Translations under genes and position numbers: made by a program
In this document: piece by piece, positions 1 through 64,000 of the stretch
Numbering within the stretch: position 1 is the first letter of the stretch
Layout of the letters: each line of letters opens with the position of its first letter
The notes under the pieces: generated by a model
Told to the model about the DNA's origin: nothing
Seen by the model: the letters and a program-made list of their open reading frames with translations, nothing else
Database searches by the model: none
Origin: Egibacter rhizosphaerae
GTDB taxonomy: Bacteria; Actinomycetota; Nitriliruptoria; Euzebyales; Egibacteraceae
Reading direction: 5' to 3'
Assembly: GCF_004322855.1 (NCBI RefSeq)
Contig: NZ_CP036402.1
Location: 496,001-560,000 of the forward strand
Length of the DNA stretch: 64,000 nucleotides

Positions 1-146
1 CCCTTGACCGATAGCTGCGCCGCCTGCTCGGCCAGGAAGCAGGCCCACTCGTAGCGCTCGCCGTTAGCAGCCAGCCGAGCGGTGTCGAGCGCCCGGTGGG
101 CGTGGCGCTGCCACCGGTGGAACTCGGCGTCGTCGAGCTCGCTCAT
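1..146 (-). CDS. HEPN-domain protein, N-terminal part (cut by window edge)
   Basis: Only the first 48 codons are inside the window. They contain WACFLAEQAAQLSVK, matching the helix-2 signature of HEPN proteins (usually YEWACFxAQQAAEKALKA). HEPN proteins are small all-helical RNases or their relatives and are commonly the toxin half of HEPN/MNT pairs. The ATG overlaps the pglX stop by four bases (ATGA), so the gene is the third in the pglW-pglX transcript and probably translationally coupled to it. That suggests it works with the BREX locus, or is a toxin-antitoxin pair carried inside it. The catalytic R-x4-6-H motif lies beyond the edge, so nuclease activity cannot be judged. An MNT nucleotidyltransferase gene may follow outside the window. 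Identification rests on sequence pattern only. Confidence 0.72.
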   Translation of the reverse strand, partial: MSELDDAEFHRWQRHAHRALDTARLAANGERYEWACFLAEQAAQLSVK

Positions 147-3100
147 CGGCTCGTCTCGCGCTGGCCGGAGCCTCGGCGACGCCCGCGGGTGGACTGGGGC
201 GGTCGCCAGGCGGCCAGCTCGTCGGTGGTGATCCCCAGGCCGCGCGCCTCGTCGTCGACGAAGCTCGCGAAGAAGTCGTCGAGACGCTGGCCGTAGGCGG
301 GCACGTACTCGTTGTGCCACTGTCGCAGCCACGGCACGAGCTCGTGCAGGCCCGCCAGCAGCGGCACGAGCTGATCGTGCTCGGCGCCGCTGTCGCGCGC
401 GGCGTTGTAGTGCTCAGCCAGCGCCTGCGCCTGCTGCAGGTGATCCCACCCCGCCCAACCGATCACCGGCGTAGTGTCCGCGCCGACCTGCGTACCCGGG
501 TAAGCGATGAACCGCTCCTTGGGCACATCGAGCTTGCCCCGCAACGACCAGGACGTGGCCGAGCGGAAGTCGCCCTTGGCGTACTTCGGAGGCACCGGGA
601 TCTCGAGCTTGGCCTTCTCCTTCTCCGCCTGCTCGCTGGAGAGGTGGTCGGGATCGTCCTCGGGCAGCCTCGCGCGCCGGTCGAGCTCGTCCTCCTCGCG
701 CTGCAACGCCCACACGCGCTCCCACACCGCCCGCTTGCGCAGACCCGAGTCGGTGAACCGGTACGCGGCGAGGTAGGGCACCGCGTCGTCCTCCACGAGC
801 CGGGTCACCAGCTTGGTGAGGTCGACGTCGCTGCGCCCCGCGTAGCGCTGCGCCACGACCGCGAAGTCCTCGTCGCCGCGCACCAGGTCAGCGAGCGCCG
901 CGGTGGACCGCACGCTCGGCCACGCCCACAGGTGGCGGGCTTCGAGCCGGTCGAGCAGCCACTCGCGCAGCGCGTCCTGCTCGAGGTCGCCCCAGTCGTC
1001 CCAGTTCCACCGCCGCTTGTACTCGGGCCGCTCAAGCAGGTTGAGCTTGCGGTCGTCCTCGATCAGCTCGATGCGGCGCTCCACCAACAGGCGGTACGCC
1101 TCGGGCCAGTGCGCAGGCAGCTCGCTGATCGGCGTGGAGCCGTGCCGCTCGAACCACGACGTCGTCGCCTCGCCGCGCACCTGCCGGCGCGCGAGCACGA
1201 TCTCGAACGCGCGCTCCCCTCGGTTGAGCGCCGGCAGCTGCTCCTCGGGCAGCGTGAGGTCCTCTTCGAGCAGGCCATAGTGCTGATAGCACTCCCAATC
1301 GAGCTCCTCTTGGAGTGCCCCCATCCGCGCACGGAGCTCGTCGACCTGCTCTGCGGCGGCGTCGAGCCGCTCGGGACGGGGCGTCTCCTCCTCAGCGATC
1401 GCGTCCGGCAACGAGGCCGACAGCTCCGTCGCCAGCTCATCCAGCCGACGGGCTCGCGGCAGCGGCGTCTCGGCGGGGATCGGGAACGCTTTCAGCTTCG
1501 TACCATCGAACTCGTACCGCCCCTCCCAGGGCTCGTCCTGAATACCGCGCCCTAGCCCGCTACCCCCTTTGGGCTGGAAGACCTGCTTCATCCAGAAGCA
1601 CGCCGCCGAGCTGTTCAGCAGCCCCACCAGCTCCAGGTGCTCGTCCTCGGTCGCGTCCTCGGGCAGCTTGATCACCGGCGCCGACTGCTTGAACACCTTC
1701 CCACCCCGATCAAGCACGAAGTGGTTGTGCGTCGCCACAAACGCAAACGTGAACGACAGTCCTGCCAATAACCGGTCTGCCGAAGCGTAGGTGTACTCAG
1801 CCCAATGGAGTCCCCGGAGCTCCTTGGTCTTACCAAACATCAGACCGGCGCGGAGTGTAGTGCGCACAGGCCAAGCTAGGCGGAGATGCGCATCCGGCAC
1901 GTCGACATATAGCGACCCATCGTAGGGGAACAAGGCCACCATATCATCGCCGATGCTCCAATCGCGTACCACATCCCCGGTGACGAAGCCACGAATATGC
2001 TCCGTAGGCAGTCCTTTACGAAGCGGAGCGGAGGGGGGCCATTCCCCGAAGAGGCCGTCCTCTCCGGTGATCGCACCGAAACCTATCGATTCGATCCCGC
2101 TCAGGAGTCGACTTCCCGCCACTCCTTCGATTTGAGCCATCGACTCCGGGGCCGCTCCACCCCGAAGACTCCAAGGGTGCCGTGCAAACTTTTCACGCTC
2201 AAGATCCACAACGGATACATAATCGTTCTCTGACCCTGGCCGAGAGACGAGGTTGACGATTGATGACCACACTTCACCACGAGCCGGACTGTCGGGCCGT
2301 CCGGGTTCACCTCGAATGCCTAGCACCGCGCGCACCGTACTGGTCGCCGGTTGTTGATCTCGACCGAGGAGAATCACGGTAGGCGTACCGTGGCCGGGGA
2401 TGTACGCACCCGAGGTGTCGATCACGTGGGTGAGGTCGTAGCGGGGGAGGTGCTTCTCAATCAAGTCCTTGCCGAACTCGCGCTTCATGAACGAGTTCGC
2501 GGTGATCGTCCCGACGTAGCCAGCATGGCCGTTGCCGCGTGTCGCGAGGTCGAAGAATCGTTCGGTGAACGGGACGGAAGCGGCGTACTTCCCACGGCAG
2601 GAGTCGTACCGCTCTCGGTAGGCCCGGTTGAGCGCGGGATCCTTGACGGTGATGTAGGGCGGGTTGCCAACGACGGCTTGGTACTGGTTGGCCGTGAGAA
2701 GCTCGTCGGCGAAGTCGCCGTCTTCGAACGGGTAGCGGTGCTGCGCAAGCGCTGTGGTTTGGGCGGACGTTGCGAACATCTCGTCCGGGCGGGTGCCGTG
2801 GATAAGCGAGTCGCCCGTCGCCACGCGGAGGTGGAAGTTCGGCGCGTCCTGGAGCTTGCGGATACCGGCGGCCTTCAGCGCGGCGACGAGCAGCCGGAAG
2901 CGCGCCACCGACACCGCGAAGGGGTTGACGTCGACGCCGTTGACCTGCTGCAGCGCCCGCTCGGCGAGGGTGCGCACCGGGGTTGCCGGCTCGTGGCGTC
3001 GCCACGCTTCCAGGAGTCGCTCGAAGGCGCCGAGCAGGAAGTGACCGGACCCGCAGGTCGGGTCGATCATGGCCGCCTGCTCGATGCCGAACTCTCGGAT

Positions 3101-3757
3101 CGCCGGGTCGAGCGTGCGCTCGAGGATGAACTCCTCGACGAACTCTGGAGTCTGCAAGAGCGCGAACTGCTTCTTCGCGTGCTCGGAGAGCTCCTGGTAG
3201 CAGTCGCCGAGGAAGCGGGTGTCCAACTCGGCGTCGGTGAAGTCGTGAACCAGCTCGCCGGACGCTGCGTCGACGCGCCAGAACTCGTCGAGCAGCATCC
3301 GGGCGCCGTCGTCGCTCGGACCCAGCAGCCACAGCGGGTTGGTGTCGGCGAACAGCTCGCGGGTGCCGGGTAGCTCGGCGTAGCGGCCGAACACCTCCAG
3401 CAGCCACGCCCGATTGCCAGCGGTGCGGTGCTGGGCGAAGAACTCCGCGCGGTGGTCGCCGGCGATCGCGCGGCGGCGGCCGGGCCCAGAGATGAGCGGC
3501 ACCTCGACCAGCTCGTTGTCCTCGCAGAAGCGCACGAAGACACAGCCGAGCACCCAGGCGACCGCGACCTGGTGCAGCCAGTCCTCGCGCCAGTCCTCGT
3601 AGGCCCGGTCGGTGCGCCCCGCCGACTGGGCCTGGGCGTGCCAGCCGCGCACCTCTGCCGCGACCTCGTCGACGGTGTCGGTGCGCCCGCGCAGGTCGTC
3701 GACCAGCCGGGTCACCAGCGGCGCGAGGGCGTCCATGAGCTGTTCGCGGTCGATCAC
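143..3757 (-). CDS. pglX: BREX-2 / Pgl adenine-specific DNA methyltransferase PglX
   Basis: This protein of 1204 residues is a large class-I N6-adenine methyltransferase of the phage growth limitation type. The SAM-binding motif DPTCGSGHFL is at about residues 232-241 and the catalytic NPPY at about 365-368, followed by a long target-recognition half. In type 2 BREX, PglX modifies host DNA and is needed for phage exclusion. The start chosen is the GTG at 3757, whose GTGA overlaps the pglW stop and which follows a GAGGTGG ribosome site. An in-frame start at 3787 would add ten residues that do not look conserved. The reading frame is intact. Direct coupling to pglW upstream and to a HEPN gene downstream marks this as the promoter-proximal end of a BREX-2 operon that continues to the left. 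Confidence 0.9.
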   Translation of the reverse strand: MIDREQLMDALAPLVTRLVDDLRGRTDTVDEVAAEVRGWHAQAQSAGRTDRAYEDWREDWLHQVAVAWVLGCVFVRFCEDNELVEVPLISGPGRRRAIAGDHRAEFFAQHRTAGNRAWLLEVFGRYAELPGTRELFADTNPLWLLGPSDDGARMLLDEFWRVDAASGELVHDFTDAELDTRFLGDCYQELSEHAKKQFALLQTPEFVEEFILERTLDPAIREFGIEQAAMIDPTCGSGHFLLGAFERLLEAWRRHEPATPVRTLAERALQQVNGVDVNPFAVSVARFRLLVAALKAAGIRKLQDAPNFHLRVATGDSLIHGTRPDEMFATSAQTTALAQHRYPFEDGDFADELLTANQYQAVVGNPPYITVKDPALNRAYRERYDSCRGKYAASVPFTERFFDLATRGNGHAGYVGTITANSFMKREFGKDLIEKHLPRYDLTHVIDTSGAYIPGHGTPTVILLGRDQQPATSTVRAVLGIRGEPGRPDSPARGEVWSSIVNLVSRPGSENDYVSVVDLEREKFARHPWSLRGGAAPESMAQIEGVAGSRLLSGIESIGFGAITGEDGLFGEWPPSAPLRKGLPTEHIRGFVTGDVVRDWSIGDDMVALFPYDGSLYVDVPDAHLRLAWPVRTTLRAGLMFGKTKELRGLHWAEYTYASADRLLAGLSFTFAFVATHNHFVLDRGGKVFKQSAPVIKLPEDATEDEHLELVGLLNSSAACFWMKQVFQPKGGSGLGRGIQDEPWEGRYEFDGTKLKAFPIPAETPLPRARRLDELATELSASLPDAIAEEETPRPERLDAAAEQVDELRARMGALQEELDWECYQHYGLLEEDLTLPEEQLPALNRGERAFEIVLARRQVRGEATTSWFERHGSTPISELPAHWPEAYRLLVERRIELIEDDRKLNLLERPEYKRRWNWDDWGDLEQDALREWLLDRLEARHLWAWPSVRSTAALADLVRGDEDFAVVAQRYAGRSDVDLTKLVTRLVEDDAVPYLAAYRFTDSGLRKRAVWERVWALQREEDELDRRARLPEDDPDHLSSEQAEKEKAKLEIPVPPKYAKGDFRSATSWSLRGKLDVPKERFIAYPGTQVGADTTPVIGWAGWDHLQQAQALAEHYNAARDSGAEHDQLVPLLAGLHELVPWLRQWHNEYVPAYGQRLDDFFASFVDDEARGLGITTDELAAWRPPQSTRGRRRGSGQRETSR

Positions 3758-6700
3758 GTCGCCACCTCGGAGTGCTCGGCGAGCCACGCGCGGGGCACGT
3801 GGGCGTGCTGGTTGGCGGTCACCACGGGGATCGCGTGCCCGTCCACGCTCGGACGCGCGTGCGGGTCCTGCCCGGGCACGAGCACCAGGAGCGCCCGCAC
3901 CGCGTCGGCGGTCGGCTCGCGGGTGACCTGCTCGCGGAGGCGTTCGAGCACGTCGAGGCGCTCGTAGCGGGCGAGCAGCCCGAGGCTGACCGCGACCACC
4001 CCCTCGTCGGTGGTGCGCAGGCGTTCCTCGATGCGGGGCACCGCACGGCCGACCAGGCGTTGCAGCAGCGACCAGGCGCGCGAGTCCGGCGCGGCGGCGT
4101 CCGCGGCGACCAGCGTGTCCCAGTCCGCGTTCGCGCGCCCCGCCTCGGCGCGCATCGCAGCGACCAGCTCGGCGTCCACGTCGACCACCGTCGCGCCGAG
4201 GCGAGCGCGCATCGCGTCGGTGGCCTCGCGCAGGCGTCCCGCCTCGACGGTGAGGGCGAGGAAGCCGCCGTGGCGGGTGAGCTGGTCCAGGCGGTGGTCG
4301 AGGGTGCGCACCGCCTCGTCGCGTTCCTCGCCGTCGTCGAACGAGGCCGTCGTCGACGAGCCGGTGCGCGTCGACAGCGCCCCGCCGCGCTCAGGCACGC
4401 GGTAGTGGCCCTCGCGGCCGTCCTCGCCCTCGTGCCAGACCAGGCCGACCTCCGCCTGCTCGAGCAGCTGGTCGAGCTGCGGGCGCCCGGGCAACGGCTG
4501 CGCCTCGGAGAACCGCGCGCGGACCCGGCGCTGCACCTCAGCCACGGTCAACCCGCGCCGGTCGATGAGCGCGCCCCGCGCCTCGGTCAGCGCCTGCTCG
4601 GCCGCCATGCCCCGCGGGTACAGCTCCAGGCGCGCAGACACCGCGGCGGCCTCGGACGCCGCGGTCGCGGTGCGGACCACGCGGGCATCCGACAGCGCCG
4701 GGCAGCCCTCCGGGGCCTCGACCGCGCGCAGCTCCGCCACCGCATCGGCGTAGGACGCGAGCGGGCGCTGGCCCGCGAGCCGGTCGGCGACCGGGCCGAG
4801 GTCGGCGGCGTAGTCGATCAGCAGCCCCGCGTCCCACTGCCGCGGGCCCTCGTCGCCGGCGGTCTCGTGGTCGAGCGCGACCACCAGGCGCGAACCCAAG
4901 CGCTGGGCGCGAAGCCGCGGGCGGTCGAGGCTCTGCTCGGCCTCCACCGCGGCGCGCACCGCGGCGCGGGACTTCTGCTGGCGGTAGACGCCCATCGCCT
5001 GCGAACCTCGGCGCTCCAGCAGCACCGCCGCCAGCTCGTCGGCCGAGGCGATCCCGCCCCGCTCGTCGAGGAAGCCGACGAGGTCGGCGCGCACCTGGGT
5101 GATCTCGGGCTTGCGGCGCCAGTTCATCCGCACCGCGTTGAGATGCTCGATGACCTCCTCGGCGGGAAGCTCAAGCGCCTCGGCGACGTGGCGCACCGTC
5201 GGCCACGCCTGCCCGTCGGCGTCGTCGCCGAGCAGGGCGCTGACGACCGCGCGGCGCTCCTCGCTGGCGGGCTTGCGGGGCACCGCGATCGCCGCGAGAC
5301 GGTCGACGCTCGCCGCCTCGGGGTCGACCGGCTCGGCATCGTCGCCGAGGTGCTCGCGCAGCCGCTGGGCGAGCTGGGCGAGCTCGCGGCGGGTCGCGCC
5401 GCTGGCGCCGGAAAGGCGGGTGAGCTCGGCGGCGGGGATCACCGCGAGGTCGCCGCACGTCGCCGCGCCGAGGCGGTCCAGCAGGCTGATCTGCCGCGCC
5501 GAGAGCCCGAGCTCGCGCAACGGCGTGTCGGTGGTGACCGCCTGCAACTCAACCTCCTCGGCGGGAAGGTCGGTGGCGCCGTGCTCGGTCCGGGTCGCGG
5601 GCGCGTCCGCGCCGGCGAACGCCCGCTGCCACGCGTCGAGCATGTCGCTGGCGGTATCGAACCGCTGGGCCGGGTCTCGGTGCAGGGCGGGCTCGAAGAA
5701 CGCGGTCAGCCGCTCGCGCACGAACGGGTCGAGCATGTCGCTGGCGACCGTCGGCACGGTCTCGTCGGTGAGGTCCGGCGCGGTCGTCCCGTCGCCCCAG
5801 CGCGGGCGCGTGCCGGTCGCCATCTCGTGCAGGGTGACCGCGGCGGAGTAGCGCTCGGCGTCGGGGTCCCAGCGCGGCGTGGCGCGCTCGGCGAGGAACG
5901 GGTCGACATAGCCGACCGTGCCCGCCCGCAGGTCCGACGGGTCGCTGCGAGCCAGCGAGAAGTCGAACACCAGCAAGTGGCGCTCGTCATTCTCCCCGCG
6001 CGGCAGCACGCCGAGGTTCTCGGGTTTCAGGTCGCGGTGGGCGACGCCGTGGCGCTCCAGCAGAGTGAGTGCGCCGACGAGGTCGGCGCCGAACCGCTCC
6101 AGCAGATCCAGTGAGAGCGGCCCGTCGCGCTCCAGCCGCGCGGCGATCGTCTCGTCGGCCGCCTCGAGGCGCAGCACCTGCCGGCCCGCGATCTCCACGA
6201 GGCCGTAGGTCGCGACGATGCGTTCGTCGCGCAGCCGCTCCAGAGCGGCGTGCTCGTCGCGCAGCCGGTCGGCAGCCTCGGCGTCGCGGGCGATCTTGAG
6301 CACCTCGCGGCGGCCGGTGTCGTGGTCGGCGAGCAGCACGGTGCCGGTGCTGCCCGCCCCGAAGCGCCGGACCACCGCCCACTCGCCGATGCGGTCGCCG
6401 GGCTGCGCGTCCACGGGATCGGCCTGCTCGGGGCGGGTGAGGTCGGCCACCGCGAAGTCAAGCCACTCGAGGAACTCGTCGACCGAGACGGGCCGCTCGG
6501 TCGGGGCCTTGCGGGTCGCCTCGGCGACCGCGACGTCGAGGCTCGCGTCGGCGTCGTCGCTGACCGCCGCGAGCGACAGGTGGCCCTGCTCGGCCAGCAG
6601 CGCGTCGCGGGTCTCGCGGTCGGCTGCGGGCGGCTGGCCAGTGAGGATCAGCACCGCGACCGCGCCGAGCGAGAACACGTCGGCCAGACGCGCGTCGGCG

Positions 6701-7941
6701 TCGGGGATCTGCGCGAGCTCGGGGGCGAGGTAGCGCTCGGCGGTCTGCGACAGCAGCGCCTCGAAGTCGGAGCCGGCCACCGTCGAGTGGCGCGTCGACG
6801 TCGTGGTCTGCGCGCGCCCGACCGTCTGCCAGTCCCGCACCCGCAGCTGGCGCCGGTCACCGCGCTGGGCGACGACGACGTGCTCCGGGGCGAGCGCCCG
6901 GTGGGCGATGCCCTCCTCGTGGGCGTAGCGCAGGATCTCAGCGAGCTCGCGGACCAACTCGACGCGGGCGAGCACGTCGAGCTCGGGGTCGTCGGCGTGC
7001 TCGGTGAGCCAGTGGTCCAAGCGGGTCGCGTCCGGGTCGAAGTTGAAGACCTGCACCGGCCCGCGCTCGTCGGTCTGGAACTCCAGGGGCCGCTCGATGC
7101 CGGGATGGTCGATCGCCGCGAGCAGCTCGAACTCGCGGCGGGCCGCGCGCTCCAGCTCGGTGTACTCGGTCCGCGAGGCGCTATCCGGGACGCGGAACAC
7201 TCGCAGGCGGCGCTGCACCCGAAACGAGTCGGCGTGCTCGGCGAGGAAGTCCTGCCACGTGGGGCCCTCCCCCAGGACCTCCCCCAGCTCGTAGGGGCCG
7301 ACGCGCCGCTGCGTGGTCACCGGGCGGATGCCGGCCTGGTTCATGGCCTGGGCGACCGCGTGCGACATCGGCGGGTCGACGTGGGGCCCGTGGCGCGGGT
7401 CGACGTGGGTGAGCCGCTCGAGGATCCCGCGCAACGGCGAGCGTCGCCGCTTCTGCCCCTCCTGGGGATCAGGGCCATACACCCCCGCCGCCGCTCGGTC
7501 GTCGAGCTCAACGGTGGCGCGGTCGCTGGAGAGAAAGACCGCCGCCTCGACGTAGAGGTCTTTGGGATGCACGTGCCCGCGCTGGAACACCGGCTGCGCG
7601 GTAAGCACGCTCTTGAGCTTCCTCGCCTTATGGTCAGCGAGATAGCGCGGGTGCCGCTCAAGGCGCGGCCGCCCACCGCTCGGACCGGTGACCTGCCACT
7701 CCGCAGTGTCGCCGGCGACCGTGCCGGTGTAGTGCTTCAACTCAACCAGATACACCGCGCTGGGAGTGACCACCAGCAGATCGACCTCGTAAAGCTTGCC
7801 GTCCTGGGCGACGAAGGTGAAGTTCGACCAGGCGCGAAACGGCTCGCGGTCCTCCAAACCCCGACGGATGAACTCCAGGCCGACGCGCTCGTGGTCATAC
7901 TCGGACCGGGTGACCTCGGTCCACCTGGCATCGCTGAGCAC
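3754..7941 (-). CDS. pglW: BREX-2 / Pgl serine/threonine kinase PglW with NERD domain
   Basis: This protein of about 1395 residues has the PglW layout. An N-terminal NERD domain (about 19-127, with EVDLLVV and VELKHY) is followed by two protein-kinase-like domains and a long helical C-terminal region. The first kinase (about 217-500) reads HRALAPEHV in the catalytic loop and lacks the aspartate, so it is probably a pseudokinase. The second (about 515-780) has the glycine loop GAGSTG, the lysine in VLKIARD, HRDLKPEN and DFS in place of DFG, and looks active. PglW is the regulatory kinase of the phage growth limitation system. The start chosen is the GTG at 7941, preceded by GGGGAGGG about ten bases away; a GTG at 7980 without a ribosome site is the alternative. 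It is the first gene of the operon and overlaps pglX. Confidence 0.9.
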   Translation of the reverse strand: MLSDARWTEVTRSEYDHERVGLEFIRRGLEDREPFRAWSNFTFVAQDGKLYEVDLLVVTPSAVYLVELKHYTGTVAGDTAEWQVTGPSGGRPRLERHPRYLADHKARKLKSVLTAQPVFQRGHVHPKDLYVEAAVFLSSDRATVELDDRAAAGVYGPDPQEGQKRRRSPLRGILERLTHVDPRHGPHVDPPMSHAVAQAMNQAGIRPVTTQRRVGPYELGEVLGEGPTWQDFLAEHADSFRVQRRLRVFRVPDSASRTEYTELERAARREFELLAAIDHPGIERPLEFQTDERGPVQVFNFDPDATRLDHWLTEHADDPELDVLARVELVRELAEILRYAHEEGIAHRALAPEHVVVAQRGDRRQLRVRDWQTVGRAQTTTSTRHSTVAGSDFEALLSQTAERYLAPELAQIPDADARLADVFSLGAVAVLILTGQPPAADRETRDALLAEQGHLSLAAVSDDADASLDVAVAEATRKAPTERPVSVDEFLEWLDFAVADLTRPEQADPVDAQPGDRIGEWAVVRRFGAGSTGTVLLADHDTGRREVLKIARDAEAADRLRDEHAALERLRDERIVATYGLVEIAGRQVLRLEAADETIAARLERDGPLSLDLLERFGADLVGALTLLERHGVAHRDLKPENLGVLPRGENDERHLLVFDFSLARSDPSDLRAGTVGYVDPFLAERATPRWDPDAERYSAAVTLHEMATGTRPRWGDGTTAPDLTDETVPTVASDMLDPFVRERLTAFFEPALHRDPAQRFDTASDMLDAWQRAFAGADAPATRTEHGATDLPAEEVELQAVTTDTPLRELGLSARQISLLDRLGAATCGDLAVIPAAELTRLSGASGATRRELAQLAQRLREHLGDDAEPVDPEAASVDRLAAIAVPRKPASEERRAVVSALLGDDADGQAWPTVRHVAEALELPAEEVIEHLNAVRMNWRRKPEITQVRADLVGFLDERGGIASADELAAVLLERRGSQAMGVYRQQKSRAAVRAAVEAEQSLDRPRLRAQRLGSRLVVALDHETAGDEGPRQWDAGLLIDYAADLGPVADRLAGQRPLASYADAVAELRAVEAPEGCPALSDARVVRTATAASEAAAVSARLELYPRGMAAEQALTEARGALIDRRGLTVAEVQRRVRARFSEAQPLPGRPQLDQLLEQAEVGLVWHEGEDGREGHYRVPERGGALSTRTGSSTTASFDDGEERDEAVRTLDHRLDQLTRHGGFLALTVEAGRLREATDAMRARLGATVVDVDAELVAAMRAEAGRANADWDTLVAADAAAPDSRAWSLLQRLVGRAVPRIEERLRTTDEGVVAVSLGLLARYERLDVLERLREQVTREPTADAVRALLVLVPGQDPHARPSVDGHAIPVVTANQHAHVPRAWLAEHSEVAT

Positions 7942-8133
7942 CCGGGATCCGCCCTCCCCGCAGGCATACACCGCAAACACGGCACCGGCCGCATGGTAGC
8001 CACCGTAGATCGCGGGTGTGATGCGCCACGCGACTGCCTTCTTCCCTCAGACGAGTGGGGCGACGCTGCCACATGTCGCACTCATGCGCGATCACGTCGC
8101 CTGGATCTGCCTTCGAGCTTCGGGGAGGCCCGC

Positions 8134-8457
8134 ATGACTTCGCGAGTGATCCAGCCACCGCGGGACGAGCCCGAAGCTCGACGCCGCCGGCTTCTCGCTA
8201 GGGTCGGTGCGATCCGAAAGCGTTCCTTGTCGACGCAGCGCTCGGGCGCCGGCGCGGAGTCGTCGGCAGGCCGCCATCGACGACGACCCGTCGACGCTGG
8301 TCACAGCAGCTTCGTGAGCTGCTCGAGCGGGAAGGGCGGCTGGGCCAACGGCGGGACCACCAACCGCACCGCACCAGGGGACGATCATTGGCGGCGCTTC
8401 GGTCGCTCGCTCCGCGTTGCGGACGGTCCGCTCGGTCGCCTAGCGTCCCGACCCTAG
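8134..8457 (+). CDS. possible small hypothetical protein
   Basis: The open frame of 107 codons has an ATG seven bases after GGGGAGG, a strong ribosome site. The first 31 residues are basic and have normal protein character (MTSRVIQPPRDEPEARRRRL). The rest is rich in Ser, Arg and Gly and looks like a wrong frame, so the gene may be frameshifted or degraded. No family is recognised. It could equally be chance; the ribosome site is the only positive evidence. Confidence 0.2.
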   Translation: MTSRVIQPPRDEPEARRRRLLARVGAIRKRSLSTQRSGAGAESSAGRHRRRPVDAGHSSFVSCSSGKGGWANGGTTNRTAPGDDHWRRFGRSLRVADGPLGRLASRP

Positions 8458-8462
8458 TCGGG
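8447..8462. promoter_or_regulatory. inverted repeat before the 3-hydroxyacyl-CoA dehydrogenase gene
   Basis: CCCGACCCTAGTCGGG has perfect 6-base arms (CCCGAC/GTCGGG) around a 4-base centre and ends 48 bases before the ATG at 8511. It resembles the TetR-type palindromes at 16270 and 17185 but has a centre two bases longer, so co-regulation is only a possibility. Confidence 0.3.
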
Positions 8463-8510
8463 GCCGGCGACCCGTCCCCCGTCGACCGTCCCTGGACCGA
8501 GGAGTCCCAC

Positions 8511-9380
8511 ATGGCCAACGACGTGGAGCGCACGGGCATCGTCGGCGGGGGTCAGATGGGCGCAGGGATCGCAGAGGTCTGCGCTCGCGCGGGCCTCACG
8601 GTCAACGTCGTCGAGCTCGAAGGCGCCGCCGCTCAGCGCGCGAAGGAGCGCATCCGCAGGTCCCTCGACCGAGCCGTGGAGCGCAATAAGCTCGAGGCGT
8701 CCGAACGTGACGCGGCATTGGGGCGCGTCACCGTTGGGACCGACGTGGACGCGCTCGCGGATTGCGACCTCGTCATCGAGGCGGCACCAGAGGACCTCGC
8801 CATCAAGCACGAGATCTTCGAGCGGTTGGACCGCCTCGTGAACCCCGAGACGATCCTCGCAACCAACACGTCATCACTGTCGATCGCGCGCATCGCGGTC
8901 GCGACCAGTGATCCCGATCGTGTGATCGGCCTGCACTTCTTCAACCCCGCGCCGGTGCAGCCGCTGGTGGAAGTCGTACCCTCGCTGCAGACCAGCGAGG
9001 AGGTCCACGTCCGTACGGATCGCCTCGCCCGCGAGGTGCTCGGGAAGACCCCGATCACCTGCCCCGACCGCGCCGGGTTCGTCGTCAATGCGCTGCTCGT
9101 GCCCTACCTCCTGAACGCGATCCGGATGGTGGAGGCCGGTCTTGCTAGCGCCGAGGACGTCGATACCGGCATGGTCAACGGCTGCGCGCACCCCATGGGC
9201 CCGATCGCACTGTCGGACCTCGTCGGCCTCGACACCGTGCTCGCCGTCGCTGAGGCGCTGCACGGGGAACTCGCCGACCCGACGTGCGCGCCACCACCAT
9301 TGCTTCGCCGGATGGTAGAGGCCGGGAGGCTCGGCAAGAAGACCGGACGCGGGTTCTACACCTACGACACCGGACCTTGA
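8511..9380 (+). CDS. 3-hydroxybutyryl-CoA (3-hydroxyacyl-CoA) dehydrogenase
   Basis: The 289-residue protein oxidises a (3S)-3-hydroxyacyl-CoA to the 3-ketoacyl-CoA with NAD(P). The N-terminal Rossmann fold has GGGQMGAGIAE near residue 10, then NTSSLSI and HFFNPAPVQPLVEVV with the catalytic histidine. The C-terminal helical domain carries HPMGPIALSDLVGLD. Length and motifs match the single-domain PaaH/Hbd family. The start is the ATG at 8511, seven bases after GAGGAG; earlier in-frame codons encode low-complexity sequence. It stands alone on the plus strand and converges on the hydroxylase operon. It supplies the beta-oxidation step that is absent from the ligase-thiolase operon at 17247-24332, so the two may act together. 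Confidence 0.9.
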   Translation: MANDVERTGIVGGGQMGAGIAEVCARAGLTVNVVELEGAAAQRAKERIRRSLDRAVERNKLEASERDAALGRVTVGTDVDALADCDLVIEAAPEDLAIKHEIFERLDRLVNPETILATNTSSLSIARIAVATSDPDRVIGLHFFNPAPVQPLVEVVPSLQTSEEVHVRTDRLAREVLGKTPITCPDRAGFVVNALLVPYLLNAIRMVEAGLASAEDVDTGMVNGCAHPMGPIALSDLVGLDTVLAVAEALHGELADPTCAPPPLLRRMVEAGRLGKKTGRGFYTYDTGP

Positions 9381-9428
9381 CCCGCCTGTGACCCGGAGCC
9401 GCGATCCTCGCCGTTGGATAGCGACAGC

Positions 9429-10307
9429 TCAAACGCGCGTTCGCGTCGTAGGAGCCTGCGTCCAGGTCATCCAGCCGACACTGGCGAGCACGAGCGTGAC
9501 ACCGAAGAGCTGCGCAACGGTCAGGAACTGTGCCGCGAGCACTGCCCCCAGAACCGTCGCAGTCACCGGGCTGAGGAGCATCAGCACCGACAGGACGTTG
9601 GGTGAGAGGGTGCGCAGCGCTCGGAACCATAGCCAGTAGGCGACACCGCCGCCTAGAACGGCGAGGTGGAGCAAGCCGAACGCTCCCGGCACGTCGAGGG
9701 CGAGCGGGTCGGCGTCGAGCACCAGCAGCGGTGGGATGAGCAGGATCCCCCCGAAGAACAGCTGCCAGGCGGGCATGCATCGCAGCGAGAGGATCCCTCT
9801 CCACCGCTGCGTCAAGACGAGGCCAAGGGCCATCGAGAGAGCTGCACCCGCCGCTGCGACCACGCCGACCGGGTCGGGTGTGGCGCTCGCTCCCCCGACT
9901 AGCATCGCGACACCTGCCAAGCCCGAGAGGGACGCCACCACCTGGCGGGCTCGTAACGGTTCGGCGAGAAGCATCGCCGACAAGACCCCGACGACGAGCG
10001 GTTGGGTGGCCACGATAGTCGCAGCGAGACCCCCGGGCAGGCGATAGGCGGCCACGAACAGCAGCGGGAAGAAGACGGAGATGTTGCACGCGCTCACGAC
10101 CAAGGTTCGGAGCCGCTGGCCGGAAGCCGGCCAGCGGCCGAGCATCGCGATGAACAGCACACCAATGGGCAGTGCCCGCACCGTCGCCGCCATGAGGGGC
10201 CGACCTGCTGGGAGCAACTCACTCGTCACCAGGTAAGTGGTCCCCCATAGCGCCGGCGCCCCCACGCCGCTCGCAAGGTCACGAGGATCCCAGCCGAGTC
10301 CCGTCAC
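9429..10307 (-). CDS. EamA/DMT-family transporter
   Basis: The 292-residue protein is made almost entirely of hydrophobic helices, about ten, in two repeats, as in the drug/metabolite transporter superfamily. The N-terminal segment ALWGTTYLVTSELLPAGRPL matches the EamA repeat signature. The substrate cannot be deduced; relatives export amino acids, metabolites or drugs. Its ATG overlaps the stop of the VWA gene by four bases, making it the last gene of the molybdenum hydroxylase operon, where it may move the substrate or product of that enzyme. Confidence 0.85.
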   Translation of the reverse strand: MTGLGWDPRDLASGVGAPALWGTTYLVTSELLPAGRPLMAATVRALPIGVLFIAMLGRWPASGQRLRTLVVSACNISVFFPLLFVAAYRLPGGLAATIVATQPLVVGVLSAMLLAEPLRARQVVASLSGLAGVAMLVGGASATPDPVGVVAAAGAALSMALGLVLTQRWRGILSLRCMPAWQLFFGGILLIPPLLVLDADPLALDVPGAFGLLHLAVLGGGVAYWLWFRALRTLSPNVLSVLMLLSPVTATVLGAVLAAQFLTVAQLFGVTLVLASVGWMTWTQAPTTRTRV

Positions 10308-11458
10308 GCCGCCTGCTCGGGATTACCGAGGACGTCTTGCAGCGCCTCCAGGCCCGCGAGGTCACGTCCGGAGAGAAAGTGGTCCACCGACGGGAGCACG
10401 GCAGCGATCCCACGGGCCTCGGGGCGGAACTGCGGATCGCCTTTGAGCGGGTTTACCCAGATGAGCTGGTGCGCGAGACGACCCACGCGTGCGGCCTCCC
10501 GACCTAGGAGCTCCGGGTCACCACGCTCGAGGCCGTCGGACACCAGAATGACCAGGCTTCCCCGGACGCTACCGAGCCGACCGTAGCGGCGGGTGAAGTC
10601 GCGCAGCACAGGACCGAGACGGGTACCCCCGCCCCAATCGGGCACGCGTCCCACGGCGTCCGAGACGATCCTCCTGGGGTCCCGGTGCTCGAGACTGGGC
10701 GTCACGCGGGTCAGGCGCGTCGAGAAGCAGAAAACCTCGACCGGCCCCCACTGCCTCCGCAGCCAGGCCGCGAACAGCAACAGCGCTCGCGCATAGGAAC
10801 TCATGGAACCGGACACGTCGAGGAGCAACACCACGCGCCTAGTGCGCACGGTACGCCGCCGACGCGCCCTAAGATGCGCCCGGTGCGGGCGCACCGCAGC
10901 CTCTCGCAGCCAGCGACGGACATCGACCCGCCGGCCGCGGGGCGCAGCCCGCATCCGGCGCGTTCGCCGCTGCGGCGGGACCAAGTGCCACGAAGCGAAC
11001 GCCTCCTCGAGCCGCGACAGCTCCTCAGCGCTCCACAGGGCGAAGTCCTTGGTGCGCAGGCGCTCGACGTCGGATGCCGCGGCGCCCACCGCGTGCTCAC
11101 GATCGTCGACCCGATCCTCGTCGCGCGTGGTGACCTCAGCGTCGATGAGCTCGGTCTCCGGCTCCTCACGAGATCGTGAGTCCACGACGTCCGTGGTGGC
11201 GCCCCCGCTCAGGAAGTAGGAGGAGAAGAGCCGGTCGTACACGGGCACGTGGACCCGACGTGACACCAGCAGACTGCGTCCAGCCCAGTAGACGTCACGG
11301 AGGTCAACGGGGTCGAGCACGGCGACCCCGCGCACGAACCGTTCCGCGTGGCTCGGCGTGCAGGGGACACCCGCGGTTCGGAGCAGTCGTACGAACCCGA
11401 GGAGGGCGTCCACGAGCTCCCTCCCGAGGGAGGCGACCTCGCGCTCAGCGTCGGCCAT
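10304..11458 (-). CDS. VWA-domain CoxE-like maturation protein
   Basis: The 384-residue protein has a charged, poorly conserved first half and a C-terminal von Willebrand A domain. Its metal-ion site DVSGS is at residues 214-218, with GGTRL and LVSDGLERGD completing the fold. CoxE proteins work with a MoxR-type AAA+ ATPase (CoxD) to assemble the active site of cox-type molybdenum hydroxylases. The gene follows that ATPase gene by 30 bases and overlaps the transporter gene after it. VWA/MoxR pairs serve many different enzymes, so the link to this hydroxylase rests on operon position. Confidence 0.85.
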   Translation of the reverse strand: MADAEREVASLGRELVDALLGFVRLLRTAGVPCTPSHAERFVRGVAVLDPVDLRDVYWAGRSLLVSRRVHVPVYDRLFSSYFLSGGATTDVVDSRSREEPETELIDAEVTTRDEDRVDDREHAVGAAASDVERLRTKDFALWSAEELSRLEEAFASWHLVPPQRRTRRMRAAPRGRRVDVRRWLREAAVRPHRAHLRARRRRTVRTRRVVLLLDVSGSMSSYARALLLFAAWLRRQWGPVEVFCFSTRLTRVTPSLEHRDPRRIVSDAVGRVPDWGGGTRLGPVLRDFTRRYGRLGSVRGSLVILVSDGLERGDPELLGREAARVGRLAHQLIWVNPLKGDPQFRPEARGIAAVLPSVDHFLSGRDLAGLEALQDVLGNPEQAA

Positions 11459-11488
11459 CCTGTACGCGCCCTTCCCCCGCCGGCGCCG

Positions 11489-12418
11489 CTAGTCCGATAC
11501 GAGGCCCACGAGCGCCTCGCGGGCTGCCTCGAGATCTTCGTGGTCCTTCACGACGAAGCCGATCGTCTCCTCGACGCTCTCTGCCTCAAGCTCGGTCACC
11601 CCGAGCAGCCCGAGGACCCGGGCCCAGTCGATGGTCTCGGCGACGCCGGGAGGCTTGGCGAGCCCGGCGTCCCGCAGGCGCCGCACCGCGTACGTGACGG
11701 CCTCTGCCAGGGTCAGCGGCACCTGGGGGGCGCGTCGGCATACGATCTCCAGCTCGCGCTCGGGCGCGGGGAACTCGATCCAGTGGTACGCGCAGCGGCG
11801 TCGCAACGCGTCGTGCAGCTCGCGAGTGCGGTTGGAGGTGAGGACGACCGCTGGGCGCGTCTCGGCGCGAACGGTGCCGACCTCGGGGATGGAAACCTGG
11901 AAGTCGGAGAGCACCTCGAGCAGGAAGGCGTCGAACTCGTCGTCGGCTCGATCGATCTCGTCGATCAACAGGAGGGCCCCTGCACCCCCGCTGAGTGCCT
12001 TCAGGAGCGGGCGCTCGATAAGGAACCGTCGGTCGAAGGGCTCGAGGTCCTCGCCCCGCTCCATCGCGAGGCGGGCGGCCAGCAACTGCCGCGTGAAGTC
12101 CCATTCGTACAGGGCCAGGCTCGCGTCGATGCCCTCGTAGCACTGCAACCGGATGAGATCCCGTCCGAGGGCGGCGGCTAAGGCCTTGGCGAACTCCGTC
12201 TTGCCGACCCCGGGTTCGCCCTCGAGCAGCAGCGGCTGCCCGAGGGCGAGCGACAGGTGCGCGGCCGTGACAAGGCCCCGGTCGGCCAGGTATCCGGCGT
12301 CCTCGAGGCGGGCTTGCATCGCCTCGCGCGGTGGTGGATCCCCGCGGCTCACACGCGGCCCCGTCGACCTGCCGGAGCCGGTCCGCTGCGGCGGCGCATC
12401 CCCCGGCTCAGGCCGCAC
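11489..12418 (-). CDS. MoxR-family AAA+ ATPase, CoxD-like
   Basis: The 309-residue ATPase has Walker A GEPGVGKT at residues 67-74, Walker B LLIDEID with the acidic pair, the sensor segment VLTSNRTREL, and the MoxR C-terminal domain. These ATPases act as chaperones; in the cox system CoxD is required for insertion of sulfur and metal at the Mo/Cu site. The GTG start lies inside the end of the Mo-subunit gene (11-base overlap). An internal ATG at codon 34 is also possible, since the first 33 residues are rich in Pro, Gly and Arg and probably unstructured. Confidence 0.88.
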   Translation of the reverse strand: MRPEPGDAPPQRTGSGRSTGPRVSRGDPPPREAMQARLEDAGYLADRGLVTAAHLSLALGQPLLLEGEPGVGKTEFAKALAAALGRDLIRLQCYEGIDASLALYEWDFTRQLLAARLAMERGEDLEPFDRRFLIERPLLKALSGGAGALLLIDEIDRADDEFDAFLLEVLSDFQVSIPEVGTVRAETRPAVVLTSNRTRELHDALRRRCAYHWIEFPAPERELEIVCRRAPQVPLTLAEAVTYAVRRLRDAGLAKPPGVAETIDWARVLGLLGVTELEAESVEETIGFVVKDHEDLEAAREALVGLVSD

Positions 12419-14846
12419 CCTCGCTTGCCGCGTGGATCATCTCGAGCACGCGCTCCGGGTTCAGAGGCCCGTCGCTCACCTGCACACCCCAGGGCCGCAA
12501 GGCGTCCTCGACCGCGGCCATCAAGACCGTCGGCGTCCCGATGCAGCCCGCCTCGCCGACACCCTTGGTGCCCAACGGCGTGATCGGCGACGGCGTCTCG
12601 AGGTGGCGCATCTCCACCGGTGGAGTGGAGAGGAAGTTGGGCAACTGATAGTCGGTCAACGTTGGGGCGAGCATGCTGCCGTCATCGCCGTAGGCGAGGT
12701 GCTCCAGCATCATGCCGCCGTAACCCTGAATCATCCCCCCGACGACCTGGGCCTCCACAATGCGGGGGTTGATCATCTTACCGACGTCGTGGACGACCCA
12801 TAGCCGTTGCACGTCCACCTGGCCCGTCTCGGGATCGACCTCGACCAGGGCACCCTCCGCTCCGCTGGCGTGCGCCGGATACAGCCGCACCCGTCCATTC
12901 TCGTCGGGGACCCAGTTGACCTGGGGGTTTGTCCAGACGAAGTTGCCTTCCAGGGTCGGCTTGTCCTCGCCGGGCAGGGCCGCGTAAGGGCCGGGGAACA
13001 GGTAGACGGCCTTCGCGACCTCCCCGATCGTCATACGCTGCGAGGGTGCCCCACGAACCGACACCGCGCCGTCGCCGAGATCCAGGTCCTCGACGTCGGC
13101 CTCCATCAGGTTCGATGCGGCCTTCAGCAGCTTGCCGCGCACCTCGTCCGCGGCCCTGTGGACCGCTGTAACCCCGTAGGTCGCACCGCGACTGGAGAAC
13201 GATCCAAGCCCGTAGGGCACGGCGTTGGTGTCGCCGAACACAACGCGCACGTCGTCGGGCGAACAGCCGAGGACGTCCGCGGTCACCTGCGCGATCGCCG
13301 TCTCGACGCCTTGCCCGATGTGCTGCATCCCGGTCAAGGCCATCACTTGACCGTCGGGGGTGATGCGAACCGAGGCCGACTCGTACCCGTTGAACATCGA
13401 CATGGGAATGGAGGCCGACGAGGGCTCCAAGACGGTGACGATCCCCAGACCCAGGTAACGGCCCCCGGCCTGAGCCTCTTTCCGCCGACGCTCGAGTTCG
13501 TCGAGATCCATCGCCTTGACCAGCTCGTCGAGACACTCGGTGAAGCTCCCGCTCTCGATGATGGGGCCACCGGGGGTCTCGTACGGGTACTCTGTGACGA
13601 GGTTACGCCTGCGTAGGTCGATACGATCCAGCGCGAGCTGCTCCGCGGCCGCGTCCATGAGCCGTTCGATACCGAGGTTCGCGATGTCCTTGCCGTAGCC
13701 TCGGTACGCCCCGTACGGAGCCTTGTTCGTGACGACGCACTCCACCTTCGCCCAGTACGCTTTCGGGGTGTACGGTCCGCTGCCGTAGGTGCCGCCGACG
13801 AGCAAAGCACCGAGGCCGCCTGTCCGCACGGCACCGTCGCAGCCCATGTCCCCGCGCAGATGGTCGCGAACGGCGAGTAGCATCCCGTCGCGCGTGAACG
13901 CCCCCTGGATGTGATAGTCGAAGTCGCGCGACGCGGGACCGCTGGTCATCCACTCGCTCCGGCGCTCGACCCACTTCACTGGGCGACGCGTGGCGACTGC
14001 CATCATCACCGGAATGATCTCGGCATCGACCTGGAGCTTGTTGCCGAAGCCGCCACCAACATCGTTGGCAAGCACCCTGACGTTTGGCTCGGGTATGTCG
14101 AAGGTCGCGGCGAACAGCGTACGGCATTGATGAGGGAACTGAGTCGACAAGCGCACCGTGAGTTGGTTAGCCCGCGGATCGTACTCCGCGACGACCGCAC
14201 GGCCCTCCATGGGCACGCCGCTGTAGCGGTGCGAGGCCACCTCAACCTCGACGATGTCGTCGGCCTGCGCGAAAGCCTCGTCGACGTCCCCGTATGAGAC
14301 CTCCCACACGCACTGACGGTTATCCGGCCAGTCCTCATACAGCAACGGGGGGGTCCCACCGTCGAGCCCGAGGGCTTGATCCATCGTGGTGAGCGGCTCA
14401 AGTACCTCGTAATCGACCTCGATGAGGTCGAGTGCGTCCTGCGCGATGTAGGGATCGTCGGCGGTCACCGCGGCAACGGGCTCGCCACAGTAGTGGACCT
14501 TGTCGACCGCCAGCCCGTAGACGCTGGGCAGCCGCATGTCCAGCAGATCCATCACCGGGGGGATCGGATTCCACAGCGCCCGCGCATCCTCGCCCGTCAG
14601 GACCGTCACGACTCCCGGCAGCTCCTTGGCCCGCCTGGTGTCCACCCCGCGGATCCGTGCATGAGCATGTGGGCTGCGCAAGATCGCGCAGTGCGTTTGT
14701 CGGGGCACCTCGCCGTCACCCGCGAACAGACCGTAGCCGGTGACGAGTCTGCGATCCTCCTTGCGCGGAATGCCCCGCCCCACCCATGCCGAGCCAGCGC
14801 CGTCAACCCTTGCCTGGTCCACTGAAGCGTGCGTCTCATCGGTCAT
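12408..14846 (-). CDS. molybdenum hydroxylase large (Mo-cofactor) subunit, CoxL/xanthine dehydrogenase family
   Basis: The 812-residue catalytic subunit shows the family segments in order: HAHARI, the cofactor loop NDVGGGFGNK (261-270), the active-site loop AYRGYGK (380-386) and the C-terminal GVGEAG with the base glutamate. The loop differs from true form I CO dehydrogenase (AYxCSFR) and from form II (AYRGAGR). It therefore lacks the cysteine that binds copper and is unlikely to oxidise CO. The enzyme more probably hydroxylates a heteroaromatic ring or an aldehyde, using water as oxygen source. It is the third gene of an operon coding for FAD, Fe-S and Mo subunits, with ATGA coupling on the upstream side. 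The substrate is unknown; context suggests the first step of the neighbouring CoA-dependent pathway. Confidence 0.88.
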   Translation of the reverse strand: MTDETHASVDQARVDGAGSAWVGRGIPRKEDRRLVTGYGLFAGDGEVPRQTHCAILRSPHAHARIRGVDTRRAKELPGVVTVLTGEDARALWNPIPPVMDLLDMRLPSVYGLAVDKVHYCGEPVAAVTADDPYIAQDALDLIEVDYEVLEPLTTMDQALGLDGGTPPLLYEDWPDNRQCVWEVSYGDVDEAFAQADDIVEVEVASHRYSGVPMEGRAVVAEYDPRANQLTVRLSTQFPHQCRTLFAATFDIPEPNVRVLANDVGGGFGNKLQVDAEIIPVMMAVATRRPVKWVERRSEWMTSGPASRDFDYHIQGAFTRDGMLLAVRDHLRGDMGCDGAVRTGGLGALLVGGTYGSGPYTPKAYWAKVECVVTNKAPYGAYRGYGKDIANLGIERLMDAAAEQLALDRIDLRRRNLVTEYPYETPGGPIIESGSFTECLDELVKAMDLDELERRRKEAQAGGRYLGLGIVTVLEPSSASIPMSMFNGYESASVRITPDGQVMALTGMQHIGQGVETAIAQVTADVLGCSPDDVRVVFGDTNAVPYGLGSFSSRGATYGVTAVHRAADEVRGKLLKAASNLMEADVEDLDLGDGAVSVRGAPSQRMTIGEVAKAVYLFPGPYAALPGEDKPTLEGNFVWTNPQVNWVPDENGRVRLYPAHASGAEGALVEVDPETGQVDVQRLWVVHDVGKMINPRIVEAQVVGGMIQGYGGMMLEHLAYGDDGSMLAPTLTDYQLPNFLSTPPVEMRHLETPSPITPLGTKGVGEAGCIGTPTVLMAAVEDALRPWGVQVSDGPLNPERVLEMIHAASEGAA

Positions 14847-15355
14847 GCCTGCTGCCCTTCCGTCCGCCCCTGACTGCCGTCAGCAGCCCGCTGCACCGCG
14901 CGCACAATGTTCTGGTAGCCAGTGCAACGACAGAGGTTGCCCACCAACCCCTGCCGCACCGTCTCCTCGTCCGGGTCCGGATGTCGTTCCAACAGGTCAA
15001 CCGCAGCCATCACCATTCCTGGCGTGCAGAAGCCGCACTGCAGCGCGAACTCGGCGCAGAATGCCTCCTGGACGGGATGCATGGACTGTTCGCCGGAGAG
15101 CCCCTCGACAGTCTCGACCTCGCAGTCGTGGGCCTCCACGGTCAGCATCATGCAACTCTTCACGAGCTGGCCGTCGACGCGGACGGTGCAGGCGCCGCAG
15201 ATGCCCTCTTCGCACCCGATGTGCGTACCAGTCAGCCCGAGCTCCTCCCGGAGGAAATCGGCGAGAAGCTTGCGGGGTTCCACGCGCATTTGATGCGGTT
15301 GCCCGTTCACCGTCACGGCCACAGCCGCGCCGCTCCCGGTATCCATGCTCGTCAT
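14843..15355 (-). CDS. molybdenum hydroxylase small [2Fe-2S] subunit
   Basis: The 170-residue protein carries two [2Fe-2S] clusters. The N-terminal plant-ferredoxin-type cluster uses C48, C53, C56 and C68 (GCEEGICGAC). The C-terminal helical cluster uses C107, C110, C142 and C144 (CGFCTPG and CRCTGY). All eight ligands are present. It passes electrons from the Mo subunit to the FAD subunit. The gene overlaps both partners by four bases, in the usual M-S-L order of cox-type enzymes. Length is typical of the family (about 155-175). Confidence 0.92.
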   Translation of the reverse strand: MTSMDTGSGAAVAVTVNGQPHQMRVEPRKLLADFLREELGLTGTHIGCEEGICGACTVRVDGQLVKSCMMLTVEAHDCEVETVEGLSGEQSMHPVQEAFCAEFALQCGFCTPGMVMAAVDLLERHPDPDEETVRQGLVGNLCRCTGYQNIVRAVQRAADGSQGRTEGQQA

Positions 15356-16218
15356 GCCTGCACCCTCCTGGTGGCGGTTCCTCCCTCGGCAAGCAACGCC
15401 CGTCGAATCAGGACACGCACGACGCTGAGGCGGTACTGCGCCGAGGCGTGCAGGTCGCTGACAGGCTCGAGGCTGGTCGCGTCGAGTGCGGCGGCCGCCT
15501 CGCGGCAGGAGCCCTCGTCGACGACGCGGCCGAGGATGGACCGCTCGACGTCATCAAGGCGGATGGGCGTCTGGTGGATGCCACCGGCCGCGACTCCCGC
15601 GCGCTCGACGGGGTCACCGGCAAGGGCGACCCCCACGTTCACGATGGGCGGACCCTGCGGCTGCCGGGCAATCTCTAGGTAGGCGCTGATGGAAGCCCAC
15701 CCGGGGACTCGGAGCTCCGTGACAAGTTCGTCAGCAGACAGCGTGGTGCGCCGGAACCCCGCGAACAGGGTTTCCACGGGGATCTCCCGCTCATCGCTGC
15801 TGGAGCGAACCACCACCGTCGCACCGAGCGCGATCAGCATCGGTGCAAGGTTGCCGCGTGGATCCGCCAAGCACAGGGCACCGCCGACGGTCGCCCGGTT
15901 GCGAACCTGTTGGTCCCCGAGGAGTTTCGCGGCCTCCGCAAACCCAGGCACACGGGCGCTCACGCGCTCGTCCACCGTCAGTTCGGAGATGGTCGTCAGC
16001 GCCCCAATCCGCAAGCCGCCGTCGGCGCCGTCGTCGATGCCACGCAACTCGCCAAGGCCCTTGACGTCCACAAGGTGGTCAGCGGTATCAGCTCGAAGCT
16101 TTAGGGCCTGCAAGAGTCCCTGTCCACCGGCCAAGACCCGACCACCGTCTTCCAGACTCCGGAGCGCGGAAGTCAACTGGTCCGGCCTCGTGTACGCGAA
16201 CGCAGCGGGTCGCACCAT
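15352..16218 (-). CDS. molybdenum hydroxylase medium (FAD-binding) subunit, CoxM-like
   Basis: The 288-residue flavoprotein belongs to the PCMH-type FAD subunits. The first FAD motif reads AGGQGLLQ near residue 31 (consensus AGGQSL) and the second TVGGALCLADP near 110. The C-terminal CO-dehydrogenase flavoprotein domain follows. It collects electrons from the two Fe-S clusters and gives them to an external acceptor. It is the first gene of the hydroxylase operon. A perfect palindrome at 16270-16283 lies 52 bases before its ATG, where a repressor could block transcription. Confidence 0.9.
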   Translation of the reverse strand: MVRPAAFAYTRPDQLTSALRSLEDGGRVLAGGQGLLQALKLRADTADHLVDVKGLGELRGIDDGADGGLRIGALTTISELTVDERVSARVPGFAEAAKLLGDQQVRNRATVGGALCLADPRGNLAPMLIALGATVVVRSSSDEREIPVETLFAGFRRTTLSADELVTELRVPGWASISAYLEIARQPQGPPIVNVGVALAGDPVERAGVAAGGIHQTPIRLDDVERSILGRVVDEGSCREAAAALDATSLEPVSDLHASAQYRLSVVRVLIRRALLAEGGTATRRVQA

Positions 16219-16269
16219 GAAGCCCCTCCTCCCCCACCCGCGCCTGGGCTCATACCCGCGCGAGTGACT

Positions 16270-16283
16270 ACCGACTAGTCGGT
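16270..16283. promoter_or_regulatory. palindrome ACCGACTAGTCGGT, probable TetR operator
   Basis: This perfect 14-base palindrome lies between the first hydroxylase gene and the TetR gene. With two flanking bases it matches the site at 17185 in 13 of 16 positions; both keep the arms ACCGA and TCGGT. The likely ligand is the TetR protein encoded at 16368-17018. Confidence 0.6.
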
Positions 16284-16367
16284 CGAGACTACGGCGGGGC
16301 GAGTAAGCCCGTCAAGGGGTACGCGAGACCGGAGCCCGGCAGGTGACCTGGGGGCGAACCCATCCTC

Positions 16368-17018
16368 CTACGTCGAACTGGGCGCTGTCTGTGGTGTCGG
16401 CGTCGACGACGCGGGATTACCGGCTCGCAACCCCTCGAGGAGCAGGCCCCAGAACCGATCTGCGATTTCCTCGGTCGCCAGCCCGCCGTCGGGCCGGAAC
16501 CACTGATAGGCCCAGTTGCACATCCCAAAAAGCGCCAAGCTCGTCAGTCGCGGGTCCACTTCGCGGAACTCGCCCCGCTTCACGCCTCGACGGACGACGT
16601 CCTCGACGTAGGCCTGGTAGCGATCCCGCTTGGCCTCGAGCGTGCCCCGGTACTCATCGGTGAGCTCGCGATGGTGCTCGAAGAACACCCGAACGCTGCC
16701 CCGATGCGTCGCCATGAGCCCGATGATGTCGGCGATGACCTCACGCAGCTCCTCGGACGGCTCGTCGGAGAGTCGCGAAGCGTGCTGCTCCGCGCGCTCG
16801 AGCAGGAGGTTGATGAAGTCTTCGTGGATCCAAAAGAGGATCTCCTCCTTACTCTTGAAGTAGTGGTACAGGGTCGGCTTGCGGACCCCGACCGCGTGCG
16901 CGATGTCCTCCATCGTGGTCTGGTGGTAGCCCTGCGCGTCGATCAAGGACGCTGCCTCGCGGGTAATGGCAACCCACCGGGCCTGGCCGTCAGCTGATCT
17001 CGGTGCGCGCTCCGCCAT
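16368..17018 (-). CDS. TetR-family transcriptional regulator
   Basis: The 216-residue regulator has the TetR helix-turn-helix in its first 60 residues (MEDIAHAVGVRKPTLYHYFKSKEEIL) and an all-helical ligand domain of the type found in regulators of acyl-CoA and aromatic catabolism. The start is the ATG at 17018, directly after GGGAGGGAGC; a TTG four codons earlier is less likely. It sits between the hydroxylase operon (same strand, downstream) and the ligase operon (divergent). Related palindromes lie before both operons, so it probably controls both and, through the second site, itself. The inducer may be a CoA thioester or the pathway substrate. Confidence 0.9.
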   Translation of the reverse strand: MAERAPRSADGQARWVAITREAASLIDAQGYHQTTMEDIAHAVGVRKPTLYHYFKSKEEILFWIHEDFINLLLERAEQHASRLSDEPSEELREVIADIIGLMATHRGSVRVFFEHHRELTDEYRGTLEAKRDRYQAYVEDVVRRGVKRGEFREVDPRLTSLALFGMCNWAYQWFRPDGGLATEEIADRFWGLLLEGLRAGNPASSTPTPQTAPSST

Positions 17019-17184
17019 GCTCCCTCCCAATCGTCGGCCCCTCCACCGTCACCTGCACTGAGCTAGCTCGTCGCCCACGCGCCCGACGCCCGAAGGGACG
17101 CCGCGTTCGCGCGGTGCGAGGCCGTCGCGCCACTGCAGACGGTTGACGGGTCGTAGTGCTGCTGCGTATCGTAGCCGATCACCG

Positions 17185-17198
17185 ACCGACCGTTCGGT
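17185..17198. promoter_or_regulatory. imperfect palindrome ACCGACCGTTCGGT, probable TetR operator
   Basis: The site keeps the ACCGA/TCGGT arms of the palindrome at 16270. It lies 48 bases before the hydrolase ATG, in the gap between the divergent tetR and hydrolase genes, where one repressor could control both promoters. Confidence 0.55.
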
Positions 17199-17246
17199 CG
17201 TGAGTCGAGTGTGGACGTTGATGTCGGGGCGGAGGAGGAGACAGCC

Positions 17247-18134
17247 ATGCAGCGACCGGTGGAGTTCAAGTCCGAGGGCCTGACAGTAAAGGGCGTCCTC
17301 TGGATCCCCGACGATCTCGAGGAGGGAGAGCGGCGTCCCGGGGTCGTGACCGCGAACGGCTTCACCTTCCCCAAGGAGTTCCTGCTCCCCTCGATCGCCG
17401 AAACCTTCATGAACGCGGGCTACGTTGCCCTAACCTTCGACTACCGCTTCCTCGGCGAGAGTGAGGGCGAGCCCCGAGGGCAAGTCCATGCACTCAAGCA
17501 GGTCGAAGACGTCCTTAACGGCTTGTCCTTCCTCGAAACACAACCGCAGGTAGACCGGCATCGGCTCGGCGCGTGGGGTGCCTCCTACGGCGGCGGCCAC
17601 GTACTCTACGCTGCGGCTCACGATCAACGCATCAAATGTGTCGCGGCGAACCTTCCCGTCACCAACGGCCGCCGTTGGCTTCGAGTGCAGCGGCACACCG
17701 CCGAGTGGTACGAGTTTCTCGACCGGGTCGCCGCGGACCGCCAGCGTCGCTTCGAGGGCAAGCCTTCCGAGATCGTAACCGCCTTCGACATCTTCGTGCC
17801 GGATGACGAGACACGGGCGAACTTCGAGAACGGCTGGAAGACCGTCGATCGGTGGGAGCCCTACGTGACGATGGACACCGCCGAGTACTGGATCCAGTAC
17901 GCCCCGGAGTTCTACGTGGACCGCATCTCGCCACGCGCCATGCTGCTCACCCACGCCCAGAACGACCGCATCACCCCGGAAACCGAGTCCATCAGCGCAT
18001 ACGAGCGGGCTCACGAGCCCAAGAAGCTCTACTTGTATCCGTCGAAGTACAGCCACTGGGACGGCTACATGCGTGGCGCCGACGTGCACATGGGCACCGT
18101 CGTCGAATGGTTCGACGAACACCTCGGCATCTGA
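17247..18134 (+). CDS. alpha/beta hydrolase
   Basis: The 295-residue enzyme has the alpha/beta hydrolase fold. The nucleophile elbow reads GASYGG, the acid is probably the aspartate of NDRIT, and the histidine lies near the C-terminus in SHWDGYM. It resembles the dienelactone hydrolase/acetylxylan esterase side of the superfamily and could open a lactone, an ester or a C-C bond. The start is the ATG at 17247, six bases after GGAGGAGGAG; a GTG-type extension to 17211 is less likely. It is the first gene of the plus-strand operon, and the ligase follows after 14 bases. The substrate is unknown. Confidence 0.85.
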   Translation: MQRPVEFKSEGLTVKGVLWIPDDLEEGERRPGVVTANGFTFPKEFLLPSIAETFMNAGYVALTFDYRFLGESEGEPRGQVHALKQVEDVLNGLSFLETQPQVDRHRLGAWGASYGGGHVLYAAAHDQRIKCVAANLPVTNGRRWLRVQRHTAEWYEFLDRVAADRQRRFEGKPSEIVTAFDIFVPDDETRANFENGWKTVDRWEPYVTMDTAEYWIQYAPEFYVDRISPRAMLLTHAQNDRITPETESISAYERAHEPKKLYLYPSKYSHWDGYMRGADVHMGTVVEWFDEHLGI

Positions 18135-18148
18135 TCACCCCAGCAAAC

Positions 18149-19702
18149 ATGACGGAGCAGACGACACCGAACCCGCCTTCAGAAGTCGAGGCCGCACTCC
18201 GCGGGGGTCGCGCCTACAACTTCGCGGTCGTGCTGGACCGCGCGGTCCAGCGCTTCCCCGATCGCGTGGCCCTCGTCGAGGGGCACGAGCGTCTCACCTA
18301 CCGCGAACTTGCCCAGCGCGTGCACGCCGTGGCCGCGTGGCTCACGAAGCAGGGCGTCGGAGCCGGCGATCGTGTCGGCGCTGTGCTGACGAACCGCAAG
18401 GAGTTCCTGGAAGTCTTCTTCGGCGTCCTTCGGCTGGGTGGGGTGTTCGTCCCTATCAACTTTCGCCTCGCCGGCCCCGAACTCGCCTACATCGTCGAGC
18501 ACAGCGGCTTGCGTGTCCTGTTCGGGGAAGCCCCTCAACTCGCGCGGCTGGAGGGCCGTACCCCGCTCGGCGTGCAAGTCATGCAGGTCCCGTCCGAGGA
18601 ATACGAAGAACTGGCCACCCCCGGGCCGGAGGTCCCGCTGGCACCGCGCGGAGAGTTCGATCTACAGCGCATCATGTACACGTCGGGTACCACCGGACAC
18701 CCCAAGGGCGTAATGATCCATCACGGCGCGGTGTGGTGGAAATGCCTGAACCAGATCGTGGAGTTCGGTCTCCACGCCGACGAGGTCTTCTTGGCCTCGG
18801 GACCGCTGTACCACGTTGGCACACTCGACCTGCCCGGTGTGGGGGTGCTACTGCAGGGCGGGCGGATCGTGATCCTGCCGCAGTTCGACCCGGTGCAGGT
18901 GCTGAAAACCATCGAAGCCGAGCGCGTCACCTGCACCTTCCTCGCGCCGTCGATGATGAACCGGCTGCTGGCTGAGGCAACCTTCGAGCAGCACGATCGG
19001 TCGAGTCTGCGGGTCATCATCGACGGTTCTGAGAAGATGCCCGCATCGCTGCTCGAGCGGATCCCGGCCGCCTTTCCCCACTCCCACTTCTTCGACGGAT
19101 TCGGCATGACCGAGACGGTGACCAGCGACACGTTCCTCCCCCCGCGCCGCCTCGAGGAGAAGCTCGGATCGGTCGGCACCGAGACCGCCACGATGGAAGT
19201 GCGCGTCGTCGACGACGAGGACCGTGACGTGCCCGCCGGCGAGGTGGGTGAACTCCTGGTGCGCGGACCCAAGCTCTGTCTGGGCTACTGGCGCGACCCT
19301 GAGGCCACGTCCAAGAGCTTTCGCAACGGCTGGTTCCACACCGGGGACATGGCGATCCGGGACGAGGACGGTGACATCACAATCGTCGATCGCAAGAAGG
19401 ACATGATCAAGTCCGGCGGCGAAAACATCGCCTCCGTCGAGATCGAGCGGGTGTTGTACGCACACCCCGACGTGCTCGAGGCCGCAGTCGTCGCACGATC
19501 CGACGAAACGTGGGGCGAAGCCCCCGTCGCGTTCGTGGCCCCTGCGGACGGTGTCGAACTGGACCAGGCGGCGCTGGAGGCGTTCTGTCGCGAGCAGCTC
19601 GCCGGCTTCAAGGTGCCCAAACAGTTCCTCACCGTCGATGCGCTGCCGCGCAACCCGTCGGGGAAGGTGCTCAAGCGCGAGCTACGCGCACGGGTCGAGT
19701 GA
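18149..19702 (+). CDS. acyl-CoA ligase (AMP-forming)
   Basis: The 517-residue member of the ANL superfamily joins a carboxylic acid to CoA through an acyl-adenylate. The P-loop is YTSGTTGHPKGV. The A5 motif is GFGMTET, the hinge region GWFHTGDM and KDMIKSGGENIASVEIE, and the catalytic lysine motif PRNPSGKVLKREL ends the protein. Length matches medium- and long-chain or aromatic acid CoA ligases; acid specificity cannot be read from motifs. The ATG at 18149 begins MTEQTTPNPPSEVEAALRGG; in-frame sequence upstream overlaps the hydrolase gene and is not protein-like. It probably activates the acid made by the preceding enzymes. Confidence 0.92.
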   Translation: MTEQTTPNPPSEVEAALRGGRAYNFAVVLDRAVQRFPDRVALVEGHERLTYRELAQRVHAVAAWLTKQGVGAGDRVGAVLTNRKEFLEVFFGVLRLGGVFVPINFRLAGPELAYIVEHSGLRVLFGEAPQLARLEGRTPLGVQVMQVPSEEYEELATPGPEVPLAPRGEFDLQRIMYTSGTTGHPKGVMIHHGAVWWKCLNQIVEFGLHADEVFLASGPLYHVGTLDLPGVGVLLQGGRIVILPQFDPVQVLKTIEAERVTCTFLAPSMMNRLLAEATFEQHDRSSLRVIIDGSEKMPASLLERIPAAFPHSHFFDGFGMTETVTSDTFLPPRRLEEKLGSVGTETATMEVRVVDDEDRDVPAGEVGELLVRGPKLCLGYWRDPEATSKSFRNGWFHTGDMAIRDEDGDITIVDRKKDMIKSGGENIASVEIERVLYAHPDVLEAAVVARSDETWGEAPVAFVAPADGVELDQAALEAFCREQLAGFKVPKQFLTVDALPRNPSGKVLKRELRARVE

Positions 19703-19742
19703 CCCGTGCGGGGCCCGCCCATCGTGGAGGGGAGCGTGACAG

Positions 19743-20783
19743 ATGCAGGCCGACATAGGGGTTGAGCTCGCCGGGATGTTCGATCCCGAGGGCACGCGGG
19801 ACGTGATCCACCGGGTCGACGCGCTGGGCGGCGACTTCCTGTGGTGGGCCGACTATCGCTTCTACCGGGACGTGTACAGCATGTTGACCCGCACGGCGCT
19901 GTACAGCGACCGGTTGCGTTACGGCACATTCGTTACCGACCCATTCGCGCGACATCCCGCCCTCACCGCGCTCGCCATGGCCACCGCCGATGAGCTGGGC
20001 GGGGGCCGTGGTGTGCTCGGGCTCGGCGCGGGTGTCTCCGGCCTGCGAGAGATGCGGATCCCGCGAGAGCGCCCCGCCATCCGCATCTCCGAGGCCATCG
20101 ACGTGATCCGCGCGCTGTGGCGCGACGGTGAGGCGACGTACGAGGGGGAGACGGTCTCTTTCGACGGGCACTTGGATTTCGCCGCTCGGCCGCACATCCC
20201 GATCTTCGTCGCCTCCAACTCGCGGCGAACCCTCAGCGTTGCTGGTCGCAGGGCCGAGGGTGTGATCGTGGAGGGCCTCTGCCGCCCGGCCATGCTGGAT
20301 TACGTCTTCGAGCACGTGCAGCGGGGGCTCGACGCCTCTGGTCGCACGTGGAGCGACCTGTACTCGGTTGCGAGGCTCGATCTTTGCATCCATCCCGATC
20401 CGCAGGTCGCACGCGAACTCGCCCGCCACCGGGTCCAACACTATGTCTCGGTTCACGGAGCCGCCCGTTGGCCCGACCTGGCCGAGCTGCTGCCTGACGG
20501 CTTGGAGGACGAGATCAAGGCCGCTGGCTTCACCCACGACCCCGCGGTCGTGGAGCCGCTCGTCGCGCAGATCCCCGACGAAGCGGGGGAGCTGATCGCG
20601 TTGGTCGGCGACCCTGACGAGGTCGGCCGGCAGCTCGAGCGCGTGAGCGCGATGCCGATCAGTCAGATCAGCGTGTTCCCGATCCCCAGCCCCCCGCGCG
20701 GTCACTCGATTCCCGACGTGCTAGAGCTGTTCGCCTCGGTCCTGCGCCAGCTGAGCCAGGCTGGCGAACGGACCGCGCCGTGA
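19743..20783 (+). CDS. luciferase-like (LLM class) flavin/F420-dependent oxidoreductase
   Basis: The 346-residue protein has the TIM-barrel pattern of the bacterial luciferase superfamily, with TALAMATADELGGGRGVLGLGAG in the barrel core (positions about 78-100) and PIFVASNSRRTLSVAGRRAEGVI later. In actinobacteria most members use coenzyme F420, some FMN. They reduce or oxidise alcohols, imines or CoA-bound substrates, or act as monooxygenases. The reaction here is unknown. The gene is third in the ligase operon and overlaps the SDR gene by four bases, so it very probably belongs to the same pathway. Confidence 0.85.
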   Translation: MQADIGVELAGMFDPEGTRDVIHRVDALGGDFLWWADYRFYRDVYSMLTRTALYSDRLRYGTFVTDPFARHPALTALAMATADELGGGRGVLGLGAGVSGLREMRIPRERPAIRISEAIDVIRALWRDGEATYEGETVSFDGHLDFAARPHIPIFVASNSRRTLSVAGRRAEGVIVEGLCRPAMLDYVFEHVQRGLDASGRTWSDLYSVARLDLCIHPDPQVARELARHRVQHYVSVHGAARWPDLAELLPDGLEDEIKAAGFTHDPAVVEPLVAQIPDEAGELIALVGDPDEVGRQLERVSAMPISQISVFPIPSPPRGHSIPDVLELFASVLRQLSQAGERTAP

Positions 20784-21553
20784 GCGGCGCGTCCATGCTC
20801 GAATCCGCGCTCGCGGGCAAGGTGACGTGGGTCACCGGTGCGAGCCGGGGCCTCGGCGCCGCGATTGCACACGGCCTCGCTCGGGCGGGCGCGACGCTCG
20901 CGCTGACTGCGCGGCGCCCCGACGGCCTGAGCGAGACGGCGAAACGCGTGGAGGCCGAAGGCGCCTCGGTCGAGTGCCTGCCCGCGGATGTCAGCGACGC
21001 CACCGCCGTCGCCGCGGTCGCCGGCGACATCACCCACCGCCTCGGGCGGATCGACGCGCTCGTGCACGCTGCGGGCATCAGTCCGACGGTCGAGCGAGCC
21101 GAGACCCTTGAGATAGCCGAGTGGCAACGCATCATCGACAGCAACCTCGGTGGGGCGTTCCTCTGCGCTCGGTCGGCTGCGCAACAGATGCCGCCTGCTG
21201 GGGGCAGCGTGCTCCTTATCTCGTCGATCCACGGCACCGTCGGGATGCCTCGGCTCGCGGCCTACGGGGCGAGCAAGGGGGGCATCGAGGCACTCACCCG
21301 CTCCCTCTCCCTCGAGTGGGCGCACCGTGGCATACGTGTGAACGCGGTCGCGCCCGGCTACTTCGAGACAGATATGACTTCGTACGTCCGCCAGGACCCT
21401 GAGTGGCGGGACCAACTGCTGGCGCGGATTCCCATCGGCCGCTTCGGCACACCCGAGGAGCTAGTGCCCACGGCCCTGTTCCTGGTGAGCGACCTCGCCT
21501 CGTACATCACCGGGACGACGGTACACATCGACGGAGGGTGGCTTGCGGCCTGA
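20780..21553 (+). CDS. short-chain dehydrogenase/reductase (SDR)
   Basis: The 257-residue classical SDR has the nucleotide-binding TGASRGLG near residue 19, NLGGAF, the catalytic serine in LLISSIHGT, and YGASK with the active-site Tyr and Lys. The C-terminus ends in the usual GTTVHIDGGW. It interconverts an alcohol and a ketone with NAD(P). The GTG start overlaps the preceding stop (GTGA), showing coupling. A hydroxyacyl-CoA or cyclic alcohol is a plausible substrate in this operon, but specificity is not visible. Confidence 0.9.
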   Translation: MSGASMLESALAGKVTWVTGASRGLGAAIAHGLARAGATLALTARRPDGLSETAKRVEAEGASVECLPADVSDATAVAAVAGDITHRLGRIDALVHAAGISPTVERAETLEIAEWQRIIDSNLGGAFLCARSAAQQMPPAGGSVLLISSIHGTVGMPRLAAYGASKGGIEALTRSLSLEWAHRGIRVNAVAPGYFETDMTSYVRQDPEWRDQLLARIPIGRFGTPEELVPTALFLVSDLASYITGTTVHIDGGWLAA

Positions 21554-21659
21554 CAGGCACGGAAGAACCAGCGGGCCGCGCAGCGTGGTCCGTCGTCAGT
21601 GATGCGACGGAAACCCACCGGACGGTCACGGGTCCTGAATTGAGAGAAGGAGCTGTGCA

Positions 21660-23102
21660 ATGGGGCTTCGGACTGCGGATCAGTACTTGAAAGGACTGCG
21701 GGACGACCGTCGCGTCCGGTATCGCGGCGAGACGGTTGAGGATGTCGTCGCGCACCCCGAGCTCGGTCTGGCGGCGCGTCACGCGTCCCTGGATTTCGCT
21801 CTCGCGGAGCGAGCCTCCCACAGCGACCTGGCGATCCGACATGACGGGGACCAGCCATACTCCGCCTACTTCCAGGTGCCCCGCACCACTGATGATCTCG
21901 CCGCTCGTTCTGCGCTCGTCGAGGCCGCCACCCGCGAGGGCGACACGCTCGTGCTGCTCATCAAGGAGATCGGCACCGACGCCTTGTTCGCCCTGATGCG
22001 AGTTCTCGAACGATACGGGCTCGATGAGGGTCAAGCCCGCGTCCACGAGTTCCATCGGCACTGCCGCGACGGCGACTTGTCCCTTGCGGTGGCCCAGACC
22101 GACGTGAAAGGGGACCGCTCGAAAGGCCCTTCCGAGCAGGCCGACCCGGACCTGAACCTGCGTGTTGTCGAGACGCGCGACGAGGGGATCGTGGTGCGAG
22201 GCGCCAAGAGCCACACCTCTTGCTCACCCTACGTGGACGAGCTACTCGTGCTACCCAGCCGCCGGATGCGCCCCGGCGAGGAGGATTGGGCGGTCGCCTT
22301 CGCGGTCCCCGTGGACACCCCGGGGCTCACGCTGTATGCGGCGGACTTCCTCCATGGCGACTTCTCGTCGTTCGATCGGCCCGTGAGCTCCCGCCACAAA
22401 ATGATTGAGACGCTGACGGTCTTCGACGACGTCCTGGTCCCCTGGGATCGCGTCTTCCTCCACGGCGAGGCAGAAGCGGGCGGCGCAACAGCCCTCACGT
22501 TCGTTGAGTACCACCGCTTCACTGCCGTCAGCTACAAGTTGCCCCTGCTCGACGCGCTCGTCGGCACGGCGATCGCGGTCGCCGAGGCCAACGGGATAGG
22601 CCGCGCGGGCCATGTCCGCGACAAGTTGACCTGGCTCGCCGGCTACGCCGAGACCGCGCGGGGCCTGATCCAGCTCGCCGCCCAGCGCGGTGACGAAGAA
22701 AGTGGGATCGCGTACCCGGACGTGTTCACCACCAACCTCGCCAAGTGGACGTTCGCCCGGGACATTCACTACGCGTTCGAAGTCGTGCAGGACCTCGCCG
22801 GGGGCCTGCTCGTGACCGGCCCCTCCGCGGTTGACTGGCAGGCGCCGGAGATCCGGCCGATCCTCGAGAAGTACCTCGCGGCAGCTTGGCCGGCGGCCGA
22901 CCGCATGGCCGTGATGAACCTTGCGCGGGATCTCACCACGGACCTTTACGGTGGCTACCAAGCGGTGCTCGCCCTGCATGCTGAGGGGTCGCTTGAGGCT
23001 GAGAAGCTGCAGATGTACCGGGCATACGATCACGAGCCGGCGCTCACCTACGCCCTCGGCCTCGCCGGCCTGCGCGACACGCAGGACGATCCGACGGCTT
23101 GA
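21660..23102 (+). CDS. HpaB / 4-hydroxybutyryl-CoA dehydratase-family flavoprotein
   Basis: The 480-residue protein belongs to the family joining 4-hydroxyphenylacetate 3-monooxygenase (HpaB) and 4-hydroxybutyryl-CoA dehydratase (AbfD). The strongest match is QTDVKGDRSKGPSEQADPDL at about 147-166, followed by GIVVRGAKSHTS. AbfD holds a [4Fe-4S] cluster with three cysteines and a histidine. Here the histidine is kept (YHR, H285), but the expected cysteine seven residues later is Tyr, and no CxxxC occurs near residue 100. A cluster-free flavin enzyme is therefore more likely. No flavin reductase (HpaC) gene is adjacent. The ATG follows GAGAAGGAG. It stands between the SDR and thiolase genes, which suits an acyl-CoA or ring substrate. 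Confidence 0.82.
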   Translation: MGLRTADQYLKGLRDDRRVRYRGETVEDVVAHPELGLAARHASLDFALAERASHSDLAIRHDGDQPYSAYFQVPRTTDDLAARSALVEAATREGDTLVLLIKEIGTDALFALMRVLERYGLDEGQARVHEFHRHCRDGDLSLAVAQTDVKGDRSKGPSEQADPDLNLRVVETRDEGIVVRGAKSHTSCSPYVDELLVLPSRRMRPGEEDWAVAFAVPVDTPGLTLYAADFLHGDFSSFDRPVSSRHKMIETLTVFDDVLVPWDRVFLHGEAEAGGATALTFVEYHRFTAVSYKLPLLDALVGTAIAVAEANGIGRAGHVRDKLTWLAGYAETARGLIQLAAQRGDEESGIAYPDVFTTNLAKWTFARDIHYAFEVVQDLAGGLLVTGPSAVDWQAPEIRPILEKYLAAAWPAADRMAVMNLARDLTTDLYGGYQAVLALHAEGSLEAEKLQMYRAYDHEPALTYALGLAGLRDTQDDPTA

Positions 23103-23141
23103 GCTGCTGACCGTTTCGAACCACACGAGGAAGGACACGAG

Positions 23142-24332
23142 GTGGGTGCGATCAGCGACGTTCTCGTCCTGAGCGGGACCCGCACGGCAGTGGGCAAGTA
23201 CGGCGGCGCGTTCCGGGAGACCCCTCCGAGCGAGCTTGCTGCCGCGGTTGTCCGCGAGGCGGTCCGGCGAGCCAGCGTCGAGTCAGACGCGGTCGAGCAC
23301 GTGGTCTTCGGTCACGTCATCAACACCGAGACCCGCGACATGTATCTCGCTCGAGTCGCGAGCGTGCACGGGGGCGTGCCGATCGAGGCGCCGGCACTCA
23401 CGGTGAACCGGTTGTGCGGCAGCGGCCTGCAGGCGATCGTCTCCGCCGCGCAGAGCATCACGCTCGGGGACGCGTCGGTGGCGGTCGCCGGCGGCGCGGA
23501 GTGTATGAGCCGCGCGCCCTACTGGGTGCCCCACGCGCGCTGGGGCGCGCGCATGGGCGACGGGTTGCTCGTCGACGCGATGCTCGGCGGCCTCACCGAT
23601 CCCTTCGACGACTGCCACATGGGTATCACCGCCGAAAACGTCGCCGAGCGCTGGAACATCTCCCGCGAAGACCAAGACGCCCTCGCAGTCGAAAGCCACC
23701 AGCGGGCCGCTCGCGCCCGCGACGATGGCCGCTTCGACGAGCAAATCCTCCCGATCGAGGTGCGCAGCGACAAGGCGAACGCGACGGTGACCGCGGACGA
23801 GCACATCCGTCCAGACACCGACGTCGATCGGCTTGGCAAGCTACCGCCAGCGTTCCGCGAGGGCGGCAGCGTGACCGCCGGAAACGCTGCGGGGATTAAC
23901 GACGGCGCCGCGGCCCTCGTCCTCGCCAATGAGAGAACCGCCGAGGCCCTTGGGGCCGCCCGCCCGCTCGGCCGACTACTGGGATACGCCCACGCAGGCG
24001 TCGAGCCAAACGTCATGGGCATCGGGCCAGTGCCGGCGGTGCAGCGCGTGCTCGACGACACGGGACTGGTCGCCAACGATCTGGACGTCATCGAGCTGAA
24101 CGAGGCGTTCGCCGCACAGGCGCTCGCGGTGATGCGCGATCTGAAACTCCCCCCGGAACGAACCAATCCCAACGGCAGCGGCATCTCGATCGGCCATCCG
24201 GTCGGCGCCACCGGCGCGGTCCTGACCGTCAAAGCGCTCTACGAGCTAGAGCGTGTTCAGGGTCGGTACGCACTCGTCACGATGTGCATCGGCGGGGGGC
24301 AAGGCATCGCCGCCATCTTCGAACGCGTGTAA
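23142..24332 (+). CDS. thiolase (acetyl-CoA C-acyltransferase)
   Basis: The 396-residue thiolase cleaves a 3-ketoacyl-CoA with CoA to release acetyl-CoA, or runs the reverse. All active-site parts are visible: nucleophile Cys in NRLCGSGLQA near residue 90, NEAFAAQ, the histidine in GHPVGATGA, and the second Cys in MCIGGGQG. The start is a GTG at 23142, preceded by AGGAAGG. It is the last gene of the operon and provides the final step of a CoA-dependent degradation pathway, together with the dehydrogenase at 8511. Confidence 0.93.
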   Translation: MGAISDVLVLSGTRTAVGKYGGAFRETPPSELAAAVVREAVRRASVESDAVEHVVFGHVINTETRDMYLARVASVHGGVPIEAPALTVNRLCGSGLQAIVSAAQSITLGDASVAVAGGAECMSRAPYWVPHARWGARMGDGLLVDAMLGGLTDPFDDCHMGITAENVAERWNISREDQDALAVESHQRAARARDDGRFDEQILPIEVRSDKANATVTADEHIRPDTDVDRLGKLPPAFREGGSVTAGNAAGINDGAAALVLANERTAEALGAARPLGRLLGYAHAGVEPNVMGIGPVPAVQRVLDDTGLVANDLDVIELNEAFAAQALAVMRDLKLPPERTNPNGSGISIGHPVGATGAVLTVKALYELERVQGRYALVTMCIGGGQGIAAIFERV

Positions 24333-24610
24333 GCATCACCAAACCGAGAAGGCGCCGCTCACGGTATGACCGCGCAGCTGCTCGTAGTCCAGAGCGAAGT
24401 CGACGACGGGCGGGATGTCGGCCGAGCAGGGCAGCAGATCTTGCCGTCCAGGCTGCGCAAACGTCCACCGCAGCCGAACAGCTCCTTGCCAGCGGCTGGC
24501 CGCACCGTGCCCGCGCGGGTCCCAAGCGACGGCCCGGCAATCGGCGTCGAGCACCGTGCGGCCTGGACCGCGGACGCCGCACCCTGCGCTCTCCCGGTGC
24601 AACCGCCGCC

Positions 24611-25807
24611 CTATCGCTCGGCGGTCTCGACCGCCTCCCAAAGCACCTCCGCGATATGGACCACTGGAAGGCCGTGTTGGGCGAGCTGCAGCAGGCAGCC
24701 GGGGTTACCGGACGTGACGCGTGTGGCCCCCGTGGCCGTCACGGCGTCCCGCTTGCGAGCGCCGATCGGCTCGGCGAGGTCGGGGCGAAGCGCGTTGTAG
24801 GCACCCCCGGCCCCGCAACATCGTTCCCCATCGGCTGTCCTGCGCAGCTGACCCGGCCCCAGCACGCGGTCGAGCAGGGCGACCGGCGCACTCTCGACGT
24901 GCTGGACGTTGCGGAGATGGCAGGCGTGCTGGTAGGCGACCGGTTCGCGGAGGACTCCCGCCGGCAAGGTGTTCGGGTCCACGAGTTCGCTCATGTCCCG
25001 GACGCGGTCGGCGAACACTCGCGCTTCCTCCGTGCCGAGCAGCCGTCCGTACTCCTTCATGGCCGCGCCGCAACCGGCGCTGTCAACGACGACCGGTCCT
25101 GAGGTGCCCCGGTGCGCGGCGATCACCTCCGCGGCCGAGCGCGCCGCCCGGTCCTCGAACCCCTGGTGCAGGTCGAGCGCCCCGCAGCAAGCGCCACGCC
25201 GGGCGGCGTCGACCCGGTAGCCCGAACGCTCCAGCAGCCGCAGCGTGGCCCCGTGCGCGCCCCGGAACCACACGTCCATCACGCAGCCCCGGAACAGCCA
25301 CGCATCGGCCCGTTGGCGCGCCGGCAGACGCCCAGCGAGCTCACGGAGCCGGACCCTCCTCGCGAGTCGCAACCGACGCGGGAGTAGACGGTCGGCACGC
25401 GTCAGCTGGGCGAGCGAGAGCAGGATAGTGCCAAGGCGCAGGAGTACCGGCCTCCGCAGCAACCCGAGGCCCCAGCGCACCAGTGATGATCGCAGGCGCC
25501 CACCGCCCCTCGAAGGGGCGTGCGCACGAGCAGCCTCGATATCGGTCCGTGCGGTCTCCATGAGCGCGCCGAACTCCACGAGCGAGGGGCACGCTGGCTC
25601 GCATGCCCGGCACTGCACGCAGCCTTCCATGCTGTCGACGTAGTCGGGGTCGAGCGTCGACAGTTCCCCGTCGTGGACGAGACGCATCCCCACGAGCCGA
25701 CCTCGTGGGTTGTGCTGCTCGAGCCCCGTGACGGCGTAGGTCGGGCACGCCGAGAGGCACATTCCGCAACCGACGCACTGGGCAAGCTTGTCCGCATCGA
25801 AGGTCAT
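24611..25807 (-). CDS. glcF: glycolate/D-lactate oxidase iron-sulfur subunit
   Basis: The 398-residue subunit has two ferredoxin-type [4Fe-4S] motifs, CVGCGMCLSACP near residue 12 and CVQCRACEPACP near 65. Two CCG domains follow, with ACCGALDLHQG and CCGAGGAYN, as in GlcF and LldE/GlpC proteins. It accepts electrons from the flavin subunits and passes them to the quinone pool at the membrane. It is the last of three overlapping genes in glcD-glcE-glcF order. The 278 bases between its stop and the thiolase gene hold nothing I recognise. Confidence 0.9.
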   Translation of the reverse strand: MTFDADKLAQCVGCGMCLSACPTYAVTGLEQHNPRGRLVGMRLVHDGELSTLDPDYVDSMEGCVQCRACEPACPSLVEFGALMETARTDIEAARAHAPSRGGGRLRSSLVRWGLGLLRRPVLLRLGTILLSLAQLTRADRLLPRRLRLARRVRLRELAGRLPARQRADAWLFRGCVMDVWFRGAHGATLRLLERSGYRVDAARRGACCGALDLHQGFEDRAARSAAEVIAAHRGTSGPVVVDSAGCGAAMKEYGRLLGTEEARVFADRVRDMSELVDPNTLPAGVLREPVAYQHACHLRNVQHVESAPVALLDRVLGPGQLRRTADGERCCGAGGAYNALRPDLAEPIGARKRDAVTATGATRVTSGNPGCLLQLAQHGLPVVHIAEVLWEAVETAER

Positions 25808-26811
25808 CGCTGGAATCTCCAGGGCGCGAGCACGCCAACGGGATCGAGCGCCTGTTTCACCGCAGCGTCGAGCGGGCGGGGTCCCTCGAAGGCCGCGAAC
25901 AGCGGCTCGGCTCCGGCGGCCTCAAGGCACAGGACGCGTCCGGACCGCTCGCGGACAAGGCGGGTGAGGGTGGGGACCTCGGTGGCCGACGCGTCGGCGT
26001 GGATGATGCCGAGGCCCTCCTCGACGAGGTAGCGACCCGTGAGCTGCCCCACGACCGCCTCGACCTCCGGGGGCGGCACCGCGATCCGCACGGCTGAAGG
26101 CACCTCCGGCGCCGGCGCCTCGAGGAGTCCTCCCCGCTCCGCGTCACGGTCGCAATCGGAGGGATGCCCCTCCAGGCGAACATAGGTGTCGCCGGCATCG
26201 CGCAGGACCGAAGCCGCGGTACGTAGCTCACGCCGCGCGGCGGCGTCGAGCCGACCGGCGACGCGGTACCAGCGCGCCGCAGCAGGTCTCGGCCGAACGG
26301 TGAGGGTGATCTCGGTGAGGATGCCGAGGGTGCCCCACGACCCGACGAGCAGCCGCGTCACGTCATAGCCGGTGACGTTCTTCACCGTGCCGCCCCCGCT
26401 GCGAACGATCTCGCCCTCTGCGGAGACGAATCGGGTGCCGAGCACCCAGTTGCGCAGGTGGCCTGCGCCGAGCCTTCGGAGCCCGGTGAGCCCGCTTGCG
26501 ACTTGCCCACCGACCGTCGTGGCAGGCCCCTCGATCGGGCACTCCTGCCCCACATCGGCGAGGACCCCATCGAGTTCCCGCCACGGCGTCCCCGGCCGAA
26601 CCCGGACCACGAGATCGGACGGGCGGTGGTCAACGACACCGGTCAGGTTGCGTGTGGAGACCGCCGGGTCGGATTCGGTCCGCGCACCGACGAGCGTGCC
26701 TGCTCCGACGACGTCGCAGGCAGCCCGGGCGGTGAGCTCGCGCACCGCCTCGACGACCTCGTCCTCGCTCGTCGGCAGACGTTCAACGGGTGTCGCCGGG
26801 GACTCGGTCAT
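25804..26811 (-). CDS. glcE: glycolate/D-lactate oxidase FAD-binding subunit GlcE
   Basis: The 335-residue protein has a PCMH-type FAD domain with VRVRPGTPWREL and ATTVGGQVASGLTG, then GGGTVKNVTGYDVTRLLVGSWGTLGILTE (about 145-173), a strong GlcE signature. The ATG at 26811 overlaps the glcD stop (ATGA), and the glcE stop overlaps glcF in the same way. GlcE forms a complex with GlcD and GlcF that oxidises glycolate or D-lactate to glyoxylate or pyruvate. It is shorter and more divergent than GlcD, as usual. Confidence 0.9.
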   Translation of the reverse strand: MTESPATPVERLPTSEDEVVEAVRELTARAACDVVGAGTLVGARTESDPAVSTRNLTGVVDHRPSDLVVRVRPGTPWRELDGVLADVGQECPIEGPATTVGGQVASGLTGLRRLGAGHLRNWVLGTRFVSAEGEIVRSGGGTVKNVTGYDVTRLLVGSWGTLGILTEITLTVRPRPAAARWYRVAGRLDAAARRELRTAASVLRDAGDTYVRLEGHPSDCDRDAERGGLLEAPAPEVPSAVRIAVPPPEVEAVVGQLTGRYLVEEGLGIIHADASATEVPTLTRLVRERSGRVLCLEAAGAEPLFAAFEGPRPLDAAVKQALDPVGVLAPWRFQR

Positions 26812-28265
26812 ATCCACGCCCCTTCGGGGACGAGGGTGTGCTGCGCCTCGGCGCACGTGGCGGGAGCCGGCAGCACCTTCCCGGGGTTCGCGAGACCGAG
26901 ATCGTCGAGCGCGTCGCGAAGGCGTGCCTGAAACGCGCGATCCTCGGCCGTCATGATCCCGTCCTCACACAGGAACGCCTGCTTCTCGAGACCGATCCCG
27001 TGCTCGCCGGAGACGACTCCACCGTTGGCGATCGCGACCTCCACGATCCGCTCGCCGGCTCGAAGGGTGCGCGCGACCTCCTCCCGGTCGCGCCGGTCGA
27101 AGGCGATGATCGGGTGCAGGTTGCCGTCACCGGCGTGGACGGCGTTGACGATCGTCACCTGCTCGTCGGTGGCGATCCGGCCGACCTCCTCGAGGACGTC
27201 CGCGAGCCTCGAGCGGGGGACGACGACATCGTGCAGGTAGTAATCCGGTGCGACCCCCGCCACCGCACCCCCGATCGCCTTGCGGCCCTTCCACAGCCTC
27301 GCCCGCTCGTCCTCGGTCCTGGCGATCGTGGGGTCGGCGCTGCCGTGCCTGGCGACGGCGGCGAGCGCGATCCCGAGGCCGTGCTCCACCGCACCCTCCG
27401 GGCCTTCGAACTCGGCGAGGAGCACCGCACCCGCGTCGAGGGGGTAGCCGGCACGGGCGTACGGCTCGACACAACGAACCGCCTCCTTGTCCATGAGCTC
27501 CAGCGCCGCTGGCCCCGCCCCCTCCGCGACGATGTCGGCAACCGATTCGGCCGCAGTGCGCACCGAGGGGAACGCCGCGAGCACGGTCCGGATCGCGTCG
27601 GGCGAGGGCTGGAGCCGCAAGCGGGCCGACGTGACGAACCCGATGGTCCCCTCGCTCCCGACGGTCACCCCGCGAAGGTCGTAGCCGTCGTGCTCGTGCG
27701 CGGGCCCATCCAGCCGGTGGCGGCGGCCGTGCACGTCGACGAGGTCAAGCTCGAGGACGTGTGCGCTCGTGACCCCGTACGCGAGGCAGTGCGCTCCCCC
27801 GGCGTTCGTGGCGACGTTGCCCCCGAGGGTGCACGCGACCTGGCTCGACGGGTCAGGGGCGAACCGCAAGCCGTGAGGAGCGACCATCGCATCCAGATCG
27901 GAGTTCACGACCCCCGGTTCGATCAGGGCCGTCCCCGCCTCGACATCGAGCTCGGTCACCCGGTCCATCCGCGCGAGGGAGACCACGAGCGTCCGGTGCA
28001 GGGGCACCGTGCCACCCGCCAAGCCCGTGCCCGCCCCCCGAGGAGTCATTGCGACACCTCGGCGCGCGCAAGCGCCCACGACTCGCTCGACCTCTTCCGA
28101 CTTGCCGGGAAGGCACACCCCGAGCGGCTCGGCATTCAGCGGCCCGGCATCGCTGCGGTACAGCGCACGGTTGAAGGTCCCCACGTGCACGCCGTCGGCG
28201 CCGACGATGTCCACGAGTTCCGCGAAGAGGTCGGCTACCCCATTTGGTATGACCATAGACGCCAT
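26808..28265 (-). CDS. glcD: glycolate/D-lactate oxidase FAD-binding subunit GlcD
   Basis: The 485-residue catalytic flavoprotein of the glycolate/D-lactate oxidase family shows the FAD-binding segment MTPRGAGTGLAGGTVP, then GGNVATNAGGAHCLAYG and VGSEGTIGFVT. The C-terminal domain has HAGDGNLHP and SGEHGIGLEK, which carry substrate and metal ligands. The start chosen is the ATG at 28265 (MASMVIPNG); the ATG three codons later is possible. A probable FadR-type operator lies 32 bases upstream (28297-28313). With glcE and glcF it would oxidise glycolate or lactate released by the sugar-acid pathways encoded nearby. Confidence 0.92.
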   Translation of the reverse strand: MASMVIPNGVADLFAELVDIVGADGVHVGTFNRALYRSDAGPLNAEPLGVCLPGKSEEVERVVGACARRGVAMTPRGAGTGLAGGTVPLHRTLVVSLARMDRVTELDVEAGTALIEPGVVNSDLDAMVAPHGLRFAPDPSSQVACTLGGNVATNAGGAHCLAYGVTSAHVLELDLVDVHGRRHRLDGPAHEHDGYDLRGVTVGSEGTIGFVTSARLRLQPSPDAIRTVLAAFPSVRTAAESVADIVAEGAGPAALELMDKEAVRCVEPYARAGYPLDAGAVLLAEFEGPEGAVEHGLGIALAAVARHGSADPTIARTEDERARLWKGRKAIGGAVAGVAPDYYLHDVVVPRSRLADVLEEVGRIATDEQVTIVNAVHAGDGNLHPIIAFDRRDREEVARTLRAGERIVEVAIANGGVVSGEHGIGLEKQAFLCEDGIMTAEDRAFQARLRDALDDLGLANPGKVLPAPATCAEAQHTLVPEGAWI

Positions 28266-28296
28266 CCTGCCACATCCTCGACACGAAGCCATGTGG

Positions 28297-28313
28297 TTAT
28301 AAGGTCAGGCCAC
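28297..28313. promoter_or_regulatory. probable FadR-type operator A, before glcDEF
   Basis: TTATAAGGTCAGGCCAC contains AAGGTCAGGCCA, close to AAGGTCTGACCA read on the opposite strand of sites C (60029) and E (55825). It follows the GntR/FadR consensus TnGTnnnACnA with two deviations and lies just before the glcD start. Confidence 0.5.
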
Positions 28314-28437
28314 AGGAGAACGGGCCAGGGCGGAAGGGGCCGCCGACCGTAGCAATGGCAGCGGTGGCGCAGCGTCGCGGCCCCCGTCCCGCACGAATGC
28401 GGGCCGCGGTGCGGTGCGCTGCTCGAGAGGACGGACC

Positions 28438-29169
28438 TCAGCGCTTCACGCGTTCGTACGCCTTCCGGATGTGCTCGGTAAGGATCTCGGCACCCCGTTC
28501 CCCGTCCCCGTCCCGGATCGCCTCGAACACCTCGCGGTGCTCGGAAGCCAGTGCCGTGCGCAATTCGGGCCATCCCGGGTGCGGCAGCAGGAGCTGGCCG
28601 AGCCAGTGTTCGATCAGCTGCCGCAGCGACTGCATCACATACCCCGTGAGGCGATTGCCCGACGCTTGCGCAATCACGACGTGGAACGAGCTGTCGAGCT
28701 CGAGAAACTCCTCGGGACCGAGGTCCCCGGACTCCATTCGGTGGACGAGCTTCTCGAGGCTCGCGAGCTGTTCGTCGTCACGCAGCTGTGCCGCTGCTCG
28801 GACCGCCTGTCCCTCGAGAGCGACGCGCACGTTGACGACGTCCTCGAGTGAGAAGTGGTCCAGCGCGGCGTGCATGAGAAGCACCCCGCCCATCGTCCCA
28901 CCCGCCTCACCAACGATGATGCTCCCCGATTCGGGTCCGGTGCCGGTGCGTGCGCGCACGATGTCGAGCGTTTCGAGCACTCGCAGCGCCTCTCGGACAG
29001 ACGAACGGCTGACGCCGAGCATCTCCGAGAGCTGGCGCTCGCCAGGCAGCCGATCCCCGGACCGCAACCGGCCGGCGAGGATCTCCTGTTGGATCTGCGC
29101 CACGACCTCCTGGTAGGCGCGGCGGCGCTCGACCGGTCGTAGGTGTAGCTCCGACGACGGCTCTTGCAT
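28438..29169 (-). CDS. FadR-subfamily GntR transcriptional regulator (copy 1)
   Basis: The 243-residue regulator has an N-terminal winged helix (YQEVVAQIQQEILAGRLRSG, then LPGERQLSEMLGVSRSSVREALRVLE) and a C-terminal FCD helical ligand domain with Asp/His metal-type ligands (D-x3-H in LDSSFHVVIA). FCD regulators usually respond to organic or sugar acids. The ATG at 29169 follows AGGGAG. It is a close paralogue of the regulator at 60308-61069: the two share nearly all of the recognition region. It lies between glcDEF and dmpG, and the five operators A-E are its likely targets. Confidence 0.92.
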   Translation of the reverse strand: MQEPSSELHLRPVERRRAYQEVVAQIQQEILAGRLRSGDRLPGERQLSEMLGVSRSSVREALRVLETLDIVRARTGTGPESGSIIVGEAGGTMGGVLLMHAALDHFSLEDVVNVRVALEGQAVRAAAQLRDDEQLASLEKLVHRMESGDLGPEEFLELDSSFHVVIAQASGNRLTGYVMQSLRQLIEHWLGQLLLPHPGWPELRTALASEHREVFEAIRDGDGERGAEILTEHIRKAYERVKR

Positions 29170-29249
29170 GTCATCTCCCTTGCCCGCTCTCACCGAGCCA
29201 GGCTGCCACCCTCGGATGGATCGGGCCGGGTTCGGGGTGAGCGCGGTGC

Positions 29250-30272
29250 TCAACGTCCCCCTGACAGTTCCACAGCGATATCGATGATCATGTCCTCTTG
29301 GCCTCCAACGTACCGGCGGCGGCCGACCTCTTGGAGGATTGCATGAGCGGGGACGCCATAGCGCTCCGCGGCACACTCGGCGTGCAGTAGAAAGCTCGAG
29401 TACACGCCGGAGTGACCCATGACGATGGCATTTCGATCACAGACCGGTTCCCGGTGCATGATCGGCCGGACCACGTCCTCGGCCACCCCCATCACCGCAG
29501 GGAGGTCGACCCCCGTCGATACGTCCCGACGGTCGAGAACCGCGGCAACGACCTCGGTGGGAGCGTTACCGGCACCGGCACCGAGCGACCGACAGGCCCC
29601 GTCCACTTGGACCGCGCCGACGTCCACCGCCGCGATCGAGTTCGCGACCCCCATCCCGAGGTTGTTGTGTGCGTGCACACCCACCTCGGCTTCGGTGCCG
29701 ATTTCCGCTCGGAGCGCGGACACACGATCACGCACGCCCTCCGGCAGCAGCGCGCCCGCCGAGTCGACGACGTAGACGGACTGGCAGCCGCCGTCGACCA
29801 TGATCCGAGCCTGTTTTGCGAGCTCTTCCGGATCCGTCATGTGGCTGAGCATGAGAAACCCGACGGTCTCCATGCCTAGGTCGCGGGCGAGCTCGAAGTG
29901 CTGCAGCGAGATGTCGGCCTCGGTGCAATGCGTCGCGACGCGGGCCACGGACACGCCGAGATCGGCGACCACCCGCAGTTCCCCTGCGGACCCGACCCCG
30001 GGTAGGAGCAACGCGGCGATGCGGGCCTGGTCGACGGCTTCGACGGCCGCTTGGACGAGCGCGGCCTCGGGCTCCCGGCTGAACCCATAGTTGAAGGACG
30101 AGCCTCCCAGCCCGTCCCCATGGCTGACCTCGATCACCGGGACGCCTGCGTCGTCGAGCCCCCGAGCGACCCGACGTACCTGGTCGGCGGTGAACTGGTG
30201 GGACATCGCGTGACTGCCGTCGCGCAGGGTCGAGTCGGTGATGCGCACGTCGCGCACCTGGGGCTGCGTCAT
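29250..30272 (-). CDS. dmpG: 4-hydroxy-2-oxoacid aldolase (DmpG/MhpE/BphI type)
   Basis: The 340-residue DRE-TIM metallo-aldolase begins [17 protein letters not shown], with the metal-binding aspartate and the catalytic histidine and arginine segment, and has HAHNNLG for the two metal histidines. The C-terminal communication domain has GGQEDMI. It splits 4-hydroxy-2-oxovalerate or a related 4-hydroxy-2-oxoacid into pyruvate and an aldehyde, which is channelled to DmpF. The ATG at 30272 overlaps the dmpF stop. No 2-oxopent-4-enoate hydratase (DmpE) is nearby, so the substrate may come from sugar-acid dehydration rather than from aromatic meta-cleavage. Confidence 0.92.
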
Positions 30273-31198
30273 GCGGTCACCCCCTGACGGTGTCGTGCGA
30301 GGTCCTCGCCCACCCGGACGGCGGCCGCGGTCATGATGTCGAGGTTGCCGGCATACGGCGGGAGATGGTCGCCGTAGCCCTCCACTTCGAGGAAGGCGGC
30401 GACACGGGCGAGACCGCCCCATTCCGGACGGGGATCATCGAACTGCGGAGGCGCCACGAGCCGGTACCCGGGCACGTACTCCGCGACGCGCTGGACCATG
30501 TCCTCGATCGCGGAAGCCACGGCGTCGCGGTCCGTCCCCTCAGGCAAGGCGCAGAACACGGTGTCCCGCATGATGAGCGGAGGCTCCGCCGGGTTGAGGA
30601 CGATGATCGCCTTGCCGCGCTCGGCGCCCCCGATCGACTCGAGCCCCTGGCCGGTGGTCGTCGTGAACTCGTCGATATTCGCCCGGGTTCCCGGCCCCGC
30701 CGAGCGCGACGCGATCGAGGCGACGATCTCGGTGTAGGGAACGCTGACGACGGAGGCCACGGCCGCGACGATCGGGATCGTGGCCTGTCCACCGCAGGTG
30801 ATCATGTTGACGTTCGGCGCGGAGGTGTAGGCACCCAGGTTGACGACGGGGACGACCGCGGGCCCGGCCGCCGCCGGGGTGAGGTCGACCGCCGTGATCC
30901 CCGCCTCCGCGTATCTCGGCGCGTTCGCGGCATGCGCCGACGCCGAGGTGGCCTCGAAGACGAGATCCGGGGGGTCGGGCCGCGTCAGGAGCCAGTCGAC
31001 GCCCCCGGCCGAGGCTTCGACGCCTTCCCGTTCGGCGCGAGCCAGCCCCTCCGAGGTCGGATCGATCCCCACCATGTACCGCGGCTCAACCCATGCGCTG
31101 CGCAGGAGCTTTACCAGCAGATCGCTGCCAATATTCCCCGTGCCGACGACCGCGGCGGTGAGCCGCCCATCGTGGCCGGTGCCTTCGGTCATGGTCAT
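30269..31198 (-). CDS. dmpF: acetaldehyde dehydrogenase (acetylating), DmpF/MhpF type
   Basis: The 309-residue enzyme oxidises acetaldehyde (or propanal) to the acyl-CoA with NAD and CoA. It has the Rossmann motif [11 protein letters not shown] near residue 15 and the catalytic cysteine in [12 protein letters not shown] near 130. The C-terminal part reads [12 protein letters not shown]. The start at 31198 (MTMTEG) follows GGGGGCGCC; an ATG four codons earlier is possible. It forms a channelling complex with DmpG, with which it overlaps by four bases. The nearest operator-like site (B, 31461) is about 260 bases upstream, so either a long leader exists or the site serves another promoter. Confidence 0.92.
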
Positions 31199-31941
31199 TG
31201 GCGCCCCCATAATGGTCGAGGCGATGCCCGGCTCTTCCCGCGCACGGACGGTGCTCGAGCGGGTCTGCGCTCGATCCACGCTTCTCACGCCATGGTGAGG
31301 GGCATCCGATCCTGATACAGGGCTCCTCGCTGCTGGCTTCGAATGGACGTATGGCCTGGCCAACACTCCATGAGGGTAGAGCACCCGCGATGGGGCGACA
31401 AGGCACGGCGACGAACCCGCCTCTTGCGGCCGCTGTGCGCCCCGTCGAGACTCCCCGAGCTTATGGTCTGAAGAATGGACCACATGCGGAGAAGGGGTCT
31501 CTGGATGCTGCGCAGGAGCGAGTCGCGATCGTTACCGGGGCGGCACGGGCGGGGAGGCGAACAGCGGCTTGCGGATACTGCAGATTGTGACCGATGGGGA
31601 TCGCCGTGGCGCGCAGCGGGCCGCGATCGACGGCCTTGACCTGCTGTTCGGCTGAGCCTCCCGGCTGCCAGCGTGTGTGGATCCGACGCGCGGGTGACCC
31701 CGAGTGGCGGGTCTTCCGCGCGAAGCTCGGCGCGGACCTCCGCGCGAAGTGGAAGGAGTTCCAACCATGGTGATCACGGTCGGCGGCAGGCTACCGGCGA
31801 CAACTAGCTTGCCCCCGTCGCGATCGGGCAACGTCAGGTGCTGGGATGCGACCCGCCCTGCGTTCCGGAGGCGGCGGCGATAGCGTCGGCTTTCGGGTCG
31901 GGACCGCGGTACGTCGTCTCCCAGAACGGGCAGGGAACAGC
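31199..31941. other. gap with decayed coding fragments
   Basis: About 740 bases lack an intact gene. A TTG-started frame at 31569-31655 (plus) encodes LRILQIVTDGDRRGAQRAAI before a stop, which resembles the N-terminus of a GT4 glycosyltransferase. A second frame at 31675-31773 ends FRAKLGADLRAKWKEFQPW and may be the tail of another protein. Both are too short for firm assignment. The stretch also contains operator-like site B. Confidence 0.35.
31461..31486. promoter_or_regulatory. probable FadR-type operator B
   Basis: TTATGGTCTGAAGAATGG followed by ACCACATG has outward arms ATGGTC and GACCAC 9 bases apart. The left part ATGGTCTGAA is identical in site D (62920). It lies between the divergent dmpF and zinc-dehydrogenase genes. 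Confidence 0.4.
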
Positions 31942-32969
31942 GTGAGGATCGCACGACTGCACGGCGCCGGTGACGTCCGTCTCGCCGATGGCCCGATGCC
32001 GGTGGCAGGGCCGGGCGACGAGCTGGTCCGGGTCGATTCCGTGGGGATCTGCGGGTCCGACCTCCACTGGTTCACCGAAGGTGGCATCGGCGACGCGCGC
32101 CTCGATGAACCGTTGGTGATCGGCCACGAGTTGGCCGGCACGCTCGTCGGTGGTGACCGCGACGGCGAGCGGGTGGCGATCGATCCGGCGATCCCTGTCG
32201 TGCCTGTGCTTCATGCCGCGAGGGCGACGTCAACCTGTGCCCCACGATCCGGTTCGCCGGGCACGGCGGGACCGACGGAGGGCTACGCGAACTGCTGACC
32301 TGGCCCGGGGAGCTGCTGCACCCCCTGCCGGATGCCTTGAGCGTCGACGACGGCGTGATGCTCGAGCCCTTGGGGGTCGCGATCCATGCGCTCGATCTGG
32401 GCCACCTGGCGCTCGACGATCGGGTAGTTGTGGTCGGCTGCGGCCCCATCGGGCTGCTGTTGGTGCAGCTCGCCCGCATCGCCGGCGCCGCGTGCGTGCT
32501 GGCGATCGAACCGCTCGAGCACCGTCGCGAAGCTGCGCGGCGGCTCGGGGCCGACGACGTGCTGGCCGGCACGGACGGACTCGAGGAGGTGGTGGACACG
32601 TGGACCGGTGGCCGCGGGTTCGACGTCGGCTTCGAGGTCACCGACGCCGAGGACGCGGTCGAGTCCACGATACGGGCGGTACGGCCAGGCGCCCGCGTGG
32701 TCCTGGTGGGCATCCCCGACGGCGATCGCACCACGTTCCGCGCCTCCTTGGCTCGGCGCAAAGGGCTCACGCTCGTTCTCACGCGCCGCATGCTGGAGCC
32801 GTACCCGCGAGCGATCGAGCTGGTCCAACACGGCCACATCGACGTGCGTTCGATCGTCACCCACCGCTTCGGGCTCGACGAGGTGGCCGAAGCACTGGCC
32901 ATGGCCAGCTCGCGCGACGGGGGCAAGGTCGTGGTGCACCCCACGGCGCCACGCGTCGACAAGGGTTGA
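31942..32969 (+). pseudogene. zinc-dependent alcohol/polyol dehydrogenase (MDR family), one frameshift
   Basis: The first part (from the GTG at 31942) reads through the catalytic-zinc region, GICGSDLHWF and GHELAGTL. The frame then fails. From about 32200 the correct sequence continues in the next frame as CRACASCREGDVNLCPT, the four-cysteine structural-zinc loop, and runs through the NAD-binding VVGCGPIGLLLVQLA to a stop at 32969. One missing C in the CCC run at 32193-32195 restores a full protein of about 342 residues like sorbitol, threonine or L-arabinitol dehydrogenases. It is either a recent pseudogene or a sequencing error. It converges on araA and may belong to pentose use. Confidence 0.8.
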
Positions 32970-32986
32970 GCGCGCACGCGTCCGAA

Positions 32987-34498
32987 TCAGGCGCCGGCAC
33001 CCAACCGGTGGTAGGCGTGGTTCCAACGCAGCTCCTGCTGCACACCGCGGGCTGTCGACGACGCATCGATGAGCACCAGCTCGGTCTCGAGCATCTCCGC
33101 GAGGTCGCACAGCGCCTCGGTGCCCACCGCAGAGCTGAGCACCGTGTGGTGGGGCGCTCCGGCGCGCAGCCACGACTCCGCCGAGGTGGCTAGGTCGGGC
33201 TGCGGTCGCCACACGGCGCGAGCGACGGGCAGCTTCGGCAGCGGCTCGGCCGGGGGCACGACCTCGATCTCGTTCGCGGTGAGCCGGAATCGGTCGCCGA
33301 GGTCCGCCAGGCCCACCACGAACGCCTCGGCGGGGTCGGCATCGAACACCAGACGCACTGGGTCCTCGCGGTCACCGATGCTCAGCGGGTGGATCTCCAG
33401 GTGCGGGGTGGTGTTGGTCAGGCTCGGACACACCTCGAGCATGTGCGCACCGAGGATGACCTGCTCACCGGGGACGAGGTGGTAGGTGTAGTCCTCCATG
33501 AACGACGTGCCGCCGAAGCGACCGACCGACATCGCCTTCATGATCCGCAGCAGTACCGAGGTCTTCCAGTCACCCTCGCCGCCGAAGCCGTAGCCGTCGG
33601 CCATCAGCCGCTGCACCGCGAGCCCGGGCAGCTGCCGTAGCCCACCTAGGTCCTCGAAGTTCGTCGTGAACGCGCTGAAGCTGCCGGTGTCGAGGAAGAA
33701 GCGCAGGGCGAGCTCCTGGCGCGCTCCGTAGCGCAACGACGCGTGGCGCGACCCACCGGCGCGAAGCTCGTCGGCGACCCGGTAGGTGTCCTCGTACTTG
33801 GCGACGAGCGCGTCCACATCGGTGTCGCTCACCTCTCCGACCGCTTCGACGAGGGCGTTCACGCCATAGGCCTCCACCGACGCGCCGAGCTGGATCTGCG
33901 CGCTGACCTTATCGCCCTCGGTGACGGCGACGCCACGCATGTTGTCACCGAACCGGGCGACCTTGAGGGTCCGCGCCGTGTGATGGCCGATGGCGGCCCG
34001 TCCCCACGCCTCGATCCGCGCTGCGGTCGTTGGTTCGGCGACGTGACCGGCGACGATCTTGCGGGCCAGCCCCAGCCGCGACTCGACATGGGCGAACTCG
34101 CGGTCGCCGTGCGCAGCCTGGTTGAGGTTCATGAAGTCCATGTCGATCGTGGACCAGGGCAGCGCCTCGTTCGCCTGCGTGTGCAGGTGCAGCAGTGGCT
34201 TGCGCAGCTGGTCGAGTCCGGCGATCCACATCCGCGCGGGTGAGAAGGTGTGCATCCAGGCGATGACCCCGATGCAGGCGTCCTCCGCGTTGGCGTCCAA
34301 GAGTTGGCGGCGGATCCCATCGCTGGTCGTCAGCACCGGCTTCCACACCACCCGGATCGAGGCCGCCATCACCTCGTCGACCATCTCGCAGATGCGACGG
34401 GACTGCTCGGCGACCTGGTCGAGCATCTCAGGGCCGTACAGCGACTGGCTCCCGGTCAGGAACCAAACCTCGTGCTCGTGCTGGCTCAGTGGCTGCAT
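32987..34498 (-). CDS. araA: L-arabinose isomerase
   Basis: The 503-residue enzyme converts L-arabinose to L-ribulose. It starts [15 protein letters not shown], the usual AraA N-terminus, and keeps [43 protein letters not shown] and SFMEDYTYH, which carry the Mn-binding acidic and histidine residues. Length is standard (about 500). The ATG at 34498 follows GAGAGGCG; an ATG eight codons upstream is less likely. The gene is last in the arabinose locus, after the LacI regulator. Together with araB and araD it completes the route to xylulose 5-phosphate. Confidence 0.96.
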
Positions 34499-34593
34499 CT
34501 GTTCACGCCTCTCACATGTCATCGCGGATCGGTTGAGCGCGGGACGTGGGGCCGGCGGGACCCGCCCCGCCCGCTCGGTGAGCTCTCCCGGTT

Positions 34594-35655
34594 TCACGGC
34601 GGTGCCGTGCTGTCGCGCAGGATTAGGTCCGGTTCGATGACCACGTGATCGACCGGACGGTCCCGTGCTTCGAGTTGGCGCAGCAGCAGTCGCAGGCTGT
34701 GCCGCCCCACCTCCGCGAAATCCTGCCGTACGGTCGTCAGCGGCGGGGAGAAGTATGCCGCTTCGGGTACGTCATCGAACCCGGCGACGCTTATGTCACC
34801 GGGCACGTGGACCCCCGCCTCGCTCATCGCGCGCAGCACACCCAACGCCATCTGGTCGTTGCCGACGAACACCGCGGTGACGTCCTTGCGTTGCGCGAGC
34901 GCGCGCCCGTGCTCGTAGCCCGACCGCGGGCTCCAGTCACCGACCAGTTGCTCGGGGACGTCACGGTCGGCGTCGAGCAAGGTCTCCTGCCACGCATGGA
35001 GCCGGCTGCGTGCCTCGAGCCAATCCTGCGGGCCGGCCACGTGCCACACCGTCTCGTGGCCCAGTGAGAGCAGGTGCTGGGTCACACGCGCAGCGCCGAC
35101 GTACTGGTCGACGGCGACCACGGGCGCGCCGGCGCCCGTGCCGCCTTCCACGGCCACTATGGGCAGGTCGACCGCCAAGGTCTTCAGCGCGTCCACCGTC
35201 CATGTCTGGGGCGCGATAAGCACGATCCCGTCGACGCCCTGCTCGCGCAGGCGCTCGACGGATTCACGCATCGCGTCAGCGTCCAGGCTGCGCATCGATG
35301 CGACGTTCACGAAGTACCCGGCGCCACGTGCGGCAAGGTCGATGCCGTCCAACGTCGACGCAGGGCCGTAGAGGGTCGTGTCGAAGCTGACCACGCCCAA
35401 AGTCCGGGCGCGTCCGGTGACCAGTGCGCGCGCCGCGATGTTCGGCCGGTAGTCGAGCTCACGCATCGCGGCCAGCACCCGGCCCCTGGTCTCCGCGCGG
35501 ACGCCGCCACGATCGTTGATGACCCGGGAGACGGTCATCGGCGAGACACCGGCGAGGCTGGCGACGTCCTCCATCACCGCGGTGCGGCGACCCCGCGACT
35601 TCGGGCGGGACGACGGGGCGACATCGGTCTCGTTGGCCGCCGGTTCGTCGAGCAT
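34594..35655 (-). CDS. LacI-family transcriptional regulator of arabinose genes
   Basis: The 353-residue repressor has a 25-residue acidic/basic lead, the LacI helix-turn-helix ([20 protein letters not shown]) and hinge helix, then a periplasmic-binding-like ligand domain with [20 protein letters not shown]. The ATG at 35655 follows AGGAGCGAACAAG. It sits between the transporter permease and araA genes, all on one strand, so it very probably controls this locus with L-arabinose as inducer. The palindrome GTTAGCGCTAAC at 42502 in the start of araB is typical of LacI-family operators and is its best candidate site. Confidence 0.9.
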
Positions 35656-35785
35656 CTTGTTCGCTCCTGTCCCCGACTCCGGTCGCCCCGACTCGTTCGG
35701 GCTCACGGGTGCCACATGATCGTGTTCATGATGTCCGCCGATGCTCGTCGCCCAGTTGATCCGTTTCCGGCGTCCGCCCAGCCCC

Positions 35786-36967
35786 TCACCCCTTCGCCGT
35801 CGCACGCCGCTTGTTGTAGACGTCGAAGGCGACGGCCAGCAACAGCACGAGACCTCGGACCACCGACTGGAGGGCCTGGTCGATGCCCATCAGCTGCATG
35901 CCGTTGGCCATGACACCCATTATCAGCCCCCCGACGACGGCACCGATGACGGTACCGACGCCGCCCTTGACCGACGCACCACCGATGAAGGCCGCCGCGA
36001 TCGCATCCAGCTCGAACATCTCCCCGGCACCCGGTTGTGCACCGTTGGAGCGTGACGAGAACACGATGCCCGCGATGGAGGCGAGGAATCCCATGTTCAC
36101 GAAGATCCAGAAGTTGATCTTGCGCACCTTGACGCCGGAGAGTTCGGCTGCGTGTTGGTTGCCGCCGATCGCGTAGACGTGACGTCCGAAGATGGTCTTC
36201 TTGGTCACCAGGGTGTAGCCGAGGATGAGCACGGCCAGGATGATGAGCACGACCGGCAACCCCCGGCTTTCCGCCAGACGCCAGGCGAACGCGATCACGA
36301 CGAGGCTCACCAGGCCGATACGCAGGAGGAACAGCGAGGTCGCTTCCACCGTCTGGTCGTAGCGGATCATGCCTCTGCGCTTGCGAAACGCGCTGATCGC
36401 GTAGCCCACGGCGACGAGCACTCCGATCAGCACCGTGAACACATCCACCTCGGTGCCGCCGAGGAAGCCGTCGAGGAAGCCGCTGGCTATCACCGTGTAC
36501 TCGGCGGGGAACGGCGAAAGCGAGATGTTGCCGAGCACCAGCAGGGTCATGCCGCGGAAGAGCAGCATGCCCGCAAGCGTGACGATGAACGCGGGGACGC
36601 CCACGACCGCGACCCAGAAGCCCTGCCAGGCCCCGACCAGCAGCCCCGTCGCGATGGCTGCCAGCACACCGGCCCAGAACGGCATGCCTTGTTGGATGAC
36701 CACGACGGCCGACACCGCACCGGTCAGGGCCACCACCGATCCCACCGACAGGTCGATGTGTCCACCGATGATCACGATAACCATGCCGATGGCTAGGATC
36801 AGGATGTAGGAGAACTGCAGGACGACATTGGAGAGGTTCCCAGAGCTCAGGAGCACGCCGTCGGTCAGGATCGTGAACAGGAGCACGATCGCGACGAAGG
36901 CGACGAAGATCCCGCTCTGACGCAGGTTGCGCGTCAGGAGCTCCTTGAGGTTCGCGGTTTCGGTCAT
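35786..36967 (-). CDS. mmsB: sugar ABC transporter permease (multiple monosaccharide type)
   Basis: The 393-residue inner-membrane protein has about ten helices and the BPD_transp_2 signature GMVIVIIGGHIDLSVGSVVAL. The length and the central charged loop (FRKRRGMIRYDQTVE) fit MmsB/GguB/XylH permeases, longer than RbsC. It forms the channel for L-arabinose or related sugars with the ATPase and binding protein encoded upstream. Its start overlaps the ATPase stop by four bases. Confidence 0.92.
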   Translation of the reverse strand: MTETANLKELLTRNLRQSGIFVAFVAIVLLFTILTDGVLLSSGNLSNVVLQFSYILILAIGMVIVIIGGHIDLSVGSVVALTGAVSAVVVIQQGMPFWAGVLAAIATGLLVGAWQGFWVAVVGVPAFIVTLAGMLLFRGMTLLVLGNISLSPFPAEYTVIASGFLDGFLGGTEVDVFTVLIGVLVAVGYAISAFRKRRGMIRYDQTVEATSLFLLRIGLVSLVVIAFAWRLAESRGLPVVLIILAVLILGYTLVTKKTIFGRHVYAIGGNQHAAELSGVKVRKINFWIFVNMGFLASIAGIVFSSRSNGAQPGAGEMFELDAIAAAFIGGASVKGGVGTVIGAVVGGLIMGVMANGMQLMGIDQALQSVVRGLVLLLAVAFDVYNKRRATAKG

Positions 36968-38502
36968 GAAGTCTCGTCCTTCTCCTGGGTCATGAGCTCC
37001 ATCAGCCGCTCCTGGCTCGCCTCGTCGCGCGGCACCTCACCCGTGACGCGACCGGCGGAGAGCGTGTAGATGCGATCACACATCCCCAGCAGCTCCGGGA
37101 GCTCCGAGGAGATGAACAGCACGGACTTCCCGGAGCGTGCGAGACCGTTGATGATGCTGTAGATCTCCTGCTTGGCACCGACATCGATGCCGCGGGTGGG
37201 CTCGTCGAGGATGAGCATGTCCGGTCCGGTGTAGAGCCACTTGCTGAGCACGACCTTCTGCTGGTTGCCGCCTGAGAGCTGCTGGGTGGGTGTGAGTACC
37301 GTCGGCGTCTTGATCGCGAGCTCACGCCGGTAGCGCTCGGCGACCACGATCTCCTCGTTCGCGTTGACCCAGCCTCGTGTCGCGACCTGTCGAATCCCGG
37401 CGGCCGAGATGTTGCCGCGGATGTCGTCGATGAGGTTCAGCCCGTAGCGCTTGCGGTCCTCGGTGACGTAGGCGATGCCGTTCTCGATCGCCTCGCTAAC
37501 GGTCGTCGTCGGCACCTCGCGTCCGTGCATGGACACGGTGCCGGAGACCGTGCGCCCGTAGCTGCGACCGAACACGCTCATCGCCAGTTCGGTACGGCCC
37601 GCACCCATCAGCCCGGCGAGGCCCACGACCTCGCCGGCACGGACGTAGAGCTCGGCACCGTCGACGACCTTGCGCTCCGCCTGGGTGGGGTGCATGACGG
37701 TCCAGTCCCGGATGCGGAACACCTCGTCAACCGGCTCGACGTCGCGCTTGGGGAATCGGTCGCCCAGGTCCCGGCCGACCATGCCACGGATGATGCGATC
37801 CTGGGTGGCGTCCGGGGTGGACATGTCCAACGTCTCCACGGTGCGTCCGTCCCGGATGACCGTGGTGGACTCGGCGATCTCGGCGATCTCGTTGAGCTTG
37901 TGCGAGATCATGATGCACGTTATGCCCCGTGCCTGGAGCCCGCGGAGCAGGTCCAGCAGGTGTTCGGAGTCCTGCTCGTTGAGCGCCGCCGTCGGCTCGT
38001 CGAGGATGAGGAGGCGCACGTCCTTGGACAGTGCCTTGGCGATCTCGAGCAGTTGCTGCTGACCCACACCGAGGTGGGAGACCAAGGTGGTGGGTTCCTC
38101 GCGTAGCCCGACGCGCGCCATCAGCTCAGCGGCCCCAGCGTTGGTCTTGTGCCAGTCGATGAACGAGCCACGGGAGCGCTCGTTGCCCAGGAAGATGTTC
38201 TCCGCGACCGACAGCTCCGGGACCAGCGCCAGTTCCTGGTGGATGATCACGATCCCGCTGGCTTCGCTCTCGTTGATCGAGTGGAAGCTCACGGGATGGC
38301 CGTCGAAGTGGATCTCCCCCTCGTAAGTGCCGGCCGGATGCACACCAGAGAGCACCTTCATCAGGGTGGACTTGCCGGCCCCGTTCTCTCCGCAGATCGC
38401 GTGGATCTCCTCGCTACGGACGTTCAGCGACACACCGTCGAGTGCCTTGACGCCCGGGAAGCGCTTGCTGATGGAGCGCATCTGAAGGATGTCACCGCTC
38501 AC
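36964..38502 (-). CDS. mmsA: sugar ABC transporter ATP-binding protein (multiple monosaccharide type)
   Basis: The 512-residue protein consists of two fused ABC domains. The first has Walker A GENGAGKS, a signature with LGVGQQQLLEIAKAL and Walker B LLILDEPT. The second has GLMGAGRTE at the P-loop position, LSGGNQQKVVLSKWL and LILDEPTRGIDVGAK, as usual for sugar importers of the CUT2 class. It powers uptake with the permease MmsB. A remnant of an IS110-type transposase lies between this gene and the binding-protein gene upstream, so transcription from the araB promoter may be weakened or a separate promoter may exist. Confidence 0.93.
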   Translation of the reverse strand: MSGDILQMRSISKRFPGVKALDGVSLNVRSEEIHAICGENGAGKSTLMKVLSGVHPAGTYEGEIHFDGHPVSFHSINESEASGIVIIHQELALVPELSVAENIFLGNERSRGSFIDWHKTNAGAAELMARVGLREEPTTLVSHLGVGQQQLLEIAKALSKDVRLLILDEPTAALNEQDSEHLLDLLRGLQARGITCIMISHKLNEIAEIAESTTVIRDGRTVETLDMSTPDATQDRIIRGMVGRDLGDRFPKRDVEPVDEVFRIRDWTVMHPTQAERKVVDGAELYVRAGEVVGLAGLMGAGRTELAMSVFGRSYGRTVSGTVSMHGREVPTTTVSEAIENGIAYVTEDRKRYGLNLIDDIRGNISAAGIRQVATRGWVNANEEIVVAERYRRELAIKTPTVLTPTQQLSGGNQQKVVLSKWLYTGPDMLILDEPTRGIDVGAKQEIYSIINGLARSGKSVLFISSELPELLGMCDRIYTLSAGRVTGEVPRDEASQERLMELMTQEKDETS

Positions 38503-38594
38503 TGGTGCATCCCGATATCAGTGGTCACGGGACTGCTGATGCACCCCTGGTGCCTGTCGGACCACCGCCTTGGGTGCTTGACAGCCGCAGAGCC

Positions 38595-38792
38595 AGCCCC
38601 TGGGCCGCAACCATCTACGACCGCCACCGCGCCGCCGGTAAAACCCACCAACACGCCACCCGCATCCTCGCCCGCGCCTGGCTGCGTGTCCTCCGACGCT
38701 GCTGGCAAGACGGCACCTCCTACGAGCCCGCCCAGCACCGAGGCGCCCTCAAGTTGCTGGCCCCAGCCGAACAATCTCGACCAGCGGCTTGA
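38595..38792 (+). pseudogene. IS110-family transposase, C-terminal remnant
   Basis: This plus-strand frame encodes SPWAATIYDRHRAAG, then HATRILARAWLRVLRRCWQD before a stop, matching the tail of IS110-family transposases (SPWAADIYxxARARG...RILARAWxRVIWRCWQD). The catalytic DEDD and serine domains are absent. It lies in the 409-base gap between the two transporter genes and opposes their transcription. No terminal repeats were found, as expected for this family. Confidence 0.7.
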
Positions 38793-38911
38793 CACAGGGC
38801 ATGTCATGGGTGCTGCTCCTCTGCCGGTGACGTCCGGAGGTCGTTCGGGCCGTGCGGCCCGGCGAGCGAGCTTGCCCACCGAGCCGCACGGCACGTACCC
38901 GCGCGGTCGGG

Positions 38912-40054
38912 CTACTGGCCGGCTTCGACCTCGTCCGCGGTGTAGTACCCCGTCTCGACGAGCTCCTGCTCGATGTTGTGGTCGTAGATGATCGTCGAGT
39001 CGAGCAGGTAGGACGGGACCACCTTTACACCGTTGTCGTAGGTCTCGGTGTCGTTCGGCTCCGGCTCGTCACCCTCGAGGAAGGCCTGTACGGCGGTCAC
39101 ACCCTGCTCAGCCAACAGACGGGTGTCCTTGAAGATGGTTGAGTCCTGCACGCCTTGGTCGATCAACGTGACCGAGGCGATCTCGGCGTCCTGACCGGTG
39201 ATGATGGGCATGCCCTCCTCGATCGTGTCGGGGAAGCCAGCGTTCTCCAGCGCGGTGATGATCCCGCGTGAGAGCCCGTCGAACGCGGAGAGCACGCCGT
39301 CCAACTCGGTATCGTCGCTGTAGTGGGCGGTCAACAGGTCGTCCATGCGGCTCTGGGCTTCTTCCTGGCTCCAGCGCAGCGTGGCGGCCTGTTCGATGTC
39401 CATCTGGCCTGACGGCACCTCGAGGGTGCCGTCGTCGAAGTAGGGCTCGAGCGTGTCCATCGCTCCGTCCCAGAAGAAGTGAGCGTTGTTGTCGTCCAGC
39501 GAGCCAGCGAACAGCTCGACGTTTATCGGGCCCTCGGCGTCGCCTTCGTTCCCGTCCTCGTCGAGCAGGCCCAAACCGACCAGCAGCGCGGTCGCCTGCT
39601 GCACCCCGACGTTGTAGTTGTCGAAGGTGACATAGAAGTCGACGTTCTCGTTGTCACGGATCAGCCGGTCGTAGGAGACCACAGGGATGCCCTCCGCCGC
39701 GGCAGCGTCGAGCTGCCCGGACAGCGCCGTCCCGTCGATCGCCGCGATGATCAGCGCCTCCACGCCCTGCGTGATCATCTGGTCGATCTGGTCCTGCTGG
39801 GTCGGGATGTCGTCGCCGGCAAACTGCAGCTCGACCTCGTAGCCCGCCTCCTCGAGCCCTGCCTCCGTCGCAGCGCCATCGGCGATCCAGCGCTCGGAGG
39901 TCTCGGTCGGCATGGCGACACCGACCAGACCACCCTCCCCGTCGGCTCCCTCGTCGCCGTTGGCGACCTCCTCGGTTCCGCATGCCGCCAGGGCCAACGC
40001 GAGCGTCAGCGCTCCGACGAGCGTCCTGATCGTGGTGCTCATCCTCATCCTCAT
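38912..40054 (-). CDS. chvE: sugar-binding lipoprotein of the ABC importer (ChvE-like)
   Basis: The 380-residue protein begins with a lipoprotein signal (LALALAACGTEE, cysteine near residue 25) and then the periplasmic-binding fold of CUT2 sugar receptors: GVAMPTETSERWIADG, QIDQMITQGVEALIIAAIDG and PVVSYDRLI. It is rich in Asp and Glu, as is common in exported proteins of this genome. It delivers L-arabinose or another monosaccharide to MmsA/MmsB. The first ATG follows AAGGAGCTAGAG; three ATG codons occur in close succession. It lies between araD and the IS110 remnant. Confidence 0.92.
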   Translation of the reverse strand: MRMRMSTTIRTLVGALTLALALAACGTEEVANGDEGADGEGGLVGVAMPTETSERWIADGAATEAGLEEAGYEVELQFAGDDIPTQQDQIDQMITQGVEALIIAAIDGTALSGQLDAAAAEGIPVVSYDRLIRDNENVDFYVTFDNYNVGVQQATALLVGLGLLDEDGNEGDAEGPINVELFAGSLDDNNAHFFWDGAMDTLEPYFDDGTLEVPSGQMDIEQAATLRWSQEEAQSRMDDLLTAHYSDDTELDGVLSAFDGLSRGIITALENAGFPDTIEEGMPIITGQDAEIASVTLIDQGVQDSTIFKDTRLLAEQGVTAVQAFLEGDEPEPNDTETYDNGVKVVPSYLLDSTIIYDHNIEQELVETGYYTADEVEAGQ

Positions 40055-40129
40055 CTCTAGCTCCTTGGATCTCCCCTGCGCATAGATCGAGCCCGGCGGG
40101 CGCGATGGTCGTGCTGGCCCTCGTGTTGG

Positions 40130-40810
40130 TCACCGTTGTCCGTACACGTTCTGGTAGCGCTCGTAGAGGGCGTCGACGTCGTCTTGGGCGATCACACGGG
40201 GCGCTCCCAGCCCCCGTGCGAGCAACACCGAGCGCGCCGAGTCCTCACAGAGCACGGCGGCCTTCACCGCCGCTTTGGCGTCCTCACCGATCGTGAACAC
40301 GCCGTGGTTGGCCATCAGCACCGCCCGCGAACGGTGTCCGCTGAGCGTGGCGACGATCCCTTGGCCGATCGCGTCGTCACCGATCCGGGCGAACGGCCCG
40401 ACCGGGATCTCGCCGCCGAACTCGTCCGCGATGCCCGTAAGCACGCACGGGATCGGCTCACCGACCGCAGCGAACGCACAGGCGTAGTTGGAGTGGGTGT
40501 GCACGACCCCCCCGACCTCGGGCATGTGTCGGTAGACGTAGGCATGCGCCGCAGTGTCGGACGAGGGGGAGAGTTCGGACTCCTCGGCGAGCGAACCGTC
40601 GAGGTGGCACAGCACCATCGACGACGGTGTTAGCGCGTCATAATCCACGCCGCTGGCCTTGATCAGGAACAACTCGCTGTCGGGCACCCGGACCGATGCG
40701 TTGCCGGCTGTCCACACCACCAAGCGGTAGTCCACGAGCTGGCGGTGACGGTGCACGAGCTCGGAGCGCAGCTCGGCGAGCGTCACGGGGGGGACCTGGT
40801 CGGCCTTCAT
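40130..40810 (-). CDS. araD: L-ribulose-5-phosphate 4-epimerase
   Basis: The 226-residue class II aldolase-type epimerase converts L-ribulose 5-phosphate to D-xylulose 5-phosphate. It shows WTAGNASVRV, the phosphate-binding IKASGVDYD and the zinc site HTHSNYA with a third histidine in ANHGVFTIG. Length is typical (about 230). Its start overlaps the araB stop by four bases, so araB and araD are co-transcribed and coupled. Confidence 0.95.
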   Translation of the reverse strand: MKADQVPPVTLAELRSELVHRHRQLVDYRLVVWTAGNASVRVPDSELFLIKASGVDYDALTPSSMVLCHLDGSLAEESELSPSSDTAAHAYVYRHMPEVGGVVHTHSNYACAFAAVGEPIPCVLTGIADEFGGEIPVGPFARIGDDAIGQGIVATLSGHRSRAVLMANHGVFTIGEDAKAAVKAAVLCEDSARSVLLARGLGAPRVIAQDDVDALYERYQNVYGQR

Positions 40811-42531
40811 GCGTCCACCACCGCGCGACGGCGGGCCTTGAGCCGGCGCATCACATCGTTGCCGTCCTGTCCGAAGTGGTCGTGCAGCAGCTCGTACTCC
40901 GCGTAGAGCTCCTTATACGCCTCGTGCGCCGCCGCGTCCGGGGTGTACACGGCGTCGCTGCGCGACCCCATCGCGTGCGCCGCGGCGTGGATGTCGGGAT
41001 GGGCGCCGGCCGCGACCGCGGCATGCATCGCCGCGCCGAGCGCCGGCCCCTGCTCGGACCCGATCAGACTCAGCGTCTTGCCCGTGACATCCGCATAGAT
41101 CTGCATCAGCAGCGCGTTCTTGAGTAGCCCGCCGGCCACGACCAGCTCGCGCACGGCAACGCCGGAGTCCTCAAAAGCCTGGATGATGCGGCGGGTCCCG
41201 AACGCGGTGGCCTCGAGCAGCGCGCGGTAGACCTCGTGCGGGCGGGTCGCCAGCGTCGTGCCGACCACCAGCCCGGAGAGCTCGTGGTCGACCAGCACGG
41301 AGCGGTTGCCCGAGTGCCAGTCCAGCGCGACGAGCCCCGACTCACCCACCGCGAGCCCCGAGGCCTGTTCGGTCAGCAACTCGTGCACCCCGAGACCTGC
41401 GCGCTCGGCCTCCTCGGCGACGTAGGCGGGCGTGCCGTGATCGACGAACCAGGCGAAGATGTCGCCCACCCCGCTCTGTCCGGCCTCGTAGCCGTACAAG
41501 CCAGGCACGATCCCGCCCTCGACCACGCCGCACATGCCCGGAACATCGCCGGCGAGTACGTCGCTCGACATCACGTGGCACGTCGAGGTCCCCATGATGG
41601 CGACCATCTGCCCCGGTTCGACGGCTCGTGCTGCCGGCGCGGTCACGTGCGCATCGACGTTGCCGGCGCACACCGCGATCCCCTCGGGCAGGCCGGTCCA
41701 GGCGGCTGCCTCGGCCGTGAGCGAGCCGACCCGCTCGCCCAGTTCGGCGATGGGTCGCTCGATCTTGTCATGCACGAAGCCCTCGAACCCTGGGGCGAGC
41801 GCCGCCAGGAAGTCCTCGGAGGGGTACCGACCGTCCTGACGAACGGCCTTGTAGCCGGCGGTGCACGCGTTGCGCCGGTACTCCCCGGTGAGCTGCCACA
41901 CGATCCAGTCCGCAGCCTCGACGAAGTGGTCCATCACCTCGTAGAGCTCACGGTCCTCCTCGAACAGCTGCAGTCCCTTCGCGAACGCCCACTCTGAGGA
42001 GAGCTTGCCCCCGTAGCGCGCGATCCAGGGCTCGCGGCGCTCGTGCGCCAGCGTGTTGATGCGGTCCGCGTGCGGTTGGGCGGCGTGGTGCTTCCACAGC
42101 TTGATGTAGGCGTGCGGCCGATGAGTGAAGGCGTCCAGCTCGCACAGCGGGGTGCCCTCGGCGGTGGTCGGCAGGATTGTGCACGCGGTGAAGTCGGTGC
42201 CGATGCCGATGACCTGCTCGGGATCGATCCCGCTGGCGGAGACGGCCTCGGGGACGGCGTACCGGAGCACGTCAATGTAGTCGGCGGGCACCTGCAGCGC
42301 CCACTCGGGGGGAAGCGGCTCACCGCTGCTGGCCAGCGTCGCGTCAATCACCCCGTGGGGGTACTCGTGGACCGCTGAACCCAGCTCTGCGCCGTCCGAG
42401 ACGCGGACCACCACCGCTCGGCCTGAAAGGGTCCCGTAGTCGACACCGATGACGTACTGGGACGCCGCTGGCGGCGGATCCTCGCCGGCATGCTCGAACC
42501 CGTTAGCGCTAACATCGCTGGGCCGCGTCAT
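40807..42531 (-). CDS. araB: L-ribulokinase
   Basis: The 574-residue FGGY-family kinase phosphorylates L-ribulose. It has YVIGVDYGTLSGRAVVV, GTDFTACTILP, EAADWIVWQLTGEY and, in the C-terminal half, MGTSTCHVM and VVAGGLLKNALLMQIYADV. The N-terminus is about 26 residues longer than usual. The ATG at 42531 follows GGAGAG, and no start codon lies nearer the conserved VIGVDYG. A perfect 12-base palindrome at 42502-42513 falls within codons 7-10, which suits a roadblock-type repressor site just inside the gene. It is first in the arabinose locus. Confidence 0.95.
   Translation of the reverse strand: MTRPSDVSANGFEHAGEDPPPAASQYVIGVDYGTLSGRAVVVRVSDGAELGSAVHEYPHGVIDATLASSGEPLPPEWALQVPADYIDVLRYAVPEAVSASGIDPEQVIGIGTDFTACTILPTTAEGTPLCELDAFTHRPHAYIKLWKHHAAQPHADRINTLAHERREPWIARYGGKLSSEWAFAKGLQLFEEDRELYEVMDHFVEAADWIVWQLTGEYRRNACTAGYKAVRQDGRYPSEDFLAALAPGFEGFVHDKIERPIAELGERVGSLTAEAAAWTGLPEGIAVCAGNVDAHVTAPAARAVEPGQMVAIMGTSTCHVMSSDVLAGDVPGMCGVVEGGIVPGLYGYEAGQSGVGDIFAWFVDHGTPAYVAEEAERAGLGVHELLTEQASGLAVGESGLVALDWHSGNRSVLVDHELSGLVVGTTLATRPHEVYRALLEATAFGTRRIIQAFEDSGVAVRELVVAGGLLKNALLMQIYADVTGKTLSLIGSEQGPALGAAMHAAVAAGAHPDIHAAAHAMGSRSDAVYTPDAAAHEAYKELYAEYELLHDHFGQDGNDVMRRLKARRRAVVDA
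42502..42513. promoter_or_regulatory. palindrome GTTAGCGCTAAC, probable LacI-family operator
   Basis: This perfect 12-base palindrome centred on GCGC is the standard form of LacI/GalR-family sites. It lies 18 bases inside araB, within the extra N-terminal codons. The likely ligand is the repressor encoded at 34594-35655. I found no second perfect copy before chvE, lacI or araA. Confidence 0.6.
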
Positions 42532-43128
42532 AGCTCTCCGCGTTACTCGCCGAACAGGCAGCAATCCCGCCACGTGTGCTTCCAGATGCACCAGCCAACT
42601 ACGCGTCTCGGATGGTAACGCAACCTAAACGTCCGTCAAGCCCGTCTCGAACATGTGCCGTCATCCGATCCAAGCCAGCGGTCGTGGGATGGCGCAGTAC
42701 GGTCGGCCGGCTTGGTGTTCGTCGAGGTGCTCGTGGGCCCTCGTGGTGCGCGCCGCACACCGGTATGCACGGCGATCGACTGCCCCCCCAACACCCGGAC
42801 ACCGCCCCTCCCGTCTACCAGCGCCACCGCGCACCGACGACGGATAGCCGATGTCCGTTGGGCGGAGGTGGGCTGCGCAACGTCGGACGCCGCGCACCTG
42901 GGCGTTCCCGGTGCGCGAGGCGGCTGCGGAGGTGCTCGCGCCAGCTGCCGGGCACGCCACGCCTGGTCCGCGAGCTCACCGGCGCCCGCGCCTATTCGTT
43001 CCGCAACGCCACTCGCACCAGCCGCTTGCTCGATCTCGCCCGCGTCCGCATCAACCTCGGCGGCGACGAGGTCGCCTCGCCGCCGCCATCCGCGAACACC
43101 TCGCCGCCGGCGAACCCCTCGACAAGCA
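42532..43128. other. araB upstream region and unrecognised degraded coding fragment
   Basis: The first 150 bases must contain the araB promoter. From about 42950 to 43128 (plus) a protein-like frame reads TPRLVRELTGARAYSFRNAT and RTSRLLDLARVRINLGGDEV. One missing C near 43075 puts the continuation AAAIREHLAAGEPLDK in the next frame. I do not recognise this family. It joins directly to the IS256 fragment at 43129, so it is probably debris at the edge of the mobile-element island. Confidence 0.4.
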
Positions 43129-43236
43129 AAGAACCGCGGCACCGCGGACGTGTGCATCGTCGTCTGCGACGGCCTCAAAGGGCTGCCCGCAGCGATCGAG
43201 GCGACCTGGCCGCTGGCGGTCATCCAAACGTGTGTG
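43129..43236 (+). pseudogene. IS256-family transposase core fragment, left of the RIT insertion
   Basis: Thirty-six codons encode KNRGTADVCIVVCDGLKGLP, then AIEATWPLAVIQTCV, the region of mutator-type (IS256) transposases around the second catalytic aspartate. The protein breaks off at QTCV, exactly where the RIT element begins, and resumes at 46630 with VHLIRNTF. The two parts therefore come from one gene split by the insertion. Confidence 0.85.
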
Positions 43237-43238
43237 CT

Positions 43239-43268
43239 GCATTACGCCGATCTTCGGATTATGCCGAC
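43239..43268 (+). repeat. left terminal inverted repeat of the RIT element
   Basis: The 30-base sequence begins GCATTACGCCGATCTTCGG and ends ATTATGCCGAC. It matches the reverse complement of 46576-46605 except for T/C at position 13. An inverted copy of the last 11 bases occurs at 43323-43333. Confidence 0.9.
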
Positions 43269-43334
43269 CTGGTGGGGTGGTCTGATGCTGATGGCGGCGT
43301 AGCGGCGGTTCTCGCGCACGCGGGGTCGGCATAA

Positions 43335-44327
43335 TCACAGGGTGTCGAGGAACCCGAGGACCGTGTCGGGAGGTCGGTATCGGCCGGGTGTGGTGTTGGG
43401 GGGCGTTGTTCGAGCGATGGCGCGTTCTTTGAGCGCGAGGTCGGCGTGGAGGTAGATCTGGGTCGTCTCGACGTTCTCGTGGCCGAGCCAGAGCGCGATC
43501 ACCGACGTGTCGATGCCCGCGTGGAGCAGTCGCATCGCGGCGGTGTGGCGCAGCACGTGGGCGCTGACCTTCTTGTCGTGCAGCGTGTGGCAGCCGTCCT
43601 GGGCGGCGCGGGTGGTGTAGATCGCAAGGCGCCGCTCGATCGCGTCGCGAGACAGCGGAGTGCCACGTCGGGAGGGAAAGAGCGGCTGGTCGGGGTGCCC
43701 GTCGCGTTCGGCGAGCCAGCCGGTGACCACGGCGACGGTTGATGGGGTGATCGGGGTGATGCGGTCCTTGCGTCCCTTGCCGTGACAGGCAACATGCGCG
43801 CCTGTTCCTGTGTAGAGATCGCCGCATCGCAGCCCGATCAGTTCGGAGAGTCGAAGGCCGGTTTGGATCGCGAGGGTGAGTAGGGTGTGGTCGCGCCGGC
43901 CGGTCCAGGTCGTCGGGTCGGGGGCGGCGAGCAGCGCGTCGATCTCTGTGTCGGTGAGGTAGTCGATCAGGGCACGCTCGAGGCGTTTGGGTGGGATGGC
44001 CAGCACCCGTTCGATGTCGGCGGCGTGCTCGGGATGGCGCAGTGCGGCGAACCGGAACAGCGACCGGATCGCGGCCAGCCGGGCGTTGCGGGTCGAGATG
44101 CTGTTGCCACGGTCGTGTTCGAGGTGGTCGAGGAAGGCCGCGATCGTCTCGGCGTCGAGATCGCCGATGTCGAGGTGGCAGGGCTGTTTGCCGGTCCGCT
44201 CGGAGACGAAGCTGAGCAGCAGCTTGCATGCGTCGCGGTAGGCGCCGACGTTGTTGGCGCTGGCGTGGCGCTGTCGGATCAGCCGGTCGGTGAAGAACGC
44301 CTGCAGGGTCGGCGCGAGCGCGCTCAT
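43335..44327 (-). CDS. ritC: tyrosine recombinase, third of the RIT trio
   Basis: The 330-residue integrase has an N-terminal SAM-like DNA-binding domain and a C-terminal catalytic domain. The catalytic residues are visible: Arg in QTGLRLSELIGL, Lys in CHGKGRKDR, HVLRHTAAMRLL, LGHENVETTQIY with the final tyrosine. The ATG overlaps the stop of the second recombinase gene (ATGA). In RIT elements the three recombinases act together on one element; the task of each is not known. It ends within the left terminal structure. Confidence 0.9.
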   Translation of the reverse strand: MSALAPTLQAFFTDRLIRQRHASANNVGAYRDACKLLLSFVSERTGKQPCHLDIGDLDAETIAAFLDHLEHDRGNSISTRNARLAAIRSLFRFAALRHPEHAADIERVLAIPPKRLERALIDYLTDTEIDALLAAPDPTTWTGRRDHTLLTLAIQTGLRLSELIGLRCGDLYTGTGAHVACHGKGRKDRITPITPSTVAVVTGWLAERDGHPDQPLFPSRRGTPLSRDAIERRLAIYTTRAAQDGCHTLHDKKVSAHVLRHTAAMRLLHAGIDTSVIALWLGHENVETTQIYLHADLALKERAIARTTPPNTTPGRYRPPDTVLGFLDTL

Positions 44328-45247
44328 CGGCCGCCCTCCAGGTCTTCGAGACGCTGTCCGGCGAGTGCGAGCAGCTCGGGGGCGGCGGAGAGATACCAGT
44401 AGGTGTTGGCCGGGTGGACGTGGCCGAGATAGGTCGACAGCAGCGGCAGGTGGGCCTGCACGTCAGCGGCGCTGCGGTAGGCCTCGAGCATGGTGTGGAC
44501 GGCAAAGGAGTGTCGCAGGTCATGGATCCTCGGCCGGCACGAGGACGAGCGTGGTTCGAGTCCGGCGTGGTCGATGAGCTTTTGGAAGGTCCAGTGGACG
44601 TTGCAGTAGCGCAGCCTGGTCCCGGCAGTGGAGATGAACACCGCCGTCGTCTCCGGCTGGGGGAAGAGCCGGTCCCGGTAGGTCAGGTAGCGGGTCAGCG
44701 CCTGTGTCGTCGAGGCGTGCAGCGGGAGCTGGCGGTCCTTGCCGAACTTGGTCGAGCGCACCATCAGCAGCCCGGCGCGGGCATCGACGTCGCTGCGGTC
44801 GAGGCCGATGGCCTCGCCGATGCGCATACCGGTGACCACTAGCAGCCCGAGCAGGGTCTGGTAGGTGGACCGTCGCAGCGGGCCCGAGAGCGTCTGGGTG
44901 GCGGCGAGCAGCGCCGCGATGTCGTCGTTGGAGTACAGGAACGGGGTCGCACGGCGCTTTCGATAGGCCAGCAGGTCGGAGGGTGGGACCTCGGTCGTGG
45001 GGTCGATGGTGGCCAGGTAGGTCGCGAACCCGCGCACGACCGAGAGCCGATGCGCCCACCAGTTCACGCTGCCGTCGGCTGGCAGCGTCGCCCACGCCAG
45101 GGCATGGTCGACGGTGACCGTGGTGATGTCGGCGGCGTCGAGGTAGCAGACGAACTGGGCGAGCAGCTTGCCGGCCCGTTCGAGCTTGTAGCCCATCACC
45201 CGACGAACCGCGAGGTAGTCGGCCAGCGCCGCGGCCAGCGGGCTCAT
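44324..45247 (-). CDS. ritB: tyrosine recombinase, second of the RIT trio
   Basis: The 307-residue integrase starts at the ATG at 45247, which overlaps the stop of the first recombinase by four bases. Catalytic residues are Arg in TGMRIGEAIGL, Lys in STKFGKDRQLPL, HDLRHSFAVHTM, the LGH box and Tyr in NTYWYLS. It is the shortest of the three, as is usual for the middle gene. Frame and motifs are intact. Confidence 0.9.
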   Translation of the reverse strand: MSPLAAALADYLAVRRVMGYKLERAGKLLAQFVCYLDAADITTVTVDHALAWATLPADGSVNWWAHRLSVVRGFATYLATIDPTTEVPPSDLLAYRKRRATPFLYSNDDIAALLAATQTLSGPLRRSTYQTLLGLLVVTGMRIGEAIGLDRSDVDARAGLLMVRSTKFGKDRQLPLHASTTQALTRYLTYRDRLFPQPETTAVFISTAGTRLRYCNVHWTFQKLIDHAGLEPRSSSCRPRIHDLRHSFAVHTMLEAYRSAADVQAHLPLLSTYLGHVHPANTYWYLSAAPELLALAGQRLEDLEGGR

Positions 45248-46458
45248 GCGACACCTCCCGGCCACGGGCGGGCCAGGGTGCGCAGCGCCTCGGTGTCGAC
45301 CTTGGCGTAGATCGTCGTGGAAAGCTGCGAGCGGTGACGCAGCAGCTGGCCGATCTCGACTAGCCCTGCTCCAGCGGCGAGCAGCTGCGTCGCGGCGGTG
45401 TGGCGCAGCCGATGGGCGTGGACCGTGCCGAGCCCGGCGCGCTTGCCGGCGGCGAAGACCACGTGGGTGACCGCCCGAGTGGTCATCGGCCCGAGCGGGG
45501 CCCGCACACGCGCGAACACCTCTCGCCCCGTTGCGGTGGTCGGCCGTCCGCGTCGCAGGTAGCCCACCAGTGCTCGGCCAACGTCGTTGGGCAGCGGGAG
45601 GCGCTCATGGCGGTCGCCCTTGCCGCGAACGGTCAGCTCGCCCGCGCGCCAGTCGATGTCATCGAGCTCGAGGGCGGCGACCTCACCGGCCCGCAGCCCC
45701 AGCCGGGCCAGCAGCATCAGCACCGCGAAGTCCCGCCGTCCGGTGCGGGTGCGCCGGTCGCAGGAGGCCAGTAGCCGGGCCACCTTGCCAGGCTCGAGAC
45801 CCTTGGGCACGCCGGACAGCCGCCACGACGCCGCCGAGGGCACCGCGGCGACCACCGACTCCTCCAAGAGCCCTGCCACGTGGAGATACGCAAGCAGCGA
45901 CCGCAGCGCCGTAACCGTCATCCGGGCCGACCCCTGGGTCTGGCCCGGGCAGGTCGCGACCACGAACGCGGTCACCTCGCCCGCCGTGAGCCCTGCGAGA
46001 TCGCCCTCGCCGTCGATGACCCGCCCGGCGACGAACGAGCGCACCGCGTCGACGTAGCCCCGTGCGGTCGCCGACGCCAGTCCGCGTTCGCTGGTCAGAT
46101 AGGCGCGGTAGCGCTCCAACAGCGCCTCGGCTGGGGTAACCTCGGCCACGGGCGCCGGCCCCACCACCCCGAGGCCGCGTAGATACGCCAGCAGCGGCCC
46201 CAACGCCTTGACCGTCCGGTAGTTGGTGTAGCCCATCGCCCGACGGTCAGCGAAGAACTCCTCGGCCACCCCCGACGACCCCAGCGCCGCCGGTGCCAAG
46301 TCACGATCGGCAAGCCAGCGGCTCACATGCGCGGCCAGGAACAGCTGACCCTTCAGCCCCGCGACCGGGTTGTAGCCCTGGCGGGACAACTCGTCGGCGA
46401 ACCCGCTCGAGTACGACTCCAACGGGCCCGAGAACCGGACCCCAAGCAAGCTCGACAT
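45244..46458 (-). CDS. ritA: tyrosine recombinase, first of the RIT trio
   Basis: The 404-residue integrase is the promoter-proximal gene of the trio. After about 220 residues of core-binding domain come Arg in RLGLRAGEVAAL, Lys in VRGKGDRHERLPL, HRLRHTAATQLL, LRHRSQLSTTIY with the nucleophile Tyr. All six conserved positions are present. Its N-terminal part is longer than in the other two. Translation of all three genes is probably coupled, since each start overlaps the previous stop. Confidence 0.9.
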   Translation of the reverse strand: MSSLLGVRFSGPLESYSSGFADELSRQGYNPVAGLKGQLFLAAHVSRWLADRDLAPAALGSSGVAEEFFADRRAMGYTNYRTVKALGPLLAYLRGLGVVGPAPVAEVTPAEALLERYRAYLTSERGLASATARGYVDAVRSFVAGRVIDGEGDLAGLTAGEVTAFVVATCPGQTQGSARMTVTALRSLLAYLHVAGLLEESVVAAVPSAASWRLSGVPKGLEPGKVARLLASCDRRTRTGRRDFAVLMLLARLGLRAGEVAALELDDIDWRAGELTVRGKGDRHERLPLPNDVGRALVGYLRRGRPTTATGREVFARVRAPLGPMTTRAVTHVVFAAGKRAGLGTVHAHRLRHTAATQLLAAGAGLVEIGQLLRHRSQLSTTIYAKVDTEALRTLARPWPGGVA

Positions 46459-46575
46459 GCTCGCCCCTCTCCACTCGATGAAGAAGCGAGCATCCGCCGG
46501 CCCGACGAGATTATGCCGACCCCCACCGCACGAAAAGCGCCCTCACGCAGCGCTCGACCGCCCCCGCCGACCGAA

Positions 46576-46605
46576 GTCGGCATAATCCGAAGGTCGGCGT
46601 AATGC
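46576..46605 (-). repeat. right terminal inverted repeat of the RIT element
   Basis: The complement of this 30-base sequence matches 43239-43268 with one mismatch. The inner partner ATTATGCCGAC is at 46508-46518, mirroring the arrangement at the left end. Confidence 0.9.
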
Positions 46606-46608
46606 CGA

Positions 46609-46628
46609 TTATGCCGACGTCGGCATAA
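46609..46628. repeat. perfect 20-base palindrome beside the right RIT end
   Basis: TTATGCCGACGTCGGCATAA is built from two inverted copies of the element's TTATGCCGAC motif. It lies between the right terminal repeat and the resumption of the IS256 coding sequence, with no counterpart at the left end. Confidence 0.85.
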
Positions 46629-46629
46629 G

Positions 46630-46764
46630 GTGCACCTGATCCGCAACACCTTCCGACTGGCGTCCCGAGCGGACTGGGACGCCATGGCTCGCGACCTGCG
46701 GCCGGTCTACACCGCGCCCAGCGAGCAGGCCGCCAAGGAACGCCTCGCGAGGTTGGCTGGGTGA
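46630..46764 (+). pseudogene. IS256-family transposase fragment, right of the RIT insertion
   Basis: The sequence VHLIRNTFRLASRADWDAMA, then RPVYTAPSEQAAKERLARLAG, continues the transposase broken at 43236. It stops early compared with IS256 transposases, which run on for roughly 130 residues and carry the catalytic glutamate. The copy was therefore truncated here as well, possibly at the edge of the intron remnant that follows. Confidence 0.85.
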
Positions 46765-46886
46765 GGGGCTGGCGCGGTGCGCGGGAGTCCCGAGGGTAGG
46801 CGGGCAGCGTACGGGCCGGGCGGTTTCCTGCGTCGGCTTCGGCTTCACACCGCCATGCGCGGGGCGCGTCCGTTCCAACCCCTCCC

Positions 46887-46925
46887 CGTCGAACCGTGCG
46901 TGCGGTTCTCCCGCACACGGCTCAC
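46887..46925 (-). ncRNA. group II intron domain V hairpin
   Basis: On the minus strand GAGCCGTGTGCGG, loop GAGAA, CCGCACGCACGGTTC forms the compact domain V stem with the catalytic-triad region and GAAA-like loop. It follows the reverse-transcriptase stop by about ten bases, the normal position in bacterial group II introns. Confidence 0.72.
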
Positions 46926-46934
46926 CGACGTCGT

Positions 46935-47730
46935 TCACCAGGTGGCGTTCGGCTTCTCCCGCCAGGGCTTGTGGGCCCTGGGCGCGACGACGATGCCGTT
47001 GAGGCCGATGATGCCCATGCAGTCCGGTGAGGCGTGCACCACGCGGTGCCAGCCGTAGCGATAGCCGCCTGGTGGCGGTAGCCGACGTAGCGGGCGAGTC
47101 GTTGGACCGCGAAGGATCGGATGCGGTCAAGGTAGTAGGCGGAGTTGCCGTAGCGGAAGTACCCCGCCCACCCGCGCAGGAACCGGTTGATCTCGGCCAC
47201 CACTTGGTCGTGGGGCGCGGCCAGCCGGGCCCGTGCGGTGAGAAACCGCAGCCGGTCGCGGGCATGTTGCATCGCCTTGCGTGAGGGCCAGCGTGCGAGG
47301 AACACCACGTGACGGCTGCGCGGCGAGCGGCCCCGCACCATGCGCAAGTGGAAGCCGAGGAAGTCGATGCCTTCCCCGCCTTCTTGCAGGTGCACGATGC
47401 GGGTCTTGGCCGCCTTGGTCTGCAGTCCCAGTGCGGCGAGGCGCTCTTCGAGCACGCGCAGCGCTCGTTCGGCCTGCCGTTGGCTGTTGCAGACCACCAC
47501 GAGATCGTCAACATAGCGGACCAGCACCCCGTCGCGGCCGGTGCGCCATTCCCGGTCCAGCCGGTGCAGGTACACGTTGGCCAACAGCGGGGAGATCACC
47601 CCGCCCTGCGGGGCGCCGGTCACCGGATGGGCGACCGCGCCGTGCTCCATCACCCCGGCGCGCAGCATCGCGCGCACGAGTCGCAGCAGCGACTGGTCGC
47701 AGATCCGCTCCTCGACCGCCCTTCCCCACA
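46935..47730 (-). pseudogene. group II intron reverse transcriptase/maturase, N-truncated and frameshifted
   Basis: The preserved part starts at VEERICDQSLLRLVRAML and has GAPQGGVISPLLANVYL, the active-site VRYVDDLVVV and FLGFHLRMV, then the maturase (domain X) segment with INRFLRGWAGYF. At about 47066 one missing G in a short G run shifts the frame; the correct end GYRYGWHRVVHASPD through PWREKPNATW lies in the next frame and stops at 46935. The finger domain with the first catalytic aspartate is deleted, so the protein is inactive. Confidence 0.85.
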
Positions 47731-48385
47731 CCGCGACGCATCGATGAAGCAGCGGCCCTTCCCTCACCGGCGGTTCTGTTGTCCGCCCGACTCCAGCAGT
47801 ACTACGACCGCCTCCGACGCCCACCCGGCACACCGCCCACTTCCCAGCCTTCGCTGGTTATAGGGCCACGCGCTCCGGTCGCACTCCGCAGCCGACCGGG
47901 CCGGGGAGGGCCTCCCCAGTTCCCGTCGTCACCCTCTGAACGCTCCACGCCCTCTACGCCGAGGAGTTCCTCACCGCTGCGCATCCAGGCTCTTCACGGC
48001 TTCCATGGCCTTCGCCCTGAGGGACCGGGCTCGGCACTCCCTCAATCCCCGCACACATGCGGGCAACGTTCACGGCGCGGCAGGCTTCGCGTCATGCTGC
48101 GGACCGCTCAGTCGCTCCCCCAACGGGGCTTTCGACGCTGGACTCCGACCCGACCCGTTTCCAAGCCGAGCCGCCAGCCTGCTACCGGGCCCCTGGCAGC
48201 TACCCGGACCGGACTCTCACCGGCCGGCGACGACGAGCACCCAATCACGAGCGACTACGCCACTTGCACGCAGCTCACCCCCAATCGGTTCAGGGCGTAC
48301 TCCCGCGAGTCGTAGAAGTTGAGGTGGCGGTCCTCCGCCCCGAGCTGGCCGTTTGGCAGGCTCGGGGTTGCAGCTCGCCTCCAGC

Positions 48386-48431
48386 GCTGAGCAGGGCTTG
48401 CCCGAGCAGCTGAGCAGGGCTTGCCCGAGCA
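48386..48431 (+). repeat. 23-base tandem duplication
   Basis: A 23-base unit beginning GCTGAGCAGGGCTTGCCCGA occurs twice, head to tail and identical. It lies between the intron remnant and the second IS256 fragment and probably arose by slippage. Confidence 0.8.
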
Positions 48432-48479
48432 GCTGGCCGGCCGCGTCGACGGGCACCTCGAACGAGAACGCCCGAGCAC

Positions 48480-48715
48480 ATGCGCGAGGGGCTGCTGGCG
48501 GCCTCGACCGCGATCGGCCTAGAGGTCATGAGCGAGCTCATGGAGGCCGAGGTCGCCGAGCTCGCCGGCGAGAAGCACCGGCACGACCCCGACCGCTCGG
48601 CGTATCGCCACGGCACCGAGCAGGGCTCGGTGGCCCTCGGCGGTCGGCGCGTGCCCGTCGAGCGGCCGCGGGGTGCGCCGCACCGACGGCGGCGAGGTCG
48701 AACTGGAGTCGTATC
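48480..48715 (+). pseudogene. IS256-family transposase, N-terminal fragment
   Basis: The frame begins MREGLLAASTAIGLEVMSEL and continues AELAGEKHRHDPDRSAYRHG, then GSVALGGRRVPVERPR, the N-terminal DNA-binding part of IS256-family transposases. One extra G at about 48670 shifts the frame; the continuation VRRTDGGEVELESYR is in the next frame. The rest is missing. It is the N-terminal region but lies to the right of the core fragments at 43129-46764, so it comes from another copy. Confidence 0.8.
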
Positions 48716-48815
48716 GCTTCGTCCGGCCCTCCTTCTCGGCCTGGCGGTGGTGGAACTCCGTGAGCAGGCACGGGATGGAAAGCGAGCGAAACGGGCGCAC
48801 CTCGAGCCGCGCGGG

Positions 48816-49685
48816 TCAGAGCCGGTAGACCCTGCGGGCGTTGGCGGCGCGTACCTGATGGGCGTCGTCCTCGCCGAGCCCGTCGATCGCCGCGAGGGTC
48901 CGCGACAGCCACGACCGCCACTGCGGGTGCAGCGTCACGACGGGCCAGTTGGAGGCCCACAGAAGGCGCTCGGCGCCGAACATCTCCACGACACCTTCGA
49001 CGCACCGCTCGAGTTCCCACTTGTCGAGCTCGGTGCCCTGGCGCAGAAGCGCGTGGCCGACCGAGACCTTCACGTCGACCGCGCCTGACTCAGCGAACTC
49101 GCGCATCCCGCTCGTCCACGTCGGGTTTGCCCCACTCTGCAGGGGCGGGTTGCCGAGGTGGTCGACTACGACGCGCAGGTCGGGGATGTCACGGATCAGC
49201 TGCATGGTGAGTTCGAAGTGGTCCGCCGATACGGGAACCACCTCGAACACGAGGTCGTGGCGGGCGACCTCGCGCAAGCTTTCCTTGACGCTGTCCCGCC
49301 CCAGCCAGCGCGAATCCGGCTCGAAGTTGACAAGGTGGCGCACGCCGACGAGGTCGGCGCCCCCGTAATCGGCGAGCACGGTCGCGGTCTGGTCCGGCTT
49401 CTCCAAGGGGAGCCAGCCGACCACCCGCCGGGGACTCGAGTGCGGGTCTGCCACGTCGGCCAGCAACCGAGAGTTCTCCGTCAGTTCGTCAGCGGCTTGC
49501 ACGGCCACGCTCTGCGCGATCCCCCACTCGCGGGCGAACGGCTCGTACTGGGTGAGGCCGAAGTCTTGGTGGAGCCGGGGCTCAGAAGCCGTCCAGCCTC
49601 GTGTTATGACATCCTCGCAGCGCCACAGATGGTGGTGGGTGTCCACCAGGTCGTTCTCGGCGACCTCAGGATCAGGGTGGCTCAT
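48816..49685 (-). CDS. amidohydrolase-family lactonase/hydrolase
   Basis: The 289-residue TIM-barrel hydrolase is of the Amidohydro_2 family. It opens LVDTHHHLW, with the metal HxH motif. VVVDHLGNPPL and LLWASNWPVV follow, the latter with the aspartate position replaced by Asn-Trp as in many lactonases. Relatives are L-fucono-1,5-lactonase, L-rhamnono-lactonase and 2-pyrone-4,6-dicarboxylate hydrolase. An L-fuconolactonase role would suit the L-fuconate dehydratase gene at the right end, but lactone specificity cannot be proved here. It is the last gene of the tct-led operon. Confidence 0.85.
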   Translation of the reverse strand: MSHPDPEVAENDLVDTHHHLWRCEDVITRGWTASEPRLHQDFGLTQYEPFAREWGIAQSVAVQAADELTENSRLLADVADPHSSPRRVVGWLPLEKPDQTATVLADYGGADLVGVRHLVNFEPDSRWLGRDSVKESLREVARHDLVFEVVPVSADHFELTMQLIRDIPDLRVVVDHLGNPPLQSGANPTWTSGMREFAESGAVDVKVSVGHALLRQGTELDKWELERCVEGVVEMFGAERLLWASNWPVVTLHPQWRSWLSRTLAAIDGLGEDDAHQVRAANARRVYRL

Positions 49686-49791
49686 GCGTTGCTGCCCCGG
49701 GTGGTGGTTGTGCCGGTGCTCCCGCCCGGCAGCGTGAGCTTAGAAGGCGAGTGGCCAAGCCACAAGAGGCAAGGCTCAGGCGGCCTCGGTC

Positions 49792-51000
49792 TTACCCCGT
49801 GCTAGGCAGTAACCGTGTCAGCACCAATCCAACAACCCCCGCTCCGACAACCAGCAACAGCGCGGAACCATAGGTGCCGTGGGGCCCCATGAGGTCTTGG
49901 TGAGCAACCACCTCGAGCACGTACCCGCTGGCTTGCTGCCCCAAAGCGCTGAACCCGAGCACCACGAGGTTGGCCATCCCGAACGCCAGGCCACGACGAT
50001 CCTCGGGCACGCCGCGGGAAGCCAGCCCGAAGCCCAGCACCATCGCGCCAGAGGCCGCCCCCGCGATCACCATTAGCAGATACACGAAAGATCGCGAAAG
50101 AGGCGGTCCATACACGAGCATGACGAAGATACAATACATCACCGCAAACGCCCCGACGAGCAGGGCCCTTGGCCGGCCGGTCCTCGTGGCCAGCCAGCCC
50201 GCGGTCGGGCTTCCGATCCCGAACCCGATCAACATGCACGAAGCAGCAAGGGCGGCGAGGCTCGCCGGGAAGTTCCGCACCTCCTGGAGGAAAGGAACTG
50301 CCCAGAGACCGGCGTACACGTTCACAGGTAGTACGAGCGTCGCGGACACGATCCCGCACACCCAGATCGAACGTCTCTTGAGCATCGAACGTAAATCGAG
50401 CCGTTCCCCGGATGCGGCTGGCGAATCGGCTTGGACCTCCTGCGAGCTCCGATTCCTCGGGATCAGCATCAGGCACGCGATCGCCAGCAGGAGCGGAACG
50501 AGAGTTACCGCCGCCATCGCCTCTCGCCAGCCGAGCGCGTCCACCGCCAGGCGCAGGGGCGCTTGACCGACCATGGCGCCGAGCATGCCAATGGACGCGG
50601 CCAGGCCGATGGCGAGTCCGAAGCGGTGAGGGGGCAGCACCCGGGTAGCCACCACCATGCACCCCAGGAACCCGACGCTCGCGGCGAGACCGAGTAGGAT
50701 TCGCCCTGCACTCGCTGCGCTCATATTCGGTGCCGCCGCGAACGCGACGGAGCCCAAGGCCGCCAGGACGGACCCTGCTGTCAGCACACGCCGCGCACCG
50801 AACCTGTCGAGCAATGTGCCTGCGGGGACCTGGGCCAGAGCCATGCTCACATAGAAGAGGGCGCTCAGGCCACCCACCGCTGCGGTGCCCACCAGCAGAG
50901 ACGTTCTCAACTCGTCGACGAGCACTGACGGCGCGACACGCTGGAAGAAGCCGTAGCCGTAAAGTGCCGCGACCGCCCCCCAGGCCCACCATCCACTCAT
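49792..51000 (-). CDS. MFS transporter
   Basis: The protein of about 402 residues has 12 predicted helices. It starts WWAWGAVAALYGYGFFQRVAPSVLVDEL and has the MFS loop motif LLDRFGARRVLTAGS after helix 2. It resembles the D-galactonate/glucarate or oxalate/formate-type carriers for organic anions. The start is uncertain: the ATG at 51000 lacks a clear ribosome site, and a TTG at 51087 would add 29 residues. It lies between a VOC gene and the amidohydrolase gene and probably imports the substrate of that enzyme or a related sugar acid. Confidence 0.85.
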   Translation of the reverse strand: MSGWWAWGAVAALYGYGFFQRVAPSVLVDELRTSLLVGTAAVGGLSALFYVSMALAQVPAGTLLDRFGARRVLTAGSVLAALGSVAFAAAPNMSAASAGRILLGLAASVGFLGCMVVATRVLPPHRFGLAIGLAASIGMLGAMVGQAPLRLAVDALGWREAMAAVTLVPLLLAIACLMLIPRNRSSQEVQADSPAASGERLDLRSMLKRRSIWVCGIVSATLVLPVNVYAGLWAVPFLQEVRNFPASLAALAASCMLIGFGIGSPTAGWLATRTGRPRALLVGAFAVMYCIFVMLVYGPPLSRSFVYLLMVIAGAASGAMVLGFGLASRGVPEDRRGLAFGMANLVVLGFSALGQQASGYVLEVVAHQDLMGPHGTYGSALLLVVGAGVVGLVLTRLLPSTG

Positions 51001-51094
51001 ACGTGTTGACCGCGCCGGGGTGGTGGGGGCGCTCGAATCGCGGCTACTCAGCGTACGCCCCTTTAAGCCGAGGCCGGTTCGGGGCAACGTGCGC

Positions 51095-51517
51095 TCAGTC
51101 GGTGCGTTGATTGACTTCGATGACGTTCATGCCAGGGTCGTGGAAGTATATCTGTTGGTAGCCCTGCATCGCCCAAGGACCCGCGTCCACGTAGTACTCA
51201 CCCATCTCGACGAGTTGGCGTTTTACCTCCTCGATGTCATCGACCTCTAAGGCTATGTGGCCGGAGACGAGGGGATTGATATGCCACCCGTTGTCCCGGG
51301 CGACAGTCGCTGATGGCCGGCAAATATGCATCTCACCACCGCGGTCAGGGGCACGCATGAGTGCCAGCCCCTGCTCGGTGTAGTCGAACGAGCCGCGGTC
51401 GTCCTCGTCAGCCACGGGAAAGCTCTCCGGCTCGTGGTCGAAGATCTTGCCGAAGAACTCGGCGGACCTCGCCACGTCGGGAGCCGGCAGGTTCACGTGG
51501 TGTAGCCTCCACTGCAT
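51095..51517 (-). CDS. VOC-family (glyoxalase/dioxygenase fold) protein
   Basis: The 140-residue single-module VOC protein opens LHHVNLPAPDVARSAEFF and ends YFHDPGMNVIEVNQ, with the histidine and glutamate positions of the metal site retained. Such proteins act as lyases, isomerases, dioxygenases or binding proteins. It is the fifth gene of the tct operon. No specific reaction can be given. Confidence 0.85.
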   Translation of the reverse strand: MQWRLHHVNLPAPDVARSAEFFGKIFDHEPESFPVADEDDRGSFDYTEQGLALMRAPDRGGEMHICRPSATVARDNGWHINPLVSGHIALEVDDIEEVKRQLVEMGEYYVDAGPWAMQGYQQIYFHDPGMNVIEVNQRTD

Positions 51518-51550
51518 CGCATCTCCTCGTCGTCCGTTGGGCCCGTAGGT

Positions 51551-51961
51551 CTAACGCGTTGGCGCGTACTGCACCCGGCTGGGCCGGATCACGATGGACA
51601 CCCGCACCTCGCCCTCCTTGAGGGGGCGAAACGGCTCGCCCACGTACTTGATCGACAGCCTATCGATGTCCTCTTGCCCCCCCTCGGGCTTCAACTCCGC
51701 TAGTCCGCGCACCTGCACGTAGCGGAACGGATCCTTGCGGTCCTGGACGCTCAGTGAAACCCGGGGGTCGCGTGCGATGTTGCGGGTCTTCAATCGCCCC
51801 TGGTTCGTGTTGAGTAGCACGGAGTCACCCTGCCGCTCCTGCCACATGGGCGTGACGTGTGGCATTCCGTCGGCGAAGAGCGTGACCACGTGGGCGAAGT
51901 TAGGCTCGTCAAAGAGATCGTACGCGGCTCCGGGTATAGCTGCGTTGCCGTCATTATCCAT
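51551..51961 (-). CDS. PPOX-class F420/FMN-dependent oxidoreductase
   Basis: The 136-residue split-barrel flavoprotein has the pattern FAHVVTLFADGMPHVTPMWQ, LLNTNQGRLKTRNIARDPRV and VRGLAEL. Actinobacterial members of this size usually bind F420; some bind FMN or heme breakdown products. The gene starts 13 bases after tctA. Its role beside a carboxylate transporter is unknown; it may reduce an unsaturated intermediate. Confidence 0.85.
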   Translation of the reverse strand: MDNDGNAAIPGAAYDLFDEPNFAHVVTLFADGMPHVTPMWQERQGDSVLLNTNQGRLKTRNIARDPRVSLSVQDRKDPFRYVQVRGLAELKPEGGQEDIDRLSIKYVGEPFRPLKEGEVRVSIVIRPSRVQYAPTR

Positions 51962-51974
51962 GCGTAGCTACTCC

Positions 51975-53522
51975 TCACCTCGATGGCTGCTCGGGCGGCT
52001 CATTGCGACTCCCGTGCCGACCTGTCCCACTTTCCGCCCCTGCGACCTCGCCGGGGAGGCGCCGCGTCCTCCTCGACAGGGTGAACGCTACGACGGTGAA
52101 GATGAGAAACGCGAGCGAGATGGGGCGCTGGAGGAAGATCATCCAGTCACCCTGCGACAACTGGAGCGATCTGCGGAGATTGTCCTCGAGCAGTGGACCC
52201 AGGATGAGTGCGAGCACGAGCGGCGCGACTGGGATCCGCAAGGAAGACAGTGCCGCGGCGAGGAGCGCGGCGCCGAGCATGATCCACACGTCGAAGAGGC
52301 TCGTGTGGATGGCATAGGCGCCGATCGAGGAGAAGAGGGCAACGCCTACTGCGAGAACATGGGGCGGTATGCGTAGAACGACTGCGAACTGGCGGACAAA
52401 GAACACGCCGAGCAAGAGCATGAACAGGTTGACTACCAGGAAGCCGGTAAAGAGCGCGTACATGATCCCAGGCTCGCTCGTGAACAACAACGGGCCTGGT
52501 CGAAGGCCATGCAACGTGAGCGCACCGACGAACACGGCGGCGACGGCACTCCCCGGGATGCCAAGCGCCAACAAGGGGATCAGCGACCCGCCTACGTTCG
52601 CGCTATTCGAGCTTTCCGTGGCCATGAGCCCCTCGAGGGAGCCGTGACCGTACTGTTCCGGGTGCTTGGCGAAACGTCGGCTGGCACTGTAGCTCACGAA
52701 GGGGGTCGTTTCCGGGCCCACGGCGGGCAGCGTCCCCATGGCGATCCCGATCGCCGAGGAGCGTCCGAGGTTCCACCCGTTCTGGCGGAAGAGCTTGAAG
52801 GTAGGGAGCCTGCCCCGGTTCATCGGGGGTCGCATCGGGCGTCCCGCACGGTGTTCCTCGACGGCCCGCCGAGCCAGGCGGAAGGCTTCGGGCATGCAGA
52901 ACACGCCGATGAGGACAGGCACGAGGGACAAGCCTCCCGCGAGGTCGGGCTGACCAAAGCCGAACCGCGAGTAACCGCTGATCGGATCGAGCCCGACAAC
53001 CCCCATGCTCAGCCCTACGAACGTGGCGACACCCGCACGCAACAGAGAACGATCGAACATCGTGCCCACGACCACAAGTCCAAAGACGCAGATCGCTGCG
53101 TACTCCGCCGGGCCGAACTGCAGCGCGAAGCGCGCAAGCGGCGGGGTGGCGGTGAATAGCACGATCCCGGAGAGCAGGCCCCCGATCCCTGAACTCACCG
53201 CCGCGGTCCCAAGGGCGAGTTCTGCGTCCCCCTTCTCCCTGAGGGCGTAGCCCTCCCACGTGCTCGGGATGGAGGCGGGGGTGCCGGGAATCCGCAGCAA
53301 GATGCCCGTGATGGTGCCCGCGTATATGGCGCCCGCGTAGACCCCGCTCAGCATGATCATGCCGAGCGCGGGCTCCATGATGAAGGTGACCGGCACCAGG
53401 AGGGCCACGCCAAGCGTGGCGGTAAGGCCGGGAATGGCGCCGAACACTAACCCCAGGAGCACGCCCGCGAGGGCGGCCGCCAGGCTCGCCGGCTGCAATG
53501 CGAAGAGAACGCCCTCGAGCAC
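51975..53522 (-). CDS. tctA: tripartite tricarboxylate transporter, large membrane subunit
   Basis: The 515-residue protein has about twelve helices and the TctA landmarks GAIPGLTATLGVALLVP near residue 28, GIPGTPASIP-like GILLRIPGTPASIPSTWEGY, and a second repeat GTLPAVGPETTPFVSY. It forms the translocation path of a secondary carboxylate importer driven by an ion gradient. The GTG start lies two bases after the tctB stop. Substrates of the family include citrate, tartrate and aromatic acids; sugar acids are likely here. Confidence 0.95.
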   Translation of the reverse strand: MLEGVLFALQPASLAAALAGVLLGLVFGAIPGLTATLGVALLVPVTFIMEPALGMIMLSGVYAGAIYAGTITGILLRIPGTPASIPSTWEGYALREKGDAELALGTAAVSSGIGGLLSGIVLFTATPPLARFALQFGPAEYAAICVFGLVVVGTMFDRSLLRAGVATFVGLSMGVVGLDPISGYSRFGFGQPDLAGGLSLVPVLIGVFCMPEAFRLARRAVEEHRAGRPMRPPMNRGRLPTFKLFRQNGWNLGRSSAIGIAMGTLPAVGPETTPFVSYSASRRFAKHPEQYGHGSLEGLMATESSNSANVGGSLIPLLALGIPGSAVAAVFVGALTLHGLRPGPLLFTSEPGIMYALFTGFLVVNLFMLLLGVFFVRQFAVVLRIPPHVLAVGVALFSSIGAYAIHTSLFDVWIMLGAALLAAALSSLRIPVAPLVLALILGPLLEDNLRRSLQLSQGDWMIFLQRPISLAFLIFTVVAFTLSRRTRRLPGEVAGAESGTGRHGSRNEPPEQPSR

Positions 53523-53524
53523 CG

Positions 53525-54142
53525 TTATCCCAACAGTAGGCCGTACGCCCAGTTCTCGATGAGCCGGTCAATCTGCGCGCGGGGCACCCCCACGTTGAGG
53601 AGCACCTGCAGCACCACGAACAACGACACCGCCAGCGGTACGGCCACCAGGATGCTCGTGACGGCTCCTCGTAGGCGTCGCGCGAAGGCCAACGATGACA
53701 CCCCGATCGCGATGGCCGTCGACGTGATGAAACCCATCCCCATCAGGATCATCGGGTAGATGACCCACGTCGCCAGGAACGAGACCACCGCGAACGGTGG
53801 TGACACCGAGCGGAAGTACGCCCTCCCCGAAGACCGCTTCGATTGTTGCGATACTCGTCGGAACTCGAGAACGGATTGCCCTGTCGACCCGAGCAGCAGG
53901 AGACTCAGCACACCCAAAGTCGCGGCAGCGTACGCCCGGGATCCCTCCGGGAAGCCCAACGCCATGACGAACAGGACACCGGTAGCCACGGTCAGCGCGC
54001 CACTCAGCAGCGCGCGGGTGCGGGCCGCAGCGGGTGAGTCCACCGTAAGACCGTTCTGGTTCGGCTGAGGGGTACTTGCGGCGTTCGCAGACTCGTCCTC
54101 GAGATCGTGCGAATCCGGACGACCCTTCGCTTGCTTAGTCAT
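53525..54142 (-). CDS. tctB: tripartite tricarboxylate transporter, small membrane subunit
   Basis: The 205-residue protein has four hydrophobic helices after a hydrophilic lead of about 40 residues, as in TctB. The ATG at 54142 follows AGGACGG and begins MTKQAKGRPDSHDLEDES. It joins TctA in the membrane. The gene lies 23 bases after tctC and two bases before tctA, the standard C-B-A order. Confidence 0.88.
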   Translation of the reverse strand: MTKQAKGRPDSHDLEDESANAASTPQPNQNGLTVDSPAAARTRALLSGALTVATGVLFVMALGFPEGSRAYAAATLGVLSLLLLGSTGQSVLEFRRVSQQSKRSSGRAYFRSVSPPFAVVSFLATWVIYPMILMGMGFITSTAIAIGVSSLAFARRLRGAVTSILVAVPLAVSLFVVLQVLLNVGVPRAQIDRLIENWAYGLLLG

Positions 54143-54165
54143 TGAACCGTCCTGCCGGTTGGCCG

Positions 54166-55286
54166 CTACTCCATCTCCTCGACCATGTCGCTCAGCGTCT
54201 CCCACGCTTCGTCGTACACCTCGACCGTCTCGGCTTGGGGCGCCGGCTCGAGGACGAGACCTGCGTCATCGAACGCTTCCTCCGCCTCATCGGTGCTCAG
54301 TATGTAGAGGAACAGATCGTGGAGGTAGTCGCTGACCTCCTCATCGACTTCATCCGGCAGCGCGACGAATCGTGCCGCCCCAAAGGTCTGATGGGCGAGG
54401 TCGGCGCCGAACTCACTGAATGCGGGGACATCCGGCAGTGGCTCGTACGGCTCGGTCGTGGCGACCGCCCGCAACTCCCCGCTCTCGAGATACTGATCGA
54501 CTTCTGCATGGAACGCATTCGTCATGTCGATGTGGCCCCCGAGAAGCGCCTCGACCCCCGGAGCGCCCCCGTCAAAGGCGACGTGGTTGAACTGGACCTC
54601 GCGCTCGTCCTCGATGGCTATGGTCGCGAACTGGAAGGCGTTGTCGGGGATGACCCCCACGTCGATGTCGGAGGAGTTGTCTTCCGCGTGCTCGAGGATC
54701 TCCTCGTAGTCCCACTCCCCAATCTCGGAATCGGCTCGAACGATGTGGAGGATCGGGTCGAAGCCGACCCACACGAGGGGTTCGAAGTCGTCTGGGGTGA
54801 AGTCGCCGTCGTTTATGAGGATGTCGAAGAACAGGAAGGGGTTCACGCTCACGAGGACGTCATAGCCGTCTTCCGACGCCTCCTGCGCAGCCCACGTGTT
54901 TCCCACGAGCCCGCCAGAACCTTCGCGGTTCACCACACGGAAGTCGACGTCGGTGACCTCCTCACCGACAGCGGCGATGGTTCGGGCGAGTACGTCCTGC
55001 CCTCCCCCGGGGGGTACGCCACGGTCATCTCGATGGGGCGGCGGGGAAAGTCCTCCAATGGCTCCGGAGGTCCGTCAGCCTCGACCGTCTCGCCCTCGTC
55101 GGCGTCGTCTATGTCCTCGCCCTCGTCCTCGTCTACGTCGCCGTCTTCCGCGGCTACCTCGTCCTCGTCCTCCTCCTCGGCGAGATCTTCCTGCCCGTCG
55201 TCTACGTCGCAGGCGGCCAGCACGAGCGCGAAGAGCGCCAGGACGGCGACGAGGCGAAACAAGCTGAGACCCTGGAATGGACGCAT
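54166..55286 (-). pseudogene. tctC: tripartite tricarboxylate transporter substrate-binding lipoprotein, one frameshift
   Basis: The N-terminal frame starts at the ATG at 55286 after AGGAGG, with a lipoprotein signal ending LVLAACDVDD and a 45-residue Asp/Glu-rich linker. It enters the TctC domain as IEMTVAYPPG and then goes out of frame. The right continuation GQDVLARTIAAVGEEVTDVD is in the next frame and runs to a stop at 54166. One G missing from the run at 55004-55008 explains the break; with it, a lipoprotein of about 373 residues results. Because tctB and tctA are intact, a sequencing error is as likely as real loss. Confidence 0.85.
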
Positions 55287-55415
55287 CCCTTTTGTCCTCC
55301 TGTTACGACGTATTGAGCCGGGCGAGGTGCTTTCAGCCCCGCCGCGCCGATGCGCGACCACGGGTTGCCAACCCTCCAATTCTGGTCTCCCACCGTTATA
55401 GGAGGCGGGCCGAGT

Positions 55416-55685
55416 TTATGCGTTATGACCATGGCGTAAGAGGCCATCCGCAGTTAAGATGGTGAGTTCGTTATCATCCGTGGCTTTGTCAGGGTCGTCG
55501 TCATCGTAAGCGTCGTTGTCATCGGCGTCGTCGAGATCCTCATCCTCGGCGGACTCCTCGTCGACGCCAGGGTCTTCCTCGGCCCGGACATCGTCGGACT
55601 CCTCAGGCGCACACGCGGCGATGACCAGCGTCAGCGCTCCGAGCGCGCCGATGAGCAAGATCAGGCGACTCAGCAGTCGGCTCAT
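55416..55685 (-). CDS. small acidic lipoprotein
   Basis: The 89-residue product has a lipoprotein signal (LTLVIAACAPEE, cysteine near residue 25) followed by about 45 residues that are mostly Asp, Glu, Ala and Ser. The signal and acidic linker resemble the start of TctC just downstream, so the gene may be a truncated duplicate of a substrate-binding protein. The ATG follows GGGAGAGG. The last 15 residues match no family. It could be expressed as the first gene of the tct operon. Confidence 0.55.
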   Translation of the reverse strand: MSRLLSRLILLIGALGALTLVIAACAPEESDDVRAEEDPGVDEESAEDEDLDDADDNDAYDDDDPDKATDDNELTILTADGLLRHGHNA

Positions 55686-55686
55686 T

Positions 55687-56166
55687 GCCTCTCCCTCTTT
55701 CGGTGCTCGGCTCCCGCCTCGCGCTCCCGGGTGGCGTCGTTCCGTCACCCCTGTGCGTTCAGAGCGGGCTTGCACGTCCAGCGGCCCCAGCGGAACCAAA
55801 CTCGGGTCCGACCTGCGGACCCGATGTGGTCAGACCTTGGCGGTGGTCAGTACACATGTCAAGGCCCAACCCCCGAATGCCTTGGATCATCAGCGGAGAC
55901 GCGCCCGCGGCGCACGCATGAGCCTCGACCACACGAGTAGGGAGGATCAGAAGCACGCCGACGTCACCGCGATACCGTCAAAGTCCGACGGCCCTTCGGG
56001 CCTTTCAGGTCACCGCCGGGCACGCGCCGCCGTGAACGCCCACCAGCCCGGCGGGAGGCCCGGGGGTCCCGGCACGACGGAGAACGCGTGGAGTGCTCCC
56101 TTGGACGGTGCCACCGACGTGGCCCCGCCTTGATCGCCGAACGTGTCGGCGCCGACGGGCGGCAGT
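55687..56166. other. tct promoter region
   Basis: This gap of 480 bases lies between the alcohol dehydrogenase gene, which ends at 56167, and the acidic lipoprotein gene. It holds operator-like site E at 55825. I see no gene, tRNA or insertion sequence in it. Confidence 0.5.
55825..55840. promoter_or_regulatory. probable FadR-type operator E, before the tct operon
   Basis: TGTGGTCAGACCTTGG shares GGTCAGACCTT exactly with site C (60029) and fits TnGTnnnACnA. It lies about 140 bases before the acidic lipoprotein gene and 540 before tctC. Confidence 0.5.
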
Positions 56167-57396
56167 TCAGCGCGCTGCGACCCCCGCCCGCTCCCGATCG
56201 CCCAGCCATGCCGCGTCCAGGATCGCCTCGAGGGTGTCACCATCGGTCGCCCCCGGGTGGTTCTGCAACAAGCGGTGCACGCCGGAGGCCTTCTCGGCGA
56301 GCGTGCGCACGTCCTCGCGTGCGACGCCGAGCTCAGCCAGCGAACTCGGGATGCCGATGTCGTCCATGAGCTCCCCGACCCACTCGATGAAGGCGGTGGC
56401 TGCCTCGTTCTCGGATCGGCTGGCCGCGTCGAGGCCGACCACGCCGGCGAGTGCGGCGAGCCGGTCGGCGACGGTGTCACGTACCGCCGAGAGGACGTAG
56501 GGAAGCAGCAACCCCACCCCCAAGCCGTGGGGCGTCTGCGTCGCGCTGCCGAGGGGGTACTGGAGGGCATGGGGACAGGCCGTTCCAGCGTGTGAGAAGG
56601 CGAGCCCACCCCAGATCGCCGCCTGGGACATCGCCGACCGCGCTCGGAGATCGCTCCCGTCGCGCACCGCGGGGCGCAGGCTTTCGGCGATGAGGCGAAC
56701 ACCCCGCACGGCGAAGTCGTCGGCAACGTCGTTCCGACCGAGGAAGACGCCGTCGACCAGATCCTTGCTCTTCCGTGGGCGGGCTCGTGCAGTGAACGCC
56801 TCGACGCAGTGGCAGAAGGCATCGGCTCCCGCGTGGGCGGTCACCGACGGCGGGCAGCTCACGGTGAGCTCCGGGTCGGCGACAGCGAACTCCGCCACGA
56901 GGTGTGGGCTCGACACTCCGACCTTGAGTTCGAGGTTGGGGTCGGTGAGGACCGAGACGGGCGAGACCTCCGATCCGGTGCCCGACGTGGTCGGGACGGC
57001 GACGAGCGGGGTCACCGGCCCGGGGACCCGGCACTCGCCGTAGTAGTCGGCGGGTTCTCCGCCGTGGGTCTGCACGCACGCGACGATCTTGGCGAGATCG
57101 ATGACGCTGCCGCCCCCCAGGGCGAGCACGACGTCCGCACGCGCGTCCTCCGCGACGGCCACCGCGGCATCGACGTCGGCGAGCGGCACCTCGGCGGTGG
57201 CCTCCGAGAACACCGAGACGTGTTCGGCGACCTCCTCGACCGCACCGAGGACGTGCTGCACGGACGGCTGCTCGACGAGGACGCGGTCGGTGACAACGAG
57301 CACCCGCCGACCAAGTTGCACGCACAGCGCGGGAACGTGCTCGGCGGTGCCCTCGCCGACGATCACCTGTCGGGGACTGCGGACCGTTTCGAGCAC
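56167..57396 (-). CDS. iron-containing alcohol dehydrogenase family protein
   Basis: The 409-residue enzyme belongs to the group III (Fe-dependent) alcohol dehydrogenases. It shows the dinucleotide-binding LALGGGSVIDLAKIVA near residue 97 and TTSGTGSEV. The metal ligands are in GADAFCHCVEAF, HAGTACPHALQYPLG and TPHGLGVGL. Relatives include maleylacetate reductase, lactaldehyde reductase and hydroxyacid-oxoacid transhydrogenase. It is the last gene of a three-gene operon with Ldh-type and aldehyde dehydrogenases. A role on lactaldehyde or a hydroxy acid from sugar-acid breakdown is plausible but unproved. Confidence 0.9.
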   Translation of the reverse strand: MLETVRSPRQVIVGEGTAEHVPALCVQLGRRVLVVTDRVLVEQPSVQHVLGAVEEVAEHVSVFSEATAEVPLADVDAAVAVAEDARADVVLALGGGSVIDLAKIVACVQTHGGEPADYYGECRVPGPVTPLVAVPTTSGTGSEVSPVSVLTDPNLELKVGVSSPHLVAEFAVADPELTVSCPPSVTAHAGADAFCHCVEAFTARARPRKSKDLVDGVFLGRNDVADDFAVRGVRLIAESLRPAVRDGSDLRARSAMSQAAIWGGLAFSHAGTACPHALQYPLGSATQTPHGLGVGLLLPYVLSAVRDTVADRLAALAGVVGLDAASRSENEAATAFIEWVGELMDDIGIPSSLAELGVAREDVRTLAEKASGVHRLLQNHPGATDGDTLEAILDAAWLGDRERAGVAAR

Positions 57397-57397
57397 G

Positions 57398-58465
57398 TCA
57401 GGGCTCCTCTCCTCGTGGCACCCCCGGAGAGGCGCCGACCTCCGTGGCCCACGCCACGGCTCGTTCCCACGTCACCTCGGCGATCGGCACTGCTCCCTGT
57501 CCGAGGCAGGCGCGGCGCCGCTCCCGCGCACGGTCCCCTGGGACGGTCACCCGTTCGTGCCCCGGGGCCACCGGGCACGAGCGCAGCTCCTCCACGAAGC
57601 GCTGAAGTGGTCCGCGGTCGTCCTGACCGAACGCGGCCGGATCGATCGCGAGCAGCACGTCGCCTTTGTTGCAGTGATCGGTCGCGTCGAGAGTCCCGCG
57701 TACGTCGCGTCCGAGTGCCGTACCGGTGAGCGAGGCGACAAGCACCTCCAACGTCACCGCGAGCGCGTACCCCTTCGCGCCCCCGAAGGGACTGATCGCG
57801 CCTTTCACCGCCTCCGCCGGGTCGGACGTCGGGACGCCGCGCGCATCGACCACCGATCCTTGGGGCAACGGCTCACCCCGTGCCTCGTGGTCGAGCACCT
57901 TGCCCATCGAGACTTCGCCCGTCGCCATGTCGAGCACGACCGGCTCCTCCTCTGAGGGCACAGCAACCGCCAGGGGGTTCGTACCGACCATCGCCGGGAT
58001 TCCCCCCCACGGGTGAACGAGGGCTTCGCTCGTCGTCGTGGCGAGGCCCACCACGCCGTCGGCCGCGAGACGCTCGACGTACGGCGCGAGCATCCCGAGG
58101 TGGTTGGTGTCGCGGATGGCGGCCACTGCGACGCCGGTGTCGACGAGCCGTTCCAGGAGCGCGTCGACCGCTCGAGCGGCTGTCGGGGGCCCGAGCCCCC
58201 GCTGGCCATCGACGGCCAGCGCGGCCGGCGTGCGCCACTCGAGACGGGGTTTCGCGTCGGGCACGGCGAGACCGCGGCGGATCCGACCGGCGAGGACCTC
58301 GATACGGCGGAGACCATGCGAAGGGTGGCCCCGGAGATCGCCCTCGAGCAGGACCTGGGCCTGCCATCGCGCAGCCTCCTCCGGCGCGCCGAGCCCGGTC
58401 AGGATGTCGGTGACCAGGCCGACGTGTTCGTCGACCTCGACCCAACGCACGCCCGACTCGCTCAT
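57398..58465 (-). CDS. Ldh-family (type 2 malate/L-lactate) dehydrogenase
   Basis: The 355-residue NAD(P)-dependent enzyme of the LDH2/MDH2 family has GHPSHGLRRIEVL, the catalytic NHLGMLAPYVERL and TNPLAVAVPS, then FGGAKGYALAV with the nucleotide-binding lysine. Members oxidise malate, L-lactate, ureidoglycolate or 2,3-diketogulonate-type acids. Its start overlaps the stop of the aldehyde dehydrogenase gene by four bases, and the alcohol dehydrogenase gene follows one base after its stop. The likely job is interconversion of a 2-hydroxy and a 2-oxo acid. Confidence 0.9.
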   Translation of the reverse strand: MSESGVRWVEVDEHVGLVTDILTGLGAPEEAARWQAQVLLEGDLRGHPSHGLRRIEVLAGRIRRGLAVPDAKPRLEWRTPAALAVDGQRGLGPPTAARAVDALLERLVDTGVAVAAIRDTNHLGMLAPYVERLAADGVVGLATTTSEALVHPWGGIPAMVGTNPLAVAVPSEEEPVVLDMATGEVSMGKVLDHEARGEPLPQGSVVDARGVPTSDPAEAVKGAISPFGGAKGYALAVTLEVLVASLTGTALGRDVRGTLDATDHCNKGDVLLAIDPAAFGQDDRGPLQRFVEELRSCPVAPGHERVTVPGDRARERRRACLGQGAVPIAEVTWERAVAWATEVGASPGVPRGEEP

Positions 58466-59931
58466 CGCCGGGACACCGCCGCGTAGGTGTACTCCACGTA
58501 CTCGTCCAGGCCCTCATGCGAGCCCTCGCGTCCGAGCCCGGAGTGCTTCACGCCCCCGAACGGAGCCGCGGGGTCGGACACGAGGCCACGGTTGATGCCG
58601 AGCATCCCAGTCTCGAGCTCCTCGGCGAAACGCAGGGCGCGGTCGATGTCCTGGGTGTAGACATAGGCAACAAGGCCGTGCTCGGTGTCGTTCGCCCGGG
58701 CGATCACCTCGTCATCCGAGTCGAACGTGCCGACGGGGGCGACCGGGCCGAAGATCTCCGTGCTGGCGAGCTCGGCGTCCGCCGGGACACGCGACAGGAC
58801 CGTGGGCGCGTAGAAGTAGCCACGCTCGGAGGGCCGTTCCCCCCCGGTGAGAACCTCGGCGCCGCGGCGGGTCGCGTCCTCGACGAGGTCTTCGACCTTG
58901 GCGACCGCTGGCTCATCGATCAACGGCCCCACGTCGACCCCGTCCTCGAGGCCGTGGCCGACGGTCAAGGCGCGCATCCGCTCGGCGAGCCGCTCGGCGA
59001 ACTCGTCGGCGATGGCGGTGCTGGCATAGAACCGGTTCGCGGCCGTGCACGCCTCGCCCATGTTCCGCATCTTGGCGAGCATGGCGCCTTCGACCGCGGG
59101 GTCGAGGTCCGCGTCGTCACACACGATGAAGGGGGCGTTGCCCCCGAGCTCCATGGACGTCCGCAGAATGTTCGGCGCCGCCTTCTCGAGCAGGCCGCGT
59201 CCGACCTCCGTCGAGCCGGTGAACGAGAGCTTGCGCGTGCGGTCGTCGGCGAGCAGCGCACCCACGACGGGTCCGGAGCTTGTCGTCGTCACGATGTTCA
59301 CGGTCCCGGCCGGCGCCCCGCATTCCTCGAGGATGCGTGCCAGCGCGAGCATCGAGAGCGGCGTCTGCCGGGCCGGTTTCGTCACGGTGGGGCAACCAGC
59401 GGCGAGCGCCGGGGCGATCTTGCGCGCCCCCATGGCCATCGGGAAGTTCCACGGCGTGACGAGGACGCTCGGACCGACCGGCTTCGGAACGGTCACGATG
59501 CGGAAGTCCCCGCTGGGGGCGGTCGAATAGCGGCCCTCGAGCCGCACCGCCTCCTCCGCGAACCACCGAAAGAACTCGGCGGCGTATCCGATCTCACCAC
59601 GCGAATCGGCGAGCGGCTTGCCCATCTCCGCGGTCATGAGCGCCGCGAGCTCGTCGCGTCGCTCGAGCAGCACTTCGTAGACGCGGTAGAGCAGCTCGCT
59701 CCGCGCCCGCGGCGCGGTGCGCTCCCAGACCGCTCGCACCTGCTCCGCGGCGGCGAGGGCGGCGCGCGCGTCGGCCTCGCCGCCGTCGGCGACCTCGGCG
59801 ATCACGTCGCCGGTGGCCGGGTCCTCGACACCGAACGTCATGCCGCTCGACGCCGCCAGCCAAACGTCGCCGATGCGCAGGCGGCGATGAGCCGGCTCCA
59901 GCGCCCTGGTCGGATCCTCGATCGTAGTCAT
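58462..59931 (-). CDS. NAD(P)-dependent aldehyde dehydrogenase (succinate-semialdehyde type)
   Basis: The 489-residue ALDH has the NAD-binding PWNFPMAMGARKIAPALAAG, KLSFTGSTEVGR, the general-base glutamate in MELGGNAPF, and the catalytic cysteine in GEACTAANRF; AAPFGGVKHSGLGREGS follows. The pattern matches succinate-semialdehyde and 2,5-dioxovalerate/glycolaldehyde dehydrogenases. The ATG at 59931 follows AAGGAG; sequence further upstream is not protein-like. It is first in the operon and is preceded by operator site C. In sugar-acid degradation it could oxidise 2-oxoglutarate semialdehyde, glycolaldehyde or lactaldehyde. Confidence 0.92.
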   Translation of the reverse strand: MTTIEDPTRALEPAHRRLRIGDVWLAASSGMTFGVEDPATGDVIAEVADGGEADARAALAAAEQVRAVWERTAPRARSELLYRVYEVLLERRDELAALMTAEMGKPLADSRGEIGYAAEFFRWFAEEAVRLEGRYSTAPSGDFRIVTVPKPVGPSVLVTPWNFPMAMGARKIAPALAAGCPTVTKPARQTPLSMLALARILEECGAPAGTVNIVTTTSSGPVVGALLADDRTRKLSFTGSTEVGRGLLEKAAPNILRTSMELGGNAPFIVCDDADLDPAVEGAMLAKMRNMGEACTAANRFYASTAIADEFAERLAERMRALTVGHGLEDGVDVGPLIDEPAVAKVEDLVEDATRRGAEVLTGGERPSERGYFYAPTVLSRVPADAELASTEIFGPVAPVGTFDSDDEVIARANDTEHGLVAYVYTQDIDRALRFAEELETGMLGINRGLVSDPAAPFGGVKHSGLGREGSHEGLDEYVEYTYAAVSRR

Positions 59932-60028
59932 CGGCCGTGCTCCTTGATCCGCTCCCGCGGGTGACGCTTCCGGCTCCGCGGGCACCCACCCGCAACCACC
60001 ACCACTACACCCAGGCCATAACAATGGA

Positions 60029-60047
60029 CTTATGGTCAGACCTTAAT
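60029..60047. promoter_or_regulatory. probable FadR-type operator C, before the aldehyde dehydrogenase operon
   Basis: CTTATGGTCAGACCTTAAT matches the GntR/FadR consensus (TnGTnnnACnA) closely. It ends about 98 bases before the ALDH start. Site E shares an 11-base core with it. Confidence 0.55.
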
Positions 60048-60065
60048 CCGGAACGGTACGCGTCG

Positions 60066-60311
60066 TCAGGCGGCCAGGCAAGGGGGCGTGTTCGCGAACG
60101 AGGGCAGCGACGCGCGCGGGGGCCCTCCTCCGCCGGCAAGCTTCGGGTGGGGGGCGACCACCACGACGTCGACATCGAGTTCCGCCGCACGATCGGCCGT
60201 CACCACGGTCGCGGCGCGCCATCCCCGAGGCGCGAATCTGCCGGCGGCCGCATTCCCACCCGTGGCCGTCATCGACAACGACGAAGACCCGGCAGGCCTG
60301 CGGCTGGTCAT
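60066..60311 (-). CDS. possible small protein coupled to the FadR-type regulator
   Basis: An 81-codon frame starts with an ATG that overlaps the regulator's stop by four bases (ATGA), the pattern seen at most true gene junctions here. It reads AATVVTADRAAELDVDVVVV in its middle, a beta-alpha-beta-like stretch, and ends in a Pro/Gly-rich tail. No family is recognised. It may be real, a remnant, or chance; it fills most of the 376-base gap before the ALDH gene. Confidence 0.35.
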   Translation of the reverse strand: MTSRRPAGSSSLSMTATGGNAAAGRFAPRGWRAATVVTADRAAELDVDVVVVAPHPKLAGGGGPPRASLPSFANTPPCLAA

Positions 60312-61069
60312 GCCTTGAGCCGCTCGTGCGCCTTCCGGACGTGCGCCTCGACCTCGTAGGCGGCCGTGTCCCCGTCACCCACCCGGACCAACTCGAGAAT
60401 CGAGCGGTGCTCCGCGGCGACCTCGGCTCGCAACTCGGACCAGTTCTCGTTGTGCTCGAACATCCGGTGCATCCAGTGGTCGATCGCCGAACGGAGGGAC
60501 CGCATCACGTAGGCGACGACGCGGTTTCCACAGGCCCCGGCCAGCGCGAGGTGATAGTCCGTGTCGAGCCGCATGAACGGCTCGGGATCGACCCCGGGCG
60601 CCTCCATCGCGACGACGAGGTCCTCGAGCACCTCGAGGTGGTCGGCGGTCGTCTCCGTGGCCGCGCGCCGGACGCTGAGCGCCTCGAGGGCCACCCGAGC
60701 CTCGACCATCTCCTCGAGCGCGAAGTGCTCGAGGGCGGTGTGCATCAAGAGGACGCCGCCCAGGCTCCCACCGGCCTCGAGGTCCCTGCTCGGGCCTCCA
60801 CCGGCTTGCTGCACGATGATGCTCCCCGAGTCCGGGCCGGTGCCCGTGCGGGACCGGACGAGGTCGAGCGCCTCGAGCACCCTGAGGGCTTCGCGGACCG
60901 ACGCCCGACTCACGCCGAGACGCTCCGCCAGCTGACGTTCCCCGGGCAACCGATCCCCCGACCGCAACCGCCCGGCGAGGATCTCGCGCTGGATCTGCGC
61001 GACCACCTCCTGGTACGCCCGGCGGCGGGTTACGGGGCTGAGCTGCAACTCACCCGATGACTCCTGCAT
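60308..61069 (-). CDS. FadR-subfamily GntR transcriptional regulator (copy 2)
   Basis: The 253-residue regulator has the winged helix YQEVVAQIQREILAGRLRSG with LPGERQLAERLGVSRASVREALRVLE, then an FCD ligand domain. Its first 90 residues nearly duplicate those of the regulator at 28438-29169, so both probably recognise the same DNA sites. The linker before the ligand domain is about ten residues longer. The ATG at 61069 follows AAGGACG. It stands between the dehydratase and aldehyde dehydrogenase genes, downstream of ilvD on the same strand, and likely answers to a sugar acid or 2-keto-3-deoxy acid. Confidence 0.92.
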   Translation of the reverse strand: MQESSGELQLSPVTRRRAYQEVVAQIQREILAGRLRSGDRLPGERQLAERLGVSRASVREALRVLEALDLVRSRTGTGPDSGSIIVQQAGGGPSRDLEAGGSLGGVLLMHTALEHFALEEMVEARVALEALSVRRAATETTADHLEVLEDLVVAMEAPGVDPEPFMRLDTDYHLALAGACGNRVVAYVMRSLRSAIDHWMHRMFEHNENWSELRAEVAAEHRSILELVRVGDGDTAAYEVEAHVRKAHERLKA

Positions 61070-61102
61070 CCACACGTCCTTCGGTCGTTCCTTGGGCGGC
61101 CA

Positions 61103-62818
61103 TCACGGACCCGCCGTGGTGATGGCGCCGCGCTCCGCGCTCCCCACCAACGCCGCATACTTCGCGAGCACGCCCGTCGTGTAGCGCGCTTCGGGGTGCT
61201 TGAGCTCCCGGCGTCGCTGTTCGAGCGTCGCCTCGTCCATCCGGAGATCCAATCGCCGTCCGGGGACGTCGATCTCCACGGTGTCCCCGTCTCGTACGAG
61301 CGCAATCGGACCGCCGTCGACGGCCTCGGGGGCGACGTGGCCGATCGACAGCCCGTGCGTCGCGCCGGAGAAGCGCCCGTCGGTCAGCAACGCGACGTCG
61401 GATCCCCGGCCAACCCCCTTGATCGCCCCGGTCACTGCGAGCATCTCGGGCATGCCCGGTCCTCCGCGGGGGCCCTCGTAGCGGATCACGACGACGTCAC
61501 CCGGTTCGAGGCGGCCCTCGAGCGTGTACGTCATCGCGTCCTGCTCGCCGTCGAAGACGCGCGCGGTGCCCACGAACACCTCCCGTTCGAGTTGCGCGTC
61601 GCCCGGAAGGCCGGCGACCTTCACGACGGCGCCCCCCGGCGCCAGTGAGCCGCGCAGGATCGCCAACCCACCGTCATCGTGCAGCGGCGTGTTGAGGTCC
61701 CGCACGACCTCACCATCAGGTCTCGGGGGGGACGCCTCCTCGAGGTTCTCCGCGACCGTTCGGCCCGTGACGGTCATCGCGTCGCCGTGGAGCAAGTCGT
61801 TCTCGAGCAGCTCCTGCATCACGACGGGGACGCCGCCGACCCGGTCGAGGTCGGTCATCAGGAAACGACCGCTCGGCCGGCTGTCGACGAGGTGGGGCAC
61901 TTGTCGCCCGACCCGGTCGAAATCCTCGAGCCGCAGCTCGACTCGGGCCTCCTCGGCGATCGCGAGCAGGTGGAGCACCGCGTTCGTCGACCCCCCGATC
62001 GCCATCACCACGGCGATGGCGTTCTCCAGAGCCTGCCGAGTGACGATGTCCCGGGTCCGCCACCCCTGCTCGAGGAGCGTGAGGATGGCCTCACCCGACG
62101 AGGCGGCTGCGGTGTCGCGCCGAGGGTCCGGCGCCGGGGGGGAGGCCGAGCCGGGCAGGCTCAACCCGAGCGCCTCGATCGCGGACGCCATCGTGTTGGC
62201 GGTGTACATCCCACCGCACGCGCCCTCACCCGGGCACGCCGACCGCTCCACCGCCGCCAACCGGTCGTCGTCGATCGACCCGGCCGCATGGGCGCCGACG
62301 GCCTCGAACACGTCCTTGATGTCCAGCTCGTCACCGTCCAGGGAGCCCGGGAACGTCGCGCCGGCGTAGACGAAGACCGCGGGCACGTCGAGGCGGCATG
62401 CGGCCATCACCATCCCGGGCAGCGACTTGTCGCACCCCGCGAGGGTGACCATCGCGTCCATGCGCTCCGCGTGCATCACCGTCTCGACGGAGTCGGCGAT
62501 GACCTCCCGCGAGACCAGCGATGCCCGCATTCCCTCGTGCCCCATGCTGATCGCGTCGGACACGGAGATCGTGCCGAACTCCATGGGGAAGCCGCCCGCC
62601 CCGCGGACACCGGCCTTCGCCGCGTCGGCCAAGCGGCGCAACGAGAGGTTGCACGGCGTCACCTCGTTCCACGACGAGGCCACACCGACCTGCGGACGCC
62701 CGAGATCCTCGTCGGTCATCCCCACGGCCCGCAGCATCGCGCGGGCCGGCGCACGCCGAGCACCGGTCGTCACCTCGTGAGAGCGCGGACGCTCCGCGGA
62801 CGCTCGGTCTGCTGACAT
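61103..62818 (-). CDS. ilvD: IlvD/EDD-family dehydratase (dihydroxy-acid or sugar-acid dehydratase)
   Basis: The 571-residue Fe-S dehydratase carries the three cluster cysteines in [21 protein letters not shown] and [13 protein letters not shown], and ends with [20 protein letters not shown]. Length and sequence are closest to dihydroxy-acid dehydratase (IlvD), but the same family includes D-xylonate, L-arabinonate and D-gluconate dehydratases. Position between FadR-type regulator, fuconate dehydratase and aldehyde dehydrogenase genes, and far from other branched-chain amino acid genes, favours a sugar-acid role. The ATG follows GAGGGGATCGAG. Operator site D lies about 100 bases upstream. Confidence 0.88.
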
Positions 62819-62919
62819 CTCGATCCCCTCTCTCGACGCGGTGACGACCAGCGATTCGAACCGCGCCCTCCCGTTCGGCGAACCTTCCCTTCGAGCGTCG
62901 GCCGATCGGAGGGCGACCT

Positions 62920-62939
62920 ATGGTCTGAATCTAGACCAT
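62920..62939. promoter_or_regulatory. probable FadR-type operator D, before the IlvD-type dehydratase gene
   Basis: ATGGTCT, six bases, AGACCAT: perfect 7-base inverted arms. The left ten bases ATGGTCTGAA are identical in site B. It lies between the dehydratase start and the end of the fuconate dehydratase gene. Confidence 0.55.
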
Positions 62940-62968
62940 CAGTCCACAGGGTGGGAGACTGTGCCGGG

Positions 62969-64000
62969 TCACCGGGCCCTCCATGCGCTCCCCTCGGGAA
63001 AGCGGTACGCGCGACGGGATGCGGCGTCCAGCTCGGCGCTGTACCCCGCGCGCGCCGGTGGCAGGTAGCGTGCGCCCTCCACCCGAACGGGATCGACGAA
63101 GTGCTCGTGCAGGTGGTCCACGTACTCGACGAGACGGTCGTCGCGGGCTCCCGAAACCGCGACGTGGTCGAACATGGCGAGGTGCTGGACGTACTCGCTC
63201 AGGCCCACACCCCCCGCGTGCGGACAGATCGGAACGTCGAACCGTCGGGCGAGCAGGATGACCGCGATCGCCTCGTTCACGCCACCGAGTCGGCACGCGT
63301 CGAGCTGGCAGTACGCCATGGCGCCGGCCTCGAGGAACTGCTTGAACATGACCCGGTTGTGGACATGCTCACCGGTCGCCACGCCGACCGGGGCGATGCC
63401 CTCGGCGATCCGGGCGTGGCCGCGCACGTCGTCGGGGCTCGTCGGCTCCTCGATCCAGAGAGGCGAGAAGTCCGCGACGGCGTTCACCCACTCGATTGCG
63501 ACCGGAACCTCCCAGACCTGGTTGGCATCGAGCATCAGCACCCCGTCCGGTCCGATCTCCTCTCGAACGGTGGCGACGCGGCGGCGGTCGTCCTCGAGCT
63601 CCCTGCCGACCTTGAGCTTGAAGTGCCGCCACCCCTCCTCGAGGCCAGCCCTGACCCGCCGGCGTACCTCCTCCTCGGGATAGCCGAGCCATCCGGCCGA
63701 CGTCGTGTACGCAGGGATGCCCGAACGCTGGAGCTCCCGCTCCCGTTCCGCACGAGCGGGCTCGGCCTTGCGGAGCAGGTCGAGGGCCGCGTCACGATCC
63801 AGGACGTCCTGAAGATGGCGGAAATCGACGCAGTCGACGAGCTGCTCGGGGCTGAGGTCGGAGAGGAGCTTCCACAGCGGCTTGCCGAGCTGGCGTGCCC
63901 GGAGGTCCCACAGCGCGTTCACGAGCGCGGCGCCGGCGAGGTGGATCACCCCCTTCTCGGGTCCGAGCCACCGCAGCTGGCTGTCACCGACGATCCGGCG
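62969..64000 (-). CDS. fucD: L-fuconate dehydratase-like enolase-superfamily enzyme (N-terminus outside window)
   Basis: The frame runs open through the right edge: the last bases encode VGDSQLRWLGPEKGVIHLAG, so the N-terminus lies outside and about 343 residues are seen. It matches L-fuconate dehydratase closely. HFKLKVGR carries the catalytic lysine, MLDANQVWEV and WIEEPTSPDD the metal aspartate and glutamate, ATGEHVHNRVMFKQ follows, and CPHAGGVGLSEYVQHL holds the histidine. EYVDHLHEHFVDP closes the barrel. The enzyme dehydrates L-fuconate (or a stereochemically related acid) to 2-keto-3-deoxy-L-fuconate. It is probably part of the same regulon as the dehydratase and aldehyde dehydrogenase genes. 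Confidence 0.93.
   Translation of the reverse strand, partial: RRIVGDSQLRWLGPEKGVIHLAGAALVNALWDLRARQLGKPLWKLLSDLSPEQLVDCVDFRHLQDVLDRDAALDLLRKAEPARAERERELQRSGIPAYTTSAGWLGYPEEEVRRRVRAGLEEGWRHFKLKVGRELEDDRRRVATVREEIGPDGVLMLDANQVWEVPVAIEWVNAVADFSPLWIEEPTSPDDVRGHARIAEGIAPVGVATGEHVHNRVMFKQFLEAGAMAYCQLDACRLGGVNEAIAVILLARRFDVPICPHAGGVGLSEYVQHLAMFDHVAVSGARDDRLVEYVDHLHEHFVDPVRVEGARYLPPARAGYSAELDAASRRAYRFPEGSAWRAR

Follow-up and report, generated by a model that had tools for sequence, protein, structure and literature searches.

PfmR (TTHB023 of Thermus thermophilus HB8, PDB 3VPR) is a TetR-family regulator described as controlling acyl-CoA and thiolase genes, with the consensus operator TACCGACCGNTNGGTN (PMC7022988). 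Two overlapping PfmR sites upstream of the thiolase gene TTHA0987 jointly read ACTACCGACCGTTCGGTAAG and are reported there to be bound in two registers, with KD values of 0.65 and 4.7 nM. PaaR (BCAL0210 of Burkholderia cenocepacia) is a TetR-type repressor of phenylacetate genes whose operator, ACCGACCGGTCGGT, occurs in several catabolic promoters; mutation of the repeat served to show that negative control depends on it, and the protein is released by phenylacetyl-CoA (PMC2770484, PMC9493321). AibR from Myxococcus xanthus controls isovaleryl-CoA biosynthesis, going by the title of Bock 2017, and its structures (PDB 5K7F/5K7H/5K7Z) include isovaleryl-CoA and operator DNA.

We analysed a window of 64,000 nt from Egibacter rhizosphaerae (GCF_004322855.1, NZ_CP036402.1, positions 496,001–560,000), in which a gene for a TetR-family repressor of 216 aa (16368–17018, minus strand) lies between two divergent operons. 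The protein matches Pfam TetR_N (60.7 bits) and TetR_C_24 (123.6 bits), both above cut-off, and combines an N-terminal helix-turn-helix with a helical ligand domain; its predicted model has nine helices (pLDDT 92). PfmR and AibR ranked as its first two matches in the PDB by sequence and by fold alike, which places it in the PfmR/AibR subgroup by nearest neighbour. AibR is the top fold match (33% identity), and PfmR is 36% identical over its fold match.

Two palindromes flank the tetR gene, and we predict them to be its operators. Site 1, ACCGACTAGTCGGT (16270–16283), is a perfect 14-bp palindrome. Site 2, ACCGACCGTTCGGT (17185–17198), has perfect 7-base arms when extended to CGACCGA-N4-TCGGTCG (17183–17200). 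The first-pass annotation had placed both correctly, and its count of 13 matching positions in 16 is right once the two right-hand flanking bases (CG) are included. It had also put each site about 50 bases ahead of the first gene of an operon; by measurement, 51 bp separate site 1 from the coxM-like ATG (16218) and 48 bp separate site 2 from the ATG of the hydrolase gene (17247). The exact pattern ACCGA-N4-TCGGT occurs nowhere else in the window, where base composition predicts about 0.06 copies. This confirms that the palindromes are real, with one site at a similar distance ahead of each operon flanking tetR.

As ACCGAC-N2-GTCGGT pseudo-palindromes at target promoters, the two sites fall into the PfmR/PaaR operator class. 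The exact 14-mer of site 2 is contained in the proven PfmR operator at TTHA0987 as given in PMC7022988, and the PaaR operator nearly equals the site-2-type palindrome, a likeness of operators. The systems differ in organism and target genes, and no molybdenum hydroxylase operon is among the PfmR targets listed in that source. An orthologue of PfmR or PaaR with the same regulon (phenylacetate or fatty acid genes) was considered and rejected, the neighbours not being paa genes.

Promoter-like elements precede both sites. On the plus strand, a consensus scan found TTGACG-N18-TATCGT at 17143–17172 (one found versus 0.1 in shuffles), and operator 2 starts 12 bases past it, over the expected transcription start. 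A weaker element on the minus strand, TTGACG-N18-TAGTCT at 16286–16315, was read from the sequence with eight of twelve consensus bases; it lies below the threshold of the scan and ends 2 bases ahead of operator 1. Given these spacings, both operators would sit at or just past the transcription start, whereas the PaaR operator lies between -35 and -10.

The plus operon opens with an alpha/beta hydrolase (S15/UilS-like, 17247–18134; Pfam and NCBIfam, domain-scanned without its first codon), followed on the same strand by an AMP-forming acyl-CoA ligase (18149–19702; Pfam AMP-binding, NCBIfam PRK06187 subfamily above cut-off), a luciferase-like (LLM, F420-type) oxidoreductase (19743–20783) and a short-chain dehydrogenase (SDR, 20780–21553), both by Pfam and NCBIfam. 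An HpaB-family protein of the flavin-dependent oxygenase superfamily (21660–23102; Pfam HpaB_N and HpaB) and a BktB-like thiolase (23142–24332; NCBIfam) complete it. Directly after it, on the opposite strand, lies a putative glycolate-oxidase operon of GlcD/GlcE/GlcF type (24611–28292), ahead of which there is no exact palindrome of this type.

The minus operon encodes a molybdenum hydroxylase. Reading away from site 1, all on the minus strand, it consists of a CoxM-like FAD subunit (15352–16218; Pfam FAD_binding_5 and CO_deh_flav_C), a CoxS-like [2Fe-2S] subunit (14843–15355; Fer2 and Fer2_2), a molybdopterin subunit of the CoxL/xanthine-dehydrogenase type (12408–14846; MoCoBD_1/2), a MoxR/CoxD-like AAA ATPase (11489–12418; AAA_5) and a CoxE-like VWA protein (10304–11458; VWA_CoxE). 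None of the hydroxylase subunits reached a cut-off in the NCBIfam scan. For aerobic CO dehydrogenase the large-subunit scores were 532.6 bits against a cut-off of 950 and 439.9 against 991, and we rejected that assignment. CO dehydrogenases have AYXCSFR or AYRGAGR; the molybdopterin subunit carries AYRGYGKD. Judging from these sequences, it is probably not a CO dehydrogenase.

We compared 46 loci that encode relatives of the window TetR. Together they hold 32 copies of the palindrome, thirty of them intergenic and twenty-nine before a gene start, with non-coding DNA making up 18% of the sequence in these loci. A subset of 39 loci (469 kb) contains 31 copies of the motif, which puts it at the top of 320 GC-matched palindromes; the next has eight copies, and the other twenty-nine permutations of the half-site average 0.8. 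Counting related loci as independent makes the nominal p-values smaller than they should be; the enrichment far exceeds this effect of kinship. An exact copy is missing from about half of the homologue loci, and the type of recognition helix is linked to the presence of the site at borderline significance only (Fisher p = 0.05).

The closest parallels come from two Thermoleophilia loci, L031 and L040, whose regulators have the recognition helix GxRKPTLYHY in common with the window TetR. Just before tetR both carry the palindrome, as ACCGACYGGTCGGTCGA and ACGACCGACYGGTCGGTCGA. In L031 a TTGACG–TATCGT element, with both hexamers identical to those at site 2, has its 18-bp spacer taken up by the palindrome; an hpaB gene (62%) adjoins tetR, and an SDR gene is divergent from it. 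L040 has CoxS-, CoxM-, MoxR- and CoxE-type genes within about 5 kb of tetR. Close relatives of this TetR thus have one or the other half of the two-operon arrangement next to them, but not both together.

Other arrangements were also seen in the homologue set. In four Pseudonocardia loci a divergent promoter holds the palindrome twice, at a spacing of about 147 bp and 1.5–3.7 kb from the tetR homologue; in L055, the locus inspected, an enoyl-CoA hydratase-like gene stands on one side of the pair and a branched-chain-type ABC transporter operon on the other. Seven loci, mostly from Nocardioides, show CCGAC-N2/N6-GTCGG repeats in overlapping registers upstream of tetR, a pattern suggesting that the operators of this clade are doubled or shifted.

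The bare motif is far from unique in the Egibacter genome. We counted 18 exact copies of ACCGA-N4-TCGGT in 4.64 Mb, against two of the reversed control pattern and about 4.5 predicted from composition, and by a simple codon-usage gene call about ten of the 18 fall inside genes. The first-pass annotation had treated the pattern as a promoter motif and proposed scanning the promoters of the genome for it; of the 18 copies, the two window sites are the only promoter pair. A 20-bp matrix, built from 26 distinct sites in other genomes and including no window site, was applied to the window, to 400 kb sampled from the same genome and to all 18 exact sites. Sites 1 and 2 scored 28.8 and 23.5 bits and ranked first and second in the window, the next value being 9.5. 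The maximum in the sampled 400 kb was 16.4 bits, and the best of the other exact sites reached 22.4 bits in a copy inside a gene. A random genome-wide distribution, which would have counted against the idea, thus describes the bare ten-base motif in part; it does not describe the full operator, since the two window sites score best by the matrix. The specific marker is the extended operator, not the bare motif. Another copy, ACCGATCGCTCGGT, stands in a divergent promoter at about 2.197–2.200 Mb (L080, 3822–6621), ahead of an amidohydrolase–tetR (TetR_C_6) pair and a GNAT gene, possibly as a second operator of the same class for a different TetR.

Searches for a conserved pairing of the two operons gave no second case. 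Among 66 genomes of the same class and 396 from a phylum sample there was no close orthologue at E ≤ 1e-40; CoxL had no match at E ≤ 1e-220, the hydrolase had matches of 40–42% only, and none of the genomes searched had both operons together. As no other examined genome pairs them, it is the shared operator that would link the hydroxylase to the ligase pathway.

We consider it very probable that the palindromes are operators of the intervening TetR repressor, which would block both operons until an acyl-CoA releases it. At each site a TetR dimer would sit immediately past the -10 element, covering the probable start of transcription, and keep RNA polymerase off both the hydroxylase operon and the operon running from hydrolase to thiolase. 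Activation of the pathway substrate would yield an intermediate in acyl-CoA form, plausibly made by the ligase; bound by the repressor, it would cause release and joint induction. Binding of isovaleryl-CoA by AibR and the neighbouring CoA ligase both point to such an effector, so the window TetR is probably acyl-CoA-responsive. The first-pass annotation had named this TetR as the natural regulator of both sites, and comparative evidence strongly supports that choice: in homologues the palindrome stands at the promoter of the regulator gene or of a neighbour, as in the two Thermoleophilia loci, and the described PfmR and PaaR operators are identical or nearly so to site 2. We infer on good grounds that the two operons are co-regulated by it. 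Against this explanation we count the weakness of the promoter-like sequence on the cox side, the copies of the bare motif inside genes, the homologue loci that lack an exact copy, the borderline helix–site link and the failure to find both operons together in the other genomes searched.

It is hardly credible that the palindromes act as transcription terminators or are inverted repeats that arose by chance. Site 1 does lie about 85 bp past the tetR stop codon, and the closeness of the two sites is weak evidence by itself, since simulated genomes with 18 randomly placed sites have two of them within 915 bp of each other in about 6% of cases. The terminator scan, however, found none, there is no T-run at the palindromes, and a 14-bp palindrome without a loop makes a poor hairpin, so we set the hairpin reading aside. 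Conservation of the palindrome at promoters across genera largely refutes this alternative, chance repeats included. A second alternative is that the sites serve another TetR of the genome, or several in common, with the local protein using a different site. The same palindrome is recognised by several TetR proteins (PfmR and PaaR among them), and the genome encodes at least six other TetR-like proteins, one of which (C1 2197284) lies near another ACCGA-N4-TCGGT. The local TetR, though, has only distant kinship with these paralogues (24–35% identity, partial coverage), and its close relatives have the site at their own genes or nearby; in most site-bearing homologue loci the clade profile detected no second TetR. 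We regard control by another TetR as quite unlikely.

It is also improbable that only one site functions or that control is one-sided, the other palindrome being a relic or a chance occurrence. The lower score of site 2, the weak promoter at site 1 and the failure to find the synteny of both arms in the other genomes searched would fit such an arrangement. Yet both sites outscore every other genomic site tested and are nearly equidistant from their start codons, and site 2 equals a PfmR operator proven in the source cited above. Operators of the intervening repressor at both promoters therefore remain our preferred reading.

The type of control is already known from PaaR and PfmR, and the window circuit is a new example of it. 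What the circuit would serve is a more tentative matter: we put at a little less than an even chance the fuller picture, in which one acyl-CoA-sensing TetR repressor would govern the joint induction of a CO-dehydrogenase-like molybdenum hydroxylase, along with the CoxD/CoxE-like pair for its maturation, and of the CoA-ligase/F420-LLM/HpaB/thiolase operon, the two forming an undescribed catabolic pathway for an aromatic or cyclic acid. The interest lies mainly in this pathway to which the circuit points. For an uncharacterised regulator the sites provide a firm, testable regulon, and they would connect an orphan molybdenum hydroxylase with a degradative pathway that runs through CoA esters. Operators of the PaaR/PfmR type occur across a clade of actinobacterial TetR proteins, which allows the target operons of these regulators to be read from sequence.
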